A stretch of 37,973 nucleotides of DNA, taken from assembly GCA_023701125.1 (NCBI GenBank), contig JAMPXO010000038.1, forward strand, positions 1 to 37,973, written 5' to 3'. A program made the position numbers and the translations under genes. This stretch comes from Vicinamibacteria bacterium. Its GTDB lineage: Bacteria; Acidobacteriota; Vicinamibacteria; Fen-336. A model generated the notes under the pieces. The model was given only the letters and a program-made list of their open reading frames with translations. It had not been told where the DNA came from and ran no database searches. This document shows positions 1 to 37,973 of this stretch, piece after piece; position 1 is the first letter of the stretch, and every line of letters begins with the position of its first letter.

Positions 1-46
1 GACGCGGCCGGCGCGAGCTGGCCCGCCAACTCGTGAAGAGGAGCGA
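1..46 (+). other. Window edge, possible tail of an upstream gene
   Basis: One plus frame ends with TGA at 34-36, just before the Shine-Dalgarno of the next gene, so this may be the last 11 codons of an upstream gene. The other two plus frames are also open here. The sequence alone does not decide which, if any, is coding. Confidence 0.2.
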
Positions 47-619
47 ATGGCAGCGAGACCGAAGAAGACCGACTACGCGGCGCTGTCGGGCATCGCCGAC
101 GACACGCTCGAGGCGCGCACCGGCAGTCGCTGGGAGAAATGGGTGAAGGCGCTCGACCACCGCGGCGCCGCGGAGCTCCCCCACCGCGCGATCGTCGACA
201 TCGTGCGCGCCGAGTTCGGCGTCGGCGACTGGTGGGCGCAGTCGGTGACCGTCGGCTACGAACGTATCAAGGGGCTGCGCGAGATCGGCCAGCGCCGCGC
301 CGGCAGCTACGAAGCGAGCCGCAGCAAGACGTTTTCGGTGCCGGTCGCGACGCTGTTCGCCGCCTGCGCCGACGCACGGCAGCGGGCGCGCTGGCTGAAG
401 GGTCTCGAGCTGACCGTGCGCACGGCCACGCCGTCGCGTTCGATGCGGATCACGTGGGCCGACGGCACCTCGGTCGAGATGTGGTTCCAGGACAAGGCCG
501 CCGACAAGAGCTCGCTCCAGGTGCAGCACGTGAAGCTCGGCTCGAAGGCCGACGCGGAGGCCCGCAAGGCGTTCTGGAGCGAGCGCCTCGACGCGCTGGC
601 CGCGCTGCTCGCGAAGTAG
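47..619 (+). CDS. DUF4287-like / SRPBCC-fold protein
   Basis: A 190-aa soluble protein of unknown biochemical role. Residues about 10-85 (RTGSRWEKW, LPHRAIVDIV, GDWWAQSVTVGYER) resemble the DUF4287 domain found in small bacterial proteins. Residues about 92-190 (KTFSVPVATLFAACAD, then ITWADGTSVEMWF) resemble a short SRPBCC/AHSA1-like ligand-binding fold. The ATG at 47 follows a purine-rich AGAGGAG at 37-43. The coding frame stays open to the window edge, but the ribosome site and family length support this start. The next gene begins 14 nt after the stop, so co-transcription is likely. Function is not predicted beyond the fold. Confidence 0.8.
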   Translation: MAARPKKTDYAALSGIADDTLEARTGSRWEKWVKALDHRGAAELPHRAIVDIVRAEFGVGDWWAQSVTVGYERIKGLREIGQRRAGSYEASRSKTFSVPVATLFAACADARQRARWLKGLELTVRTATPSRSMRITWADGTSVEMWFQDKAADKSSLQVQHVKLGSKADAEARKAFWSERLDALAALLAK

Positions 620-633
620 TCCGCCTGCCCGCA

Positions 634-1320
634 ATGTCGAAACCCGAGGACAGCGCCGCACCCGGGCACAGCACGGCGTCGCGGGTGCGGCTGACGCGGC
701 GGTCGCTCGCGCTGTTCCCCGGCGACACGCTGTTCGATCGCGTCGCGCGAGCGCTGTGCGCGGCGGACTGCCTGCCGCGCAAGGAGCTTTACGAGGCCTG
801 GGAGATGGCGCGGCGCGTGCGGCGTCGCTTCCGCGGCGGGCGCGTGGTCGACCTCGCCTGCGGCCACGGCCTGCTCGCCCACCTGATGCTGCTGCTCGAC
901 GACAGCTCGCCGGCGGCGATCGCGGTCGACACCCGGCTGCCGCCTTCGGCCGCGCGCGTCGCCGATGTGCTCGAGGCCGCGTGGCCGCGACTCGCGGGCC
1001 GGGTGACGCGGATCGAGGGGCCGCTGCGCGACGTGCCGCTCGGGTCCGACGACGTCGTCGTGTCAGCCCACGCCTGCGGCGCGCTGACGGACGCCGTGCT
1101 CGAGCGGGCGGTCGCGGCCCGGGCCCGGGTCGCCGTGCTGCCCTGCTGCCAGGAGAAGGCGCGGGCCGGCGAACAACCGCTGGCCGGCTGGCTCGACCCC
1201 GCGCTCGCGGTGGACGTCGCCCGCGCCGTGCGCCTCCAGGCCGCGGGCTACGCGGTCCACGCGCTGCGCATCCCGGCGTCGATCACGCCGAAGAACCGGC
1301 TGCTGCTCGGCGCGCCCTGA
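634..1320 (+). CDS. Class I SAM-dependent methyltransferase (GSTCD-like, Methyltransf_32 type)
   Basis: A 228-aa protein. SAM-binding motif I reads VDLACGHG at residues 72-79, the acidic end of beta2 is in AIAVDT (about 89), and a HACGALTD segment precedes LPCC at 149-152. The HACG...PCC pairing is typical of the methyltransferase domain found in GSTCD-like proteins. The same frame is open far upstream, but that stretch is antiparallel-looking Arg/Ala-rich sequence overlapping the previous gene. The ATG at 634 directly before SKPEDS gives a family-sized protein. The substrate is unknown; related proteins are suspected RNA methyltransferases. The gene ends 10 bp from the convergent M20 gene. 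Confidence 0.78.
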   Translation: MSKPEDSAAPGHSTASRVRLTRRSLALFPGDTLFDRVARALCAADCLPRKELYEAWEMARRVRRRFRGGRVVDLACGHGLLAHLMLLLDDSSPAAIAVDTRLPPSAARVADVLEAAWPRLAGRVTRIEGPLRDVPLGSDDVVVSAHACGALTDAVLERAVAARARVAVLPCCQEKARAGEQPLAGWLDPALAVDVARAVRLQAAGYAVHALRIPASITPKNRLLLGAP

Positions 1321-1330
1321 GGCCGGGCGG

Positions 1331-2839
1331 TCAGCCTCGCGCGGCCAGCTCGTGCAGGTACTGCACGTACGACAGCACCGCGCCGTCCCAGCCCTGGATC
1401 TTCGGGTGCGCCGACTCGATCACGTAGAACTCGTCGGGGGCGTGGGCGCCGCCGCCGTGGCCGAGGCCGAAGTGGCCGGCCGGCAGCTTCAATGGCTCGC
1501 CGGTGAACACGTAGCCCGGGTAGGAGCCCGCCAGCCGCGGCAGCAGCAGCGGGTCGAGGCCGGCGCGCGAGTACACCGCGAGGCTGGCCTGGATCACGGC
1601 GGCATCCGCCGGAGTCGAAGTCGGGTCGTAGCCGCCGCTGGGGTTGACCTCGACGTCGGCGAAGCCGCGGCGGTCGAGGTGGGCGCGCAGCGCCGCGATC
1701 GCCCCGTCGTAGGTCATGTCCGGCACCAGTCGCAGGTCGAGCTTGGCCACCGCCCGCGCGGGCAGCACGGTCTTGCCGCCGGGCCCGGTGTGGCCGGCGA
1801 CCAGGCCCTCGATGTTGACCGTCGGCGCGAACAGGAAGCGCTCCAGCGAGGCCCGCCACGTCTCGTCGTGGGCCCAAGCCCCCGCCGAGAGCGCGCGCTT
1901 CGCCGCCGCCTCGCCGAGCCGCGCGGCCGCGACGTCGAGCAACTGCTTCTCCGCGGCCGTCGCCGCGCGGGCTGCGGCCGCGAAGCCGTCGATCGCCGGG
2001 TCGCCCTTCGCATCGACCAGGGTGTGGAGCGCCTGGACCAGCCGGAACGCGGGGCTGTCGAGCCGCGCGCGGTTGCTCGAGTGCACGTCCTTCTTCGGTC
2101 CGCGCCCCCACTTCTCGCCCGACGCCACCAGCTCCAGCTCGACGACACCCTTGGCGCCGAGGTTGACGGTGACCTGGCCCTCGCCGTCCTGCGACGCGAA
2201 CGGCATGAACACGCCGAGGCACTTGCGCAGCGCGGCCGCGACCTCCGGCCGGCGCACGACCTGGGCGAAGTGCGGCGAGCCGATCTCCTCTTCGCCTTCG
2301 GCGACCAGCACCAGGTTGACGGGCAGCTTGCGGCCGGTGGCCCGGATCGCGACCAGCGCCGCCAGGAACGCCGCCTCGGGGCCCTTCTGGTTGACGGCGC
2401 CGCGCCCCATCAGCACCTTGCCGAGCCCGGGGCGATCGAGGATCGCGGCGTCGAACGGCGGCGACGCCCACTCCGCGGGGTCCGCCTGCTTCACGTCGTA
2501 CATGAAGTAGACGCCGAGCGTCTGTTTCGCCCCCGCGTCGAGGGTCGCGAACACGCTGGGGTGGCCCTCGGTGTCGACCCGGCTCACCTGCTGGAAGCCG
2601 GCCTCGCGAGCCAGCTCCATCATCCGCGCGCAGCCCTCGGCCATTTCGCGGTTCTCGGCGGCGATCGCCGGCAGGCGCACCCAGTCCTGCAGGCGGCGCA
2701 CGCCCTCGTCGTGGCGGCGTTCGATCTCGGCGCGCAGGGCAGCGAGGTCGTCAGCGGCAAACGCGAAGCGCGGCAGGGAGAGAGCGGCGGCGGACAGCGC
2801 GGTCGCGCCGAGGAACTCGCGGCGATTGGCCTGGGGCAT
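1331..2839 (-). CDS. Tat-exported M20-family metallo-hydrolase with altered metal ligands
   Basis: A 502-aa protein of the M20/M25/M40 peptidase fold. A Tat signal is visible (NRREFLGATALSAAALSLP, residues 5-23), so it should fold with its cofactor in the cytoplasm and be exported. The usual HxDV metal motif reads FMYDV (112-116), with Met at the zinc-binding His. The usual bridging Asp reads Asn in RGAVNQKG (146-153). The catalytic EGEEEIGSPHF (181-191) and the GHTGPGG and HGGG segments are kept. The same variant spelling is, from memory, seen in related proteins, so this is probably a subfamily and not a sequencing error. It could be a peptidase with changed metal use or a non-hydrolytic relative. 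The ATG at 2839 has no Shine-Dalgarno but has TAGACT five bases upstream. Confidence 0.85.
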   Translation of the reverse strand: MPQANRREFLGATALSAAALSLPRFAFAADDLAALRAEIERRHDEGVRRLQDWVRLPAIAAENREMAEGCARMMELAREAGFQQVSRVDTEGHPSVFATLDAGAKQTLGVYFMYDVKQADPAEWASPPFDAAILDRPGLGKVLMGRGAVNQKGPEAAFLAALVAIRATGRKLPVNLVLVAEGEEEIGSPHFAQVVRRPEVAAALRKCLGVFMPFASQDGEGQVTVNLGAKGVVELELVASGEKWGRGPKKDVHSSNRARLDSPAFRLVQALHTLVDAKGDPAIDGFAAAARAATAAEKQLLDVAAARLGEAAAKRALSAGAWAHDETWRASLERFLFAPTVNIEGLVAGHTGPGGKTVLPARAVAKLDLRLVPDMTYDGAIAALRAHLDRRGFADVEVNPSGGYDPTSTPADAAVIQASLAVYSRAGLDPLLLPRLAGSYPGYVFTGEPLKLPAGHFGLGHGGGAHAPDEFYVIESAHPKIQGWDGAVLSYVQYLHELAARG

Positions 2840-2844
2840 GGCGA

Positions 2845-2850
2845 AGTCTA
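2845..2850 (-). promoter_or_regulatory. Candidate -10 of a leaderless transcript (M20 gene)
   Basis: On the minus strand this reads TAGACT and ends 5 nt before the ATG at 2839. No Shine-Dalgarno lies between. That spacing would place the transcript 5' end at or next to the start codon. Confidence 0.4.
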
Positions 2851-2866
2851 GGACATCGACCGCGGC

Positions 2867-4204
2867 TCAGCGCAGCGAGTCTTCGACCTCCGCCAGCTTG
2901 CGGCCCGCCACCTCGCCCGCCGTCTCGATCAGGCCGAGGGCGCCGAGGCTGCCGAGGTCCGCGGCGCCGGTCGCGTCGCGGATCCGCTCGTAGGCCGGCT
3001 CGAGCGAGCGCGAGAACACGATCCGGTCGCGGATGCCGCGGTCGTCGACGACGCGCAGCTCGATCCACAGCAGCGCGCGGCCGATGTGCAGGCGCTCGCC
3101 GGGGCGGCGGACGAGGTCGTGGGTCGAGCGGCTACGGAAGCCGCGCGCCTCGAAGCGGCAGAAGCCGGGCCCGTCGGGGGTTTGGGGGCGGAGGAGTTCC
3201 GTTTGCGACGGAGCCCCCATGGGACCGGCGACGGGCTCCGCCCGGCGACGGAACCCGACAGTCACCAGGCCGCCGCTGCGGGCGGGCAGGCCGCGCAGCG
3301 AGAGCGCGACCGCGGGCGCGGCCAGCGTCAGCAGGCGGGGGTCGAGGCCGCAGCGGCGCGCCTCGGCTTCGTCGAGCGGACGGGGGAAGAAGGCCGGCAG
3401 CCAGGCGCCGAGGATCGGGTTGACGATCACCTTGCGGTACAGCTCGAGCACGCGCAGTGCCCAGCCGGCCACGAAACCGGTGGCGACCAGCACGACGACA
3501 CACAGCAGCGCCGACAGCGCCGGGCTGGTGGCGTACAGCAACAGCACGCCCAGCGTGACCAGCTTCTTGGCCGTCTCGAACAGCAGGTCGACGAACGGGA
3601 ACGGGGACAGCCAGATCAGCACGTCGAACGCGAAGCGCACGGTCATCATCGCGGCCAGCGCCAGCATCGTGGCCAGCGGGATCAGCAGGCCCGCGCCACC
3701 GCTGACGCCTGCGCTCGCCACCTTCGCGCCCTCGTCGCCACCGGGCATCGCCGCGATCGCGAGCAGCGTGTAGCCGACCAGCACCGACGAGTCCTCGAAG
3801 ATGCGGAAGCCCTTGCCGAGCAGGCCCTGCAGCTTCCCCGAGTTGGCGAAGTAGCCGACCAGCGCCAGCGCGGCCAGCGCCAGGAAGCGGGGCCACGTCG
3901 AGTAGTGCCGCGCCTCCGCCACCAGCGCGTTGTCGCGCACGCTGCGCAGCCACGACCAGCGGGTGTCGCGGACGAAGCCCACGTCGGTGACGAGGCCGAC
4001 GCCGGAGAGCAGGGCGAGACCGAAGAACGGCGTGCTGGCGACCGCCGGCAGCGGGCCGATCACCTGCTCGCCGAGCAGCGTCCAGGTGGACAGGTTGTCG
4101 GCGTGAGCGCGCAGCGCGGGCTCGGCCGCGGGCGCCGCGGCAGCCGAAGCCACCTGCGACAGCAGCACCAGCAGCAAGAGAGCTCCGCAGGCTCGGGCGC
4201 GCAT
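2867..4204 (-). CDS. Polytopic membrane protein of unknown function
   Basis: A 445-aa protein I do not recognise. It opens with a signal-like hydrophobic stretch (LLLLVLLSQVASAAAA, about 9-24). About five membrane segments follow, near 57-75, 106-121, 138-153, 170-195 and 215-245. A hydrophilic C-terminal region of roughly 150 residues contains VTVGFRRR and FCRFEARGFRSRST and may form a beta domain. No catalytic motif is evident. The ATG at 4204 lacks a Shine-Dalgarno, but TAACCT ends 5 nt upstream, as in the neighbouring M20 gene. It is transcribed divergently from the nucleoside-recognition gene, and the two starts are about 75 bp apart once the TTG start of that gene is accepted. Confidence 0.75.
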   Translation of the reverse strand: MRARACGALLLLVLLSQVASAAAAPAAEPALRAHADNLSTWTLLGEQVIGPLPAVASTPFFGLALLSGVGLVTDVGFVRDTRWSWLRSVRDNALVAEARHYSTWPRFLALAALALVGYFANSGKLQGLLGKGFRIFEDSSVLVGYTLLAIAAMPGGDEGAKVASAGVSGGAGLLIPLATMLALAAMMTVRFAFDVLIWLSPFPFVDLLFETAKKLVTLGVLLLYATSPALSALLCVVVLVATGFVAGWALRVLELYRKVIVNPILGAWLPAFFPRPLDEAEARRCGLDPRLLTLAAPAVALSLRGLPARSGGLVTVGFRRRAEPVAGPMGAPSQTELLRPQTPDGPGFCRFEARGFRSRSTHDLVRRPGERLHIGRALLWIELRVVDDRGIRDRIVFSRSLEPAYERIRDATGAADLGSLGALGLIETAGEVAGRKLAEVEDSLR

Positions 4205-4209
4205 GGCGG

Positions 4210-4215
4210 AGGTTA
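4210..4215 (-). promoter_or_regulatory. Candidate -10 of a leaderless transcript (membrane protein gene)
   Basis: The minus strand reads TAACCT, ending five bases before the ATG at 4204. There is no Shine-Dalgarno. The geometry matches that at 2845-2850. Confidence 0.35.
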
Positions 4216-4250
4216 ACGCATCGCCCGCGGCGCGGAGTGGAGCGGCCCGC

Positions 4251-4256
4251 TATGAT
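4251..4256 (+). promoter_or_regulatory. Candidate -10 box TATGAT
   Basis: TATGAT matches five of six bases of TATAAT. It ends 21 nt before the TTG start at 4278 and 11 nt before that gene's GGGAGG, leaving room for a very short leader. No convincing -35 is visible. Confidence 0.45.
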
Positions 4257-4267
4257 CGGCGCTCGGC

Positions 4268-4273
4268 GGGAGG
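4268..4273 (+). promoter_or_regulatory. Shine-Dalgarno fixing a TTG start
   Basis: GGGAGG lies 4 nt before TTG at 4278. It favours this start over the in-frame ATG at 4203, which would sit on top of the divergent gene's own start codon. Confidence 0.6.
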
Positions 4274-4277
4274 CGCT

Positions 4278-5507
4278 TTGCTGAACTGGATCTGGGCGGC
4301 GTTCTTCTTCGTGGCCTTCGCGGCCGGGCTGTTCCAGTGGCTGGTGCTGGGCAACCCCGGGGTGTGGGCGGCGATGGTCGGCTCGACCTTCGACATGGCC
4401 AAGACCGGCTTCGAGATCTCGCTCGGCCTGACCGGCGTGATGTGCCTGTGGCTCGGCATCATGAAGGTCGGCGAGAAGGGCGGCGCGGTGGAGCTGGTCG
4501 CGCGCGGCTTCTCGCCGCTGCTGGCGCGCCTGTTCCCCGGCATCCCGGGCGGCCACCCGGCGCAGGCTTCGATCGTGATGAACATGTCGGCCAACATGCT
4601 CGGCCTCGACAACGCCGCCACCCCGCTGGGGCTGAAGGCGATGAAGGAGCTGCAGGAGCTCAACCCCGACAAGGACGTGGCCTCGAACGACCAGATCCTG
4701 TTCCTGGTCATCAACGCCTCGGCCATCACCATCATCCCGACGGCGATCATGACCTACCGCGCGCAGCTCGGCGCGGCCGATCCCACCGACGTGTTCGTGC
4801 CGCTGCTGCTGGCGACCTTCTGCTCCACCGCCGTCGGCCTGCTGGTGACCTCGATGGTGCAGGGGCTGAAGCTGACCCACCCGGTCACGCTCGCCTACCT
4901 CGGCGGCATCACGGCGCTGATCGGCGGCCTGGTCGCGTACTGCACGCAGCTCGATCGCACCGCCCTCGAGCAGCAGACGACACTGTTCGCCAACTTGTTC
5001 ATCTTCACGCTGATCGTCAGCTTCCTGCTGCTCGCGGCGCGGCGCGGGGTGGCGATGTACGAGGCGTTCGTCGAGGGCGCCAAGGAGGGTTTCGCGGTCG
5101 CCGTCGGCATCATCCCGTACCTGGTGGCGATGCTGGTCGCGATCGGCGTGCTGCGCGCGAGCGGCGCGCTCGACCTCGCGCTCGACAGCGTGCGGCTGGC
5201 GATCGGCGGCCTGGGCATCGACGCGCGCTGGGTGGACGCGCTGCCGGTGGCGATGATGCGGCCGTTCTCCGGCAGCGGCGCCCGCGGCCTGATGATCGAG
5301 ACGATGAAGACGCTGGGGCCCGACGCCTTCGCCAGCCGCCTGGCGTGCATCATCCAGGGCAGCACCGAGACGACGTTCTACGTGCTGGCCGTGTACTTCG
5401 GCTCGGTCGGCATCAAGAACACCCGCCACGCGATTGCGTGCGGCCTGATCGCCGAGTTCGCGGGCTTCGTGGGCGCCTTGTTCGCGGCCTACCTGTTCTT
5501 CGGCTAG
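4278..5507 (+). CDS. SpmA/SpmB-like nucleoside-recognition membrane protein
   Basis: A 409-aa integral membrane protein in which SpmA-like and SpmB-like halves are fused. Conserved segments include MNMSANMLGLDNAATPLGLKAM, NASAITIIPT and, in the second half, FSGSGARG and IIQGSTETTFYVLAVYFGSVGI. These are the Gate/nucleoside-recognition motifs. The family is named from Bacillus spore maturation, but in non-sporulating bacteria its role is unknown and it probably transports or senses a small solute. The TTG start gives LNWIWAAFFF as the first membrane segment. The 25 extra residues from the upstream ATG are polar and overlap the divergent gene. The next gene starts 10 nt downstream. Confidence 0.88.
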   Translation: MLNWIWAAFFFVAFAAGLFQWLVLGNPGVWAAMVGSTFDMAKTGFEISLGLTGVMCLWLGIMKVGEKGGAVELVARGFSPLLARLFPGIPGGHPAQASIVMNMSANMLGLDNAATPLGLKAMKELQELNPDKDVASNDQILFLVINASAITIIPTAIMTYRAQLGAADPTDVFVPLLLATFCSTAVGLLVTSMVQGLKLTHPVTLAYLGGITALIGGLVAYCTQLDRTALEQQTTLFANLFIFTLIVSFLLLAARRGVAMYEAFVEGAKEGFAVAVGIIPYLVAMLVAIGVLRASGALDLALDSVRLAIGGLGIDARWVDALPVAMMRPFSGSGARGLMIETMKTLGPDAFASRLACIIQGSTETTFYVLAVYFGSVGIKNTRHAIACGLIAEFAGFVGALFAAYLFFG

Positions 5508-5517
5508 ACGAGGGGCC

Positions 5518-6720
5518 GTGCCGCAGGCGCTGCGCCGCTTCGCCCCCGTCCTCGCGCTGTTCGCGATCTCGTTTCCGCTCTGGTACCTGGGGATGACCTG
5601 GCGCGGCGGCTCCGGCCTCCTCGACCACTCCCCGATCGACCAGCACGCGCTGCAGGCGCGAGCGTGGCTCGCGGGTCGGCTGGACCTCGACCGGGTGCCG
5701 CCGAGCCTGGAGATCGCGCACTTCGAGGGCCGCGCGTTCAACTCCTTCCCGCCGACGCCGAGCCTCGTCGAGCTGCCGCTGGTCGCGGCCTTCGGGCGGC
5801 GCACGCCCAACGGACTCGCCATGTACGGCTTCTGGCTGGCGGCGCTGTGCGCGATGCAGCACGTGCTCCAGCGGCGCGGGATGCCGCCCGTGCACGCGGG
5901 AGCTCTGGCGCTGGCGTTCGTGTTCGGCACCAACGTCTACGCCTCGTGCGTGCGCGCCAACGTGTGGGGCTGGGGCCAGGGCCTCGGCTTCTGCCTGGCC
6001 GTGCTCGGCCTGTCGCGGGTGATCGACAACAAGGGCTGCGGCTGGCGCGGCCCCGGGCCCGGCTACCTGCTGCTGGCACTCGCCGTCGGCTGCCGGCCTT
6101 TCTACCTGTTCATGGCGCCGCTGTTCGTGGCGCTCGACGGGAAGACCGGCCGCGGCGACGTGAAGCTCGCAGCGCGCGACGCGGTGCTGTGGATGGCGCC
6201 GTTCGGCGCGGCGCTGGCGGCGTTCAACTTCGCCCGCTTCGGCAACCCGCTGGAGTTCGGCCACAACTACCTGGCGTGGGCGCAGGCGCTGCCCGGCGGC
6301 ATCTTCGACCTGCGCTACGTCGGGCGGAACCTGTTCCACGCGACGCTGCGGCTGCCGGAGTGGGTGCCGGGCGGCGACCCGGTCCTCGCCTTCGACCCGT
6401 GGGGCACGGCGTTCTGGCTCAACAACACGATCTTCCTGTTCGCCCTGCGCGCGCTGGTGCGCGAGCCGCTCGACCCGTGGGTCCGCGCGACGGCCGCGCT
6501 GGCACTGACGCTGACCTGGTCGGGGCTGCTGCTGCACGAGACCAACGGCTTCCGCCAGTTCGGCTACCGCTTCCTGATCGACCTGCTGCCGACCGGCTTC
6601 GCGCTGCTCGCGCTGACGGCGCGCCGCTTCACGCCGGCGATGGCCGCCGCGTTCGCGTGGTCGCTGGCCGTGAACCTCTACGGCCTCGCGACCTGGAAAG
6701 AGATGCCGCGCCCGCTCTGA
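5518..6720 (+). CDS. Multi-pass membrane protein, GT-C glycosyltransferase-like
   Basis: A 400-aa protein starting at GTG, 10 nt after the nucleoside-recognition gene and probably co-transcribed with it. About ten hydrophobic segments are visible. An early extracytoplasmic loop carries HFEGRAFNSFPPTPSLVELPL, which resembles the loop after the first helix in GT-C/ArnT-like mannosyltransferase relatives. Another conserved-looking stretch is ANVWGWGQGLGFCLAVLGLSR. The canonical acidic pair of GT-C enzymes is not clearly present, so a transferase function is only suggested. It ends 6 bp from the convergent chaperone cluster. Confidence 0.7.
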   Translation: MPQALRRFAPVLALFAISFPLWYLGMTWRGGSGLLDHSPIDQHALQARAWLAGRLDLDRVPPSLEIAHFEGRAFNSFPPTPSLVELPLVAAFGRRTPNGLAMYGFWLAALCAMQHVLQRRGMPPVHAGALALAFVFGTNVYASCVRANVWGWGQGLGFCLAVLGLSRVIDNKGCGWRGPGPGYLLLALAVGCRPFYLFMAPLFVALDGKTGRGDVKLAARDAVLWMAPFGAALAAFNFARFGNPLEFGHNYLAWAQALPGGIFDLRYVGRNLFHATLRLPEWVPGGDPVLAFDPWGTAFWLNNTIFLFALRALVREPLDPWVRATAALALTLTWSGLLLHETNGFRQFGYRFLIDLLPTGFALLALTARRFTPAMAAAFAWSLAVNLYGLATWKEMPRPL

Positions 6721-6726
6721 CCCTCC

Positions 6727-9700
6727 TCAGCGCTTGCGCCGCAGCTCGCGGCGATGCACTCCGCGGCGGTCGCTGACGATCGGGCCGGCCAGCCGGTCGG
6801 GAGTCTCGAGCTCGAGCGTGACCTCGTAGGTCTCGCCGTCCAGGTCGCGCTCGCGGTAGGTCAGGACCTGGCCGTCGAACGAGACGTCCGAGTAGCGATC
6901 TCCGCTGCCCCCGCGGGCGAGGCGCACGCCGCCGCCCGCGTCGGCCGAGATGCGGACGGGATCGGGGTTCGGCTCGCCGTCCCAGTACTCGTGCCACTCG
7001 CCGACGAGCGCCTGCGCCGCCGCCGCGCCGTCCGAGGGCGGCACGGGCGCCGTGGCCGTCCCGCCGCGGAGCGTGGCCCACCAGGTCCAGCGCAGGCCGT
7101 TGACGTTCGAGCCGCTGCCCTCCATCCGCTGACCGCGGATCGTGCCCTTGTTCTCGGCGTACTGGCCGTTCATCTCCATGTAGACGGAGTCGCCGTCCTG
7201 GCGCCACGTGCCATTGCGGAAGCGACCGGTGCTGTAGTCGTACTCGAGCGTGCCGTCGGGGTGGAACGTGTACTCGTAGCGGCCGCCGGGAGTCTCCTCG
7301 CCCTCCCACGTGGTGCCGGCGAGTTGGACGAGGCCCGCGACGCTGTGGGCCACGGAAGCCGGGACCGGGGCCGCGGCCCAGCCGGGGTCGATGCGGTCGA
7401 GCGCCTCGCGCACGGCCTCGCGCACGGGCTGCTCCGGGTCGTCGCGGTACGCCATCAGCCCGGGCACCGCGTCTTTCGCCGCCGGCCCGAGCTCGCCGAT
7501 CGCGCGGGCGGCGATCGCGCGCCGCGTCGTGCCCGGTTCGCCCAGCGCTTTCAGGAAGATCGGCGCGTCGGCCGGGCCCGTCACGAACTCCTTGCCCATC
7601 CAGGCCACGGCGTCCTCCGCGGCGCGCCGGACCTGGTACTCCGGGTCGAGGCGCAGCCGCAGCAGCGCCTCGCGGTGCGGGGCCGCGCCGGCGCCCAGCG
7701 CGCCGAGGCCCCACGCGCCGTTGACGCGCCACGTGGAGTCGGACGACTCGAGGGCCGCGACGTAGACCGGCCGCGCGCGCTCCGGGTGGATCAGCCCCGC
7801 GCCGTGCAGCAGGCGGGTGGCCAGCGGGTCGCCGTTGGCATACGCCGCGAAGAGACCGCCGAAGAAGAACAGCACCAGCCCCGCGGCGACCGCGGCGGCA
7901 ATCGCCAGCCGACGCCGCCAGCGGCGGCGCACGACCTGGCGCGCGAGCGCCGGATCCACCTTCTCCAGGGCCTCGAACGCGAGGGCACGGACCTGTTCGT
8001 CGGCGTCCTTCGCCGCGGCCTCCGCGAGCGCGGGGCCGGCCGTGCGCAACGACGCGGCCAGCTCGGCGTGACCCGCGGCCTGACCGGCCATCGCGCCCAG
8101 CGCGCGGGCCGCGGCGCGACGCGGCGGCACGACCGGGTCGGCCAGCAGGTGGGCCAGGCCACGAACGGCGGCCGGGGTCGGCGTGCAGACCTCGGGCAAC
8201 GCGGTGGCCGCGGCCTCGCGCACCTCCGCGTCTGCGTCGCGCAAGGCGGCGCCGAGGGCGGGCCCCGCGGTGCGGGCCGCACGGCCGATCGCCTGCAGCG
8301 CGCTCACGCAGGCCAGGCGGGAGGCCGAGTCGGGACCCTGCAGGCCGCGGGCGAGGTCGGGCACGGCCTCGATCGCCGCGGGCAGCTTCGCCCAGCCGGC
8401 GTCGATCCGGGCCAGCGCCTGCTGCGCCGCCCGGGCCACCGCGCCCGTGCGGTCGGCGAGCAGCGCAGCGAGGACCGGGATCGCGGCCGGGTCGGCGAGT
8501 GCGCCGAGCGCCTCCGCGGCGGCGGAGCGGACCTCCTTGTGCGGGTCGTGCAGCGCCGTGGCGAGCGCGGCGCCGGCCGACGTGGCAGCGGGGCCCAACG
8601 CACCCAGCGCCTGCGCGGCCGCGCGGCGCGCCTTCGGTTGCTCGGCGCCCAGCGCGGCGATCAGGTCGGGCAGTGCCTCGCGGGCGCCCTCGCTGCGCGC
8701 CCAGTCGGCGTCGATCTGCACCAGCGCCGCCGGCGCGACCGCCGCCAACCCGGCCTCGGGGTCCGCCAGCAATCGCACGAGCGGGCCGATCGCGCGCGGG
8801 TCGCGGACCGCGCCCAGGGCGTTCAACGCCGCCTCGCGCACCGCCGGCTCGGGGTCGTGCAACACCATCAGCAACGACGGCACCGCGGCCTTGCCGAGGC
8901 CGACGGCGGCGGTGCAGGCCAGCGCCCGCACCCGGGCGTGTTGGTGGCGCAACGCGAACGTGATCTCGTCGGCGGCGGCGGCGCCCAGAGCCTTCAGCGC
9001 CTCGGCGGCGCCTTCGCGCACCGGCGCCTTCTCGTGATCGAGCGCCGCGGCCAGCGCGGCAGCGGCGGGCGCGCCCTGGCGGCCGAGCGCCGTGGCCGCG
9101 GCGCGACGCACGTCCTTGTCGCCGTCGGCGAGCGCGTGGATCAGCGCCGGGATCGCACGGCCCGAGGGGTCCTGGCCATGGCCGAGCGCCTCGGCGGCGC
9201 GCGTGCGGTCGTCGGCCGAGCCCTGGCTCAGCGCCTTCAACAACTCGGGCGTGCCTGCCAGGCCGAGCCGCATCCGCGTGTTGTGGACCGAGGGCAGGCT
9301 GGTGCCGATGTCCGAGCCCAGCTTCTTCAGCGCGTCGAGGTTCTCCTTGACCGCGGTGTCGTCGGGTGCCAGGTCCGCGGCGACGACGAGGTCCCCCGCC
9401 GCGTCCACCATCGCCTCGCGCATGCGGCCCTTGCGCGCGTCGCGCTCGCGGTCGTCGCGGCTGTTGCAGTCCGGGCACACGATGACCGGAATGTCCTTGA
9501 ACGTGAACTTGTAGAAGCGGCTGTAGATGCGCGAGCCGCAGGCCATGCAGTGGATCTCGATGTTGGCGTCGCCGGCCATGCCGATGCGGGCCGCCATCGC
9601 CGTCATCACGAACGTGTGGTCGCCGCGGCCGGCGCGCTCCGCGATGCGGGCGATGATCCAGGGCGGCTCCTGGGCGATCGCCATCGCCGGCTTCAGCTTC

Positions 9701-11238
9701 GCCATCGAGCGCTTGTTGAGGGCGCTGGCCAGGGCCTGGCCGACGACCTTGCGCTGCGGCTCTGGCAACTCGCCGCAGGCGCGGCCCATGTACACGCCGA
9801 CCAGCGGGCCGATCGACTCCTCCCACTCCTGGGTCTCGGCGCGGGCGCGCGCGCGCTCGGCGATCTCCAGCACCGGCGCCGGCAGGTCGTAGTAGCCCGC
9901 CGCGCACCAGTCGCCGCCGGTTTCCGTGTTCTTGCGGACGATGTCGAGGTTGTCCTGGACCCGCTGCTTCGTCGCCGCCGACGAGGCGGTCGCGAGCACC
10001 GGACCCAGCAGCTCGACGCAGCGGCGCCAGTCCTGGGTCTTGTTGCCGTAGGCGATCTGGCACGAGAGCGCCTTCAGTGCCACGTCGTCGTGGGCGGCCT
10101 CGCGCACCAGGTCGCCCGGCTCGAGCAGCGTGTCGAGCACGCGCAGCAGCGGCGTCGTCTGCTCCAGCAGGCGGCCGACCAGCGCGTCGGCGTGGACGGG
10201 GTCGCGGTCCGCCTCGGCCTCGGCAGTCGTGCACAGGGTCTTGATGCGCTGCCGCTGCGGCTCCAGCACGCGGTGGAGGGTGTCGACGACCAGCGCCGAG
10301 CGCTTCGGCGCCGCGGCGCCCTTGCGCTTGCGCGGCCCGCCTTTCGCCTTGACCGTCTTCTTGCACGCCGGGCACCACACCTGGCCCACCAGCTTGTCCA
10401 GGTCGACCGGTCCCTCGCACACCGCGCAGCGCGGCGCCTCGACGACGGCCGCGGGAGCCGGGGCCGGCGCCTCGTCGGCGGGCGGCGCATCCCACAGGTC
10501 GAGGTGGTGCACGTGGCGGGCGGCCGCGTCGAGGGCCGCGGACTCCGCCGCCTTCGCGGCCAGCTCGGCGCTGACCGAGAGCACCGCGCGCGGCAGCGAG
10601 GAGACGATGCCGTCGGCCTGCTCGGGGGTCAGCCGCGGGTCGGACAGCTCGGCCAGCCGTGCTCGCAACCGCTCGCGCAGGCCGGGGTCTTCGACCAGCC
10701 GGCGCCAGCGCCGGATCGCGTCTTCCCAACGCAGCTCGGTGCCATCGGTCGCGCCCTTCTCCTCGGCCTCGAGGGCCTGCAGGTGAGCGAGCACGGCGAG
10801 GTCGTGACGGGCGGCGAGCGCGGTGGCGCCGCCGGCCTGCTCCTGTTCCTGCCAGATCCGCTGCGCGGTCTCGAGGTCGCCCTTCGCCAGCGCCAGCAGG
10901 GCGGGGTCGGCGGCGCTGCGCTCGGCGGGCCAGAACCAGAACAGCTCGTCGACGATGCGGTCTTCGGGGTCGTGCAGCCGGCGCAGCGCCTCGCGGATCG
11001 CGTCGGAGTCGGGCGGCGGCTCGAGCGCCAGCGCGCCGCGGCCGTCGCCGCCCGGTGTCGCCAGCTTCTCCATCAGCTTCAGCCGATCGGCGCGGCGGGT
11101 GACGTCCCGGCCGCTGGCGTCGACCGGAAGGCCGGTGACGCGGAAGGCGTTGCGGCGGTAGAGATCGGGGTGGGCCGCCTCCATCAACGGCGCGAAGGCC
11201 ACGCCCCGTTCGCTGTCGGCACCGGCCGCTTCGCCCAT
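6727..11238 (-). CDS. J-like / zinc-ribbon / HEAT-repeat transmembrane protein with lipocalin-like C-terminus
   Basis: A 1503-aa protein and the last gene of the chaperone cluster. Residues about 29-52 (RNAFRVTGLPVDASGRDV) follow the J-domain pattern but lack HPD. Conserved WxWP-type sequence (ELFWFWP) follows near 98-104. Two zinc ribbons are present: C271/C274/C289/C292 and C564/C567/C588/C591. HEAT repeats fill about 650-1095, an RRRWRRR-flanked membrane helix spans about 1110-1133, and further HEAT repeats run to 1290. A lipocalin-like module at about 1303-1390 (GTTWEGEE, NGTWRQDGDSVYMEMN) is followed by a second beta domain. The positive-inside rule puts the N-terminus in the cytosol and the last 370 residues in the periplasm. 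The ATG at 11238 has GGAG 7 nt upstream. The same frame is open upstream, but that is shadow sequence of the Clp gene. The likely role is a membrane-anchored co-chaperone or scaffold (inference). Confidence 0.85.
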   Translation of the reverse strand: MGEAAGADSERGVAFAPLMEAAHPDLYRRNAFRVTGLPVDASGRDVTRRADRLKLMEKLATPGGDGRGALALEPPPDSDAIREALRRLHDPEDRIVDELFWFWPAERSAADPALLALAKGDLETAQRIWQEQEQAGGATALAARHDLAVLAHLQALEAEEKGATDGTELRWEDAIRRWRRLVEDPGLRERLRARLAELSDPRLTPEQADGIVSSLPRAVLSVSAELAAKAAESAALDAAARHVHHLDLWDAPPADEAPAPAPAAVVEAPRCAVCEGPVDLDKLVGQVWCPACKKTVKAKGGPRKRKGAAAPKRSALVVDTLHRVLEPQRQRIKTLCTTAEAEADRDPVHADALVGRLLEQTTPLLRVLDTLLEPGDLVREAAHDDVALKALSCQIAYGNKTQDWRRCVELLGPVLATASSAATKQRVQDNLDIVRKNTETGGDWCAAGYYDLPAPVLEIAERARARAETQEWEESIGPLVGVYMGRACGELPEPQRKVVGQALASALNKRSMAKLKPAMAIAQEPPWIIARIAERAGRGDHTFVMTAMAARIGMAGDANIEIHCMACGSRIYSRFYKFTFKDIPVIVCPDCNSRDDRERDARKGRMREAMVDAAGDLVVAADLAPDDTAVKENLDALKKLGSDIGTSLPSVHNTRMRLGLAGTPELLKALSQGSADDRTRAAEALGHGQDPSGRAIPALIHALADGDKDVRRAAATALGRQGAPAAAALAAALDHEKAPVREGAAEALKALGAAAADEITFALRHQHARVRALACTAAVGLGKAAVPSLLMVLHDPEPAVREAALNALGAVRDPRAIGPLVRLLADPEAGLAAVAPAALVQIDADWARSEGAREALPDLIAALGAEQPKARRAAAQALGALGPAATSAGAALATALHDPHKEVRSAAAEALGALADPAAIPVLAALLADRTGAVARAAQQALARIDAGWAKLPAAIEAVPDLARGLQGPDSASRLACVSALQAIGRAARTAGPALGAALRDADAEVREAAATALPEVCTPTPAAVRGLAHLLADPVVPPRRAAARALGAMAGQAAGHAELAASLRTAGPALAEAAAKDADEQVRALAFEALEKVDPALARQVVRRRWRRRLAIAAAVAAGLVLFFFGGLFAAYANGDPLATRLLHGAGLIHPERARPVYVAALESSDSTWRVNGAWGLGALGAGAAPHREALLRLRLDPEYQVRRAAEDAVAWMGKEFVTGPADAPIFLKALGEPGTTRRAIAARAIGELGPAAKDAVPGLMAYRDDPEQPVREAVREALDRIDPGWAAAPVPASVAHSVAGLVQLAGTTWEGEETPGGRYEYTFHPDGTLEYDYSTGRFRNGTWRQDGDSVYMEMNGQYAENKGTIRGQRMEGSGSNVNGLRWTWWATLRGGTATAPVPPSDGAAAAQALVGEWHEYWDGEPNPDPVRISADAGGGVRLARGGSGDRYSDVSFDGQVLTYRERDLDGETYEVTLELETPDRLAGPIVSDRRGVHRRELRRKR

Positions 11239-11264
11239 GGTGAGACTCCGTTTCCGGCCCGCGT

Positions 11265-14222
11265 TCAGGCCAGCTCGACGTCTTCGCCCGACAGTCGTGC
11301 CCGCACGACGACGCCGCGTTCGAGGCCGCGGGCCCGGGTGCGGACCGGGCCGCCGATCGCGCGCTCGAAGCGGCGCAGGAAGCCGCGCGCGCCTTCGGCT
11401 TGCGCCAGCCCCTCGGCCACGAGTCGCTCGCGCAGCGCGGGCTCGACCTCGAGCGCCCCGCCGCCGTGCGCGTCCAGCTCGGCCGCCAGCGCCGCGAGCT
11501 GGCGCTCGAGCAGTGCTTCGTAGTCGGCGGCCGCGAGCGGCGCGAACGCCACCACGCGGTCGATGCGGGCGAGGAACTCGGGCCGGAAGGCGCGCTCGAG
11601 GTGGCCGTCGGCGCCAGGCTCCGCCTCGCCGGCGGCCGAGCCCACGAAGCCGATCGTGCCCTCGCCCTGCGGCGCGTTGCAGGTCAGGACGAACAGGTGG
11701 CGGCGGAAGTCGACGCAGCGCCCGCGCGAGTCGGTGGCCTGGCCCTGGTCGAACACCTGCAGGAACCAGTCGGCGACGCCGGGCGCCGCCTTCTCCATCT
11801 CGTCGAGCAGGATCAGGCCCTGCGGGTGGCCCTCGGTGAAGCGGAACAGCGCGCCCGGCTCCTCGTGGCCGACGAAGCCCGGCGGCGCGCCGGACAGCCG
11901 CGCGAGGTCGTGGCGCTCGCCGTACTCGCTCATGTTGAAGCGGCCGAGGGCGCGACCCCCGGCGTCGAAGAGGGCGCGGGCGAGGGTTTCGGCGGCCAGC
12001 GTCTTGCCCACGCCCGTGGGCCCGCTGAACAGCAACACCGCCAGCGGCCGCGGCGAGGCCGGGTCGCGGGTGGCGGCGGCGGCCAGCGTCTCGCGGATCG
12101 CGGCGATGGCCGGTTCCTGGCCGACCAGCGCCCTGCGCAACGCGGCCGCCGCGCGGTCCGCGTCGAGCGCGCCCGCGGCGGTGACCGCGATCCCGTACTG
12201 CTCCTCGAGCACGGCCTCGATCTCGCGCGGCCCGACCCGCGGTGGCTGCTTCGCCGGCGCCGCCTCCTTCTCCGACAGTGACGACACGCAGGCGGCGGCG
12301 GCGGCGTTCTCCAGCAAGTCGATCGCCTTGTCGGGCAGCCGCCGCGCGGGCAGCAGCCGGGCCGAGAGGGTGACCGCGGCGGCGATCGCCTCGGGCGCCA
12401 ACTGCACGTGCTGGCGCTCCTCGATCCGCCGCGCCCACGTCTCGCACATCGCCAGCGCCTCGGCCTCGGACGGTTCGCCGAGCCGCAACAACTGGAACCG
12501 ACGCACGAAGGCGGCCTCGCCCTTGACGTGGCGCTCGAACTCCTCGGTCGTGGTCGCGCCGATGCAGCGGAAGTCGTCGCGGGCGAGCGCCGGCTTCAGG
12601 ATGTTGGCGACGTCGATCGCGCCCTCGCCGCCGCCTGCGCCCATCACCAGGTGGATCTCGTCGAGGAACAGCACGAGGTCGGGGTCCTCGCAGGCCTCGG
12701 ACAGCAGGCCCTTCAGCCGCTGCTCGAGGTCGCCGCGATAGCGGGTGCCGGCGACGAGGTCGGACACGCGCAGCTCCACGATCCGCAGCCGGCGCAGCAC
12801 CTCGCGGGCGTCGGGTGCCACCAGCCGCTGCGCGAAGCCCTCGACCAGCGCGGTCTTGCCGACGCCGGCGTCGCCGACCAGCAGCACGTTGCGCTTCGAC
12901 GTGCGTTGCAGGTAGCGGGCGAGGGTGCGCATCTCGGCCTGGCGGCCGATCACGGGCGAGAGCCGACCGGCGCGGGCCAGCTCCGTGAGGTCGCGGCCGA
13001 GCGGCGCGCCCAGCTCGCCCTTCAGCGCGGCCCGTCGGCGGGGCTCGGGCTCTCGTTCGACGGGGGCTGCGGAGCTCGCGTGAGGCGCGCCGGGCTCGTA
13101 CGGCGCGGCCTTGTCGGAGGCCGGCGGCTTGACGAAAGCCGCCTGGCCGATCTCGCCCACCTCGAACACCTCGACGGGCTCGTCGAGGCCCTTCACCTTG
13201 TAGAGGCCGTGCGAGCGCCACTCGATCGGCCCGAGGTCCGCGGGCGGCGTCGCAGCGAGACCCTCGCGGGCGGCGTCGTGCACGCCGCGGTCGGTCAGCA
13301 CCTGGTTGCCCGCGGCCAGCGACGAGATCCGCGATGCGGTGTCGATGGTGATGCCGAACAGCGGGTCGGAGAGCCCGCTGCCGCCGGCGGCCTTGCTCAG
13401 CACCGGGCCCGCGAACATCCCCATCCGCACCTTGAGCCCGACCTGCGCCAGGTCCTTGTGCGCGCGCAGCCGCGCCTGCACCGCGAGGCAGAAGCGCACC
13501 GCGTCCTCCTCCGCGGAGAACGCGAGCAGGAAGGCGTCGCCGATGGTCTTGATCTCGCGGCCGCCGGGATGCGCCTGCAACAGGTCGCGGAAGACGTTGT
13601 CGTGGGCGCGGAAGATGCGGGCGGCCTCGACGTCGCCGTAGCGGCGCTTGATCGCCATCGAGCCTTCCATGTCGGTCAGCACCAGCGTCACCCGTTCCAG
13701 AGCGAAGCGGGCGACGAACTCGTCGATCCGGGTCTCCCACTCCAGCGGGACCTTGGGCGACGCATGGCCGTCGAGGAACGGCGCGACGTCGGGCGGCGGC
13801 GCCTGCAGCATCGCCCGCAGCAGGTGGACGGGAGCGATCGCGAGGGCCGGGCCCTCGAGCGCGAACGGCGCGGCGGCCTCCAGCAGTTCTCGGGTCGACG
13901 CGGCGAGCGAGAGCCGGCGGATCGGGCGCTCCTCGTCGTCGGGTCGGGCGGCGCGGCGGACCTTGCGCCGCAGCCGGGTCAGCTCGGACGCGTCCATGCC
14001 GAGCACCGCGCGGGCCTCCGCGCCCTGCGCCCGCAGCTCGCGGGCGACGTCCGGCGCGACGCCGGCGCCTTCGAGGTCGGTGTCGAGCGCGTCGTCCGCC
14101 AGCTTGAGCAGCGTCAACAGCACGTGCAGCGGCGCGATCTCCTCGCGGCCGGCGAGGCAGGCCTCGCCGTTCGCGAGCGAGAGCAGCGTCTGCGCGGCCG
14201 CGCTGGTCGGGATCGCCTTCAC
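11265..14222 (-). CDS. Clp-type AAA+ unfoldase with embedded class III nucleotidyl cyclase domain
   Basis: A 985-aa protein. Residues 1-150 resemble the Clp_N double repeat. Residues about 178-355 form a class III cyclase domain: metal Asp184 (VLTDMEGSMA), Lys225/Asp229 (EIKTIGDAF), Asp286, and D294...R298 (TIDTASRI), where Asn is usual at 294. The first AAA+ module has Walker A GDAGVGKT (450-457), pore loop RYRGDLE and DEIH (521-524). The second has GPTGVGKT (734-741), pore loop GAPPGFVG and DEMEK (807-811). The long ClpB middle domain is absent. An IGF tripeptide (857-859) sits where ClpA/ClpC carry the ClpP-docking loop. GTG at 14222 overlaps the previous stop by four bases (GTGA); the open frame upstream is shadow. 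It probably unfolds or disaggregates proteins under cyclic-nucleotide or nucleotide-dependent control (inference). Confidence 0.92.
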   Translation of the reverse strand: MKAIPTSAAAQTLLSLANGEACLAGREEIAPLHVLLTLLKLADDALDTDLEGAGVAPDVARELRAQGAEARAVLGMDASELTRLRRKVRRAARPDDEERPIRRLSLAASTRELLEAAAPFALEGPALAIAPVHLLRAMLQAPPPDVAPFLDGHASPKVPLEWETRIDEFVARFALERVTLVLTDMEGSMAIKRRYGDVEAARIFRAHDNVFRDLLQAHPGGREIKTIGDAFLLAFSAEEDAVRFCLAVQARLRAHKDLAQVGLKVRMGMFAGPVLSKAAGGSGLSDPLFGITIDTASRISSLAAGNQVLTDRGVHDAAREGLAATPPADLGPIEWRSHGLYKVKGLDEPVEVFEVGEIGQAAFVKPPASDKAAPYEPGAPHASSAAPVEREPEPRRRAALKGELGAPLGRDLTELARAGRLSPVIGRQAEMRTLARYLQRTSKRNVLLVGDAGVGKTALVEGFAQRLVAPDAREVLRRLRIVELRVSDLVAGTRYRGDLEQRLKGLLSEACEDPDLVLFLDEIHLVMGAGGGEGAIDVANILKPALARDDFRCIGATTTEEFERHVKGEAAFVRRFQLLRLGEPSEAEALAMCETWARRIEERQHVQLAPEAIAAAVTLSARLLPARRLPDKAIDLLENAAAAACVSSLSEKEAAPAKQPPRVGPREIEAVLEEQYGIAVTAAGALDADRAAAALRRALVGQEPAIAAIRETLAAAATRDPASPRPLAVLLFSGPTGVGKTLAAETLARALFDAGGRALGRFNMSEYGERHDLARLSGAPPGFVGHEEPGALFRFTEGHPQGLILLDEMEKAAPGVADWFLQVFDQGQATDSRGRCVDFRRHLFVLTCNAPQGEGTIGFVGSAAGEAEPGADGHLERAFRPEFLARIDRVVAFAPLAAADYEALLERQLAALAAELDAHGGGALEVEPALRERLVAEGLAQAEGARGFLRRFERAIGGPVRTRARGLERGVVVRARLSGEDVELA

Positions 14223-15082
14223 GGCGCGCCCCGGGGCGCCAGGCGCAACTCCACGCTGCGGCGCGCACGGCGGGCGGAGGGATCGAGGCCGGGCGGCACT
14301 TCGGTCGCGGCCCGCAGCGTCACGGCCTCGGGCGGGAACGGCGCGTGCTCGCGCAGCGCATCGAGGGCCACCGCGGCGCGGGCCAGGCCCAGCGCCACGT
14401 TGTCTCGCCACGCGGCGCCAGGGCGCAGCGTGCGGTCGTCGGCGAGGCCGGTCACCGTCAGGGCGTGGGTGGCGGCGATCGGGGCGAGCTGGCGGCCGAG
14501 CTCAACCAGTGTCTCGCGCGCGCCGGGCCGCAGCTCGCTGCCCCGCGAGAAGAGGCCCTCGGGGAAGCGGATCACGCGGGCGCCGGCCTCGGTGGAGACG
14601 ACGGAACCAGCGACGTCGAGGGCGGGGAGCGCGGGTGCCGGGGCGAGAGCGAGGCCGGGCTCCGGGCCTCCCCCCACCGCCCGACCGGCCCGCTCCCCGG
14701 TGTCGGTGATGCGGGCCGGGAAGATCAGGAAGGCGGCGATCAGGATCGCCAGCACCGCGAGCACGTGCCCGCCGCCGTGCTTCGTGCGCAGCGCGGCAAT
14801 GCGTCGCAGGCCCGCGGCGGCAGGCGCGTGGTCCGGGGCCGTGCGCCGCAGCTCCGTCCACGACGCCTCGGCGTCGTCGAGGCGACCCTGCTGGGCGCGG
14901 ATGCGGGCCAGCAGGTCGAGCGCCTCCGGGCCGCCGTCCGCGGCACCGACTTCGCGCACGACAGACGCAGCCGCCTCGAGCCGCCCCTCGCGCGCCAGCT
15001 CCGCCGCGCGCGCCAGCCGCACGGCGGCCAGCGCCTGGCGGGCCTGGCTGGCCGCGTCCATCGGGCTCGCGACGTGGAGCAA
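14219..15082 (-). CDS. TPR-like / transmembrane / OmpA-like protein
   Basis: About 287 aa. The cytosolic N-terminal 95 residues look like TPR helices (ARAAELAREGRLEAAASVV, LDDAEASWTELRRTAPDHAPA). One membrane helix follows (VLAVLAILIAAFLIFPA, about 106-122), then a proline-rich linker. The C-terminal domain has OmpA-like order: IRFPEGLFSRGSELRPGA, LTVTGLADD, DNVALGLARAAVALDAL, and ARRARRSVELRL. An OmpA-like domain in this topology usually faces the periplasm and may touch peptidoglycan. The start is TTG at 15082 because TAGGAGGTG pairs well with 16S rRNA five bases upstream. The GTG at 15088 overlaps that site and is a poorer choice. The gene lies between the Hsp70 and Clp genes and overlaps the Clp start. 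Confidence 0.82.
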   Translation of the reverse strand: MLHVASPMDAASQARQALAAVRLARAAELAREGRLEAAASVVREVGAADGGPEALDLLARIRAQQGRLDDAEASWTELRRTAPDHAPAAAGLRRIAALRTKHGGGHVLAVLAILIAAFLIFPARITDTGERAGRAVGGGPEPGLALAPAPALPALDVAGSVVSTEAGARVIRFPEGLFSRGSELRPGARETLVELGRQLAPIAATHALTVTGLADDRTLRPGAAWRDNVALGLARAAVALDALREHAPFPPEAVTLRAATEVPPGLDPSARRARRSVELRLAPRGAP

Positions 15083-15087
15083 GGGCA

Positions 15088-15093
15088 CCTCCT
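15088..15093 (-). promoter_or_regulatory. Strong Shine-Dalgarno overlapping the Hsp70 stop codon
   Basis: AGGAGG on the minus strand shares bases with the Hsp70 stop TAG (15094-15092) and is spaced 5 nt from TTG at 15082. This decides the start and suggests translational coupling. Confidence 0.65.
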
Positions 15094-17590
15094 AGCGAAT
15101 CAACCCCGAGAGCACCTTGTCGCGGTCCTCGTCGCCCGCCGGCAGCAGACCGGCGAGCTGGCGGACCGCGGCCTTCAGCGCCTCGACGTCGTTGTTGTTG
15201 ATCGCGCGGCGGGCCTGGGCGATGTACTCGTCCGCGCGCGCGGGATCGGTCATCAGGTGCTTCTTGGTCTCCAGGAAGCCGAGGCGGCCGACCCAGAAGC
15301 CGGGCTGGCGCAGCACGATCACCGCGCCGAGCCGGTCCATCTCCTGGACGCGGCCGCGGAGCAGGTCGGGGTCGCGCTCCTTGACGGCGCGGCGCACGTC
15401 CTGCTCGAGCGCGGCGAACGCCTGCTTCTCCTCCGCGGTGGCCTTGAAGTCGGGGTCGTTGACGATCTTGCGCTCGACCTCCACTTCTTTCTCCGCGGAG
15501 GCGACCAGCGCAGGCCACTCCAGGGCGTCTTCGACCTCGTCGATCGCCGACTTCAGGTCGAGCAGCCGCTTCTCGCACTTGTCGGCCGCGTCGGGATCGC
15601 CCGCGCCCGCCGCCAGCGAACCTTCGACCTCGCTGACCGCGTGCTCGCGCTCGATCCGCGCCAGCGCCTCCCCCGCCCGCGGGTCGCCGGTCTGGCGGCC
15701 CTTGTCGCGCGCCTCCTCCAGCCGCTTCTTCTGCCGCTCCACGTCGTTGCGCAGCTCGTCGGGGTGGCGCGCCTGCTTGCGGTACTCGTCGTAGCTGATG
15801 ACCTTGCCGAACTCGTTGTCGAGGATCGGCAGGTAGGCGGTCGCCTTCAGCAGCCGCGAGGCGTCGATCTCGATCGTGACCTCGACCTCGCTGCCGGCGG
15901 GCACGTCGCGCTGGACCTGGTCCGAGGTGATCTCCAGGTTGCCGATCAACTGGTTGCGGTCCGCGCGCGGGTTCTGGCCCTCCATCACCGGGATCTTGAT
16001 CGAGTGGTGGGCGTTGCCGCGGCGCACGTCGATCGCGGTGCGCAGCACCTTCAGCCGCCGCGCGGGCAGCGGCGTGCCCTTGTCGAGCAGCCACTCCATC
16101 TCGTTGTTGGCGAGGGCGACGCCGACCGAGTGGATCAGCGGCGGGTCGGTGATCGACAACCCGACCGTGTAGACGAGCTGGTCGGGGCTGACCGGCAGCA
16201 GCCGGCCGGTCTGGTCGCAGAGCTCGATGCGGAAGGTGTTGGGTCGCCCCTTCTCCGCCCACAGGCTGGTCATGAAGCCGCCGTTCGCGGCGATCGCCGT
16301 GCGCCCGCTGCGCCACGGCGGCCGGGCCTCGGCGTTGACGAACTCGACCGTGTAGTCGGAGACGTCGGCGCCGTCGGGGCTGGTCACCCGGCCGCCGACC
16401 AGCGGCTCGGTGTCCGCGCCGACCGGCTTGTACTCGAGCTGGATCTGGCACTGGCCCGCGACCGGGGCCGCGACGGACGTCGACTCCAGGCGCTGGGTGC
16501 CGGAGAAGATCGCGGCGCCGCGGGCGACCACGGTCAGCGGGTCGATCGAGAACTCGAGCGGGATGCCGAGGCCCTCGGCCAGCCGCTGGCGCAGGTACGG
16601 GGTCAGCGTCGGGCCGCCGACGAGCAGCACCTTCTCGACGTCGCCCGCGCCCAGCCGGCGCTCGGACAGCACCTTGCGGCAGATGTTGATCGCACGCTCG
16701 ACGTAGGGCTCGATCAGAGGCTCGACGTCGCTGCGCCGCAGCTCGTACTCGAACAGCACGCTCTCGCCGCGGTCGTCCTGGCACAGGCCGTCGATCGCGA
16801 TCTCGACCGAGCCCTCGCGCGACAGCCGGATCTTGGCCAGCTCGGCGTTCTGCTTGAGCTTGGCGATCGCCCCCGCGTGCTTGAGGTTGGCCCGCGACAG
16901 GTCGCTCACGGGGTGCTGCTTGTGGACGGCGGGGATCAACAACTGCTCGACGATCGACCAGTCGATCAGCTTGCCGCCGAGGTGGTTGTCGCCGCCGTGG
17001 TTGACGACCTGGATCACGCCGTCGCGGACGTGGATCACGGCCGCGTCGAAGGTGCCGCCGCCGAAGTCGTAGACGAGCCAGAACACCTTGTCGCTCTCGC
17101 TCTGGAAGCCGTAGGCGAGGGCGGCCGCCACGGGCTCCTGCAGCAGCGGGCTGGCGACGAAGCCGGCTCGCTGCGCCGCCTGCTTGGTCGCCTCGCACTG
17201 CGGCAGCTCGAACGCCGCAGGCACCGTGATCACGGCCGCCTCGACGTTCTCGCCCGAGCGCTGGGCCACGTCGCGCTTGAGCTCCTTCAGCACCTCGGCG
17301 GACAGGTCCTCGGGCCGCAGCGCGTGGCCGCTGCGCTTGAACGTGTACTCGCGGCCGGTGCCCATCTGCAGCTTGAACTCGCTGAAGGCGTTCTCCGGGT
17401 CGATCACCAGCCGCTCGTAGGCGCGGCGGCCGACACGCAAGGCGCCGGTCTTGTCCTGGAACACCGCGGAAGGCGTGTACTCGAAGCCCTCGTTGTTCTT
17501 GAACACGTGGGGCTCGGTGCCCTCGAGCACCGCGATGCTGCTGTTGGTGGTGCCGAGGTCGATGCCGTAGTCGATCGTCGCCCGTGCCAT
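15092..17590 (-). CDS. Hsp70 (DnaK-like) chaperone with extra beta domain and long helical tail
   Basis: An 832-aa Hsp70 of a non-housekeeping class. The nucleotide-binding domain spans 1-365, with phosphate loops GIDLGTTNSS (9-18) and VYDFGGGTFD (173-182) and adenosine motif VLLVGGPTLTP (321-331). About 125 beta-rich residues (375-500) with no counterpart in DnaK separate it from the substrate-binding beta domain (505-590, IKIPVMEGQN, VTIEIDASRLLKATA). A 240-residue charged helical tail follows (RQKKRLEEARDKGRQ, RRAINNNDVEALKAAVRQLAG). No EEVD ends it. The ATG at 17590 has GGAG 8 nt upstream and lies 3 nt after the GrpE-like gene. Partners are expected to be that exchange factor, the J-like protein and the Clp protein. 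Confidence 0.95.
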   Translation of the reverse strand: MARATIDYGIDLGTTNSSIAVLEGTEPHVFKNNEGFEYTPSAVFQDKTGALRVGRRAYERLVIDPENAFSEFKLQMGTGREYTFKRSGHALRPEDLSAEVLKELKRDVAQRSGENVEAAVITVPAAFELPQCEATKQAAQRAGFVASPLLQEPVAAALAYGFQSESDKVFWLVYDFGGGTFDAAVIHVRDGVIQVVNHGGDNHLGGKLIDWSIVEQLLIPAVHKQHPVSDLSRANLKHAGAIAKLKQNAELAKIRLSREGSVEIAIDGLCQDDRGESVLFEYELRRSDVEPLIEPYVERAINICRKVLSERRLGAGDVEKVLLVGGPTLTPYLRQRLAEGLGIPLEFSIDPLTVVARGAAIFSGTQRLESTSVAAPVAGQCQIQLEYKPVGADTEPLVGGRVTSPDGADVSDYTVEFVNAEARPPWRSGRTAIAANGGFMTSLWAEKGRPNTFRIELCDQTGRLLPVSPDQLVYTVGLSITDPPLIHSVGVALANNEMEWLLDKGTPLPARRLKVLRTAIDVRRGNAHHSIKIPVMEGQNPRADRNQLIGNLEITSDQVQRDVPAGSEVEVTIEIDASRLLKATAYLPILDNEFGKVISYDEYRKQARHPDELRNDVERQKKRLEEARDKGRQTGDPRAGEALARIEREHAVSEVEGSLAAGAGDPDAADKCEKRLLDLKSAIDEVEDALEWPALVASAEKEVEVERKIVNDPDFKATAEEKQAFAALEQDVRRAVKERDPDLLRGRVQEMDRLGAVIVLRQPGFWVGRLGFLETKKHLMTDPARADEYIAQARRAINNNDVEALKAAVRQLAGLLPAGDEDRDKVLSGLIR

Positions 17591-17593
17591 GGT

Positions 17594-18157
17594 TCACGCT
17601 CCAGGAGGGCCCGCGGCGGCGGGCGTGCCCACGATCACCTCGCCCATCTGCAGCGGGGCGTCGCGGAAGTAGAGGGTCGGCTTGACGGTCTCGATCACGG
17701 TCTCGCGGGCGAGGCCGGGCGTCGGCTGGAAGGCGAGCACGCGCAGCGCGAGCCCCTCGTCGAACGGTGCGCCGGTGTGGTCGATCACCTGCAGCCCGGC
17801 CTGGGCCAGCACGTCCCACGTCGACTGCAGGTGGCGATACGGGCGCCGCATGTTCTCCAGCGGGCGGTCGCTGCCCGGTTCCAGCATCTTCTGGCGCAGC
17901 CGCCACAGGCCGGTCGCCGCCTCGGCCAGAAACGCGAAGCGCTCGGCCGGCGGCGCGGCGGGAAGGGCGGCGGCACTCGCGCTCCCCGCGCTGGCGGTCA
18001 CCGCAGCGGCGACCGCGGCAGACAGCGATTGCAGCAGCGGCGCCCAGTCGGGCGCCTCGATCCGGAACTCGGCCGGCTGCCGCCGCTGACGCAGTTCGGC
18101 CAGCCGCGCGGCCCACGTCCACGCTCGCTGTCCGTCCGTCCCGATCGCGAGGGCCAT
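17594..18157 (-). CDS. Divergent GrpE-like nucleotide exchange factor
   Basis: 187 aa. The C-terminal 75 residues follow the GrpE order: a helix ending LWRLRQKMLEPG, NMRRPYRHLQSTWDVLAQ, then the beta domain AGLQVIDHTGAPFDEG (120-135), ETVIETVKPTLYF and GEVIVGTPA. This matches the canonical Gv.vId..GepFDP...tVvev...Gy.......r.a.ViVg. The N-terminal half is Ala-rich and shorter than the long GrpE coiled coil, so the dimer stalk may be reduced or absent. It should release ADP from the Hsp70 encoded 3 nt downstream. The start ATG follows GAGGAG with only a 3-nt gap, so the exact start is slightly uncertain. The kinase gene ends 30 nt upstream. Confidence 0.78.
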   Translation of the reverse strand: MALAIGTDGQRAWTWAARLAELRQRRQPAEFRIEAPDWAPLLQSLSAAVAAAVTASAGSASAAALPAAPPAERFAFLAEAATGLWRLRQKMLEPGSDRPLENMRRPYRHLQSTWDVLAQAGLQVIDHTGAPFDEGLALRVLAFQPTPGLARETVIETVKPTLYFRDAPLQMGEVIVGTPAAAGPPGA

Positions 18158-18187
18158 GCCCTCCTCACGTCCGGCGCGCGGGCCGCG

Positions 18188-19297
18188 CTACATCGCCACG
18201 CCCCGCCGCCACAGCCGGACCTGGTTCGCGTAGCGCTCGCGCAGGTCCGGCCACTTGTTGAACGCCTCTTCCATCTGGTCGGCCGCGTCGGCGAAGCGGC
18301 CGCGCTCGCGGGCCAGGGAAACGGCCTGGCGCGCCATCGTCTCGGCCTGGCGCTGGTCGCCCGGCGTGTGCATGCCGAGCGCGCTCTTCGACTCGTCGAG
18401 GCCGCTGCCCTTGGCCCGCGCGCCCGGCGCGCCGGCGCCGGCGGGCTGCCAGCGCTCGAGGTCGGCGAGCAGCTCGCGCGCGGAGGGGTGGCGCTCCTCG
18501 GGTTTCAGCGACAGCGCGCGGAACAGGATCTGGTCGAGGCCCGCGTCGGCCTTGGCGTTGAGTCGCGAGGGCGGGATCAGCGGCCGCTCGAAGCGACCCG
18601 GGTCGGCGGCCGCCTCGGTGTCGCCCAGGCCCGCGTAGGGCAGGCGGTCGGTCAGCAGCAGGTACAGCGTGCAGCCGAGCGCCCACACGTCGCCCGCCGC
18701 GGAGTCGGTCTGGAAGTCGCGCAGCGCCTCGGGGGCCTTGAACGAGCGGGTGCCGCGCGCGGAAGCCAGCAGCGTCAGCGGGTTGACGCGCTTGGCGAGC
18801 CCGAAGTCGCTGATCCGCGCCTGCAGGCCGTTCTGGTCGTAGCCGACCAGGATGTTCTGCGGCTTGATGTCGCGGTGGATGATCGGCGGCACCTCGGCGT
18901 GGGCGAGAGCCAGCCCGCGGCAGACCTGGCGCAGGATCTCGACCGCGGTCTCGACCGGCACGAACTGGGCGCCGTGCGAGCGCCAGAACTGCTCGAGCGA
19001 ACCGCCGGCGACGTACTCCATCGTGAAGAAGCCGCAGGTGCCGCGCGAGGTCTCGGTCACGTTGGCGTCGAACACGCGGACGATGTTGGGGTGGCCGATG
19101 CGCGACAGCAGGATCGCCTCGCCCAGCATCTGCTCGGTCTCCTCCATGGTCATGCCGACCATCTTGAAGACCTTCATCGCCTGGCGGCCGAGGAAGCGGT
19201 GCTTGACGCGATAGACCTCGGCGAACGCGCCTTCGCCGAGCGGACGTTCGACCTCGTAGGTTCCGCGGATGAGCTGCCCCTCGCGAAGCAGGCTCAT
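18188..19297 (-). CDS. Cytosolic Ser/Thr protein kinase, first gene of the chaperone operon
   Basis: A 369-aa Hanks-type kinase with an intact core: glycine loop GEGAFAEV (21-28), Lys42 in AMKVFK, HRDIKPQN (141-148), DFG (164-166) and APE (188-190). After the kinase lobe come about 85 residues with a linker and TPR-like helices (MARQAVSLARERGRFADAADQMEEAF). No membrane segment is visible, unlike the two kinases at 30323-34422. The ATG at 19297 has GGGAG 6 nt upstream. The same frame is open for 148 more codons but holds no kinase sequence. It heads a 12.6 kb co-directional run, so it may phosphorylate the chaperones or their co-factors (inference). Confidence 0.93.
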   Translation of the reverse strand: MSLLREGQLIRGTYEVERPLGEGAFAEVYRVKHRFLGRQAMKVFKMVGMTMEETEQMLGEAILLSRIGHPNIVRVFDANVTETSRGTCGFFTMEYVAGGSLEQFWRSHGAQFVPVETAVEILRQVCRGLALAHAEVPPIIHRDIKPQNILVGYDQNGLQARISDFGLAKRVNPLTLLASARGTRSFKAPEALRDFQTDSAAGDVWALGCTLYLLLTDRLPYAGLGDTEAAADPGRFERPLIPPSRLNAKADAGLDQILFRALSLKPEERHPSARELLADLERWQPAGAGAPGARAKGSGLDESKSALGMHTPGDQRQAETMARQAVSLARERGRFADAADQMEEAFNKWPDLRERYANQVRLWRRGVAM

Positions 19298-19310
19298 GGC
19301 CTGCTCCCGA

Positions 19311-19324
19311 CAACCCTCGGGTTG
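19311..19324 (-). promoter_or_regulatory. Inverted repeat in the leader of the chaperone operon
   Basis: A 6-bp inverted repeat, CAACCC-TC-GGGTTG, lies 14 nt before the kinase start codon and just upstream of its Shine-Dalgarno. It could be an operator or a small RNA hairpin. Confidence 0.3.
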
Positions 19325-19412
19325 GCCGTGCGATGGGCCACGGCGACGCTCCCGGTCCTGTGGTGAGGTTTCGGGCGGTGGGGCGAGCGTCCCCACCCCC
19401 GTTTCGATCGTG

Positions 19413-19443
19413 ACGATACGCCTCGTCCCCCCCGCCCTGTCCA
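19413..19443 (-). promoter_or_regulatory. Candidate promoter of the chaperone operon
   Basis: On the minus strand TGGACA (19443-19438) is followed after 19 nt by TATCGT (19418-19413), about 115 nt before the kinase start. The same TATCGT occurs upstream of the amidohydrolase gene. An odd-length dyad, ATCGTGACGAT (19407-19417), overlaps the -10. I see neither a CIRCE element nor a clear sigma-32 box. Confidence 0.4.
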
Positions 19444-19492
19444 GCCCTTTGCGGAGCGACGGCGCGGGGCCGGGGTGACGGCCGCGGCGTGG

Positions 19493-19498
19493 TAGCGT
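19493..19498 (+). promoter_or_regulatory. Candidate -10 of a leaderless transcript (DUF2721 gene)
   Basis: TAGCGT ends 7 nt before ATG at 19506 with no Shine-Dalgarno between. Confidence 0.38.
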
Positions 19499-19505
19499 CG
19501 CGGCC

Positions 19506-19994
19506 ATGGCCGAGAACGCCGCGCTCTCCCTGCTCTCCGCGATGATCACGCCGGCCGTGCTGATCTCCGCCAGCGGCATGCTGATCCTGTCGACCGCCAG
19601 CCGGCTGGCGCGGATCGTCGACCGCGTGCGCACGCTCGCCCGCCAGATCGAGGAGACGGGCCAGGGCCCGGACGACGAGCTGTTGGCCGAGCGTCGCGCC
19701 GAGCTGGAGCGCCAGATCGGCACCCACACGACGCGCGGCAAGCTGATCCAGGCCTCGCTGACCTCGCTCTACGTGTCGCTGGCGCTGTTCGTGGCCGCGA
19801 CCGTCGTCATCCCGCTGGTCGCCCTGGCCGGCGCGCTCGCCTACCTGCCGGTCGCGTTCGGCGTCCTCGGCACGCTGTCGCTGTTCCTCGGCACGCTGTT
19901 CCTGATCCGCGAGACAGGCATGGCACTGACCTCGATCGGCGAGGAGATGGCCTTCGCCCGCCGCATCGCGGATCGCTCCCGCCGCGCCCGGTAA
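19506..19994 (+). CDS. DUF2721-family membrane protein
   Basis: 162 aa. The opening segment PAVLISASGMLILSTASRLARIVDRVRTL is the signature of DUF2721: a membrane helix followed by a basic amphipathic helix. A charged coiled segment follows (about 45-75), and then two more membrane helices (about 88-112 and 114-135). The family is common but its function is unknown. The start has a -10-like hexamer seven bases upstream and no Shine-Dalgarno. It is divergent from the chaperone operon; the 208 bp between them hold the operon's candidate promoter. Confidence 0.85.
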   Translation: MAENAALSLLSAMITPAVLISASGMLILSTASRLARIVDRVRTLARQIEETGQGPDDELLAERRAELERQIGTHTTRGKLIQASLTSLYVSLALFVAATVVIPLVALAGALAYLPVAFGVLGTLSLFLGTLFLIRETGMALTSIGEEMAFARRIADRSRRAR

Positions 19995-20049
19995 ACCGCG
20001 GCCCTTCCCCGCCGTTTTCAGCGTTGAGCGACAGTGCGCGAGGAAGGTG

Positions 20050-20610
20050 TCACGAGTGCAGGTCCATCGCGTTCAGGATGGCCTCGTCTTCGATCTGCGC
20101 ATAGGCCTTCGCAAACTCACGCAGCCACTCGGGCGAGGGGGTTTCCTGGAGGCTGATCGGCGCCTCCCGCCACTCCCCGCGATGGAGGAGTGCCGCGGGA
20201 GGCGCTGCGAGAAGTGGCTCGGGGTCAATGTCCTGCTTCCGGGCACGGGTGACGTGGGTCACCCGCTGGCGCCGGAGGCCGAACCAGCGCGACTCGATAC
20301 GTGGCTCCCGGAGCCGAAGAAATGCGCCAAAGCGGCCGCCGGCTTCGTACCAGTCGAACTTCGCCCTGGGGTTCTCTGTCGACCACGTGAAGAGGCGCCC
20401 CTCGTGCACACCCCCTTCTTCCTCACGCCACTCCCTCAGCTTCCCGACAAGCTCCTCGATGTTCGTCGGCTGGAGCCCGAAGTGCCTCGCCATCAGCACC
20501 ACCTCGTCGGGCTCCAGGAAGTGTCGATAGGGCTCGACGCGGTGATAGTCGGCAAACGGCTCCAGTTCCTCGTCGACGTTCGTGCCCACCACCAGGCAGC
20601 TGTAGTGCAT
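20050..20610 (-). CDS. Hypothetical protein of a phage/bacterial WDWYxxGGRW-type family
   Basis: 186 aa. It begins MHYSCLVVGTNVDEELEPFADY and contains KFDWYEAGGRFGAFLRL near residue 85. Together these recall a family of phage and bacterial proteins that start with a short beta strand plus an (E)QLxPF motif and contain K(W/F)DWYxxGGR. No function is known. Base composition looks lower in GC than the neighbours, with AT-containing codons such as TTT and TAT, which fits recent acquisition. The ATG at 20610 has GGAGG 6 nt upstream. It converges on the DUF2721 gene and sits 33 nt downstream of the amidohydrolase stop. Confidence 0.72.
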   Translation of the reverse strand: MHYSCLVVGTNVDEELEPFADYHRVEPYRHFLEPDEVVLMARHFGLQPTNIEELVGKLREWREEEGGVHEGRLFTWSTENPRAKFDWYEAGGRFGAFLRLREPRIESRWFGLRRQRVTHVTRARKQDIDPEPLLAAPPAALLHRGEWREAPISLQETPSPEWLREFAKAYAQIEDEAILNAMDLHS

Positions 20611-20643
20611 CCGGTTCCTCCGGCCCTGCGATGACGAGCGAGT

Positions 20644-22284
20644 TCAGCGGCGATCGGGCGGAAACTCGATCGTCGGCAGGCGGGTGAGGCCGCGCTCCGC
20701 CTTCTGCTTCGCGACCATCTTCGCGACGTCGGCGAGGAGCTGTCGGGCGTCGTAGACGATGCCGTCCTTGATCGTGTACTGGATGCCGCCCACGCGCTCG
20801 GCCTGGCCCGTCTTGTCGTTCAGGCGCACCGCGCCCGTGCCGTAGAGGACCTTCAGGTTGGCGATCGGGTCCTCCGGCACGATCACCAGGTCGGCGAGCA
20901 GGCCCGCGCGCACGACGCCGAACTCGATCGGCTTCCCCTTCGGCTCGAACAGCGCCTGGGCCCCGTGCAGGGTCGCGCCGCGGATCACCTCCAGCGGGTG
21001 GAAACCCGCCTCCTGCAGCAGCTCCATCTCCTCGATCGTCGAGAAGCCGAACGTGTTGTAGATGTAGCCCGCATCGGAGCTGACGGACACCCGGCCGCCG
21101 ATGTCCTTGTAGTCCTTCAGGAATGCCATCCAGACGCGGTAGAAGTTCCGCCACGCCGTCTCGTCCCAGCTCGTCCAGTCGAAGTAGTAGGAGCCGTGGT
21201 TGGCGCGGCTCGGCTGGTAGAAGTCCCACAGCGACGGCAGCGTGTACTTCTCGTGCCAAAAGGCGCTCGACCGGCGCATCACGTCGCGGCTGGCCAGGTA
21301 GGCCGTCATCGTCGGGTCGAGGATCGTGCCCCGCGACTTGAACTCCTGGAGCAGCGCCTTCCACTCCGGGCTGCCGCGCTCGTGGACCAGGTTCCACTGC
21401 CGCGCGACCTGGCCGAAGCGCTGCTGCTCGTCCTGGTGGTTGTGACCCGGCGGGAACGGCTGCACGTCGTGGCCGTCGTAGAGCGCCTCGAACAGGCCGT
21501 AGAAGTGGGTGACGGTGCCGAGCCCGAGCCGTGCGGCGTCCTGCGCGTTCATCTCCGCGACGCCGGCCTGGCTGAGGTGCGCCGTCGTGCCCAGGCCGAG
21601 CTTCTTCGCCTCGTCGATCAGCGCCGCCATGATCTCGGGCGGATACGCGGTCAGCTTCAGGCCGTCGATGCCGGTCTTCGCCGCCGTCCGTACCCACTCG
21701 CGGGCCTTCAGCGGCGTCTCGATCGTGCCCTCCCACTCGTCGAACGGCAGCCGGTACGTGAACATCCGCGGCGCCGTGATCTCGTTGCGCGCGCTGCGGC
21801 CCTTCTCGCTCTCGGAGAAGACCGGCGACGCGAACGGCACGCCGCGGGCGGTCGTGATGCCGTGTGCCATCCACAGCTTGTAGACGTACTCCGAGTCGGG
21901 CGTCTTCGGCACGTCGCCGTTGTGCACGTGCAGGTCGACGAAGCCGGGCAGCACGTACATGCCGGCGGCGTCGATCTCGCGGCTGGCGGGCTGCGGCCGG
22001 CCGCTGGGCCGCATGTCGCCGGCCGTCGCGCCGACGGTGGTGACGGCGACGATGCGGTTGCGCTCGATCACGATGTCGACCGGCCCGCGCGCGGGCGCCC
22101 CGGTGCCGTCGATCAGGATCGCGTTGCGGATCACGAGCCGGTCGAACGGCCCCTCGCCTTCGGCCCGCGGCGGCGCCGGGCGGGGATCGTAGGAGGCCTC
22201 CTGGGCCTGGGCGGCCGAAACCAGCGCCGCGATTCCGACCGCCACCACGAGGGGGGCGAGCCAGGCGGGTCCTGCGGACTTCAT
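20644..22284 (-). CDS. Exported metal-dependent amidohydrolase
   Basis: 546 aa, amidohydrolase superfamily (imidazolonepropionase/prolidase-like branch). A signal peptide is clear (WLAPLVVAVGIAALVSAAQAQ, cleaved near residue 28). Metal-site residues are in LHVHNG, the candidate carbamylated Lys in GLKLTAYPPE, His in TTAHLSQAG and VTHFYG, and Asp in VSSDAGY. Late conserved sequence (GLLADLVIVPEDPIANLKVLYG) is typical of the family. The substrate is unknown; exported relatives include peptidases and lactonases. The ATG at 22284 is chosen for the signal peptide and GGAG 7 nt upstream. The same frame runs further upstream into a toxin relic. A TATCGT box lies at 22325-22320. Confidence 0.9.
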   Translation of the reverse strand: MKSAGPAWLAPLVVAVGIAALVSAAQAQEASYDPRPAPPRAEGEGPFDRLVIRNAILIDGTGAPARGPVDIVIERNRIVAVTTVGATAGDMRPSGRPQPASREIDAAGMYVLPGFVDLHVHNGDVPKTPDSEYVYKLWMAHGITTARGVPFASPVFSESEKGRSARNEITAPRMFTYRLPFDEWEGTIETPLKAREWVRTAAKTGIDGLKLTAYPPEIMAALIDEAKKLGLGTTAHLSQAGVAEMNAQDAARLGLGTVTHFYGLFEALYDGHDVQPFPPGHNHQDEQQRFGQVARQWNLVHERGSPEWKALLQEFKSRGTILDPTMTAYLASRDVMRRSSAFWHEKYTLPSLWDFYQPSRANHGSYYFDWTSWDETAWRNFYRVWMAFLKDYKDIGGRVSVSSDAGYIYNTFGFSTIEEMELLQEAGFHPLEVIRGATLHGAQALFEPKGKPIEFGVVRAGLLADLVIVPEDPIANLKVLYGTGAVRLNDKTGQAERVGGIQYTIKDGIVYDARQLLADVAKMVAKQKAERGLTRLPTIEFPPDRR

Positions 22285-22351
22285 TCCGGGTCTCCGTGTT
22301 TCGGGGGCGAGAGTGCGGGACGATAGCACCCACCGGGGCGTGCGCTGCCCC

Positions 22352-22541
22352 TCACTCGTAGTGGGTCCAGAGGCGCAGGACCTTGCCAGCCGGTGCTGGA
22401 TGTTGATCCGGCGCGAGTATGCCCCGGCCAGGTCGCCGAGCGGCTTCTCGACGGGGAGCAACGTCTCGAACGGATCGCCGCGTCTCCTGGAACGCCCACC
22501 AGTCCCCGAGTGCGAGCTTCGCTTGCGCTGATCGTCGTCAT
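22352..22541 (-). pseudogene. Decayed YefM-YoeB type II toxin-antitoxin module
   Basis: The antitoxin start MTTISASEAR (22541-22512) is intact. After 7 nt, another frame gives DWWAFQET (22504-22481), a piece from the middle of YefM-type antitoxins. One base later a third frame gives the YoeB/Txe core GDPFETLLPVEKPLGDLAG... to HRL (22479-22387), including AYSRRINIQHRL. After a further frame change it ends KVLRLWTHYE and TGA (22384-22352). So large parts of the antitoxin, the toxin N-terminus and about ten residues after HRL are deleted. No functional toxin can be made. It accounts for most of the 306 bp between the amidohydrolase and PLP-enzyme genes. Confidence 0.78.
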
Positions 22542-22549
22542 TTCAGGCT

Positions 22550-22567
22550 CGTACGATTTCTCGTACG
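22550..22567. promoter_or_regulatory. Paired CGTACG palindromes, relic YefM-type operator
   Basis: CGTACG occurs at 22550-22555 and 22562-22567, centres 12 bp apart, each within a CTCGTACG direct repeat, 8 bp upstream of the relic antitoxin start. The E. coli YefM operator also has two palindromes with a six-base core (TGTACA) centred 12 bp apart. Confidence 0.5.
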
Positions 22568-22590
22568 CCTCATCAACCGGGGTGCCGGCC

Positions 22591-23715
22591 TCAGCGGCTG
22601 AGGCCGCGCGCCGCGACGGGCCAGATCGCCTCGACGGTCGAGCCGCGCAGGCCGATCAGCTCGTCGTGCAGGTTGAGCGTCGGATCGCAGTGGCCCGGCA
22701 CGAGCAGCAGCCGGGCGCCCAGCGGCAGGAGCGGGGTCGTGGCCCCGCGCGGCCGCAGCGTGCCATGTTCGTCGCTGGCCGCCACGTAGTCGTACGCGGC
22801 GCCCCAGACATCGGGCAGGCCCGAGTCGACGGCCAGCGACTTCAGGCCGGCGTCGACGATGATGCGCTCGCCGCCGCCGGTGCTGATCACGGTGGTCGCG
22901 AGGAACAGCGCGTGCTCGAAGCGCAGCGAGTCCGTGTACTCGTTGCGGCCGTAGTCCCCGTCCATGAAGACGTAGGAGCCCGGCTGCACCTCGGTGTAGA
23001 CCCCGCTGACGAGGTCGAACTCGACGCTGCCGCTGCCCCCGCCGCTGACGACCGGGCAGGCGACGCCGGCGCGCGCCAGCCCGGCGACGACGTCGGCCGC
23101 GCGAGCGGCGGCCCGGGCGGCGACCGCGCGCCGCTCGGCATGCCCGCGCAGGTGCTGGAGGCTGCCCTGGTAGGCCTGCAGGCCGGCGAAACGCAGCTCG
23201 CCGTGGGCGGCGATGGCGTCGAGCAGGCGCTGCACGGCGTCCGCGCCGTCGACGCCGCAGCGGTCCTGGCCGACGTTGATCTCGACGAAGACGTCGAGCC
23301 GGCTGCCGGCCGCCGCTGTCGCCGAAGCCAGCAGTTCGACTTGTTGGGCGTCGTCGACGCAGACGCTGAAGCGCGCGTGCAGCGCCAGCCGGGCCAGCAG
23401 CGCCGCCTTGGCCGGCGCGACGATCTCGTTGCTGACGTGGATGTCGCGCACGCCCGCCGCGACGAACGGCAGCGCCTCGCTGACCTTCTGGCAGCAGATG
23501 CCGACGGCGCCGCGCTCGACCTGGGCCAGCGCGATCGCCGGGCACTTGTGCGCCTTCGCGTGCGGGCGCAGCGCGACGCCGGCGGCGTCGGCAGCCGCCT
23601 GCATCCGGGCCACGTTGCGCTCGAACGCGTCCAGGTCGAGCAGCAGGGCCGGCGTGTCGACGCCGTCGAGCGGGTCGCCGACACGGGCGGCCGGCGGCAG
23701 ATCGGCTCTGTTCAT
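22591..23715 (-). CDS. DSD1-type PLP enzyme (D-threonine aldolase / D-serine dehydratase-like)
   Basis: 374 aa, alanine-racemase-fold (type III) PLP enzyme. The PLP lysine lies in RPHAKAHK (50-57). The phosphate-binding region is around VSGGGSGS, and the C-terminal metal pair is HC in PGHCDPTLNLHDEL. This layout belongs to D-threonine aldolase, D-threo-3-hydroxyaspartate dehydratase and D-serine dehydratase, which use a divalent metal; the exact substrate cannot be told. It should act in the cytosol on D-amino or 3-hydroxy amino acids. The ATG at 23715 has GGAG 6 nt upstream. An in-frame ATG five codons earlier lacks one. Confidence 0.87.
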   Translation of the reverse strand: MNRADLPPAARVGDPLDGVDTPALLLDLDAFERNVARMQAAADAAGVALRPHAKAHKCPAIALAQVERGAVGICCQKVSEALPFVAAGVRDIHVSNEIVAPAKAALLARLALHARFSVCVDDAQQVELLASATAAAGSRLDVFVEINVGQDRCGVDGADAVQRLLDAIAAHGELRFAGLQAYQGSLQHLRGHAERRAVAARAAARAADVVAGLARAGVACPVVSGGGSGSVEFDLVSGVYTEVQPGSYVFMDGDYGRNEYTDSLRFEHALFLATTVISTGGGERIIVDAGLKSLAVDSGLPDVWGAAYDYVAASDEHGTLRPRGATTPLLPLGARLLLVPGHCDPTLNLHDELIGLRGSTVEAIWPVAARGLSR

Positions 23716-23895
23716 CACGCGCTCCAGCATAGGCCCGGCACCGCGTGTTCGATGTCGTCTCGCTCGCTTGCACGGACACGGGCAACGCGATACACCAGCG
23801 GCCATCGGGAACGCAGCGAGGCGGGGGATGCGCGAGGGGCGGGCGACCGGCAAGCGGGCTTCCGCGTCGGCTGACGGCCGGCCGGTCGACGCCTG

Positions 23896-24513
23896 ATGCG
23901 CGGCGTGGAGCAGGTGCCGTGGCTGTACGACATCGGGATCGCCCTGCTGGAGGCGACCGGGCTGGGGCGCTGGCGGGCGTGGCTGGTCGGGCTCGACGGG
24001 AGCGACGGGCGGCGGGTGCTCGACCTCGGCTGCGGCACCGGGCGCAACCTGCCGGCACTGACGTCGCGCGCCGGGCGGGCCGTCGTCGGCGTCGACCCGT
24101 GCGGGGAGGCCCTGAAGCGAGCGCGGCGGCGAGCGCCGGGCGCGTGGCTCGTGCGAGCCCGGGCGGAGGCCCTCCCCTTCCGCGACGGCGCGTTCGACGT
24201 CGTCACCAGCGGCCTCGTGCTGTGCAGCGTCGACGAGCCCGCGCGGGCGCTGCACGAGGTGCAGCGGGTGATGGCGCCGCGCGGCACGCTGCGGCTGCTC
24301 GAGCACGTGCGCTCGAGCCACCCGTGGCAGGCCGGGCTCCAGGACGCGCTGCAACCGGCGTGGACGTGGTTCACGGGCGGCTGCCGGCCCAACCGCGACA
24401 CCGAGTCCGCGGTGACCGCCGCCGGCTTCGCCATCGATGCCGGCTCGCGCCGCGCGGCGGGCAGCATGCGCCGGCTCGTCGCCCGATCGAGCGGGCCAGG
24501 AGACGCGAAATGA
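23896..24513 (+). CDS. Class I SAM-dependent methyltransferase (Methyltransf_11 type)
   Basis: 205 aa. Motif I is VLDLGCGTGRNL (about 46-57). Acidic beta2 is VVGVDP, motif II-like PFRDGAFDVVTSGLVLCSV follows, then MAPRGTLRLLEHVR. The overall layout is UbiE/COQ5-like, and the C-terminal PTWTWF-like stretch (LQPAWTWFTGGCRPNRDT) is common in small-molecule or lipid methyltransferases. The substrate is unknown. No clear Shine-Dalgarno precedes the ATG. The stop overlaps the next start (ATGA). The 180 bp to the divergent PLP-enzyme gene hold no feature I can support beyond starts and leaders. Confidence 0.88.
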   Translation: MRGVEQVPWLYDIGIALLEATGLGRWRAWLVGLDGSDGRRVLDLGCGTGRNLPALTSRAGRAVVGVDPCGEALKRARRRAPGAWLVRARAEALPFRDGAFDVVTSGLVLCSVDEPARALHEVQRVMAPRGTLRLLEHVRSSHPWQAGLQDALQPAWTWFTGGCRPNRDTESAVTAAGFAIDAGSRRAAGSMRRLVARSSGPGDAK

Positions 24514-24755
24514 GCGAAGGCGGGAAGCGCGACTTCAGTCGCCTGCTCGTGCCGGCACTGGCCAGCCTGACGCTGGGCCTCGCCCCGTTCGTGCCGATGC
24601 CCCACGTCGCCGAGAAGCTGCTGTGGCTGCTCCGCGGCCAGCCGTTCCAGCCGATCGACGTATTCGACCTGGTGATGCACGGCGCGCCCTGGCTCTGGCT
24701 GGCGATCGAGGCCGTGCGCCTCTGGCGCGGGCCGGGTACACCGCAGCCGAAGTGA
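24510..24755 (+). CDS. Small membrane protein, conserved hypothetical
   Basis: 81 aa with two hydrophobic segments: LVPALASLTLGLAPFVPMP (about 12-30) and FDLVMHGAPWLWLAIEAVRLW (about 52-72). An RDFSRLLVPAL start and a PxDxFDLxxHGAPW motif look conserved, but I know no function. The ATG overlaps the methyltransferase stop by four bases, so the pair is translationally coupled and may act together. It ends 12 bp from the convergent oxidoreductase gene. Confidence 0.72.
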   Translation: MSEGGKRDFSRLLVPALASLTLGLAPFVPMPHVAEKLLWLLRGQPFQPIDVFDLVMHGAPWLWLAIEAVRLWRGPGTPQPK

Positions 24756-24767
24756 CGGTCGCCGGAC

Positions 24768-26942
24768 TCAGGCCTTCTCGACTTCCACCCTCGCGTCGTG
24801 GAAGTCGCCGCCGCCGCCGCGGTCGCTGAGACCGTCCGGCGTGAGGGCGTTGGCCGACGAGCCACCCGGGAGCAGGCTGGGCCAGTAGCCCTGCGGCAGC
24901 GACACCACGCCCTGGCGGATGCCGCCCTTCACCGCCGCGCGCAGCGCCATCGTGCCGCGCTCGTTGACGACCCGCACCGGGTCGCCGTCGGTGATGCCGC
25001 GAGCCGCCGCGTCGTCCGCGTGCATCTGCAGGCGCGGCTCGCCTTCCGCCCGCCGCGGCCGCGCCTCGCCCGCGTGGCTCGTGTTGTTGAAGTGGCGGGT
25101 GGACTTGGTCGTCAACAGCGCGAGCGGGTAGCGGCCGGCGGGAGGCGGCGGCACGTAGCCCGGCAGCGGGTCGAAGCCCTGCGCCTGCAGGCTCGCCGAG
25201 AAGAACTCGCACTTGCCGGAGGCGGTCTTGAAGCCGCCGTCGGCGAACGGCAGCCACGGATCGGGGACCGCGAGGCGGACCCAGCCGCGCTCGCGCAGTT
25301 GGTCGTACGTGACGCCGCCGAGGTAGGGGTGGCGGCTGTCGAGCAGGCCTTTCACCATCTGCTCGTCGGTCTCGAACAGGTGCGGCTCGGTGTAGCCCAT
25401 GCGGCCGGCCAGGCCGCGGAAGAACTCGGTGTTGGGCCGCGCCTCGCCGCGCGGGGGGATCGCCGGCAGGTTGAGCGACAGGTACTCGTGGCCCCACGAC
25501 GTCAGCAGGTCGAGGTGCTCGAGCTGGGTCGTGGCCGGGAACACGTAATCGGCGTGGCGCGCCGAGTCCGTCAGCTGCTGCTCGATCACCACCGTGAACA
25601 GGTCCTCGCGGCGCAGGCCCCGCAGCACGAGGTTCTGGTTCGGGGCGATCGCCGCCGGGTTGCTGTTGTAGACGAAGAGCGCGTGGATCGGCGGCGCCAG
25701 CGCCTTGTCGGTCAGCGCCTGGCCGAGCTGGACCATGTTGAACGAGCGGATCGTCTCGTCTTCCTGGCGTCCGACATCGAACGCCTTGCGGTTCAGCACG
25801 CCATCGAAGTGGGCGTCGCTGAACTCGACGAGCCCGCCGCCGCGAAGCCGCCACGCGCCGACCAGCGCCGGCAGGCCGGCCAGCGCCCGGTACAGGCTCG
25901 AGCCGTTGGCGTGGTGCTCCATGCCGATCATCAGCCGCAGCGCCGCCGGCCGCGTCGTCGCGTAGGCCCGGGCCAGGGCCACGATCTCCTCGACGGCGAG
26001 CCCCGTGATCGCCGCCACCCGCGCGGGCGCGAAATCCGCGAGCCGCGCCCGCAGCGCGTCGAAGCCGAGCGTGTGCTTCGCCACGTAGTCGGCGTCGTGC
26101 AGGCCCTCGGCCACGATCACCTGCATCAGCCCCAGCGCCAGCGCGGCGTCGGTGCCGGGGATCGGCTGCACGTGCTGGTCGGCGTCCTGCACGGTGCGCG
26201 AGCGCAGCGGGTCGACGACGACGATCCGCGCGCCCTGGCGCTTCGCCTCCAGCGCGAAGTCCCAGCCGTGCTCGTTGCTGACCGCGGGGTTGGCGCCCCA
26301 GACCAGGATCAAGCGGCTGTGGGCGAGGTCCGACGGCAACATCGCCGTGCTGGTGCCGAGCACGGCCTCGAGGCCGGAGTGGGCGGCGCTGCCGCAGATG
26401 TCGCGCTGCAGCCGCGAGGCGCCCAGCCGCACGAAGAAGCGGTCCGAGAGCGCCCGGCCCTGGATCTTGCCTTCGGTGCCCGCGTAGCTGTAGGGCAGCA
26501 CCGCGGTCGGGCCGTGCTCGGCGACGATCGCCTTCAGCCGCCGGGCGACGTCGTCGAGCGCCTCGTCCCACGACACGCGCTCGAAGCGGCCTTCGCCCTT
26601 CTTGCCCACGCGGCGCTGCGGGTACAGCAGGCGGTGGGAGCTGAAGACGAGGTCGTCGGGGTAGCCGCTCATCCGCGCGCACAGCCGGCCGCGGGTGAAC
26701 GGGTGGTCGGGGTCGCCCTCGAAGGCGACGACCCGACCGTCATCGACGGTCGTCCGCCACGCGCAGGTGTCGGCGCAGTCGTGGTGACAGGCCCCGCGCA
26801 CGACCGTGCGGCGGCTCGCGCAGCCCGCGCCGAGCGAGGCCTGGACCGCGACGGCGGACGTGGCGATCAGGAACTCGCGGCGCCGCCGCGACGTCCGCAC
26901 GGGCTGGCTCAATCGGCATCTCTTCGGAAATGAGGGTGGCAT
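24768..26942 (-). CDS. Tat-exported molybdopterin oxidoreductase with [4Fe-4S] site
   Basis: Up to 724 aa, catalytic subunit of the DMSO-reductase/thiosulfate-reductase superfamily. A Tat motif SRRRREFLIATSAV (18-31) is followed by four cysteines, C52, C56, C60 and C88, which bind a [4Fe-4S] cluster. MGD-binding sequence includes FSSHRLLYPQRR, WDEALDDVA, WGANPAVSNEHGWDFA and, at the C-terminus, TTKSTRHFNNTSH. No electron-transfer or membrane subunit gene is adjacent. The ATG at 26942 lies inside a TAGGATG sequence. An in-frame TTG at 26912, with GAAGAG 7 nt upstream, gives a more typical Tat N-terminus and may be the real start. It follows the VapC stop by 10 nt. Confidence 0.9.
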   Translation of the reverse strand: MPPSFPKRCRLSQPVRTSRRRREFLIATSAVAVQASLGAGCASRRTVVRGACHHDCADTCAWRTTVDDGRVVAFEGDPDHPFTRGRLCARMSGYPDDLVFSSHRLLYPQRRVGKKGEGRFERVSWDEALDDVARRLKAIVAEHGPTAVLPYSYAGTEGKIQGRALSDRFFVRLGASRLQRDICGSAAHSGLEAVLGTSTAMLPSDLAHSRLILVWGANPAVSNEHGWDFALEAKRQGARIVVVDPLRSRTVQDADQHVQPIPGTDAALALGLMQVIVAEGLHDADYVAKHTLGFDALRARLADFAPARVAAITGLAVEEIVALARAYATTRPAALRLMIGMEHHANGSSLYRALAGLPALVGAWRLRGGGLVEFSDAHFDGVLNRKAFDVGRQEDETIRSFNMVQLGQALTDKALAPPIHALFVYNSNPAAIAPNQNLVLRGLRREDLFTVVIEQQLTDSARHADYVFPATTQLEHLDLLTSWGHEYLSLNLPAIPPRGEARPNTEFFRGLAGRMGYTEPHLFETDEQMVKGLLDSRHPYLGGVTYDQLRERGWVRLAVPDPWLPFADGGFKTASGKCEFFSASLQAQGFDPLPGYVPPPPAGRYPLALLTTKSTRHFNNTSHAGEARPRRAEGEPRLQMHADDAAARGITDGDPVRVVNERGTMALRAAVKGGIRQGVVSLPQGYWPSLLPGGSSANALTPDGLSDRGGGGDFHDARVEVEKA

Positions 26943-26952
26943 CCTACGCGGG

Positions 26953-27366
26953 TCAGCCTCGCCAGGGGTCGATGACGTCGAGGCCCTCGAAACGGAAGTC
27001 GTTCGTGTTGCGGGTCACCAGGCGCAGGCCGTGGTGAAGCGCCGTCGCAGCCAGCAGGCTGTCGACGGCGGCCAGTGGCCGGCCCGCCTCCGCGACCAGC
27101 CGCCCCCAGCGATCGGCCACGGCCGCATCGACGGGGAGAAGCCGGCCCTCGAACCAGTCCGGGAGATCCTGCTCGAGCCAGACCCGCAGACGCTCCCTGC
27201 GGGCCGCGTCCGTGACACCCTCCACGCCCCGACGGATCTCGCCCAGCGACAGCACGCTGAGGTGCAGCGCGGTGTCGGGGATCGCCTGCACCCAACGCTG
27301 AACCGAGCGGCTGGGCCGCGGGCGCACCAATTCCGAGATCACGTTCGTGTCGAGGAGATAGCTCAC
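26953..27366 (-). CDS. VapC-type PIN-domain toxin
   Basis: 137 aa PIN-domain ribonuclease. The acidic active site is complete: Asp in YLLDTNVISE (6), Glu in SLGEIRRG (43), Asp in LAAVDSLLAATA (about 101) and Asp/Asn in VTRNTNDF. Such toxins cleave tRNA or rRNA when freed from their antitoxin. The ATG overlaps the antitoxin stop by four bases. It appears intact. Confidence 0.9.
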   Translation of the reverse strand: MSYLLDTNVISELVRPRPSRSVQRWVQAIPDTALHLSVLSLGEIRRGVEGVTDAARRERLRVWLEQDLPDWFEGRLLPVDAAVADRWGRLVAEAGRPLAAVDSLLAATALHHGLRLVTRNTNDFRFEGLDVIDPWRG

Positions 27367-27614
27367 AGCTCGACGTCCCGCACCGGGGAGCGCGATCGGG
27401 CGATGGCCAGGTCGACGCCTCGCAGCGGAGACCGACGCAGGAACTCGACGAGTCCCGGCCGCCGGGCCTGACGCAGTCGGTCGTAGTCCCGACGCGAGAG
27501 CACCACGGCCGTCGCTTCGCCTCGCACGCTGATCTCCTGCGGGCCGTCACGCTGGCACGACTTCACCAACTCGCTGAGCCGGGCCTTCGCCTCTTGCAGC
27601 TGCCAAGTCTGCAC
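27363..27614 (-). CDS. Phd/YefM-family antitoxin partner of VapC
   Basis: 83 aa. MQTWQLQEAKARLSELV is the Phd/YefM DNA-binding N-terminus, then GPQEISVRGEATAVVLSRRDYDRL. The C-terminal 30 residues should wrap the PIN toxin. It starts at GTG with AGGAGG 6 nt upstream. It normally binds its own promoter; overlapping palindromes lie directly upstream. Confidence 0.9.
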   Translation of the reverse strand: MQTWQLQEAKARLSELVKSCQRDGPQEISVRGEATAVVLSRRDYDRLRQARRPGLVEFLRRSPLRGVDLAIARSRSPVRDVEL

Positions 27615-27624
27615 GCGAATCCTC

Positions 27625-27641
27625 CTGACTAGTCAGACTAG
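27625..27641. promoter_or_regulatory. Operator of the Phd-VapC module
   Basis: A perfect 12-bp palindrome CTGACTAGTCAG (27625-27636) overlaps a second dyad and a 9-bp-period direct repeat, GACTAG-TCA-GACTAG (27627-27641). It covers part of the Shine-Dalgarno and the -10 box, as expected for autorepression. Confidence 0.7.
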
Positions 27642-27664
27642 ATCATTCAAGCTCGAGCGGTCAA
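27635..27664 (-). promoter_or_regulatory. Promoter of the Phd-VapC module
   Basis: The minus strand has TTGACC (27664-27659), an 18-nt spacer, then TAGTCT (27640-27635). This is the best-matched promoter in the window, and its TAGnnT -10 resembles hexamers before several other genes here. Confidence 0.6.
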
Positions 27665-27716
27665 GGTCCAGGCGGGCGGCGCGCGCCTTCGGGGGTCGGG
27701 GAACGACGAACCACGC

Positions 27717-27753
27717 TAGGCTTGCGCCACAAAGACAAACCGACCCGAGGAGG
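27717..27753 (+). promoter_or_regulatory. -10-like box and Shine-Dalgarno of the serine hydrolase gene
   Basis: TAGGCT (27717-27722) is followed by GAGGAGG (27747-27753), 6 nt before ATG 27760. No clear -35 is visible. Confidence 0.45.
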
Positions 27754-27759
27754 CGACCG

Positions 27760-29466
27760 ATGAGCCCACGCCCGATGCCGCTGCGCCGACTGGCGATCCC
27801 CTTCCTGCTGCTCGCCGGCCTGGGTGCGGCGGCCCCGGTGGTCGCGGCGCCGAAGCCGGCGCCTGCGAGCCCCGCCGCGCAGATGGACGCCGTGCTCAAG
27901 GCCGCCTATCCCGCGGACAAGCCGGGCGCTTCGGCGATCGTCGTCAAGGACGGCAAGGTGCTGTTCCGCAAGGCCTACGGCATGGCCCACGTGGAGCTGG
28001 GCGTGCCGCTGCAGCCGGACATGGTGTTCCGCCTCGGCTCGATCACGAAGCAGTTCACCGCGGTCGCGATCCTGATGCTGGCCGAGGACGGCAAGCTGTC
28101 GCTCTCCGACCCGATCGAGAAGTACCTCCCGGGCTACCCGACGCAGGGCCACGTGATCACGGTCGAGCACCTGCTGACCCACAGCTCGGGCATCCAGAGC
28201 TACACGGACATCCCGGGCTGGATGAAGGACAAGATCCTGCCCGACCTGAAGCCGCTGGAGCTGATCGACGGCTTCAAGAAGGAGCCGATGCAGTTCGCGC
28301 CCGGAGCCCAGTTCCGCTACAACAACTCGGGCTACGTCATGCTCGGCGCGATCCTCGAGAAGGCCTCGGGCCAGAGCTACGAGGCGTTCCTGAAGCAGCG
28401 CATCTTCGAGCCGCTCGGCATGAAGGGCGCCCACTACGGCAGCAACGAGCCGATCCTCGCGAAGCGGGTCCCGGGTTACACCGAGGACAACGGGGTCGTG
28501 GCCAACGCCCGCTACCTGAGCATGACCCAGCCCTACTCGGCGGGCTCGCTGGTGGCGTCGGTGGACGACCTCGCGGCGTGGGATGCCGCCCTGTACGGCG
28601 AGAAGCTGCTGAAGCAGTCCTCGCTCGCGAAGGCCTGGACGCCCTACAAGACGAAGGACGGCAAGGCGACGACCTACGGCTACGGCTGGGTGATGGGCGA
28701 ACTGCGCGGGCGGCCGGCGATCCAGCACGGCGGCGGGATCTTCGGCTTCTCCACCTACGCGACGCGGCTGCCGAACGAGAAGGTCTACGTGGCCGTGCTC
28801 GCCAACAGCGACAGCCCGGTCACCGACCCCGGCCTGGTCGCTAAGAAGCTGGCGGCGATCGCCGTCGGCGACCCGTTCCCCGAGCCGGTCCCCGTCAAGC
28901 TGGCCCCCGAAGTCCTGCAGCGCTACGTCGGCGTGTACAAGATCGACGAAGGCGCGCAGCGCACCGTGACCTTCGACGGCGGCAAGCTCTACAGCCAGCG
29001 CTCGGGCGGCCAGCGGCTCGAGCTCACGCCCACCTCCGAGACCGACTTCTTCTACGCGGGCAGCCTCTCCCGCCTGCGCTTCGTCGTCGACGCGAGCGGC
29101 CGCGCCACCGAGATGCTGTTCTACCCCGAGGACGCGACCGAGCCGCAGCGCTGCCCGCGGATCGCGGACAAGCCCGTGGAGCGGGTGGTCGCGAAGGTCG
29201 ACCCGGCGCTCTACGACGCCTACGTCGGCGAGTACGAGCTGCAGCCGGGGTTCGTCCTCGCCGTCAGCCGTGAGGGCGATCGGCTGATGACCCAGGCGAC
29301 GGGGCAGCAGAAGTTCGAGGTCTTCCCGTCCTCGGAGACCGAGTTCTTCCTCAAGGTCGTGGACGCGCAACTGACGTTCGTGCGCGGGGCCGACGGCCGC
29401 GTCGACCAGTTGATCCTGCACCAGGGCGGGCGCGACATGCCCGCGAGGCGCCTGCGCAAGGACTGA
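27760..29466 (+). CDS. Exported serine hydrolase, class C beta-lactamase/esterase-like, with two C-terminal repeats
   Basis: 568 aa. The signal peptide LAIPFLLLAGLGAAAPVVAA ends near residue 30. The penicillin-binding/serine-hydrolase triad is complete: SITK (94-97), YNN (187-189, the YxN position) and HGG (323-325). Two similar C-terminal beta modules follow (about 388-460 and 480-565), each with YVGxYxx and a T-(P/S)-SET-(D/E)-FF motif, of the DUF3471 kind. Most such proteins are D-amino-peptidases or esterases, not resistance enzymes. It acts in the periplasm or on the cell surface. The neighbouring gene at its 3' end is convergent. Confidence 0.93.
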   Translation: MSPRPMPLRRLAIPFLLLAGLGAAAPVVAAPKPAPASPAAQMDAVLKAAYPADKPGASAIVVKDGKVLFRKAYGMAHVELGVPLQPDMVFRLGSITKQFTAVAILMLAEDGKLSLSDPIEKYLPGYPTQGHVITVEHLLTHSSGIQSYTDIPGWMKDKILPDLKPLELIDGFKKEPMQFAPGAQFRYNNSGYVMLGAILEKASGQSYEAFLKQRIFEPLGMKGAHYGSNEPILAKRVPGYTEDNGVVANARYLSMTQPYSAGSLVASVDDLAAWDAALYGEKLLKQSSLAKAWTPYKTKDGKATTYGYGWVMGELRGRPAIQHGGGIFGFSTYATRLPNEKVYVAVLANSDSPVTDPGLVAKKLAAIAVGDPFPEPVPVKLAPEVLQRYVGVYKIDEGAQRTVTFDGGKLYSQRSGGQRLELTPTSETDFFYAGSLSRLRFVVDASGRATEMLFYPEDATEPQRCPRIADKPVERVVAKVDPALYDAYVGEYELQPGFVLAVSREGDRLMTQATGQQKFEVFPSSETEFFLKVVDAQLTFVRGADGRVDQLILHQGGRDMPARRLRKD

Positions 29467-29470
29467 ACGC

Positions 29471-29668
29471 TCAGCAGGCCGTGGCCAGCCCGGACTCGCG
29501 CCGGGCATTCGTGCGGGCGTCGATCTCGTGGGCGATGGTCAGCAGCATCGTCTCGCACGAGGGGCACAGCCACAGGCTGCCGTCGAGCCCCGGTTCCTCT
29601 TCGCTGAACACCTCGATCCGCTGGTAGCAGCGGGTGTTCTCCTCGCAGCGTTCGCATCGCGTGCACAT
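29471..29668 (-). CDS. Small Cys-rich, probably zinc-binding protein
   Basis: 65 aa with MCTRCERCEENTRC at the start (C2, C5, C8, C14) and CPSC at 35-38, enough for a zinc ribbon or short zinc knuckles. The remainder is a helix (TMLLTIAHEIDARTNARR). A GAGGGG lies about 9 nt before the ATG. It is divergent from the ECF sigma gene, about 100 bp away. I do not recognise the family; coding potential rests on the paired cysteines. Confidence 0.5.
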   Translation of the reverse strand: MCTRCERCEENTRCYQRIEVFSEEEPGLDGSLWLCPSCETMLLTIAHEIDARTNARRESGLATAC

Positions 29669-29750
29669 GTGGCCTGTCCCCTCTTCTGACCGGGATGCGT
29701 CGAACGCGGCCGGATCGGCTCACGGGTTGGACGAGGGGTGTGAGCCCGAG

Positions 29751-29756
29751 CACAAT
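29751..29756 (+). promoter_or_regulatory. Candidate -10 before the ECF sigma gene
   Basis: CACAAT ends 9 nt before the proposed TTG start at 29766. There is no Shine-Dalgarno. The match is weak and rests on similar geometry elsewhere. Confidence 0.25.
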
Positions 29757-29765
29757 CGGGGCATC

Positions 29766-30326
29766 TTGTCCGACGACGCACCGCTCACCGAGCTGTTGCA
29801 GGCCTGGTCGGCCGGCGACACCGCCGCCCGCGAGGCGCTGCTGCCGCGCGTCTACGGCGAGTTGCGGCGGCGCGCCAACGCCTACCTGCGGCGCGAGCGG
29901 CCGGGCCACACCCTGCAGCCGACGGCGCTGGTCCACGAGGTCTACCTGCGGCTCGCCGCGCAGCACGTCGACTGGCAGAGCCGCGGCCACTTCTTCGGCC
30001 TCGCCTCGCAGTCGATGCGCCGCATCCTGGTCGACCACGCCCGCCACGAGGGCCGGGCCAAGCGCGGCGGCGGGGCGCTGAAAGTGGAGCTGTCGGAGGA
30101 CGTGGCCGGCGCGGCGCCCGCGGGCGACGTCGACCTGGAGGCGCTCGACGCGGCCCTCGAGGAGCTGGCGCGGCTCGACCCGCGCCAGGGCCGGATCGTC
30201 GAGCTGCGCTACTTCGGCGGGCTGTCGATCGAGGAGACGGCCGCCGTGCTCGACCTCTCCCCCGCCACCGTCAAGCGCGACTGGACGCTGGCCCGCGCCT
30301 TTCTGCACCAGCGGCTGCGCGCATGA
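29766..30326 (+). CDS. ECF-type RNA polymerase sigma factor (TIGR02999-like)
   Basis: 186 aa. Region 2 reads LLQAWSAGDTAAREALLPRVYGELRRRA...HTLQPTALVHEVYLRL, then HFFGLASQSMRRILVDHAR. Region 4 is LDPRQGRIVELRYFGGLSIEETAAVLDLSPATVKRDWTLARAFL. This is the sigma group abundant in Acidobacteriota and Planctomycetota, usually linked to Ser/Thr kinases, not to a classic anti-sigma factor. The ATG at 29634 would add 44 unrelated residues overlapping the divergent gene. TTG at 29766 gives the usual N-terminus. The kinase gene overlaps the stop (ATGA), so phosphorylation may control the sigma factor (inference). Confidence 0.9.
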   Translation: MSDDAPLTELLQAWSAGDTAAREALLPRVYGELRRRANAYLRRERPGHTLQPTALVHEVYLRLAAQHVDWQSRGHFFGLASQSMRRILVDHARHEGRAKRGGGALKVELSEDVAGAAPAGDVDLEALDAALEELARLDPRQGRIVELRYFGGLSIEETAAVLDLSPATVKRDWTLARAFLHQRLRA

Positions 30327-32062
30327 CGCCCGAGCGCTGGGCCCGCATCAAGCAGGCGTTCGAGGCGGTGATGGACGCGCCCCCCGAGCAGCGACGCGAC
30401 GCGGTCGAGCGGGCCTGTGCGGGGGACGAAGGCCTGCGCGACGAGGTGCTGGCGCTGCTCGCGGCCGGCGACGCCGCCGAGGAGCAGCAGTTCATCGAGA
30501 AGCCGGTCAGTGCCTTCGACGACTACCGCGGCCCCGCCGAGGAGCCGGCCCCACCGCGCCACATCGGCCCGTTCGAGATCCACGGCGAGCTGGGCCACGG
30601 CGGCATGGGCAGCGTCTACCGCGCCCACCGCCGCGACGACCCGAGCCGCACGCCCGTGGCCGTCAAGGTGATGCGCGCCGGCCTCGCGACCGGCGCGCTG
30701 CGCGACCGCTTCTACAAGGAGCAGGCCATCCTCGCGGCACTCGACCACCCCGGCATCGCCCGGCTGCTGGAGGCCGGCGTGACCGAGGCCGGCTCGCCGT
30801 GGCTGGCGATGGAGCTGATCGACGGCCTGCCGCTCACCACCTGGGCCCATCGCCAGCAGCTGGCGACCCGCGACCGGGTGCAACTGTTCGTGCAGGTCTG
30901 CGACGCGATCGCGTACGCCCACGAGCGCCGCGTCGTCCACCGCGACCTGAAGCCCGCCAACATCCTGGTCACCCACGGCGGCGAGGTGCGGCTGCTGGAC
31001 TTCGGGATCGCCAAGCTGCTGCCCGGCGCCGACGAGATGCAGGCGATGTCGACCGTCACCCACGCCGGGCTGATGACGATCGACTACGCGAGCCCGGAGC
31101 AGGTGCTGGGCGAGCCGGTCGACGACCGCAGCGACGTCTACGCGCTGGGCGTCCTGCTGTGCGAGCTGCTGACCGGGCGTCGCCCGTACCGCGTCACCTC
31201 GCGGCGGCCCGAGGCGTTCCTCAAGGCGATGCTGATCGACGCGCCGCAGCCGCCTTCCGCCCTCGCCCGCACCGAACGCCCTGGCGATCCGCTGGCGGAG
31301 GCGCTGGCGGCCGAGCTCGCCGGCGACCTCGACGCGATCGTGCTGCACGCACTGGCCAAGGCGCCCGAGGACCGCTGCCCCTCGGCGGCCGCCTTCGCCG
31401 ACGACCTGCGCCGCCACCTCGCGGGCCGTGCGCCGGCCGCACGCACGCTGCCCGTGACCCGCAAGCTGGGCCGCATCGCGCGCCGGCGTGGTCGCGTCGT
31501 CGTCGCCGCCGCGCTGACCGCGGTCGTGCTCGGCGGCGCCGCGACCTGGTGGCGGGCGGCCGGGGGCGGGCCGACGGCCGGCTCCGCGGCGCGCGCGGCG
31601 GAAGACGGGCGGCGGGCGGCGGCGACTGCGCTCGACGTGGTCGAGGAGAGCTTCGCCGGGCTCGGCGACGCTCCCGTCGCGGACGAAGAGGTGCGCGCGC
31701 GGCTGACCGTCGAGCTCGATCGCGCGGCGCTGCTGGCCGAGGCCGTCGACGACCCACAGGTGCGGCGGCGCTGGGCCGCGGCCGAAAGCCGGCTCGGCGC
31801 GCTGGGCGGCAGTGGCGCGCTCGCCCGGTTGCGGCGTTCGCAGCAGCTCTATGCCGAGCTGGCCGCCGCCGACCCCGCCGACGCCCGGGCCGCGCTGCAG
31901 GCAGCGGAGGCCCAGCACCGGCTCGCCGCGGCCCGCCACGACTGCGTTCTGCTCGCGGCCGCGGCGCGGGCGGCGCGCACGATCGGCGAACTCGACGAGG
32001 CGGAGACGCAGGCCGCGGCGTGGGAGCGCGAGGCCGCCGCCTGCGCCAGCGGGGCGCCATGA
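30323..32062 (+). CDS. Transmembrane Ser/Thr protein kinase
   Basis: 579 aa. The N-terminal 70 residues (PERWARIKQAFEAVMDAPPEQR) are the typical lead-in of ECF-linked kinases. The kinase domain has GHGGMGSV (91-98), Lys115, HRDLKPAN (206-213), DFG (226-228) and SPEQ. A membrane helix lies near 390-411 (VVVAAALTAVVLGGAATWW). The outer part is Ala-rich helical, shorter than the TPR domains often seen here. Its start overlaps the sigma stop and its stop overlaps the next kinase start, both as ATGA, so the three proteins are made together. Confidence 0.93.
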   Translation: MTPERWARIKQAFEAVMDAPPEQRRDAVERACAGDEGLRDEVLALLAAGDAAEEQQFIEKPVSAFDDYRGPAEEPAPPRHIGPFEIHGELGHGGMGSVYRAHRRDDPSRTPVAVKVMRAGLATGALRDRFYKEQAILAALDHPGIARLLEAGVTEAGSPWLAMELIDGLPLTTWAHRQQLATRDRVQLFVQVCDAIAYAHERRVVHRDLKPANILVTHGGEVRLLDFGIAKLLPGADEMQAMSTVTHAGLMTIDYASPEQVLGEPVDDRSDVYALGVLLCELLTGRRPYRVTSRRPEAFLKAMLIDAPQPPSALARTERPGDPLAEALAAELAGDLDAIVLHALAKAPEDRCPSAAAFADDLRRHLAGRAPAARTLPVTRKLGRIARRRGRVVVAAALTAVVLGGAATWWRAAGGGPTAGSAARAAEDGRRAAATALDVVEESFAGLGDAPVADEEVRARLTVELDRAALLAEAVDDPQVRRRWAAAESRLGALGGSGALARLRRSQQLYAELAAADPADARAALQAAEAQHRLAAARHDCVLLAAAARAARTIGELDEAETQAAAWEREAAACASGAP

Positions 32063-34422
32063 TCGGTCGCCGGGTCGGACCCTACGAGATCCTCGACAAG
32101 CTGGGCGAAGGCGGGATCGGCGTCGTCTACAAGGCGCAGGACACCCGGCTCGGCCGCCACGTCGCGCTGAAGTTCCTGCGCGAGTACTACGCGCTCGACC
32201 GCGAGGCGCTGGAGCGCTTCGCACGCGAGGCGCGGGCCGCGTCGCAGCTCTCCCACCCGAGCTTGTGCACCGTCCACGAGATCGGCCGCGACGAGCAGGG
32301 CCGGCCCTTCATCGTGATGGAGCTGCTGCTGGGCGAGACGCTCGGCGCCCGGCTCGCCCGCGGGCCACTCTCGCCCGAGCGCGCGGTCGACGTCGCGGTC
32401 GAGTTGTGCGACGCGCTCGACGCGATGCACCGGGTCGGCATCGTCCACCGCGACCTGAAGCCCGGCAACGTGTTCCTGACCGACCGAGGCCGGGTCAAGG
32501 TGCTCGACTTCGGCCTCGCCAAGTCGTTCGAGGTCGGCGACGAGGAGGACGGCGTGCAGACCGGCGGCGCGCTGATCGGCACCCTCGCCTACATGTCGCC
32601 GGAGCAGGCGTTCGGCGACGAGGTCGACGCCCGCTCCGACCTGTTCTCGGCGGGCGCAGTGCTGTACGAGATGCTGACCGGCACCCCGGCCTTCTCCGGG
32701 CGCACGCCCGCGCTCACGTTCGAGGCCGTGTTACGACGCGCGCCGCGGCCGCTGCGCGAGTTCGACCCGGGCCTGCCCGAGGAGCTCGAGGCGGTCGTCC
32801 GCCGCGCGCTGGAGAAGGACCGCGAGAAGCGCCCGTCGTCCGCCGCCGCCCTGCGCACGAACCTGCTCGCGGTGCGGCGCAAGCTGGCCACCGCCGACCA
32901 GCCGACGGCGACCGCGGGCCGGGCGCCGCGGCGCCGCGCACAGCGCCGGCTGGTGGCGATCGCGGGCGCGCTGGCGCTGATCGTCGCCGTCCTGCTCGGT
33001 TTCGCGCTGTCGCGCCAGCCGCCGCCCGCGGGCTACGACTCGGTGGCGGTGCTGCCGTTCGTGGTCGTCGGGGGCGAAGCCGGCACGGAGTACGTGGGCG
33101 ACGGTCTCGCCGAGAGCCTGGGCCACGCCCTGTCGCGGCTGCCCGGCGTGCGTGTCGCGCCGCGCTCGGCGGCGCTGCGCCAGCGCGGGCGCGACCTGGA
33201 CGCCGAGGGTGTCGCGGCGGAGCTGGGCGTGGCGGTCGTCGTCACCGGACGCGTCACGCTGCACCAGGGTGCGCTGCTGGTCGCCGTGGAGCTGGTCGAC
33301 CCGCGCCAGCCGGCGCCGGTGTGGGCCTGGCGCTACCGGCGGCCGGCGGGCCGCCTGCTCGAGGTCGAACGCGAGCTGGTGGGTGACATCCTCGACCGCA
33401 TCCGGCCGCGGCTGACGGCGGCCGAGCGCGATCGGCTGGCCGCGGGCGGAACCGGCTCCGAAGAGGCGCATCGGCTGTACCTGCAGGCGCGCTACCACTG
33501 GGAGCGCCGCACCGAGGAAGGCCTGCGCCGCAGCCTGGAGTTGTTCGAAAGCGCGACGCTGCGTGACCCGCGCTTCGCGCTGGCCCATGCCGGGCTGGCC
33601 GACGCCTGGGTCGCGCTCGCGGGAGCACCGCCACGCGAGACGCGGCCGCGGGCCAAGGCCGCGGCGCTGCGCGCGCTGGAGCTGGACCCGGAGCTGGCCG
33701 AGGCGGAGGCGGCGCTGGCGATGATCCGCTTCGTCTACGACTGGGATGCCGCGGGCGCCGAGGCTGGTTTCCGCCGCGCGATCGCGCGCAAGCCCGACCT
33801 CGCCAACGCCCACCACTGGCTGGCGCTGTTCCTGATGTCGGTGGGCCGCTTCGACGAGGCCCGCGGCGAGCTGGCGCAGGCCCGCCGGCTGGACCCGCTG
33901 TCGCTGATCATCCAGGTCAACCAGGCCCGGGTGGACCTCTACGCGGGCCGCGACGTGGAGGCGATCGCCGGCCTGCGCCGGGTGCTGGCCAAGGACCGCG
34001 ACTTCTACTGGGCCCACGGCTACCTGTCGCTGGCGCTGGCGAGGACGGGCGACCTCGCAGGTGCCGCGGCCGCGGCGGAGAAGGCTCGCGCCGGCGATGA
34101 CGGCGTCGACGCCCCGTTCTGGACCGCGATCGTCCACGCCCGCGCGGGCCGCACGAAGCAGGCGCGCAAGGACCTCGCGGAGATCGTGCAGCGGGCGACC
34201 GGCGGCTATCTGCCGCCGTTCCGGGTCGCGGCGATCCATGCGGCGCTGGGCGACGAGGCCCAGGCCGGGCAGTGGCTGGAGCGATCCTTCGAGGAGCGTT
34301 CGCCGTGGCTCGCCTACGCACGGCACGAGCCGCAGGCCGACCCGCTGCGCCGCTTCCCCGCTCTCGCCGCCCGCCTCGCCGGCGTCGGCCTGGCGCCGCC
34401 GCTGCCGGCGCCGAAGCCGTAG
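32059..34422 (+). CDS. Ser/Thr protein kinase with transmembrane helix, FlgO/TolB-like domain and TPR repeats
   Basis: 787 aa. The kinase domain (about 8-270) has GEGGIGVV, Lys38, HRDLKPGN (130-137), DFG (150-152) and SPEQ. A membrane helix lies near 295-318 (LVAIAGALALIVAVLLGFAL). Outside it comes a FlgO/TolB-N-like domain (about 328-450; DSVAVLPFVVVGG, GDGLAESLGHALSRLPGVRV, LGVAVVVTGRV). TPR repeats follow from about 470 to 760 (LAHAGLADAWVAL, ANAHHWLALFLMSVGRFDEARGEL). This architecture is common in Acidobacteriota and suggests sensing in the periplasm. The gene starts at ATG 32059, overlapping the previous stop. Its TAG stop is part of the TAGAAT before the K+ channel gene. Confidence 0.93.
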   Translation: MIGRRVGPYEILDKLGEGGIGVVYKAQDTRLGRHVALKFLREYYALDREALERFAREARAASQLSHPSLCTVHEIGRDEQGRPFIVMELLLGETLGARLARGPLSPERAVDVAVELCDALDAMHRVGIVHRDLKPGNVFLTDRGRVKVLDFGLAKSFEVGDEEDGVQTGGALIGTLAYMSPEQAFGDEVDARSDLFSAGAVLYEMLTGTPAFSGRTPALTFEAVLRRAPRPLREFDPGLPEELEAVVRRALEKDREKRPSSAAALRTNLLAVRRKLATADQPTATAGRAPRRRAQRRLVAIAGALALIVAVLLGFALSRQPPPAGYDSVAVLPFVVVGGEAGTEYVGDGLAESLGHALSRLPGVRVAPRSAALRQRGRDLDAEGVAAELGVAVVVTGRVTLHQGALLVAVELVDPRQPAPVWAWRYRRPAGRLLEVERELVGDILDRIRPRLTAAERDRLAAGGTGSEEAHRLYLQARYHWERRTEEGLRRSLELFESATLRDPRFALAHAGLADAWVALAGAPPRETRPRAKAAALRALELDPELAEAEAALAMIRFVYDWDAAGAEAGFRRAIARKPDLANAHHWLALFLMSVGRFDEARGELAQARRLDPLSLIIQVNQARVDLYAGRDVEAIAGLRRVLAKDRDFYWAHGYLSLALARTGDLAGAAAAAEKARAGDDGVDAPFWTAIVHARAGRTKQARKDLAEIVQRATGGYLPPFRVAAIHAALGDEAQAGQWLERSFEERSPWLAYARHEPQADPLRRFPALAARLAGVGLAPPLPAPKP

Positions 34423-34425
34423 AAT
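34420..34425 (+). promoter_or_regulatory. Candidate -10 TAGAAT before the K+ channel gene
   Basis: TAGAAT overlaps the kinase stop codon and ends 11 nt before ATG 34437. That allows a leader of only a few bases. No Shine-Dalgarno is visible. Confidence 0.38.
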
Positions 34426-34436
34426 CCCGCCTGCTC

Positions 34437-35795
34437 ATGCGCTCCGCGGACGACCTGTCCCCGGCGACCCTGCTCGTCGGCAGCTTCGCCGCGGCGATCC
34501 TGATCGGTGCCGTGCTGTTGATGCTGCCGGCCGCCTCCACCGGCGCGCCGCTGACGGCGCTCGAGGCGATCTTCATGTCGACCTCGGCCGTGTGCGTCAC
34601 CGGCCTGACCGTGGTCGACCCCAGCACCCGACTGACCGGCTTCGGCCAGGGCGTGCTGCTGGCGCTGTTCCAGGGCGGCGGCCTCGGCATCATGACCTTC
34701 GCCATCTTCGTGACGGCGGTGGTCGGCCGCGGCATGAGCCTGCGTGACCGGGCCGTGCTGGTCGACTCGATGCACCACTCGCCGACCCACGAGCTGCGGC
34801 GGCTGCTGCGCCACGTGCTGCGCTTCACGCTGATCGTCGAGGGCGCCGGCGCCCTCGCGCTGTGGCTGCACTGGCGCAACAGCTACGACGACGCCGGCGC
34901 CCTGAGCGTGTTCCACGCGGTGTCGGCCTTCTGCAATGCCGGCTTCGCGCTGTTCCCGGACAGCCTGATCCGCTTCCGCGGCGACTGGTGGGTCAACCTG
35001 GTGGTCGGCGGCCTGATCGTGATCGGCGGCCTCGGCTTCCTGGTCACCTTCGAGCTGCGCGACTTCGTCTTCGCGCGACTGCAGCACAAGCGGCCGCCGG
35101 CCTTCAGCCTGCAGGCGAAGCTCGTGTTCACGACCACGGCAGGGCTGCTGGTGGTCGGCGCGCTCGGCTTCCTGGTGCTCGAGTGGAACAACACGCTGAG
35201 CGGCATGCCCCTGTTCGAGAAGCTGCTGGCCGCGGGATTCCAGAGCATCACGCCGCGCACCGCCGGGTTCAACACCGTCGACTACGGCCAGATGGCCTCG
35301 GCGACGCTGTTCTTCACGATCCTGTTGATGTTCGTCGGCGCCTCGCCGGGCTCGACCGGCGGTGGCATCAAGACCACCTCGCTGGCGCTGCTGCTGGCGC
35401 TGATCCGCTCGCGCTCGCGCGGCCACCGCCGGGCCTCGGCCTTCTACCGCGCGATCCCGGACGCGGCGATGGATCGGGCGCTGACGCTGACCCTGCTCTC
35501 GGGCACGCTGGTGACGCTGGCCGTGCTGGCGCTGGCGGGGCTGGAGCTGGGCTCGACCCCGGCGTCCGAGTCGCGGCCGCAGTTCATCGCGCTGTGCTTC
35601 GAGGTGGTCTCGGCGTTCGGCACGGTCGGGTTGTCGACCGGGGTCACGGCGACGCTGTCGGTGCCCGGCCAGTTGCTGCTGGTGGTGCTGATGCTGGTCG
35701 GCCGGGTCGGGCCGCTGACGCTGGCGCTGGCGGTGGCGGCGCGGCGCTCGCGGGGACACTTCCGCTACGCGGAAGAGAACGTGATGGTGGGGTGA
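34437..35795 (+). CDS. K+ uptake channel subunit KtrB/TrkH family
   Basis: 452 aa. All four pore-loop filters of the SKT family are present: STSAVCVTGLT, VSAFCNAGFAL, TPRTAGFNT and VSAFGTVGLSTG, each with the conserved glycine. SPGSTGGGIKTT marks the intramembrane loop that gates the pore. The size fits KtrB rather than the longer TrkH. ATG 34437 begins the protein just before the first membrane helix; the frame upstream is shadow of the kinase gene. It is coupled by TGATG to its regulator. Confidence 0.95.
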   Translation: MRSADDLSPATLLVGSFAAAILIGAVLLMLPAASTGAPLTALEAIFMSTSAVCVTGLTVVDPSTRLTGFGQGVLLALFQGGGLGIMTFAIFVTAVVGRGMSLRDRAVLVDSMHHSPTHELRRLLRHVLRFTLIVEGAGALALWLHWRNSYDDAGALSVFHAVSAFCNAGFALFPDSLIRFRGDWWVNLVVGGLIVIGGLGFLVTFELRDFVFARLQHKRPPAFSLQAKLVFTTTAGLLVVGALGFLVLEWNNTLSGMPLFEKLLAAGFQSITPRTAGFNTVDYGQMASATLFFTILLMFVGASPGSTGGGIKTTSLALLLALIRSRSRGHRRASAFYRAIPDAAMDRALTLTLLSGTLVTLAVLALAGLELGSTPASESRPQFIALCFEVVSAFGTVGLSTGVTATLSVPGQLLLVVLMLVGRVGPLTLALAVAARRSRGHFRYAEENVMVG

Positions 35796-36448
35796 TGGCA
35801 CGCTTCGCGGTGATCGGGCTCGGCAAGTTCGGGGCGCACGTGGCGCGCGCGCTGTTCGACGCCGGCCACGAGGTGATGGGGGTCGACACCCACAACGCGG
35901 TGGTCCAGGACCTGCGCGACCAGATGACGCAGGCCGTGGTCGCCGACTGCTCGGATGTCGACAACCTGCGGGCGCTGGACATCGCGACCTGCGACGCGGT
36001 CGTGGTCTCGATGGGCGAGCGGATGGACGCCTCCATCCTGGTCACGCTCTACCTGAAGGAACTGGGCTGCCGGCGGATCGTGGTCAAGGCGGTGTCGGAC
36101 GACCACGCCAAGGTGCTGCGGCTGGTGGGCGCCTCCGAGGTGGTCCACCCCGAGCGCTCGACGGCACTGCGGCTGGCCAGCTCGCTGGGCGCCAAGAACA
36201 TCGTGGAGTACCTGCCGATCGGCGTCGGCTTCAGCCTGGTCGAGATCGGCGCGCCGAAGGACTTCCTGGGCCGCACGCTGGGCGAGCTGCAACTGCGCGC
36301 GCGCCACAACATACTGGTGGTCGCGGTCAAGAACGGCGACCGGCTCGACCTCGCGCCCGGCGCGCCGTACGAGGTGCGCGACGGCGACATCCTGGTCGTG
36401 ATCGGCCGCGACGTCGACCTCACCACGCTGACCCGGGCCCGCGGGTAG
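35795..36448 (+). CDS. K+ uptake regulator KtrA/TrkA (RCK protein)
   Basis: 217 aa. The N-terminal RCK_N Rossmann fold has VIGLGKFGAHVA (6-17) and Asp at the end of beta2 (VMGVDTHN). The RCK_C domain covers about 137-217 (LVEIGAPKDFLGRTLGELQLR...GDILVVIGR). It forms the cytosolic ring that gates the KtrB channel in response to ATP/ADP or NAD(H). The start shares one base with the KtrB stop. Confidence 0.95.
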   Translation: MARFAVIGLGKFGAHVARALFDAGHEVMGVDTHNAVVQDLRDQMTQAVVADCSDVDNLRALDIATCDAVVVSMGERMDASILVTLYLKELGCRRIVVKAVSDDHAKVLRLVGASEVVHPERSTALRLASSLGAKNIVEYLPIGVGFSLVEIGAPKDFLGRTLGELQLRARHNILVVAVKNGDRLDLAPGAPYEVRDGDILVVIGRDVDLTTLTRARG

Positions 36449-36454
36449 ACGCCC

Positions 36455-37816
36455 GTGGCCACGCTCGACGCCCGCTTCGCGATCGCCGCCCGCGGGTCGA
36501 CGGTGCGCACGGAGGTGCTGGGCGGCGTGACCACGTTCGTGACGATGGCCTACATCGTGGTGGTCAACCCGGCGATCCTCGCTTTCGCGGGGCTGCCCGT
36601 CGGGCCGTCGACGGTGGCCACCATCCTGGCCGCGGCCTTCGGCTCGCTGCTGATGGGGCTGTACGCCAACCGCCCGATCGCGGTGGCGCCGTACATGGGC
36701 GAGAACGCGTTCATCGCCTTCGGCCTGGCCGCCCTCGGCATCACCCTCGAGCAACGGCTGGGGGCCGTGTTCCTGTCCGGCCTCGGCTTCCTGGTGATCA
36801 CCTGGCTCGGCGTGCGGCAGTGGCTGGCCGCCGCGATCTCGCCGACGCTGCGGGCCAGCTTCGCGGTCGGCATCGGCCTGTTCCTGGCCCTGATCGGGCT
36901 GTACGAGGCGGGTGTCGTGACCAGCTTCGTCACCGGCATGCCCGCCGCCGCGCTGGCCGACCCCGTGAGCGGGGCGCTGCGCGCGCCCGACGTGCCGGTC
37001 AAGCTCGGCAACCTGGCGGACCCGCGGGTCAAGCTGGCCGTGTTCGGCTTCGTGCTGACCGCCGCGCTGATGGCGCGTCGGGTCAAGGGCGCGCTGCTGA
37101 TCGGCATCGCCGGCACCGCGGCCATCGGCGCGCTGCTGGGCCACGGCGAGGTGCCGAAAGGGATCTTCGCGCTGCCGTTCACGGGCGAGTACTCGCTGGC
37201 CCCGATCGCGTTCAAACTGGACGTGGTCGGCGTGCTGAAGCCCGCGCTGCTGCCCGTGCTGCTGACGCTGTTCCTGATGGCGTTCCTCGACACGCTGGGC
37301 ACGCTGGTCGGCCTCGGCGTGGGCGAGAAGGACCCGAAGGAGCTGGACCGGCCGATGCTGGTCGACGCCGCCACCACGACGCTCAGCGGACTGCTCGGCA
37401 CCTCCACCAGCGGCGCCTACATCGAGTCGGCGACGGGCATCCGCGAGGGCGCGCGCACGGGCCTCGCCGCGGTGGTCACCGCGCTGCTGTTCCTCGGCTG
37501 CCTGTTCTTCCTGCCGCTGGTCGAGCCGCTGCAGCGGCTGCGCTACGCGTACGCGCCGGCGCTGGTGGTGGTCGGCGTGCTGATGCTGGCCGAGGCGCGG
37601 CGCTTCGACTTCGACGACCTGACGGAGATGTTCCCGGCCTTCGCCACGCTGAGCCTGATGGTGTTCACCTACAACATCGCCAACGGCCTGACCGCGGGGC
37701 TCGTGCTGTGGCCGCTGATGAAGCTGTTCGCGGGCCGTGGCCGCGAGGTCAGCGCGGGCGCCTGGACGCTGGCGGCACTGTGCGCCTCCTACCTCGCCTT
37801 CGGCCTGCCGCACTGA
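36455..37816 (+). CDS. AzgA-type purine permease (NCS2/AzgA-like)
   Basis: 453 aa with about 12 membrane segments. Family motifs include [49 protein letters not shown] and [24 protein letters not shown]. AzgA-like members import adenine, guanine or hypoxanthine with protons. It starts at GTG, 6 nt after the KtrA stop, so it is probably in the same transcript, although a functional link to K+ uptake is not obvious. Confidence 0.93.
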
Positions 37817-37842
37817 CACGGTCCATACTGGTCTAGACCGTG
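37817..37842. promoter_or_regulatory. Inverted repeats upstream of the VapB gene
   Basis: CACGGTC (37817-37823) pairs with GACCGTG (37836-37842), and a perfect palindrome, GGTCTAGACC, occupies 37830-37839. The position just before a VapB gene suits autorepression by VapB-VapC. Confidence 0.5.
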
Positions 37843-37853
37843 GAGGTGGTGCG

Positions 37854-37973
37854 ATGGCGACCGCGAAGCTGTTCCGCAACGGCCGCAGCCAGGCCGTGCG
37901 GCTGCCGAAGGAATTCCGCTTCGAGGGCGACGCGGTGGAGATCCATCGTCAGGGGGAGAACGTGATCCTCGCC
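37854..37973 (+). CDS. VapB-type AbrB-fold antitoxin, partial at window end
   Basis: The first 40 codons read [23 protein letters not shown]...[10 protein letters not shown]. This is the swapped-hairpin AbrB fold of VapB antitoxins ([17 protein letters not shown]). GGAGG lies 7 nt before ATG 37854. The gene and its likely VapC partner continue beyond the window. Confidence 0.9.

What the first reader, a model, noticed from the sequence alone, without database searches (positions are those of the whole stretch)
6727..19297. Six-gene kinase-GrpE-Hsp70-OmpA-Clp/cyclase-J/HEAT operon, a possible new signalling-coupled chaperone system
Six co-directional genes with gaps of 30, 3, 9, -4 and 26 nt encode every class of part needed for Hsp70-Clp disaggregation (exchange factor, Hsp70, J-like partner, AAA+ ring). 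They also encode a Ser/Thr kinase and a nucleotidyl cyclase domain. Each part diverges from its housekeeping relative, so this is probably a dedicated second system, not the cell's main dnaK/clpB set. The motifs are visible; the joint function is inference.
Basis: partly seen in the sequence, partly recalled or inferred. Interest (0 to 1): 0.95.

Follow-up and report, generated by a model that had tools for sequence, protein, structure and literature searches.

The report
Rewired envelope-anchored Hsp70–Clp chaperone operon
A soil-type Acidobacterium carries a rare six-gene cluster for a second, membrane-linked chaperone machine whose Hsp70 and J-type partner have both lost the parts that normally make them work together, and relatives of this pair often sit on plasmids or next to anti-phage genes, so it may be a new chaperone design and a defence lead.

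Summary
The six genes are real, on the minus strand, with the stated gaps. Two genomes from other families of the same class carry the same parts (34-73% identity) as kinase–J–GrpE–Hsp70–OmpA–Clp, led by a sigma-like gene. A four-gene core occurs in Candidatus Accumulibacter, another phylum. Only 3 of 193 class genomes have it; congeners lack it.

'Hsp70–ClpB disaggregase' is not supported. The Clp lacks ClpB's middle domain and has a ClpP-docking-like IGF tripeptide. The cyclase and HEAT parts occur only in the window copy.

Unexpected: the Hsp70 belongs to a supported clade outside DnaK/HscA/HscC. Across 24 members, ATPase residues are kept, but R167, N170 and T173, the residues that answer a J-domain's HPD, are always lost, and a ~100-residue insert replaces the linker. 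The neighbouring J-like protein has no HPD wherever found. Both sides of the J–Hsp70 switch changed together.

Several wider-clade members lie beside BREX, Gabija, Zorya, restriction, Tn7 or integrase genes. Best reading: a kinase-controlled, envelope-anchored Hsp70/Clp unfoldase; a defence role is a lead, unproven.

The parts
18188..19297 (-). Ser/Thr (Hanks-type) protein kinase, 369 aa, no TM; K42, HRD, DFG and APE motifs intact; conserved C-terminal extension
   Evidence: PF00069 E 9.7e-45; motifs; 69-73% identity to syntenic copies in G056 and G020; no TM
17594..18157 (-). small GrpE-like protein, 187 aa (helices plus beta wing)
   Evidence: sub-threshold PF01025 17.1 bits vs 25.8; low-confidence model whose best matches are GrpE chains, Z 3.9-4.8; 54% identity to syntenic copies
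15092..17590 (-). non-canonical Hsp70, 832 aa: intact ATPase residues, HPD-responding residues lost
   Evidence: PF00012 E 7.1e-83 but TIGR02350 296.7 bits vs cut-off 822.6; tree and residues
17123..17152 (-). stretch equivalent to DnaK 'KRIINEPTAA' (R167, N170, T173), here 'SPLLQEPVAA'
16148..16492 (-). about 100 extra residues in place of the DVLLLD interdomain linker, clade-wide
14219..15088 (-). TPR - one TM helix (14708-14764) - OmpA/MotB-like peptidoglycan-binding domain (14234-14566)
   Evidence: profile search of solved structures: MotS 9ljk E 4.2e-9, OmpA 5m38 1.4e-8, MotB 3khn 2e-8; TM
11265..14222 (-). Clp-type double AAA+ ring protein with degenerate Clp N-domain, ClpA/C-like
   Evidence: TIGR02639 449 bits in one stretch, ClpB only in two stretches; alignment
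13272..13700 (-). class III nucleotidyl cyclase domain inserted between Clp N-domain and first AAA ring; metal-binding Asp residues kept; window copy only
   Evidence: PF00211 E 1.2e-12; Ma1120 4wp8 E 5.3e-16; absent in G056 and G020
11646..11654 (-). IGF tripeptide at the ClpP-docking loop position of the second AAA ring
6727..11238 (-). J-like / zinc-ribbon / HEAT / TM protein, 1503 aa
10909..11175 (-). HPD-less J-like domain
   Evidence: alignment; model, J-domain matches
10363..10428 (-). zinc-ribbon motif (CxxC...CxxC)
   Evidence: sequence
9466..9549 (-). second zinc-ribbon motif (CxxC...CxxC)
   Evidence: sequence
7924..9246 (-). HEAT repeats, window copy only
   Evidence: PF13646 E 1.5e-55; J-like relatives end without HEAT
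7852..7908 (-). predicted TM helix followed by a C-terminal region of further HEAT-like and beta-rich sequence

Best explanation
The operon encodes a dedicated, inner-membrane- and peptidoglycan-anchored Hsp70-Clp unfoldase under a Ser/Thr kinase, separate from the cell's DnaK/ClpB. SHOWN from sequence: the parts, their synteny, an Hsp70 with intact ATPase residues but without HPD-responding residues and without the usual linker, an HPD-less J-like partner, a ClpA/C-type ring without ClpB's M-domain, TM helices in the J-like and OmpA proteins, and an OmpA/MotB-like domain. INFERRED mechanism: (1) the J-like protein, tethered in the membrane, brings a client or signal to the Hsp70; (2) because both halves of the HPD-R167 switch are gone, coupling runs through another contact, probably the inserted linker domain; (3) the GrpE-like protein resets the Hsp70; (4) the client goes to the Clp ring, which unfolds it and may feed it to the housekeeping ClpP (present in the genome); (5) the TPR-OmpA protein fixes the complex at the wall; (6) the kinase switches it on, in relatives perhaps also through the sigma-like gene upstream. 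In the window copy a cyclase is built into the Clp ring protein, so ring state and cyclic-nucleotide output may be coupled. The role is an accessory, horizontally acquired one; anti-phage or other conflict function is the leading suggestion for the wider clade.
For: Synteny of all six parts in G056 and G020, other families of the class, four parts in Accumulibacter. Hsp70 clade 100/100. R167 0/24, N170 0/24 (all Q), T173 0/24 in the clade against 34, 33 and 33 of 35 control Hsp70s; linker region 112-150 residues (72 in one broken copy) against 13-17. HPD absent in every J-like domain found beside a clade Hsp70, 21 of 24 loci clearly. Published work: the HPD Asp acts on R167, and R151, R167, N170, T173 and the linker are listed as mediating J action (PMC7289447; PMC4022485). 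Clp without M-domain, IGF in all three copies; ClpP present. TM helices, OmpA fold. Patchy occurrence, 3/193. Defence or mobile neighbours of clade members, against 0/8 defence systems beside canonical plasmid Hsp70s (Fisher p 0.026 for 4/7 vs 0/8).
Against: No expression, interaction or activity data. The window's own flanks are ordinary genes (M20 peptidase, Gate protein, DUF2721), so the defence lead rests on relatives, mostly distant ones. The clade branch with Hsp70-J-membrane protein (G004, G113, G410, G426) is not in visible islands. G056's second AAA ring has a broken Walker B (LSSWNK), so threading may not need both rings. The neighbourhood comparison is small and was read from annotation after seeing the data. 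GrpE and J-like assignments rest on weak structural matches.
Confidence: 0.55

Rival explanations
1. One reading: a second Hsp70-ClpB-type disaggregase that rescues aggregated proteins, in the manner of DnaK-ClpB.
For: All functional classes (Hsp70, J-like, GrpE-like, double AAA+ ring) are present. Canonical dnaK-grpE-J-cbpM-clpB operons do exist as accessory plasmid islands in Rhodococcus and Nocardia.
Against: No ClpB M-domain in any of the three Clp copies, and an IGF tripeptide instead. HPD and its Hsp70 counterpart are lost. The accessory islands of that kind keep standard DnaK residues.
Confidence: 0.12
2. A client-specific envelope assembly or secretion chaperone: the machine folds, inserts or turns over one envelope client, with the OmpA protein as scaffold and the kinase as on-switch, and has nothing to do with phage or plasmid conflict.
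For: Two membrane-anchored parts, one with an OmpA/MotB-like domain. Peptidoglycan-binding proteins also recur beside plasmid relatives. Window flanks are ordinary. MxDnaK2 and its GrpE homologue in Myxococcus are a specialised pair in one operon (PMC11019930).
Against: No constant client gene was found beside the three close copies. Very patchy distribution and island neighbours of relatives fit an accessory conflict role better.
Confidence: 0.22
3. A member of the GTPase/GAP1-N2 conflict systems described by Kaur et al. 2020, one theme of which carries Hsp70, GrpE, DnaJ-FNIII and kinases.
For: Similar parts list (PMC7159879). G020 has nearby genes that look like a tubulin/FtsZ-like GTPase and a vWA protein by eye, without a Pfam match.
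Against: GAP1-N2 (PF20013) is absent from six genomes of the clade, including the window's. No DO-GTPase was seen.
Confidence: 0.05
4. A mainly regulatory complex: the Hsp70 acts as an ATP-dependent switch or scaffold for kinase and sigma-like signalling, not as a chaperone; loss of J coupling marks loss of the folding cycle.
For: J coupling residues and linker lost; sigma-like gene precedes the kinase in both close relatives; cyclase fused in the window copy.
Against: Substrate-binding beta region is retained and aligns; a Clp ring or another AAA ATPase is a recurrent neighbour of clade Hsp70s; GrpE-like gene kept.
Confidence: 0.06

Closest known systems
DnaK-DnaJ-GrpE with ClpB (canonical bacterial disaggregase)
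   Same: Same functional classes of parts; ATPase residues of the Hsp70 retained
   Different: No HPD in the J-like partner, no R167/N170/T173 or DVLLLD linker in the Hsp70, about 100-residue insert, no M-domain in the Clp, membrane and wall anchors, kinase
Accessory dnaK-grpE-dnaJ-cbpM-clpB operons on actinobacterial plasmids (Rhodococcus PD04, Nocardia farcinica HB204)
   Same: Accessory, clustered second Hsp70-Clp set
   Different: Those carry annotated ClpB and standard DnaK residues, no kinase, no OmpA
MxDnaK2 with its GrpE homologue, Myxococcus xanthus (PMC11019930)
   Same: Specialised second Hsp70 with its own GrpE-like partner in one operon
   Different: That work treats it as a DnaK paralogue; no Clp, kinase or OmpA reported in the passages read
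GAP1-N2 GTPase-centred conflict systems (Kaur et al. 2020, PMC7159879)
   Same: Hsp70, GrpE, J-like and kinase parts in gene clusters
   Different: GAP1-N2 absent here
ClpA/ClpC-ClpP proteases
   Same: Double AAA+ ring without M-domain, ClpP-docking-like tripeptide
   Different: Below the ClpA cut-off (449 vs 993 bits), degenerate N-domain, cyclase inserted in the window copy
Zorya ZorB / MotB stator proteins
   Same: TM helix plus OmpA/MotB-like wall-binding domain
   Different: Cytoplasmic TPR instead of a stator partner; no ZorA/MotA beside it; resemblance only

Membership tests
DnaK (TIGR02350 equivalog) | score above curated cut-off (822.55 bits) | tested here: not met
   296.7 bits
Canonical Hsp70 J-coupling | R167, N170, T173 and DVLLLD-type linker | tested here: not met
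   0/24 in the clade; 33-34 of 35 controls keep each residue
Hsp70 superfamily | ATPase residues D8, T11, N13, K70, E171, D194, T199, D201 | tested here: met
   invariant in the clade
J-domain proteins | HPD motif | tested here: not met
   absent in all J-like domains found
J-domain proteins | J fold | tested here: inconclusive
   top Foldseek and VIA-align matches are J-domains, Z up to 7.8, rmsd 3.1 over 72, below the level that excludes a common arrangement
GrpE (PF01025) | score above gathering cut-off | tested here: not met
   17.1 vs 25.8 bits
GrpE | GrpE fold | tested here: inconclusive
   model pLDDT 58; five best chains are GrpE, Z 3.9-4.8
ClpB disaggregase | M-domain of ClpB | tested here: not met
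   absent in three copies, present in own C127 and Accumulibacter ClpB
ClpP-partner unfoldases (ClpA/C) | [ILMV]G[FL] tripeptide in second ring | tested here: met
   IGF in window, G056, G020
ClpP-partner unfoldases (ClpA/C) | binds and feeds ClpP | not testable with these tools
   ClpP gene present in the three genomes
ClpA (TIGR02639 equivalog) | score above cut-off 993.15 | tested here: not met
   449.4 bits
Class III nucleotidyl cyclases | fold match and two metal-binding Asp | tested here: met
   Ma1120 E 5e-16, both Asp aligned
OmpA/MotB C-terminal domain | profile match to solved members | tested here: met
GAP1-N2 conflict systems | GAP1-N2 domain gene | tested here: not met
   absent in six genomes, control rings in C. 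glutamicum
Known anti-phage systems (PADLOC 2.0.0) | own model for Hsp70, GrpE-like or J-like part | tested here: not met
   no match for P0002-P0004; kinase and AAA matches are superfamily-level; P0006 only a generic HEAT model

The most novel reading that the evidence does not exclude
A clade of bacterial Hsp70s has replaced the otherwise near-universal HPD-R167 switch: an HPD-less J-like partner and a domain inserted at the linker carry the allosteric signal instead. Members are island-borne, wall-anchored unfoldase systems that protect cells against phage or plasmids, and the window copy adds a cyclic-nucleotide alarm built into the unfoldase ring.
Probability: 0.25. Interest if true: 0.9.

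Novelty: new variant of a known kind. Interest (0 to 1): 0.72.

Why it matters
HPD in the J-protein and its arginine in the Hsp70 are described as invariant and as the core of how J-proteins drive Hsp70 (PMC7289447). A clade in which both sides are lost while the ATPase stays intact is a natural experiment on how Hsp70 allostery can be rebuilt, directly testable with two purified proteins. If the island setting of relatives reflects function, it also points to a chaperone-based defence type that PADLOC 2.0.0 does not cover. No description of this clade was found in the open-access papers searched here; subscription papers and preprints were not covered.

Tried and rejected
Disaggregase reading: rejected on M-domain, HPD and R167 evidence. 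GAP1-N2 system: rejected. Phage origin: no relative of the Hsp70 C-terminal half in IMG/VR contigs or 50,697 phage records. A type VI secretion reading (ClpV, PpkA-like kinase, TssL-OmpA) came to mind but was not tested by searching for Tss genes; none was seen in the flanks examined. Cyclase as part of the ancestral system: rejected, only the window copy has it. Promoter and terminator scan gave nothing above chance. Solved-structure sequence search with the J-like profile found nothing; the GrpE-like profile found only chance-level hits. The six-gene set itself as island-borne: only G056 shows defence genes within about 12 kb, so this is claimed for the wider clade only. Literature searches for HPD-less J partners in bacteria or an Hsp70-GrpE defence system found no description. 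A background expectation for integrases within 10 kb gave P 0.006 for 3 of 8 genomes, weak because genomes were chosen after the clade was seen.
Full report
Observation. Pfam finds a protein kinase, Hsp70, two AAA+ rings with a class III cyclase domain, and HEAT repeats. GrpE is a sub-threshold match; the OmpA part is not found by Pfam but is clear in a profile search of solved structures (MotS, OmpA, MotB at E about 1e-9 to 1e-8). The N-terminus of the last protein is J-like.

Synteny. tblastn of the six proteins finds the same parts in two genomes of other families in the class, G056 and G020, at 34-73% identity for the best segments. Their order is kinase, J-like, GrpE-like, Hsp70, OmpA, Clp. 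The J-like proteins there are 500-odd residues and end in two TM helices; the Clp proteins have no cyclase. A sigma-like gene (55% identity between the two, Sigma70_r2 match) and a small gene (39%) precede the kinase in both, not in the window. So the window copy differs in that the J-like gene stands at the end and carries HEAT repeats, and the Clp carries a cyclase. Candidatus Accumulibacter has J-like, GrpE-like, Hsp70 and OmpA only; its Clp proteins are elsewhere and of ordinary kinds. In 193 genomes of the class, only 3 have a close Hsp70, in three families, and the two sampled congeners lack it. A scan of about 85,000 species with two peptide patterns found only the three relatives named; divergent copies would be missed by that scan.

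A second system. The genome has two canonical DnaKs, two GrpEs, a ClpB-type protein with M-domain and other Clp proteins. The window Hsp70 scores 296.7 bits against the DnaK cut-off of 822.6.

The Hsp70 clade. A maximum-likelihood tree of the ATPase domain puts the window Hsp70 with 16 others in a clade with 100/100 support, apart from DnaK, HscA and HscC; the window, G056, G020 and Accumulibacter form a 100/99 group within it. In 24 members (plasmid and further chromosomal members added) D8, T11, N13, K70, E171, D194, T199 and D201 of E. coli DnaK are invariant, while R167 (0/24), N170 (Q in 24/24), T173 (V, I or L in 24/24), Y145 and D148 are never kept and R151 once. In 35 control Hsp70s the counts are R167 34, N170 33, T173 33. 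Between DnaK positions 383 and 397 the clade has 112-150 residues (72 in one broken copy, G038), controls 13-17. The substrate-binding beta region downstream is recognisable.

The J-like partner. A domain with the pattern NxF...RxAxxxLxDPxxRLxxEL lies beside the Hsp70 in 17 of 17 loci of the first set and in 4 of the 6 plasmid loci clearly (a partial match in Vibrio, none found in Pseudomonas; the G1010 locus has too little flank); none has HPD. An AlphaFold2 model of the window domain (pLDDT 79) has J-domains as its top matches: VIA-align Z up to 7.8, rmsd 3.1 over 72 residues. No single match is decisive, but nearly all top rows are J-domains. In canonical systems the HPD aspartate acts on R167, and R151, R167, N170, T173 and the linker are listed as mediators of J action (PMC7289447; PMC4022485). 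Both sides of this switch are missing together in this clade. This is sequence evidence for co-divergence, not proof of a new mechanism.

The Clp. The ring protein aligns in one stretch to ClpA and in two to ClpB. Aligned with the genome's ClpB-type protein and Accumulibacter ClpA and ClpB, it lacks the M-domain and has IGF at the ClpP-docking loop in all three copies. ClpP is present in all three genomes. In G056 the second ring's Walker B is broken (LSSWNK). ClpB and Hsp104 do not partner with a protease, unlike ClpA (review PMC5540906, abstract). Two own-genome paralogues (C77, C175) were picked in a wrong frame by my script and were ignored.

The cyclase. It matches the Ma1120 cyclase (E 5e-16), and the metal-binding aspartates and the lysine before the second one align. 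It may be active; this is untested.

Membrane. TM helices are predicted in all OmpA proteins and all J-like proteins, none in the kinase, Hsp70, GrpE-like or Clp.

Neighbourhoods of the wider clade. G056: GajA, GajB and HmaC about 4-12 kb beyond the Clp gene. G367: BrxL and an integrase. G276 and G636: integrase within 10 kb. G810: TrbL and relaxase. Aminobacter plasmid: GajA/GajB-like pair and integrase. Haliscomenobacter plasmid: BrxL, PglZ and a McrBC-like gene. Polaromonas plasmid: ZorA and an OmpA gene, plus an AAA/helicase pair. Shewanella and Aeromonas: beside Tn7-like transposition genes. Sinorhizobium: restriction endonuclease and Fic/VbhA. Eight canonical plasmid Hsp70s had no annotated dedicated defence system within 9 kb; 4/7 against 0/8 gives Fisher p 0.026. 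The sample is small and classed by hand. A second AAA ATPase often follows the Hsp70 in these loci, matching IetA models at superfamily level, and peptidoglycan-binding proteins recur, so an Hsp70-AAA pairing with a wall link seems a repeated theme. The window's own flanks show no defence genes among those identified.

Mechanism and confidence. See Best explanation. Parts, synteny, residue losses, insert, membrane helices and M-domain absence are shown; coupling route, ClpP use, kinase targets, cyclase role and biological role are inferred. Kinase control of an ECF sigma factor is documented elsewhere (PknS-EcfK, PMC13147305, abstract) and is only an analogy here.

Novelty. No library model or open-access paper found here describes this Hsp70 clade as such. 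Each part is of a known superfamily, so it is filed as a new variant of a known kind.

Noticed in passing
window 29628-32062 (+): ECF sigma factor (PF07638, E 2e-58) directly followed by a second Ser/Thr kinase (PF00069, E 2e-41): a separate sigma-kinase pair in the same window.
   Followed up: no
L040 2521-9802 (-), genome G056: GajB, GajA and HmaC-like genes side by side, matching Gabija and Hma models very strongly.
   Followed up: partly
L041 1-6615 (-), genome G020: Upstream of the six-gene cluster: a 740-aa protein with a weak FtsA/MreB-like stretch, a 757-aa protein that looks tubulin/FtsZ-like by eye (no Pfam match) and a vWA-like (DVSGSM) protein; perhaps a separate conflict system.
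   Followed up: partly
L104 and L106, plasmids of Shewanella and Aeromonas: Tn7-like transposition genes (TnsA, TnsD, TnsE annotated) are followed by a small protein, clade Hsp70, ATPase, peptidoglycan-binding protein and J-like protein, as if these were its cargo.
   Followed up: partly
L045, L046 (genomes G097, G085): Another Hsp70 with an N-terminal extension next to a small J-like protein with HRP in place of HPD, yet with all canonical J-coupling residues kept.
   Followed up: no
own genome contig C252 (L004): An Hsp70-like protein in a 1022-aa frame that also lacks R167/N170/T173 (LLEEPVAA) but was not placed in the tree.
   Followed up: no
L039 16239-18464, genome G056: Second AAA ring of the Clp has a broken Walker B (LILLSSWNK), so only the first ring may hydrolyse ATP.
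   Followed up: no
L109, L115 (Rhodococcus, Nocardia plasmids): Same gene order dnaK-grpE-dnaJ-cbpM-clpB on plasmids: accessory canonical disaggregase islands.
   Followed up: no

Follow-up and report, generated by a model that had tools for sequence, protein, structure and literature searches.

The gene cluster

The window (the whole stretch of 37,973 nucleotides analysed here, from the genome of a Vicinamibacteria bacterium) carries a minus-strand gene cluster in the order Ser/Thr kinase, GrpE-like protein, Hsp70, TPR/membrane protein, ClpA-like AAA+ protein and J-like protein, with gaps of at most 30 bases among the first genes and two genes standing between the J-like gene and that of the Hsp70. 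The flanking genes are ordinary metabolic ones. Elsewhere in the window (29634-32062), an ECF sigma factor gene is followed by a Ser/Thr kinase gene, a common acidobacterial pair that is unrelated to the Hsp70 cluster. The first-pass annotation described the last gene of the cluster and overlooked the conserved Hsp70 operon, together with the loss of the HPD receptor in its Hsp70. The genes, and the extra domain of the Hsp70, are the following:

18188..19303, minus: Ser/Thr protein kinase, heading the cluster (Pfam; start inferred)
17594..18157, minus: GrpE-like protein, matching the C-terminal part of GrpE only, under the Pfam cut-off
15092..17590, minus: Hsp70 with NBD, extra beta domain, SBD-beta and helical tail; HPD-receptor residues lost
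16157..16468, minus: extra beta-rich domain of the Hsp70, about residues 375-478, at the NBD/SBD-beta junction
14219..15088, minus: TPR protein with a membrane helix; an OmpA domain is present in the homologue of locus L033
11265..14222, minus: AAA+ unfoldase of ClpA-like type that carries a guanylate-cyclase-type insert and the IGF tripeptide and lacks the ClpB middle domain (start inferred)
6727..11238, minus: J-like/HEAT/membrane protein of 1503 residues, the cluster's final gene (ORF, Pfam)

The final gene (ORF 11238..6727, minus strand) runs for 4512 bases from ATG to TGA and codes for 1503 residues, and its GC content by codon position (0.78/0.55/0.95, in a window of 73% GC) is of the coding type, indicating that it is a real gene. 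Pfam recognizes in its product chiefly HEAT and similar repeats. Its parts can be placed as follows:

10903..11193, minus: J-like domain without HPD, residues 16-112 (alignment, PDB profile search, AlphaFold, Foldseek, VIA, hhalign)
11008..11064, minus: 19-residue loop between helices II and III, residues 59-77, where HPD would be expected (AlphaFold, alignment)
10363..10428, minus: first Cys4 motif, residues 271-292, an insertion relative to most relatives
9466..9549, minus: second Cys4 motif, residues 564-591, with a counterpart in locus L034
7954..9231, minus: HEAT repeats, about residues 670-1095 (Pfam HEAT_2, E 1.5e-55)
7846..7908, minus: predicted membrane helix, about residues 1111-1131, with RRRWRRR just before it (hydropathy)
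6730..7344, minus: C-terminal beta-rich region, residues 1299-1503 (sequence)

A J-like domain without HPD

The J-like segment, in which FRVTGLPVDASGRDV forms residues 32-46 (11145-11101) of the 1503-residue protein, is kept in 19 aligned rows from 18 loci, with N15, R79 and W86 (segment numbering) common to all of them, and HPD is absent from the helix II-III position in all 19. The letters HPD do occur at residues 23-25, but they precede helix I and are missing from 17 of the 19 rows; the idea that they form a displaced motif was therefore dismissed, and the string was taken as a chance occurrence. Neither Pfam nor NCBIfam searches give a name for the domain; PF00226 does not match it in the window and matches two of the 19 rows weakly (best E 0.085). 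When the N-terminus was compared with the PDB as a single sequence, nothing useful was found, and only the family profile matched: the profile of the 19 domains retrieved 16 sequences at E<10, 14 of which are J domains, collinear with it (best E 0.018). In hhalign, this profile aligned to the J domains of the host genome with P 2.3e-5 over 60 columns.

AlphaFold predicts a four-helix model for the domain (pLDDT 82.5, pTM 0.73), with helices at protein residues 43-58, 78-89 and 91-100. The Foldseek list for this model against the PDB consists almost entirely of J domains (probability up to 0.98, although with weak E-values, the best being 0.35), and VIA superimposes it on the J domain of CbpA with Z 7.3 over 72 residues at 3.2 A, all Z scores staying below 8. 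Each of these scores is weak by itself, and the assignment is made because the independent profile and fold lists agree; with medium strength, residues 16-112 are predicted to adopt a J-type fold without HPD. Measured against the marks of a J domain, the predicted four-helix fold is there, while the HPD loop and the PF00226 match are lacking. The first-pass annotation had already read residues 20-110 as J-like but devoid of HPD, which the profile and the predicted fold bear out; comparison of that fold with J domains, run as a check, did not return an unrelated fold.

Variable modules behind the J-like domain

The J-like domain and a helical core are the sole parts of the 1503-residue protein that are conserved among its relatives; judged from the sequences, its ribbons, HEAT repeats and membrane helix, like the beta domains at the C-terminus, are add-ons that vary. 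Two Cys4 ribbons, each a single CxxC-x14/20-CxxC unit, could be formed by the four CxxC motifs (271/289 and 564/588). A DnaJ-type (class A) zinc finger was considered and rejected, since only plain CxxC pairs are present, without CxxCxGxG repeats. For this reason, and also because the first ribbon is missing from most relatives, the resemblance to the zinc-binding part of DnaJ suggested by the first-pass annotation does not hold. The HEAT repeats and the single strong hydrophobic helix that it had described were recovered by Pfam and by hydropathy, respectively, whereas its lipocalin-like C-terminus is unconfirmed: the beta-rich region, which has few relatives, gave no Pfam match at E<1 and no PDB sequence match at E<10. 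Of the architecture proposed on these grounds, client capture in the cytosol is plausible, and a ligand-sensing barrel in the periplasm is without support. What had been observed in this protein was true in its main point, and the interpretation given to it only partly.

Relatives of the cluster

Relatives of the first ~500 residues, collected by scanning 84,980 species genomes and by several genome-set searches, are found in Acidobacteriota, Accumulibacter, Thermodesulfobacteriota, Lentisphaerae and Methanothrix; one further match (L020) was dropped as a helical-repeat match. The gene is sporadic, occurring in 6 of 396 genomes in the window's phylum and in 1 of 300, 4 of 345, 1 of 196 and 5 of 288 in four other groups, counts that each include the genome used as centre. 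It adjoins an Hsp70 gene in every testable match (locus L038 ends before the Hsp70 position), and the order J-like, GrpE, Hsp70 is kept across phyla and in one archaeon. The fullest clusters have kinase, J-like, GrpE-like, Hsp70, TPR and Clp genes in this order; a kinase gene comes first in the window and in 7 of the 17 loci related to it. The window is alone in having the J-like gene at the cluster end. The C-terminal part is swapped freely: the window protein has HEAT repeats, helix and beta region there, L021 has 17 TPR, L038 has Sel1 repeats, L004 and L019 combine membrane helices with a ribbon-like Cys4 motif, and L006 and L040 end in a CFI-box.

Several loci show peculiarities of their own. 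In the Thermodesulfobacteriota cluster of L006, Clp is followed by an extra J gene (18234-20351) that reads HLD where HPD would be and has a PF00226 match, a membrane helix, TPR and a zinc ribbon. In Methanothrix there is a second, NBD-only Hsp70 (L008:10820-12169) with a degenerate first phosphate loop (NYGIYLGEEYA), otherwise almost identical to its neighbour. The Haliscomenobacter plasmid pHALHY02 (L040:732-20949) carries SIR2, WD40, a J-like protein with CFI-box, Hsp70, a kinase-AAA fusion and TerB, adjoining the BREX genes brxL and pglZ. In other plasmid clusters (L041-L044), AAA proteins occur together with an Hsp70 devoid of R167 and a small GrpE-wing-like protein; an NPF..L J-like stretch opens some of the neighbours, and the Polaromonas cluster lies near zorA.

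The Hsp70 lacks the HPD receptor

The Hsp70 of the window is recognized by PF00012 (E 7.1e-83), and its NBD matches that of DnaK with the ATPase residues kept. In the complex of DnaK with DnaJ, D35 of HPD bonds exactly R167 and Q378 (PMC8215388), and R167 relays to the linker and the SBD (PMC7289447). An alignment was made of 22 cluster-type Hsp70s (18 from 17 loci with a J-like gene; the other four come from plasmid clusters whose J-like partner was either assigned by eye or not seen) and the two DnaKs of the host genome. Arg167 is absent from all 22 cluster Hsp70s, which have P, S, I, E, V, A or H there, and so is Gln378, which is always F or Y; Asn170 is replaced by Gln in 21 of the 22, and Thr173 by V, I or L. 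E171, P143 and T199 are kept in all 22, and both host DnaKs retain these three residues as well as R167 and Q378. An invariant K73 of the cluster Hsp70s is the likely counterpart of DnaK K70. The DVLLLD linker motif is not recognizable in these proteins.

A beta-rich segment of ~100 residues is inserted between the NBD and SBD-beta, and SBD-beta itself is intact (VIA Z 16.6 to the SBD of BiP and DnaK). Since the extra domain was modelled together with SBD-beta, whose matches fill the structural list, no fold is claimed for it. In sum, an NBD with ATPase residues and an SBD-beta are present, and the DnaK-type R167/Q378 pair and DVLLLD are not. The host genome also encodes, at L064:369-3434, an Hsp70-like protein in which R167 is Gly and N170 is Glu; it also has EEPVAA and forms a fusion with a long region. 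No J gene lies within 15 kb, so that loss of R167 is not unique to the J-like/Hsp70 pair.

The Clp unfoldase

The tripeptide IGF is present at the ClpP-docking loop of the window Clp protein and of its three compared homologues (4/4), and none of the four has an insertion between the lid and AAA2 that would represent the ClpB middle domain. A ClpB disaggregase was thus ruled out for this gene, and the two features together suggest that the protein more likely serves degradation than disaggregation. The window protein (11265-14222) has a class III cyclase-type insert after the Clp N-domain, in which D seems to replace the usual N of the NxxxR motif; this insert is missing from the three homologues.

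Proposed function and alternatives

The 1503-residue protein probably (at about 0.58) serves the Hsp70 of its own operon as a J-like co-chaperone that selects clients, working independently of HPD, and the best reading of the cluster as a whole, based on sequences and models, is a dedicated HPD-independent J/Hsp70/Clp module with putative ATPase stimulation. What is seen is a predicted J fold without HPD, linkage of the genes, and the joint absence of HPD and its receptor residues. The C-terminal variability among relatives, as in client-selecting J proteins, also counts in favour. Against it, CJD1 and other known J-like domains lacking HPD do not function with Hsp70 (PMC3196505), the Foldseek E-values and VIA Z scores are weak, PF00226 does not match the window domain, R167 is also lost in the Hsp70-like protein of the host that has no J gene nearby, and two genes separate the J-like gene of the window from that of the Hsp70. 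Since HPD is lost on the J-like helper and Arg167 and Gln378 on the Hsp70, the pair probably uses another switch. That the two jointly gave up the HPD-R167/Q378 trigger and now rely on another allosteric mechanism, the substrate domain being preceded by an extra beta domain, has about even odds.

In such a module, the J-like domain would bind the Hsp70 directly, docking through helices II-III, and would trigger or gate ATP hydrolysis by contacts other than D35-R167/Q378. The helical core, ribbons and HEAT repeats may keep clients close to the inner membrane, the GrpE-like protein would reset the Hsp70, and the ClpA-like unfoldase (IGF) would hand the clients to ClpP, with the kinase possibly regulating the whole.

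It is also conceivable, if unlikely, that the J-like domain attaches to the Hsp70 and delivers it to membrane clients without triggering it, with hydrolysis under the control of the client, the kinase or the extra beta domain. The absence of HPD, R167 and Q378 alike and the leading position of the kinase gene, in the window as in 7 of the 17 related loci, would fit a tether of this type, but the Hsp70 retains the proline switch and the catalytic residues through which the J signal is relayed.

Another proposal concerns purpose only, and is compatible with the mechanism preferred here: that the cluster is a conflict or anti-phage module guarding against invaders rather than taking part in ordinary protein quality control. 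Its sporadic spread and variable C-terminal modules, the BREX genes adjoining the Haliscomenobacter cluster, zorA near the Polaromonas Hsp70, and the presence of Hsp70 with GrpE in described conflict systems (PMC7159879) would agree with this. However, the neighbours in the window are ordinary metabolic genes, and PADLOC, which names kinase, AAA+ and HEAT parts only, by general similarity, finds nothing for the Hsp70 or the GrpE-like protein and matched the J-like protein through its HEAT repeats only. A defensive role is unlikely.

A Pam16-type decoy, in which the HPD-less domain pairs with and controls a canonical HPD J protein, has precedents in Tim16-Tim14 and CJD1-ARC6 (PMC3196505) and candidate partners in seven canonical J domains elsewhere in the host genome, but it is very improbable here, with no intact HPD J gene in the examined flanks of any locus (the extra J gene of L006 has HLD) and a partner Hsp70 without the HPD receptor.

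Comparison with known systems

The HPD-independent co-chaperone proposed here shares with J-domain proteins (DnaJ, PF00226) the predicted four-helix J fold, a place before GrpE/Hsp70 (in the relatives) and a variable client-binding C-terminal part, but the window domain has neither HPD nor a Pfam match, and the window Hsp70 neither R167 nor Q378. Pam16/Tim16, ARC6 and CJD1 have a J-like fold without HPD too; they are eukaryotic or plastid proteins that regulate other J proteins or division, whereas the window domain is operon-linked to an Hsp70 lacking the HPD receptor. In E. coli, HscC with DjlB/DjlC likewise consists of a dedicated Hsp70 and membrane-anchored J proteins, although HscC is reported without GrpE interaction (PMC8215388), while a GrpE-like gene is common beside the cluster Hsp70, and the J domain here is without HPD. 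In GAP1-N2 GTPase conflict systems, too, a partner that bears J or TPR accompanies Hsp70 and GrpE; unlike the window cluster, in which no GTPase was recognized, these systems are reported to have a DnaJ domain and a central GTPase (PMC7159879).

A search of the open-access literature found no description of this J-like/GrpE/Hsp70/Clp operon. HPD is regarded as the invariant and essential trigger of every J protein, and Hsp70 allostery as hinging on the D35-R167 contact. The broader result here is that HPD and its receptor are both absent from a conserved operon of J-like, Hsp70 and Clp genes. One kinase-headed unit unites Hsp70, a GrpE-like protein and a ClpP-type unfoldase, and both sides of the HPD contact are missing while the J fold and the ATPase core are kept, which poses directly the question of whether HPD is the sole way to fire an Hsp70.

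Follow-up and report, generated by a model that had tools for sequence, protein, structure and literature searches.

A class III nucleotidyl cyclase domain inserted into a ClpA-like unfoldase of a chaperone-kinase gene cassette in a Vicinamibacteria genome

The window, i.e. the whole 37,973-nucleotide stretch of Vicinamibacteria DNA analysed here, contains on its minus strand an uninterrupted frame from 14222 to 11265, exactly where a first-pass annotation made from the sequence alone had placed a fusion of a cyclase with a Clp protein. The GTG start of this gene, named ClpCyc (P0001), shares four bases (GTGA) with the stop of the gene before it, an arrangement known from operons with tight coupling. 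In the direction of transcription, ClpCyc belongs to a cassette composed of genes for a Ser/Thr kinase, a GrpE-like protein, an Hsp70-like protein, a TPR protein, ClpCyc itself and a HEAT-repeat protein. The features are given below, L058 and L059 being the cassette loci of two other genomes and L010 and L011 the closest Clp homologues.

18188..19741, minus strand: cassette gene, Ser/Thr protein kinase, 517 aa
17594..18157, minus strand: cassette gene, GrpE-like protein, 187 aa; Pfam match weak, below the cut-off
15092..17590, minus strand: cassette gene, Hsp70-like protein, 832 aa; 62-65% identical in L058/L059
14219..15088, minus strand: cassette gene, TPR-containing protein, 289 aa; adjoins the Clp gene in L058 and L059 too
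11265..14222, minus strand: ClpCyc (P0001), whole gene, GTG start, 985 aa; Clp_N-like domain, class III cyclase and ClpA-type AAA+ D1-D2
13764..14222, minus strand: predicted divergent Clp_N-like N domain of ClpCyc, residues 1-153; L010/L011 alignment, PDB profile matches and AlphaFold2 model
13203..13700, minus strand: class III cyclase core, residues 175-340; D184, D229, K225, R298, P287 and D294
13098..13202, minus strand: cyclase subfamily tail, residues 341-375 (KGLDEPVEVFEVG...), common to kinase-, FHA- and STAND-fused relatives
13002..13097, minus strand: Pro/Glu/Ala-rich linker before ring 1, residues 376-407; pLDDT mostly <50
12243..13001, minus strand: AAA+ ring 1 (D1); Walker A GDAGVGKT 450-457, pore loop RYRG 494, Walker B LFLDE 518, Arg finger RR 574-575, without M domain
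11268..12242, minus strand: AAA+ ring 2 (D2); Walker A GPTGVGKT 734-741, pore loop GFVG 782-785, Walker B LLDE 805-808, IGF loop 857-859, Arg finger region 879-888, sensor 2 GAR 944-946
6727..11208, minus strand: cassette gene, HEAT-repeat protein, about 1490 aa

In ClpCyc, Pfam matched Guanylate_cyc at residues 175-317 (E 1.2e-12, 48.3 bits, cut-off 21.9) and, in the AAA+ part, AAA at 446-559, AAA_lid_9 at 585-654 and AAA_2 at 725-889, the two rings together spanning residues 408-985. Pfam, NCBIfam and the structural models agree on the order Clp_N-like region, cyclase and two-ring Clp AAA+ part, and the whole fusion lies in one 985-aa open reading frame, both as had been proposed. Among the profiles that the first-pass annotation had suggested as a check, Guanylate_cyc, AAA and AAA_2 were recovered, whereas Clp_N stayed below the Pfam cut-off in residues 1-153 and gave no match. 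Since the 24 best PDB matches of a profile built from the N domains of the three cassette orthologues were all Clp N domains (best E 8e-4), since the ClpCyc N domain aligns with that of L010 and L011 (30-33% identity) and with relatives in which Clp_N does pass Pfam, and since AlphaFold2 modelled it as a confident all-helical domain, residues 1-153 were named a divergent Clp_N-like domain, as predicted from both sequence and model. Two possible tRNA genes called by ARAGORN inside open reading frames, at 11324-11415 (minus strand) and 6177-6243 (plus strand), are probably false and were discarded because an Rfam search at the gathering score gave no tRNA match.

Neither ring has lost its Walker A and B motifs, sensor 1, arginine fingers or aromatic pore loops. 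The NCBIfam ClpA model matched residues 409-957 in a single stretch (E 2.2e-134), and the ClpB and ClpC models matched in two stretches, breaking where the M domain is absent; the lack of this domain between the AAA+ modules corresponds to a ClpA-like layout. The score of 449.4 bits is far below the ClpA equivalog cut-off of 993.15, and ClpCyc is therefore a ClpA-like protein of the Clp family rather than an orthologous ClpA. One ClpP is encoded in the home genome, together with other ClpA- and ClpB-like genes, which makes ClpCyc an accessory paralogue. Its D2 loop TIGFVG (856-861) is found at the position of the ClpP-docking [LIV]G[FL] motif, occupied by PIGF and AIGF in L010/L011, and can be regarded from its sequence as ClpP-docking-like. 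Ring 2 of the L011 cassette Clp (G056:C21, near 66683-68395) shows LLSSWNKA instead of LLDEMEKA at Walker B, with an intact Walker A GKT; the broken Walker B suggests that the second ring of that protein may be dead.

L010 and L011 belong to two other genera of the class Vicinamibacteria and are 59% and 53% identical to ClpCyc over the rings. In both, which lie inside the same six-gene cassette type, the matching N domain is fused directly to ring 1 and there is no cyclase, and the cyclase has therefore been inserted into a cassette Clp. The gene order in L058 and L059 is kinase, HEAT-type, GrpE-like, Hsp70-like, TPR and cyclase-free Clp, and the first ~440 residues of the HEAT-repeat protein of the window match the shorter gene situated there between kinase and GrpE. 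The Hsp70-like protein matches HSP70 over residues 9-364 only and has an atypical C-terminal half of its own, of ~460 residues. No cyclase was present within the 20-kb cassette stretches of L058/L059, and a scan of cassette genes detected no cNMP-binding domain. Of the 193 class genomes, only three (those of the window, L058 and L059) have a close relative of the Hsp70-like protein, and as the neighbouring genes are mostly absent elsewhere, the cassette is sporadic and accessory. The combination of kinase, Hsp70-like, GrpE-like, TPR, Clp and HEAT proteins appears to be undescribed.

Distant Hsp70-like relatives (L107-L112, 33-36% identity) occur in other genomes of the phylum; no other cassette gene was found beside them, except for a kinase and a HEAT-like stretch in L108, and they perhaps represent a second cassette type. 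The window also contains two adjacent Ser/Thr protein kinase genes at 30323-34422 (plus strand), the second with TPR repeats. The PADLOC matches, generic AAA/kinase matches and a weak PycC match (E 2.6e-4), were not read as placing the gene in a defence system.

The cyclase and full-length ClpCyc were modelled separately. The model of residues 151-400, computed with 18 relatives, had a mean pLDDT of 90.9; the full-length model cannot be relied on for the cyclase, a part for which it had no covering relatives. A structure search with the cyclase model retrieved class III cyclases of known structure (5d0e, E 3e-15; TM up to 0.91, target length), the best matches being the mycobacterial Ma1120 and Rv1900c, which were also the two best by sequence (best E in the PDB 5.5e-16). 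A chance match, and with it the possibility initially raised that the cyclase homology is spurious, was rejected on the Pfam (E 1e-12) and PDB values and the confidently predicted fold. The class III residues kept are the metal-binding aspartates D184 and D229, the base-selecting (adenine) lysine K225 and the transition-state arginine R298, but ClpCyc departs from the canon at two positions, the transition-state Asn being replaced by D294 and the second base residue (Asp/Thr) by P287. The site thus looks intact from its sequence, without being fully canonical. Ma1120, the nearest relative of solved structure, has an alanine (A164) at the transition-state Asn position and is still an active adenylyl cyclase, and its change from Ala to Asn lowered activity (PMC4215837); the missing Asn in ClpCyc therefore does not settle the question of activity. 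An acidic residue at this site had no active precedent among the sequences examined. Cyclase activity of ClpCyc is plausible but unproven. Of the two roles suggested in the first-pass annotation, synthesis of cAMP would be compatible with the kept Asp pair, Lys and Arg and with the 8 cyclase genes and 36 cNMP-binding matches of the genome, the two non-canonical positions speaking against it; the other, binding of a nucleotide, may take place without catalysis.

The NCBIfam cyclase model TIGR04510 matched residues 179-373 (E 1.8e-23), with 83 bits against a cut-off of 400 for this 814-residue model, of which only the cyclase part is covered. The nearest relatives of the cyclase (L049-L054, L062, L063, L114-L120 and L123), to which it is ~30-40% identical, are joined to Ser/Thr kinase, FHA, STAND-like NTPase or TPR proteins, and none of them is joined to a Clp. 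The tail KGxDEPVEVFEVG is common to ClpCyc and its closest cyclase relatives, which indicates that the module was inserted together with its own subfamily tail. Since several subfamily relatives also lack the transition-state Asn (replaced by Pro, Asp or Leu), the subfamily may be weak or inactive; one relative, L032, has lost the first metal Asp. Members L050-L052, L062, L063 and L114-L119 carry the cyclase fused to kinase, FHA or TPR modules, and in those aligned (L050-L052, L062 and L063) the Asn is replaced by Pro, Leu or other residues; they possibly constitute a family of pseudo-cyclases or non-canonical cyclases.

The fusion was searched for in other genomes, as the first-pass annotation had proposed, with scans sensitive to close relatives only, and was found in the home genome and in no other genome searched. 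With residues 1-430 as query it was not seen outside the home genome among 193 class genomes, and in a 396-genome sample of the phylum both the whole ClpCyc query (E up to 1e-108) and the cyclase query recovered it from the home genome only. A scan of species-representative genomes matched cyclase relatives without the fusion. It was likewise absent from the plasmids, phages and viral contigs searched, and a mobile-element origin of the whole gene was rejected. As the fusion is a singleton, conservation cannot vouch for its function. This singleton status, the cassette, the orthologues without a cyclase, the IGF loop and the kinase, FHA and STAND affinity of the cyclase subfamily go beyond the first-pass annotation. 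No Clp-cyclase fusion was found in the open-access literature either, in agreement with the first-pass annotation, to which no described one was known. The nearest link found there between an Hsp100 and a cyclic nucleotide is the reported binding of c-di-GMP to ClpB2/ClpV1 (PMC10333796).

The home genome contains 36 cyclic-nucleotide-binding domain matches, 8 cyclase domains and 1 ClpP, and can be considered a cNMP-rich signalling genome. Tentatively, we propose that ClpCyc is a hexamer with tethered cyclases which are located above ring 1, pair as dimers and signal unfolding load by a cyclic nucleotide, a reading that is quite possible but falls short of probable, and whose activity and coupling steps we infer from the architecture. 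A complete class III cyclase with its tail would have been inserted in the flexible linker between the N domain and D1 of a cassette ClpA-type unfoldase, which would form a ClpA-like hexamer. Its six cyclase domains, on flexible tethers above ring 1, would pair to give three dimers per hexamer, since class III cyclase sites form at dimer interfaces. Substrate passed on from the N domain, the Hsp70 or the kinase partners would engage the rings, and assembly or ring movement would put the cyclases into a productive arrangement. They would then make a cyclic nucleotide, most likely cAMP, which reports the unfolding load and would be received by some of the many cyclic-nucleotide-binding proteins of the genome, and the unfolded substrate may go to the single ClpP. 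The broader idea, that an unfolding motor with its own second-messenger synthase converts the engagement of damaged or foreign proteins into a cyclic-nucleotide proteostasis or defence alarm, read by cNMP receptors, is rather unlikely.

The sequence stems from a single draft assembly of 254 contigs, and the initial proposal was to fall if its junction were an assembly artefact unique to one contig. That a cyclase gene was joined to the clp gene in assembly is, however, highly improbable. A chimaera is unlikely because two in-frame joints exactly at domain borders would be needed, and as one ancestral gene flanks the insert on either side, with N domain and rings as in L010/L011, a chimaeric contig is hardly to be expected. 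Composition is uniform over the N domain, cyclase, D1 and D2, with a third-position GC of 0.96, 0.96, 0.97 and 0.96, respectively, and a codon adaptation index (CAI) of 0.77-0.79 over all four parts without a shift at the junctions. The home genome contains seven other Guanylate_cyc matches, none close to the ClpCyc cyclase, and no near-identical copy that could have been mis-joined. Joints, composition and orthologues thus speak against an artefact. A recent neutral insertion, tolerated in the flexible linker and devoid of any role, would fit with a fusion found once among the class genomes and the phylum sample and with orthologues that lack the cyclase, but its chance is slim, as ~220 residues show no decay, the catalytic residues are kept and codon usage equals that of the host gene. 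Moreover, the low identity to its nearest relatives means that none of the sequences found is a recent source of the insert. ClpCyc is a genuine but so far singleton domain insertion in a Clp unfoldase, whose function we infer.

The main rival to the signalling-cyclase reading is that the domain is a weak or dead pseudo-cyclase, which binds a nucleotide or only dimerises and thereby gates the ring or recruits partners, as an input rather than an output. It is favoured by the substitutions at D294 and P287, by the subfamily relatives without the Asn and the one without the first metal Asp, and by a precedent in MoxR-vWA conflict systems, where proteins linked to chaperones carry cNMP cyclase domains described as catalytically inactive (PMC7159879). 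It is possible but doubtful, as both metal aspartates, the lysine and the arginine would not be expected to persist had catalysis been lost, and Ma1120 is active without the Asn. Alternatively, the insert may be a protein-protein docking module by which the Clp is attached to the kinase of the cassette or connected with kinase signalling, nucleotide chemistry being secondary. The presence of a kinase in the cassette and the prevalence of Ser/Thr kinases and FHA proteins in the subfamily, with the nearest relatives on kinase-TPR, FHA and STAND proteins, are in line with this, yet two genomes have the cassette and its kinase without the cyclase, and docking would not require active-site residues to be kept, which makes it distinctly unlikely. 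The signalling hexamer remains our tentative preference.

Adaptors and N domains are known regulators of Clp/Hsp100 machines. No other enzymatic signalling domain of the cyclase kind on a Clp was seen in the genomes or open-access literature searched. An active cyclase would give ClpCyc, within one polypeptide, its own readout of unfolding and thus a direct connection from protein unfolding to signalling in the cell; a six-fold ring with three cyclase dimers would also raise a question of symmetry. The theme of the cassette recalls the MoxR-vWA and GAP1-N2 conflict systems (Kaur et al. 2020, PMC7159879), in which AAA+ or Hsp70/GrpE chaperones occur with cNMP cyclases, kinases, HEAT/TPR and Clp_N; the portion of that paper used here describes no Clp-cyclase fusion, and no MoxR, vWA or GTPase core component was seen among the ClpCyc cassette genes scanned. 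TIGR04510, annotated as 'putative peptide modification system cyclase', is the best cyclase model for ClpCyc, at a score far below its cut-off, and the kinase-fused cyclases of Acidobacteria and Phycisphaera MAGs (L049-L052) share the tail of ClpCyc. The cyclases of these two groups reside on Ser/Thr kinase, TPR, FHA or STAND modules, unlike the Clp-borne ClpCyc. With Ma1120 and Rv1900c, ClpCyc has in common the cyclase fold, metal Asp pair, base Lys and transition-state Arg, and with Ma1120 also the lack of the Asn; it differs from both by the Asp at the Asn position and the Pro at the second base position, and neither of them is on a Clp. Like ClpA, and ClpC/ClpB, ClpCyc has an N domain, here a putative Clp_N-like one, and two AAA+ rings with Walker, pore, Arg-finger and IGF-type loop elements, and it shares with ClpA the ring order without M domain. 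Unlike ClpA, it is encoded in a kinase/Hsp70 cassette, scores 449 against 993 bits at the equivalog cut-off, and combines a divergent N domain with a cyclase insert of ~220 residues in the linker between the N domain and D1.

Follow-up and report, generated by a model that had tools for sequence, protein, structure and literature searches.

The window analysed here, a stretch of 37,973 nucleotides (contig JAMPXO010000038.1 of a Vicinamibacteria bacterium), contains a six-gene module encoding a Ser/Thr kinase, a GrpE-like protein, an Hsp70, a TPR/OmpA-like protein, a Clp protein and a J-like protein lacking the HPD motif, arranged as follows.

6722 to 19486, no strand: whole module, 12.8 kb
18188 to 19297, minus strand: Ser/Thr protein kinase gene, 369 aa
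17594 to 18157, minus strand: GrpE-like gene, 187 aa
15092 to 17590, minus strand: Hsp70 gene, 832 aa
14219 to 15088, minus strand: TPR/OmpA-like gene, 289 aa, with an N-terminal TPR part, one hydrophobic segment and a C-terminal OmpA-like part
11265 to 14222, minus strand: Clp gene, 985 aa, with N-domain, class III cyclase, D1 and D2
6727 to 11238, minus strand: J-like/HEAT gene, 1503 aa, with a J-like N-terminal domain without HPD, and HEAT repeats

The Clp gene begins with a GTG codon at 14222 and overlaps the stop of the preceding gene; the part of the longer surrounding open reading frame that lies upstream of this GTG is an out-of-gene reading. The Hsp70 neighbour pointed out in an earlier sequence-only reading of this DNA is located one gene away from the Clp gene, and the order kinase, GrpE-like, Hsp70, TPR/OmpA-like and then Clp, all on one strand, is conserved in three out of three genomes (that of the window, G028 and G269). 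Identities to the other two module genomes are 69–73% for the kinase, 54% for the GrpE-like protein, 63–65% for Hsp70 and 37% for the TPR/OmpA-like protein. In G028 and G269 the J-like gene separates the kinase gene from the GrpE-like gene; in the window it comes last and includes HEAT repeats. The Hsp70 (PF00012, 279 bits) possesses a canonical nucleotide-binding domain followed by a substrate-binding-like part, and an extra segment of ~110 aa (about aa 370–485) sits between the two. The GrpE-like protein matched PF01025 with 17.1 bits, under the cut-off of 25.8. The J-like domain of the HEAT protein (10885–11238, LYRxNAFRVxGxPV) is conserved in the three genomes, all of which lack HPD, and its profile similarity to J domains is weak; it may represent a degenerated J domain that cannot trigger Hsp70. 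A gene identified by eye as resembling an ECF-type sigma factor (L064 4102–4902) is located just upstream of the module kinase in G269. Promoter and terminator scans revealed nothing above chance. An anti-phage system was rejected, the PADLOC matches being generic AAA+ and kinase only, and the distant Hsp70 relatives in G015 and G195 (35–37%) were rejected as further modules, no other module protein being found at those loci.

Same-genus genome G306 has no module, and the counterparts of the left flank (3263–6721) and the right flank (19487–19990) lie there just 144 bases apart (L207 6287–6431). Another genome of the genus, G307, carries other DNA at the module site, 5.7 kb with transporter-type genes including a sodium/proton exchanger (L206 9994–15689). 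The empty site in G306 together with the unrelated DNA in G307 indicates that the 12.8-kb module comes or goes as a block, and its location is a variable chromosomal site.

The Clp protein itself is composed of the following parts.

13773 to 14222, minus strand: N-domain, aa 1–150
13104 to 13730, minus strand: class III nucleotide cyclase domain, aa 165–373, between the N-domain and D1
12273 to 13019, minus strand: D1, the first AAA+ module (GDAGVGKT, LVLFLDEIH, pore RYRGD, arginine finger RRF)
12129 to 12314, minus strand: D1–D2 linker, 62 aa, without a ClpB-type coiled-coil middle domain
11268 to 12128, minus strand: D2, the second AAA+ module (GPTGVGKT, LILLDEMEK, pore GFVGH, RPEFLARID, sensor-2 GAR)

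Walker A and B, the aromatic pore loops and the arginine-finger motifs are intact in both D1 and D2, and the sensor-2 GAR is present. The N-domain is kept in both orthologues (from G028 and G269) and weakly matches another, divergent Clp that this genome encodes; a Pfam search with it returned no Clp_N match. AlphaFold2 modelling of the whole protein resulted in a mean pLDDT of 82.3, with the cyclase, D1 and D2 confident, and displayed no coiled coil of the middle-domain type. Comparing D1–D2 of the model with ClpC, ClpA and ClpB chains gave similar fits (Z 27–34 for full-length rows), and since the three types match about equally, fold comparison by itself cannot place the protein. The window Clp probably assembles as a hexamer.

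The domain between the N-domain and D1 matched PF00211 with 48.1 bits (cut-off 21.9, E 1.3e-12), and its nearest NCBIfam subfamily is TIGR04510 (peptide-modification cyclase). It is absent from both orthologues, and no other Clp with a cyclase domain was seen in the phylum genomes searched. Folded alone it reached a pLDDT of 86.9, and the model superimposed on M. avium Ma1120 with a Z of 22.8 and an rmsd of 2.0 over 165 residues at 31% identity. Taking the residue roles in Ma1120 from PMC4215837, we found both metal Asps (D184 and D229), the Lys (K225) and the Arg (R298) kept; the second substrate-specifying Asp (Asp157 of Ma1120) is Pro287 in the window Clp, and position 164, an Ala in Ma1120 and the transition-state Asn in most cyclases, is Asp294. 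Ma1120 itself is an active enzyme without the usual Asn (PMC4215837). Judged from these residues, cyclic-nucleotide synthesis by the domain is possible, not assured. We also considered that the protein may be mainly a signalling device, in which the AAA+ ring would be a scaffold or sensor for the cyclase, cAMP or cGMP would be made once unfolded protein reaches the Hsp70 module, and proteolysis would be secondary. The well-modelled cyclase fold and its retained D184, D229, Lys225 and Arg298 are consistent with such a device, as is the presence in the module of a kinase and a membrane-type TPR/OmpA-like protein, but both orthologues manage without the domain, and Pro287 and Asp294 at the substrate-specifying Asp and usual Asn positions make its activity doubtful. 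We regard this explanation as improbable.

The IGL/F loop is a ClpP-docking element, and the corresponding region of D2 is located as follows.

11673 to 11693, minus strand: FVLTCNA, D2 sensor-1 strand, aa 844–850
11613 to 11675, minus strand: putative docking loop, aa 850–870, predicted flexible
11646 to 11654, minus strand: IGF tripeptide at the ClpP-docking position, aa 857–859

FVLTCNA is followed by PQGEGTIGFVG, so that the GEGTIGFVG first noticed here was read exactly, with IGF inside the interval then given (11600–11720). The tripeptide occupies the same loop as the IGL of ClpA. It begins 8 residues past the sensor-1 Asn, and 10 and 12 residues past it in the two orthologues; the distance is 11 residues in ClpA, which makes the loop of the window Clp 3 residues shorter before the motif. 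In the AlphaFold2 model pLDDT falls below 50 at aa 855–867 around IGF, a predicted disorder that fits a flexible docking loop, as expected. The orthologues share 59% (G028) and 53% (G269) identity with the window Clp over D1–D2. Poor conservation of IGF among orthologues had been named beforehand as grounds for abandoning the ClpP-partner reading; a three-way alignment revealed that IGF is unchanged in all three proteins, the only ones known, whereas nearly all other columns from the sensor-1 Asn to the next helix vary.

We compared these loops with a control alignment of 39 double-ring Clps, comprising those of 15 same-class genomes, E. coli ClpA and ClpB, a verrucomicrobial ClpC and others. 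[ILMV]G[FLI] was present in 24 of the 25 non-ClpB Clps (linkers of 57–115 aa) and in none of the 14 ClpBs, even in loose form (linkers of 176–180 aa), which all lack the motif. The sole non-ClpB exception comes from contig C88 of the window's own genome (L045 7006–9327), where the Clp has a short linker, has lost its docking loop and reads RCF in a changed arginine-finger region of D1. Viral contigs provided a further 80 Clps, which are general Clps and not orthologues of the window Clp; 76 have the motif and three more read VGY or IGY, all 80 having linkers of 54–117 aa. Short linkers and [ILMV]G[FLI] thus go together in double-ring Clps, a rule overlooked in the sequence-only reading, and IGF is what the architecture of the window Clp would lead one to expect, not an oddity. 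That IGF is a functionless chance tripeptide is very improbable: the composition of the window Clp predicts the loose motif [ILMVY]G[FLI] in ~6% of 16-residue stretches, but exact IGF in only ~0.15% per sequence, yet it recurs in three of three diverged loops, and the loose form is missing from all 14 ClpB loops. In the orthologous Clp of G269 (L043 6138–8462) the D2 Walker A (GADHVGKT) and Walker B (LILLSSWNK) are degenerate and IGF is kept, indicating that the motif is able to outlive a working D2.

ClpB requires its middle domain for DnaK, and the absence of this domain from the window Clp, reported earlier, was confirmed by measurement. Between PDKAIDL of D1 and LVGQE of D2 the linker spans 62 aa, compared with 58 aa in E. 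coli ClpA (57–58 in most ClpAs) and 176 aa in E. coli ClpB; the ClpA, ClpC-like and ClpB-like proteins of the same genome have linkers of 58, 110 and 179 aa, respectively. Phylogenetic analysis grouped the window Clp and its two orthologues into one clade (100/100) on a long stem outside ClpA, ClpB and ClpC, the ClpA clade being supported at 100/100 without the window Clp. In the AU test, joining the clade to ClpA or to ClpB gave p 0.19 each, and neither was rejected. Identity as ClpA was rejected by a score of 449 bits against an NCBIfam equivalog cut-off of 993 (TIGR02639) and by the position outside the ClpA clade, identity as ClpB by 453 bits against 1232, the missing middle domain and the presence of IGF, identity as ClpV (TssH) by 438 bits against 885, and identity as ClpC or ClpIa by the 62-aa linker, which is not of the half-length middle-domain type (~110–115 aa). 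Besides the window Clp, the genome encodes a true ClpA (C77, above the cut-off), a ClpC-like protein, a ClpB-like protein and the degenerate Clp of C88.

Orthologues of the window Clp, this copy included, numbered three among 193 genomes of the class, with 396 phylum genomes searched too. Clps of G310 and G137 (E 1e-116 to 1e-118) were rejected as orthologues, belonging to other subfamilies without the module neighbourhood. No orthologue was found in viral contigs by single-protein query or in plasmids at E 1e-90, and the 10 loci matched in genome contigs were stand-alone cyclases, ClpCs of the ordinary type and, in one case, a different AAA+ protein, none of them orthologous.

These data bear on the main rival explanation, in which the protein would be a ClpP-independent disaggregase or assembly remodeller served by its own Hsp70, GrpE-like and J-like set, with IGF a relic inherited from an ancestor resembling ClpA or ClpC. 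A conserved module centred on Hsp70, an orthologue that retains IGF beside a dead D2, and a tree that allows grouping with ClpB as well as ClpA all agree with it. However, the DnaK-binding middle domain of ClpB is missing, known stand-alone disaggregases are without the motif (PMC11006417), and a relic should change along with the residues around it, whereas IGF stays constant within its loop. We hold this explanation to be possible, though on balance unlikely.

Among Hsp100 proteins, ClpB refolds with Hsp70, and ClpA, ClpC, ClpE and ClpX dock ClpP to degrade. Each of the three module genomes has a ClpP gene, none of them inside the module. The one ClpP of the window's genome has an intact Ser-His-Asp catalytic triad and, at the residues that we take to line the docking pocket, a mostly hydrophobic surface; the equivalent of E. 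coli Phe112 is a Ser, as it is in congeners without the module. The earlier judgement that the protein looks more like a ClpP partner holds for its build (IGF loop, no middle domain) and is joined by a ClpP with an intact triad; docking as such is predicted from the sequence. The IGL/F motif is essential for working with ClpP and is absent in ClpB, ClpG and ClpL (PMC11006417), and mutating the VGF of ClpE abolished interaction with ClpP (PMC13125188).

We consider it probable that the window Clp is a double-ring Hsp100/Clp unfoldase that docks ClpP, the contact being made through IGF, and that the Hsp70 set of its module supplies it with substrates or controls it. The Hsp70, GrpE-like and J-like proteins would bind or prepare substrates and the module Hsp70 would hand them over to the Clp, which would thread them through D1 and D2; the IGF loop would dock the organism's ordinary ClpP, and the threaded substrates would be degraded, not refolded. 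The likeliest role of the kinase and the inserted cyclase domain would be to control the machine or to signal what state it is in. An invariant IGF in a diverged loop, a motif that tracks short linkers and shuns ClpB, the model with its disordered IGF loop, the ClpP of the genome, the published work on the motif, the three-genome synteny and the clean empty site in a congener argue for this explanation. The strongest point against it is the IGF still present in the G269 orthologue with its degenerate D2; the small number of orthologues (three among the 193 class and 396 phylum genomes), the shortened loop before the motif, the Ser at the Phe112 position, and a module that lacks clpP and contains an Hsp70, a neighbour that usually means refolding, also count against it. 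A bolder version, which we regard as rather unlikely, is a horizontally moving Hsp70-to-ClpP conveyor, in which a kinase-controlled Hsp70, GrpE-like and J-like set would pass substrates to the IGF Clp and on to ClpP, with up to six cyclase domains per ring here coupling unfolding to cyclic-nucleotide signalling.

A conserved Hsp70 set beside a Clp of ClpP-docking type raises the question of a direct Hsp70-to-protease hand-over in bacteria, and a nucleotide cyclase built into a Clp would directly link protein quality control to second-messenger signalling. The first reading had noticed neither the cyclase domain nor the kinase, GrpE-like and J-like genes around the Clp, and had also missed that the module is a discrete unit and that the clade lies outside ClpA, ClpB and ClpC. 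Literature searches for a Clp–cyclase fusion and for such an Hsp70–kinase–Clp operon found no report; the fusion and the kinase/Hsp70/Clp block were described nowhere in the literature searched and are new relative to it. Additional Clps, some with a docking loop and some without, are already known, for example ClpI (PMC10149685).

Compared with known systems, the window Clp resembles ClpA in having no middle domain (62 versus 57–58 aa linker), an IGF/IGL loop, two intact AAA+ modules and a model that fits ClpAP chains (Z about 27–31), but it shares only ~37–38% D1–D2 identity with ClpA, possesses a divergent N-domain, a cyclase insert and an Hsp70 module, and occurs in a genome with a separate true ClpA. 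By description, not by tree, it is like ClpIa of Actinomycetota, an extra double-ring Clp class beside ClpB and ClpC with an LGF-type loop, a variable N-domain and a patchy distribution (PMC10149685); ClpI, however, retains a middle domain of ClpC length, and no cyclase is mentioned for it (PMC10149685). ClpE is comparable as an accessory partner of ClpP whose loop reads VGF and which acts on misfolded protein, but it has a coiled-coil middle domain and a different N-domain (PMC13125188). As for ClpB with DnaK, GrpE and DnaJ, an Hsp100 is encoded alongside Hsp70 and GrpE/J-like partners, whereas the window Clp has IGF and no middle domain, and the J-like protein of the module is without HPD. 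Finally, the inserted domain shares its fold, metal Asps, Lys and Arg with class III adenylyl cyclases of the Ma1120 type (PMC4215837), and differs from Ma1120 in Pro for Asp157, in Asp at position 164 and in being fused into a Clp.
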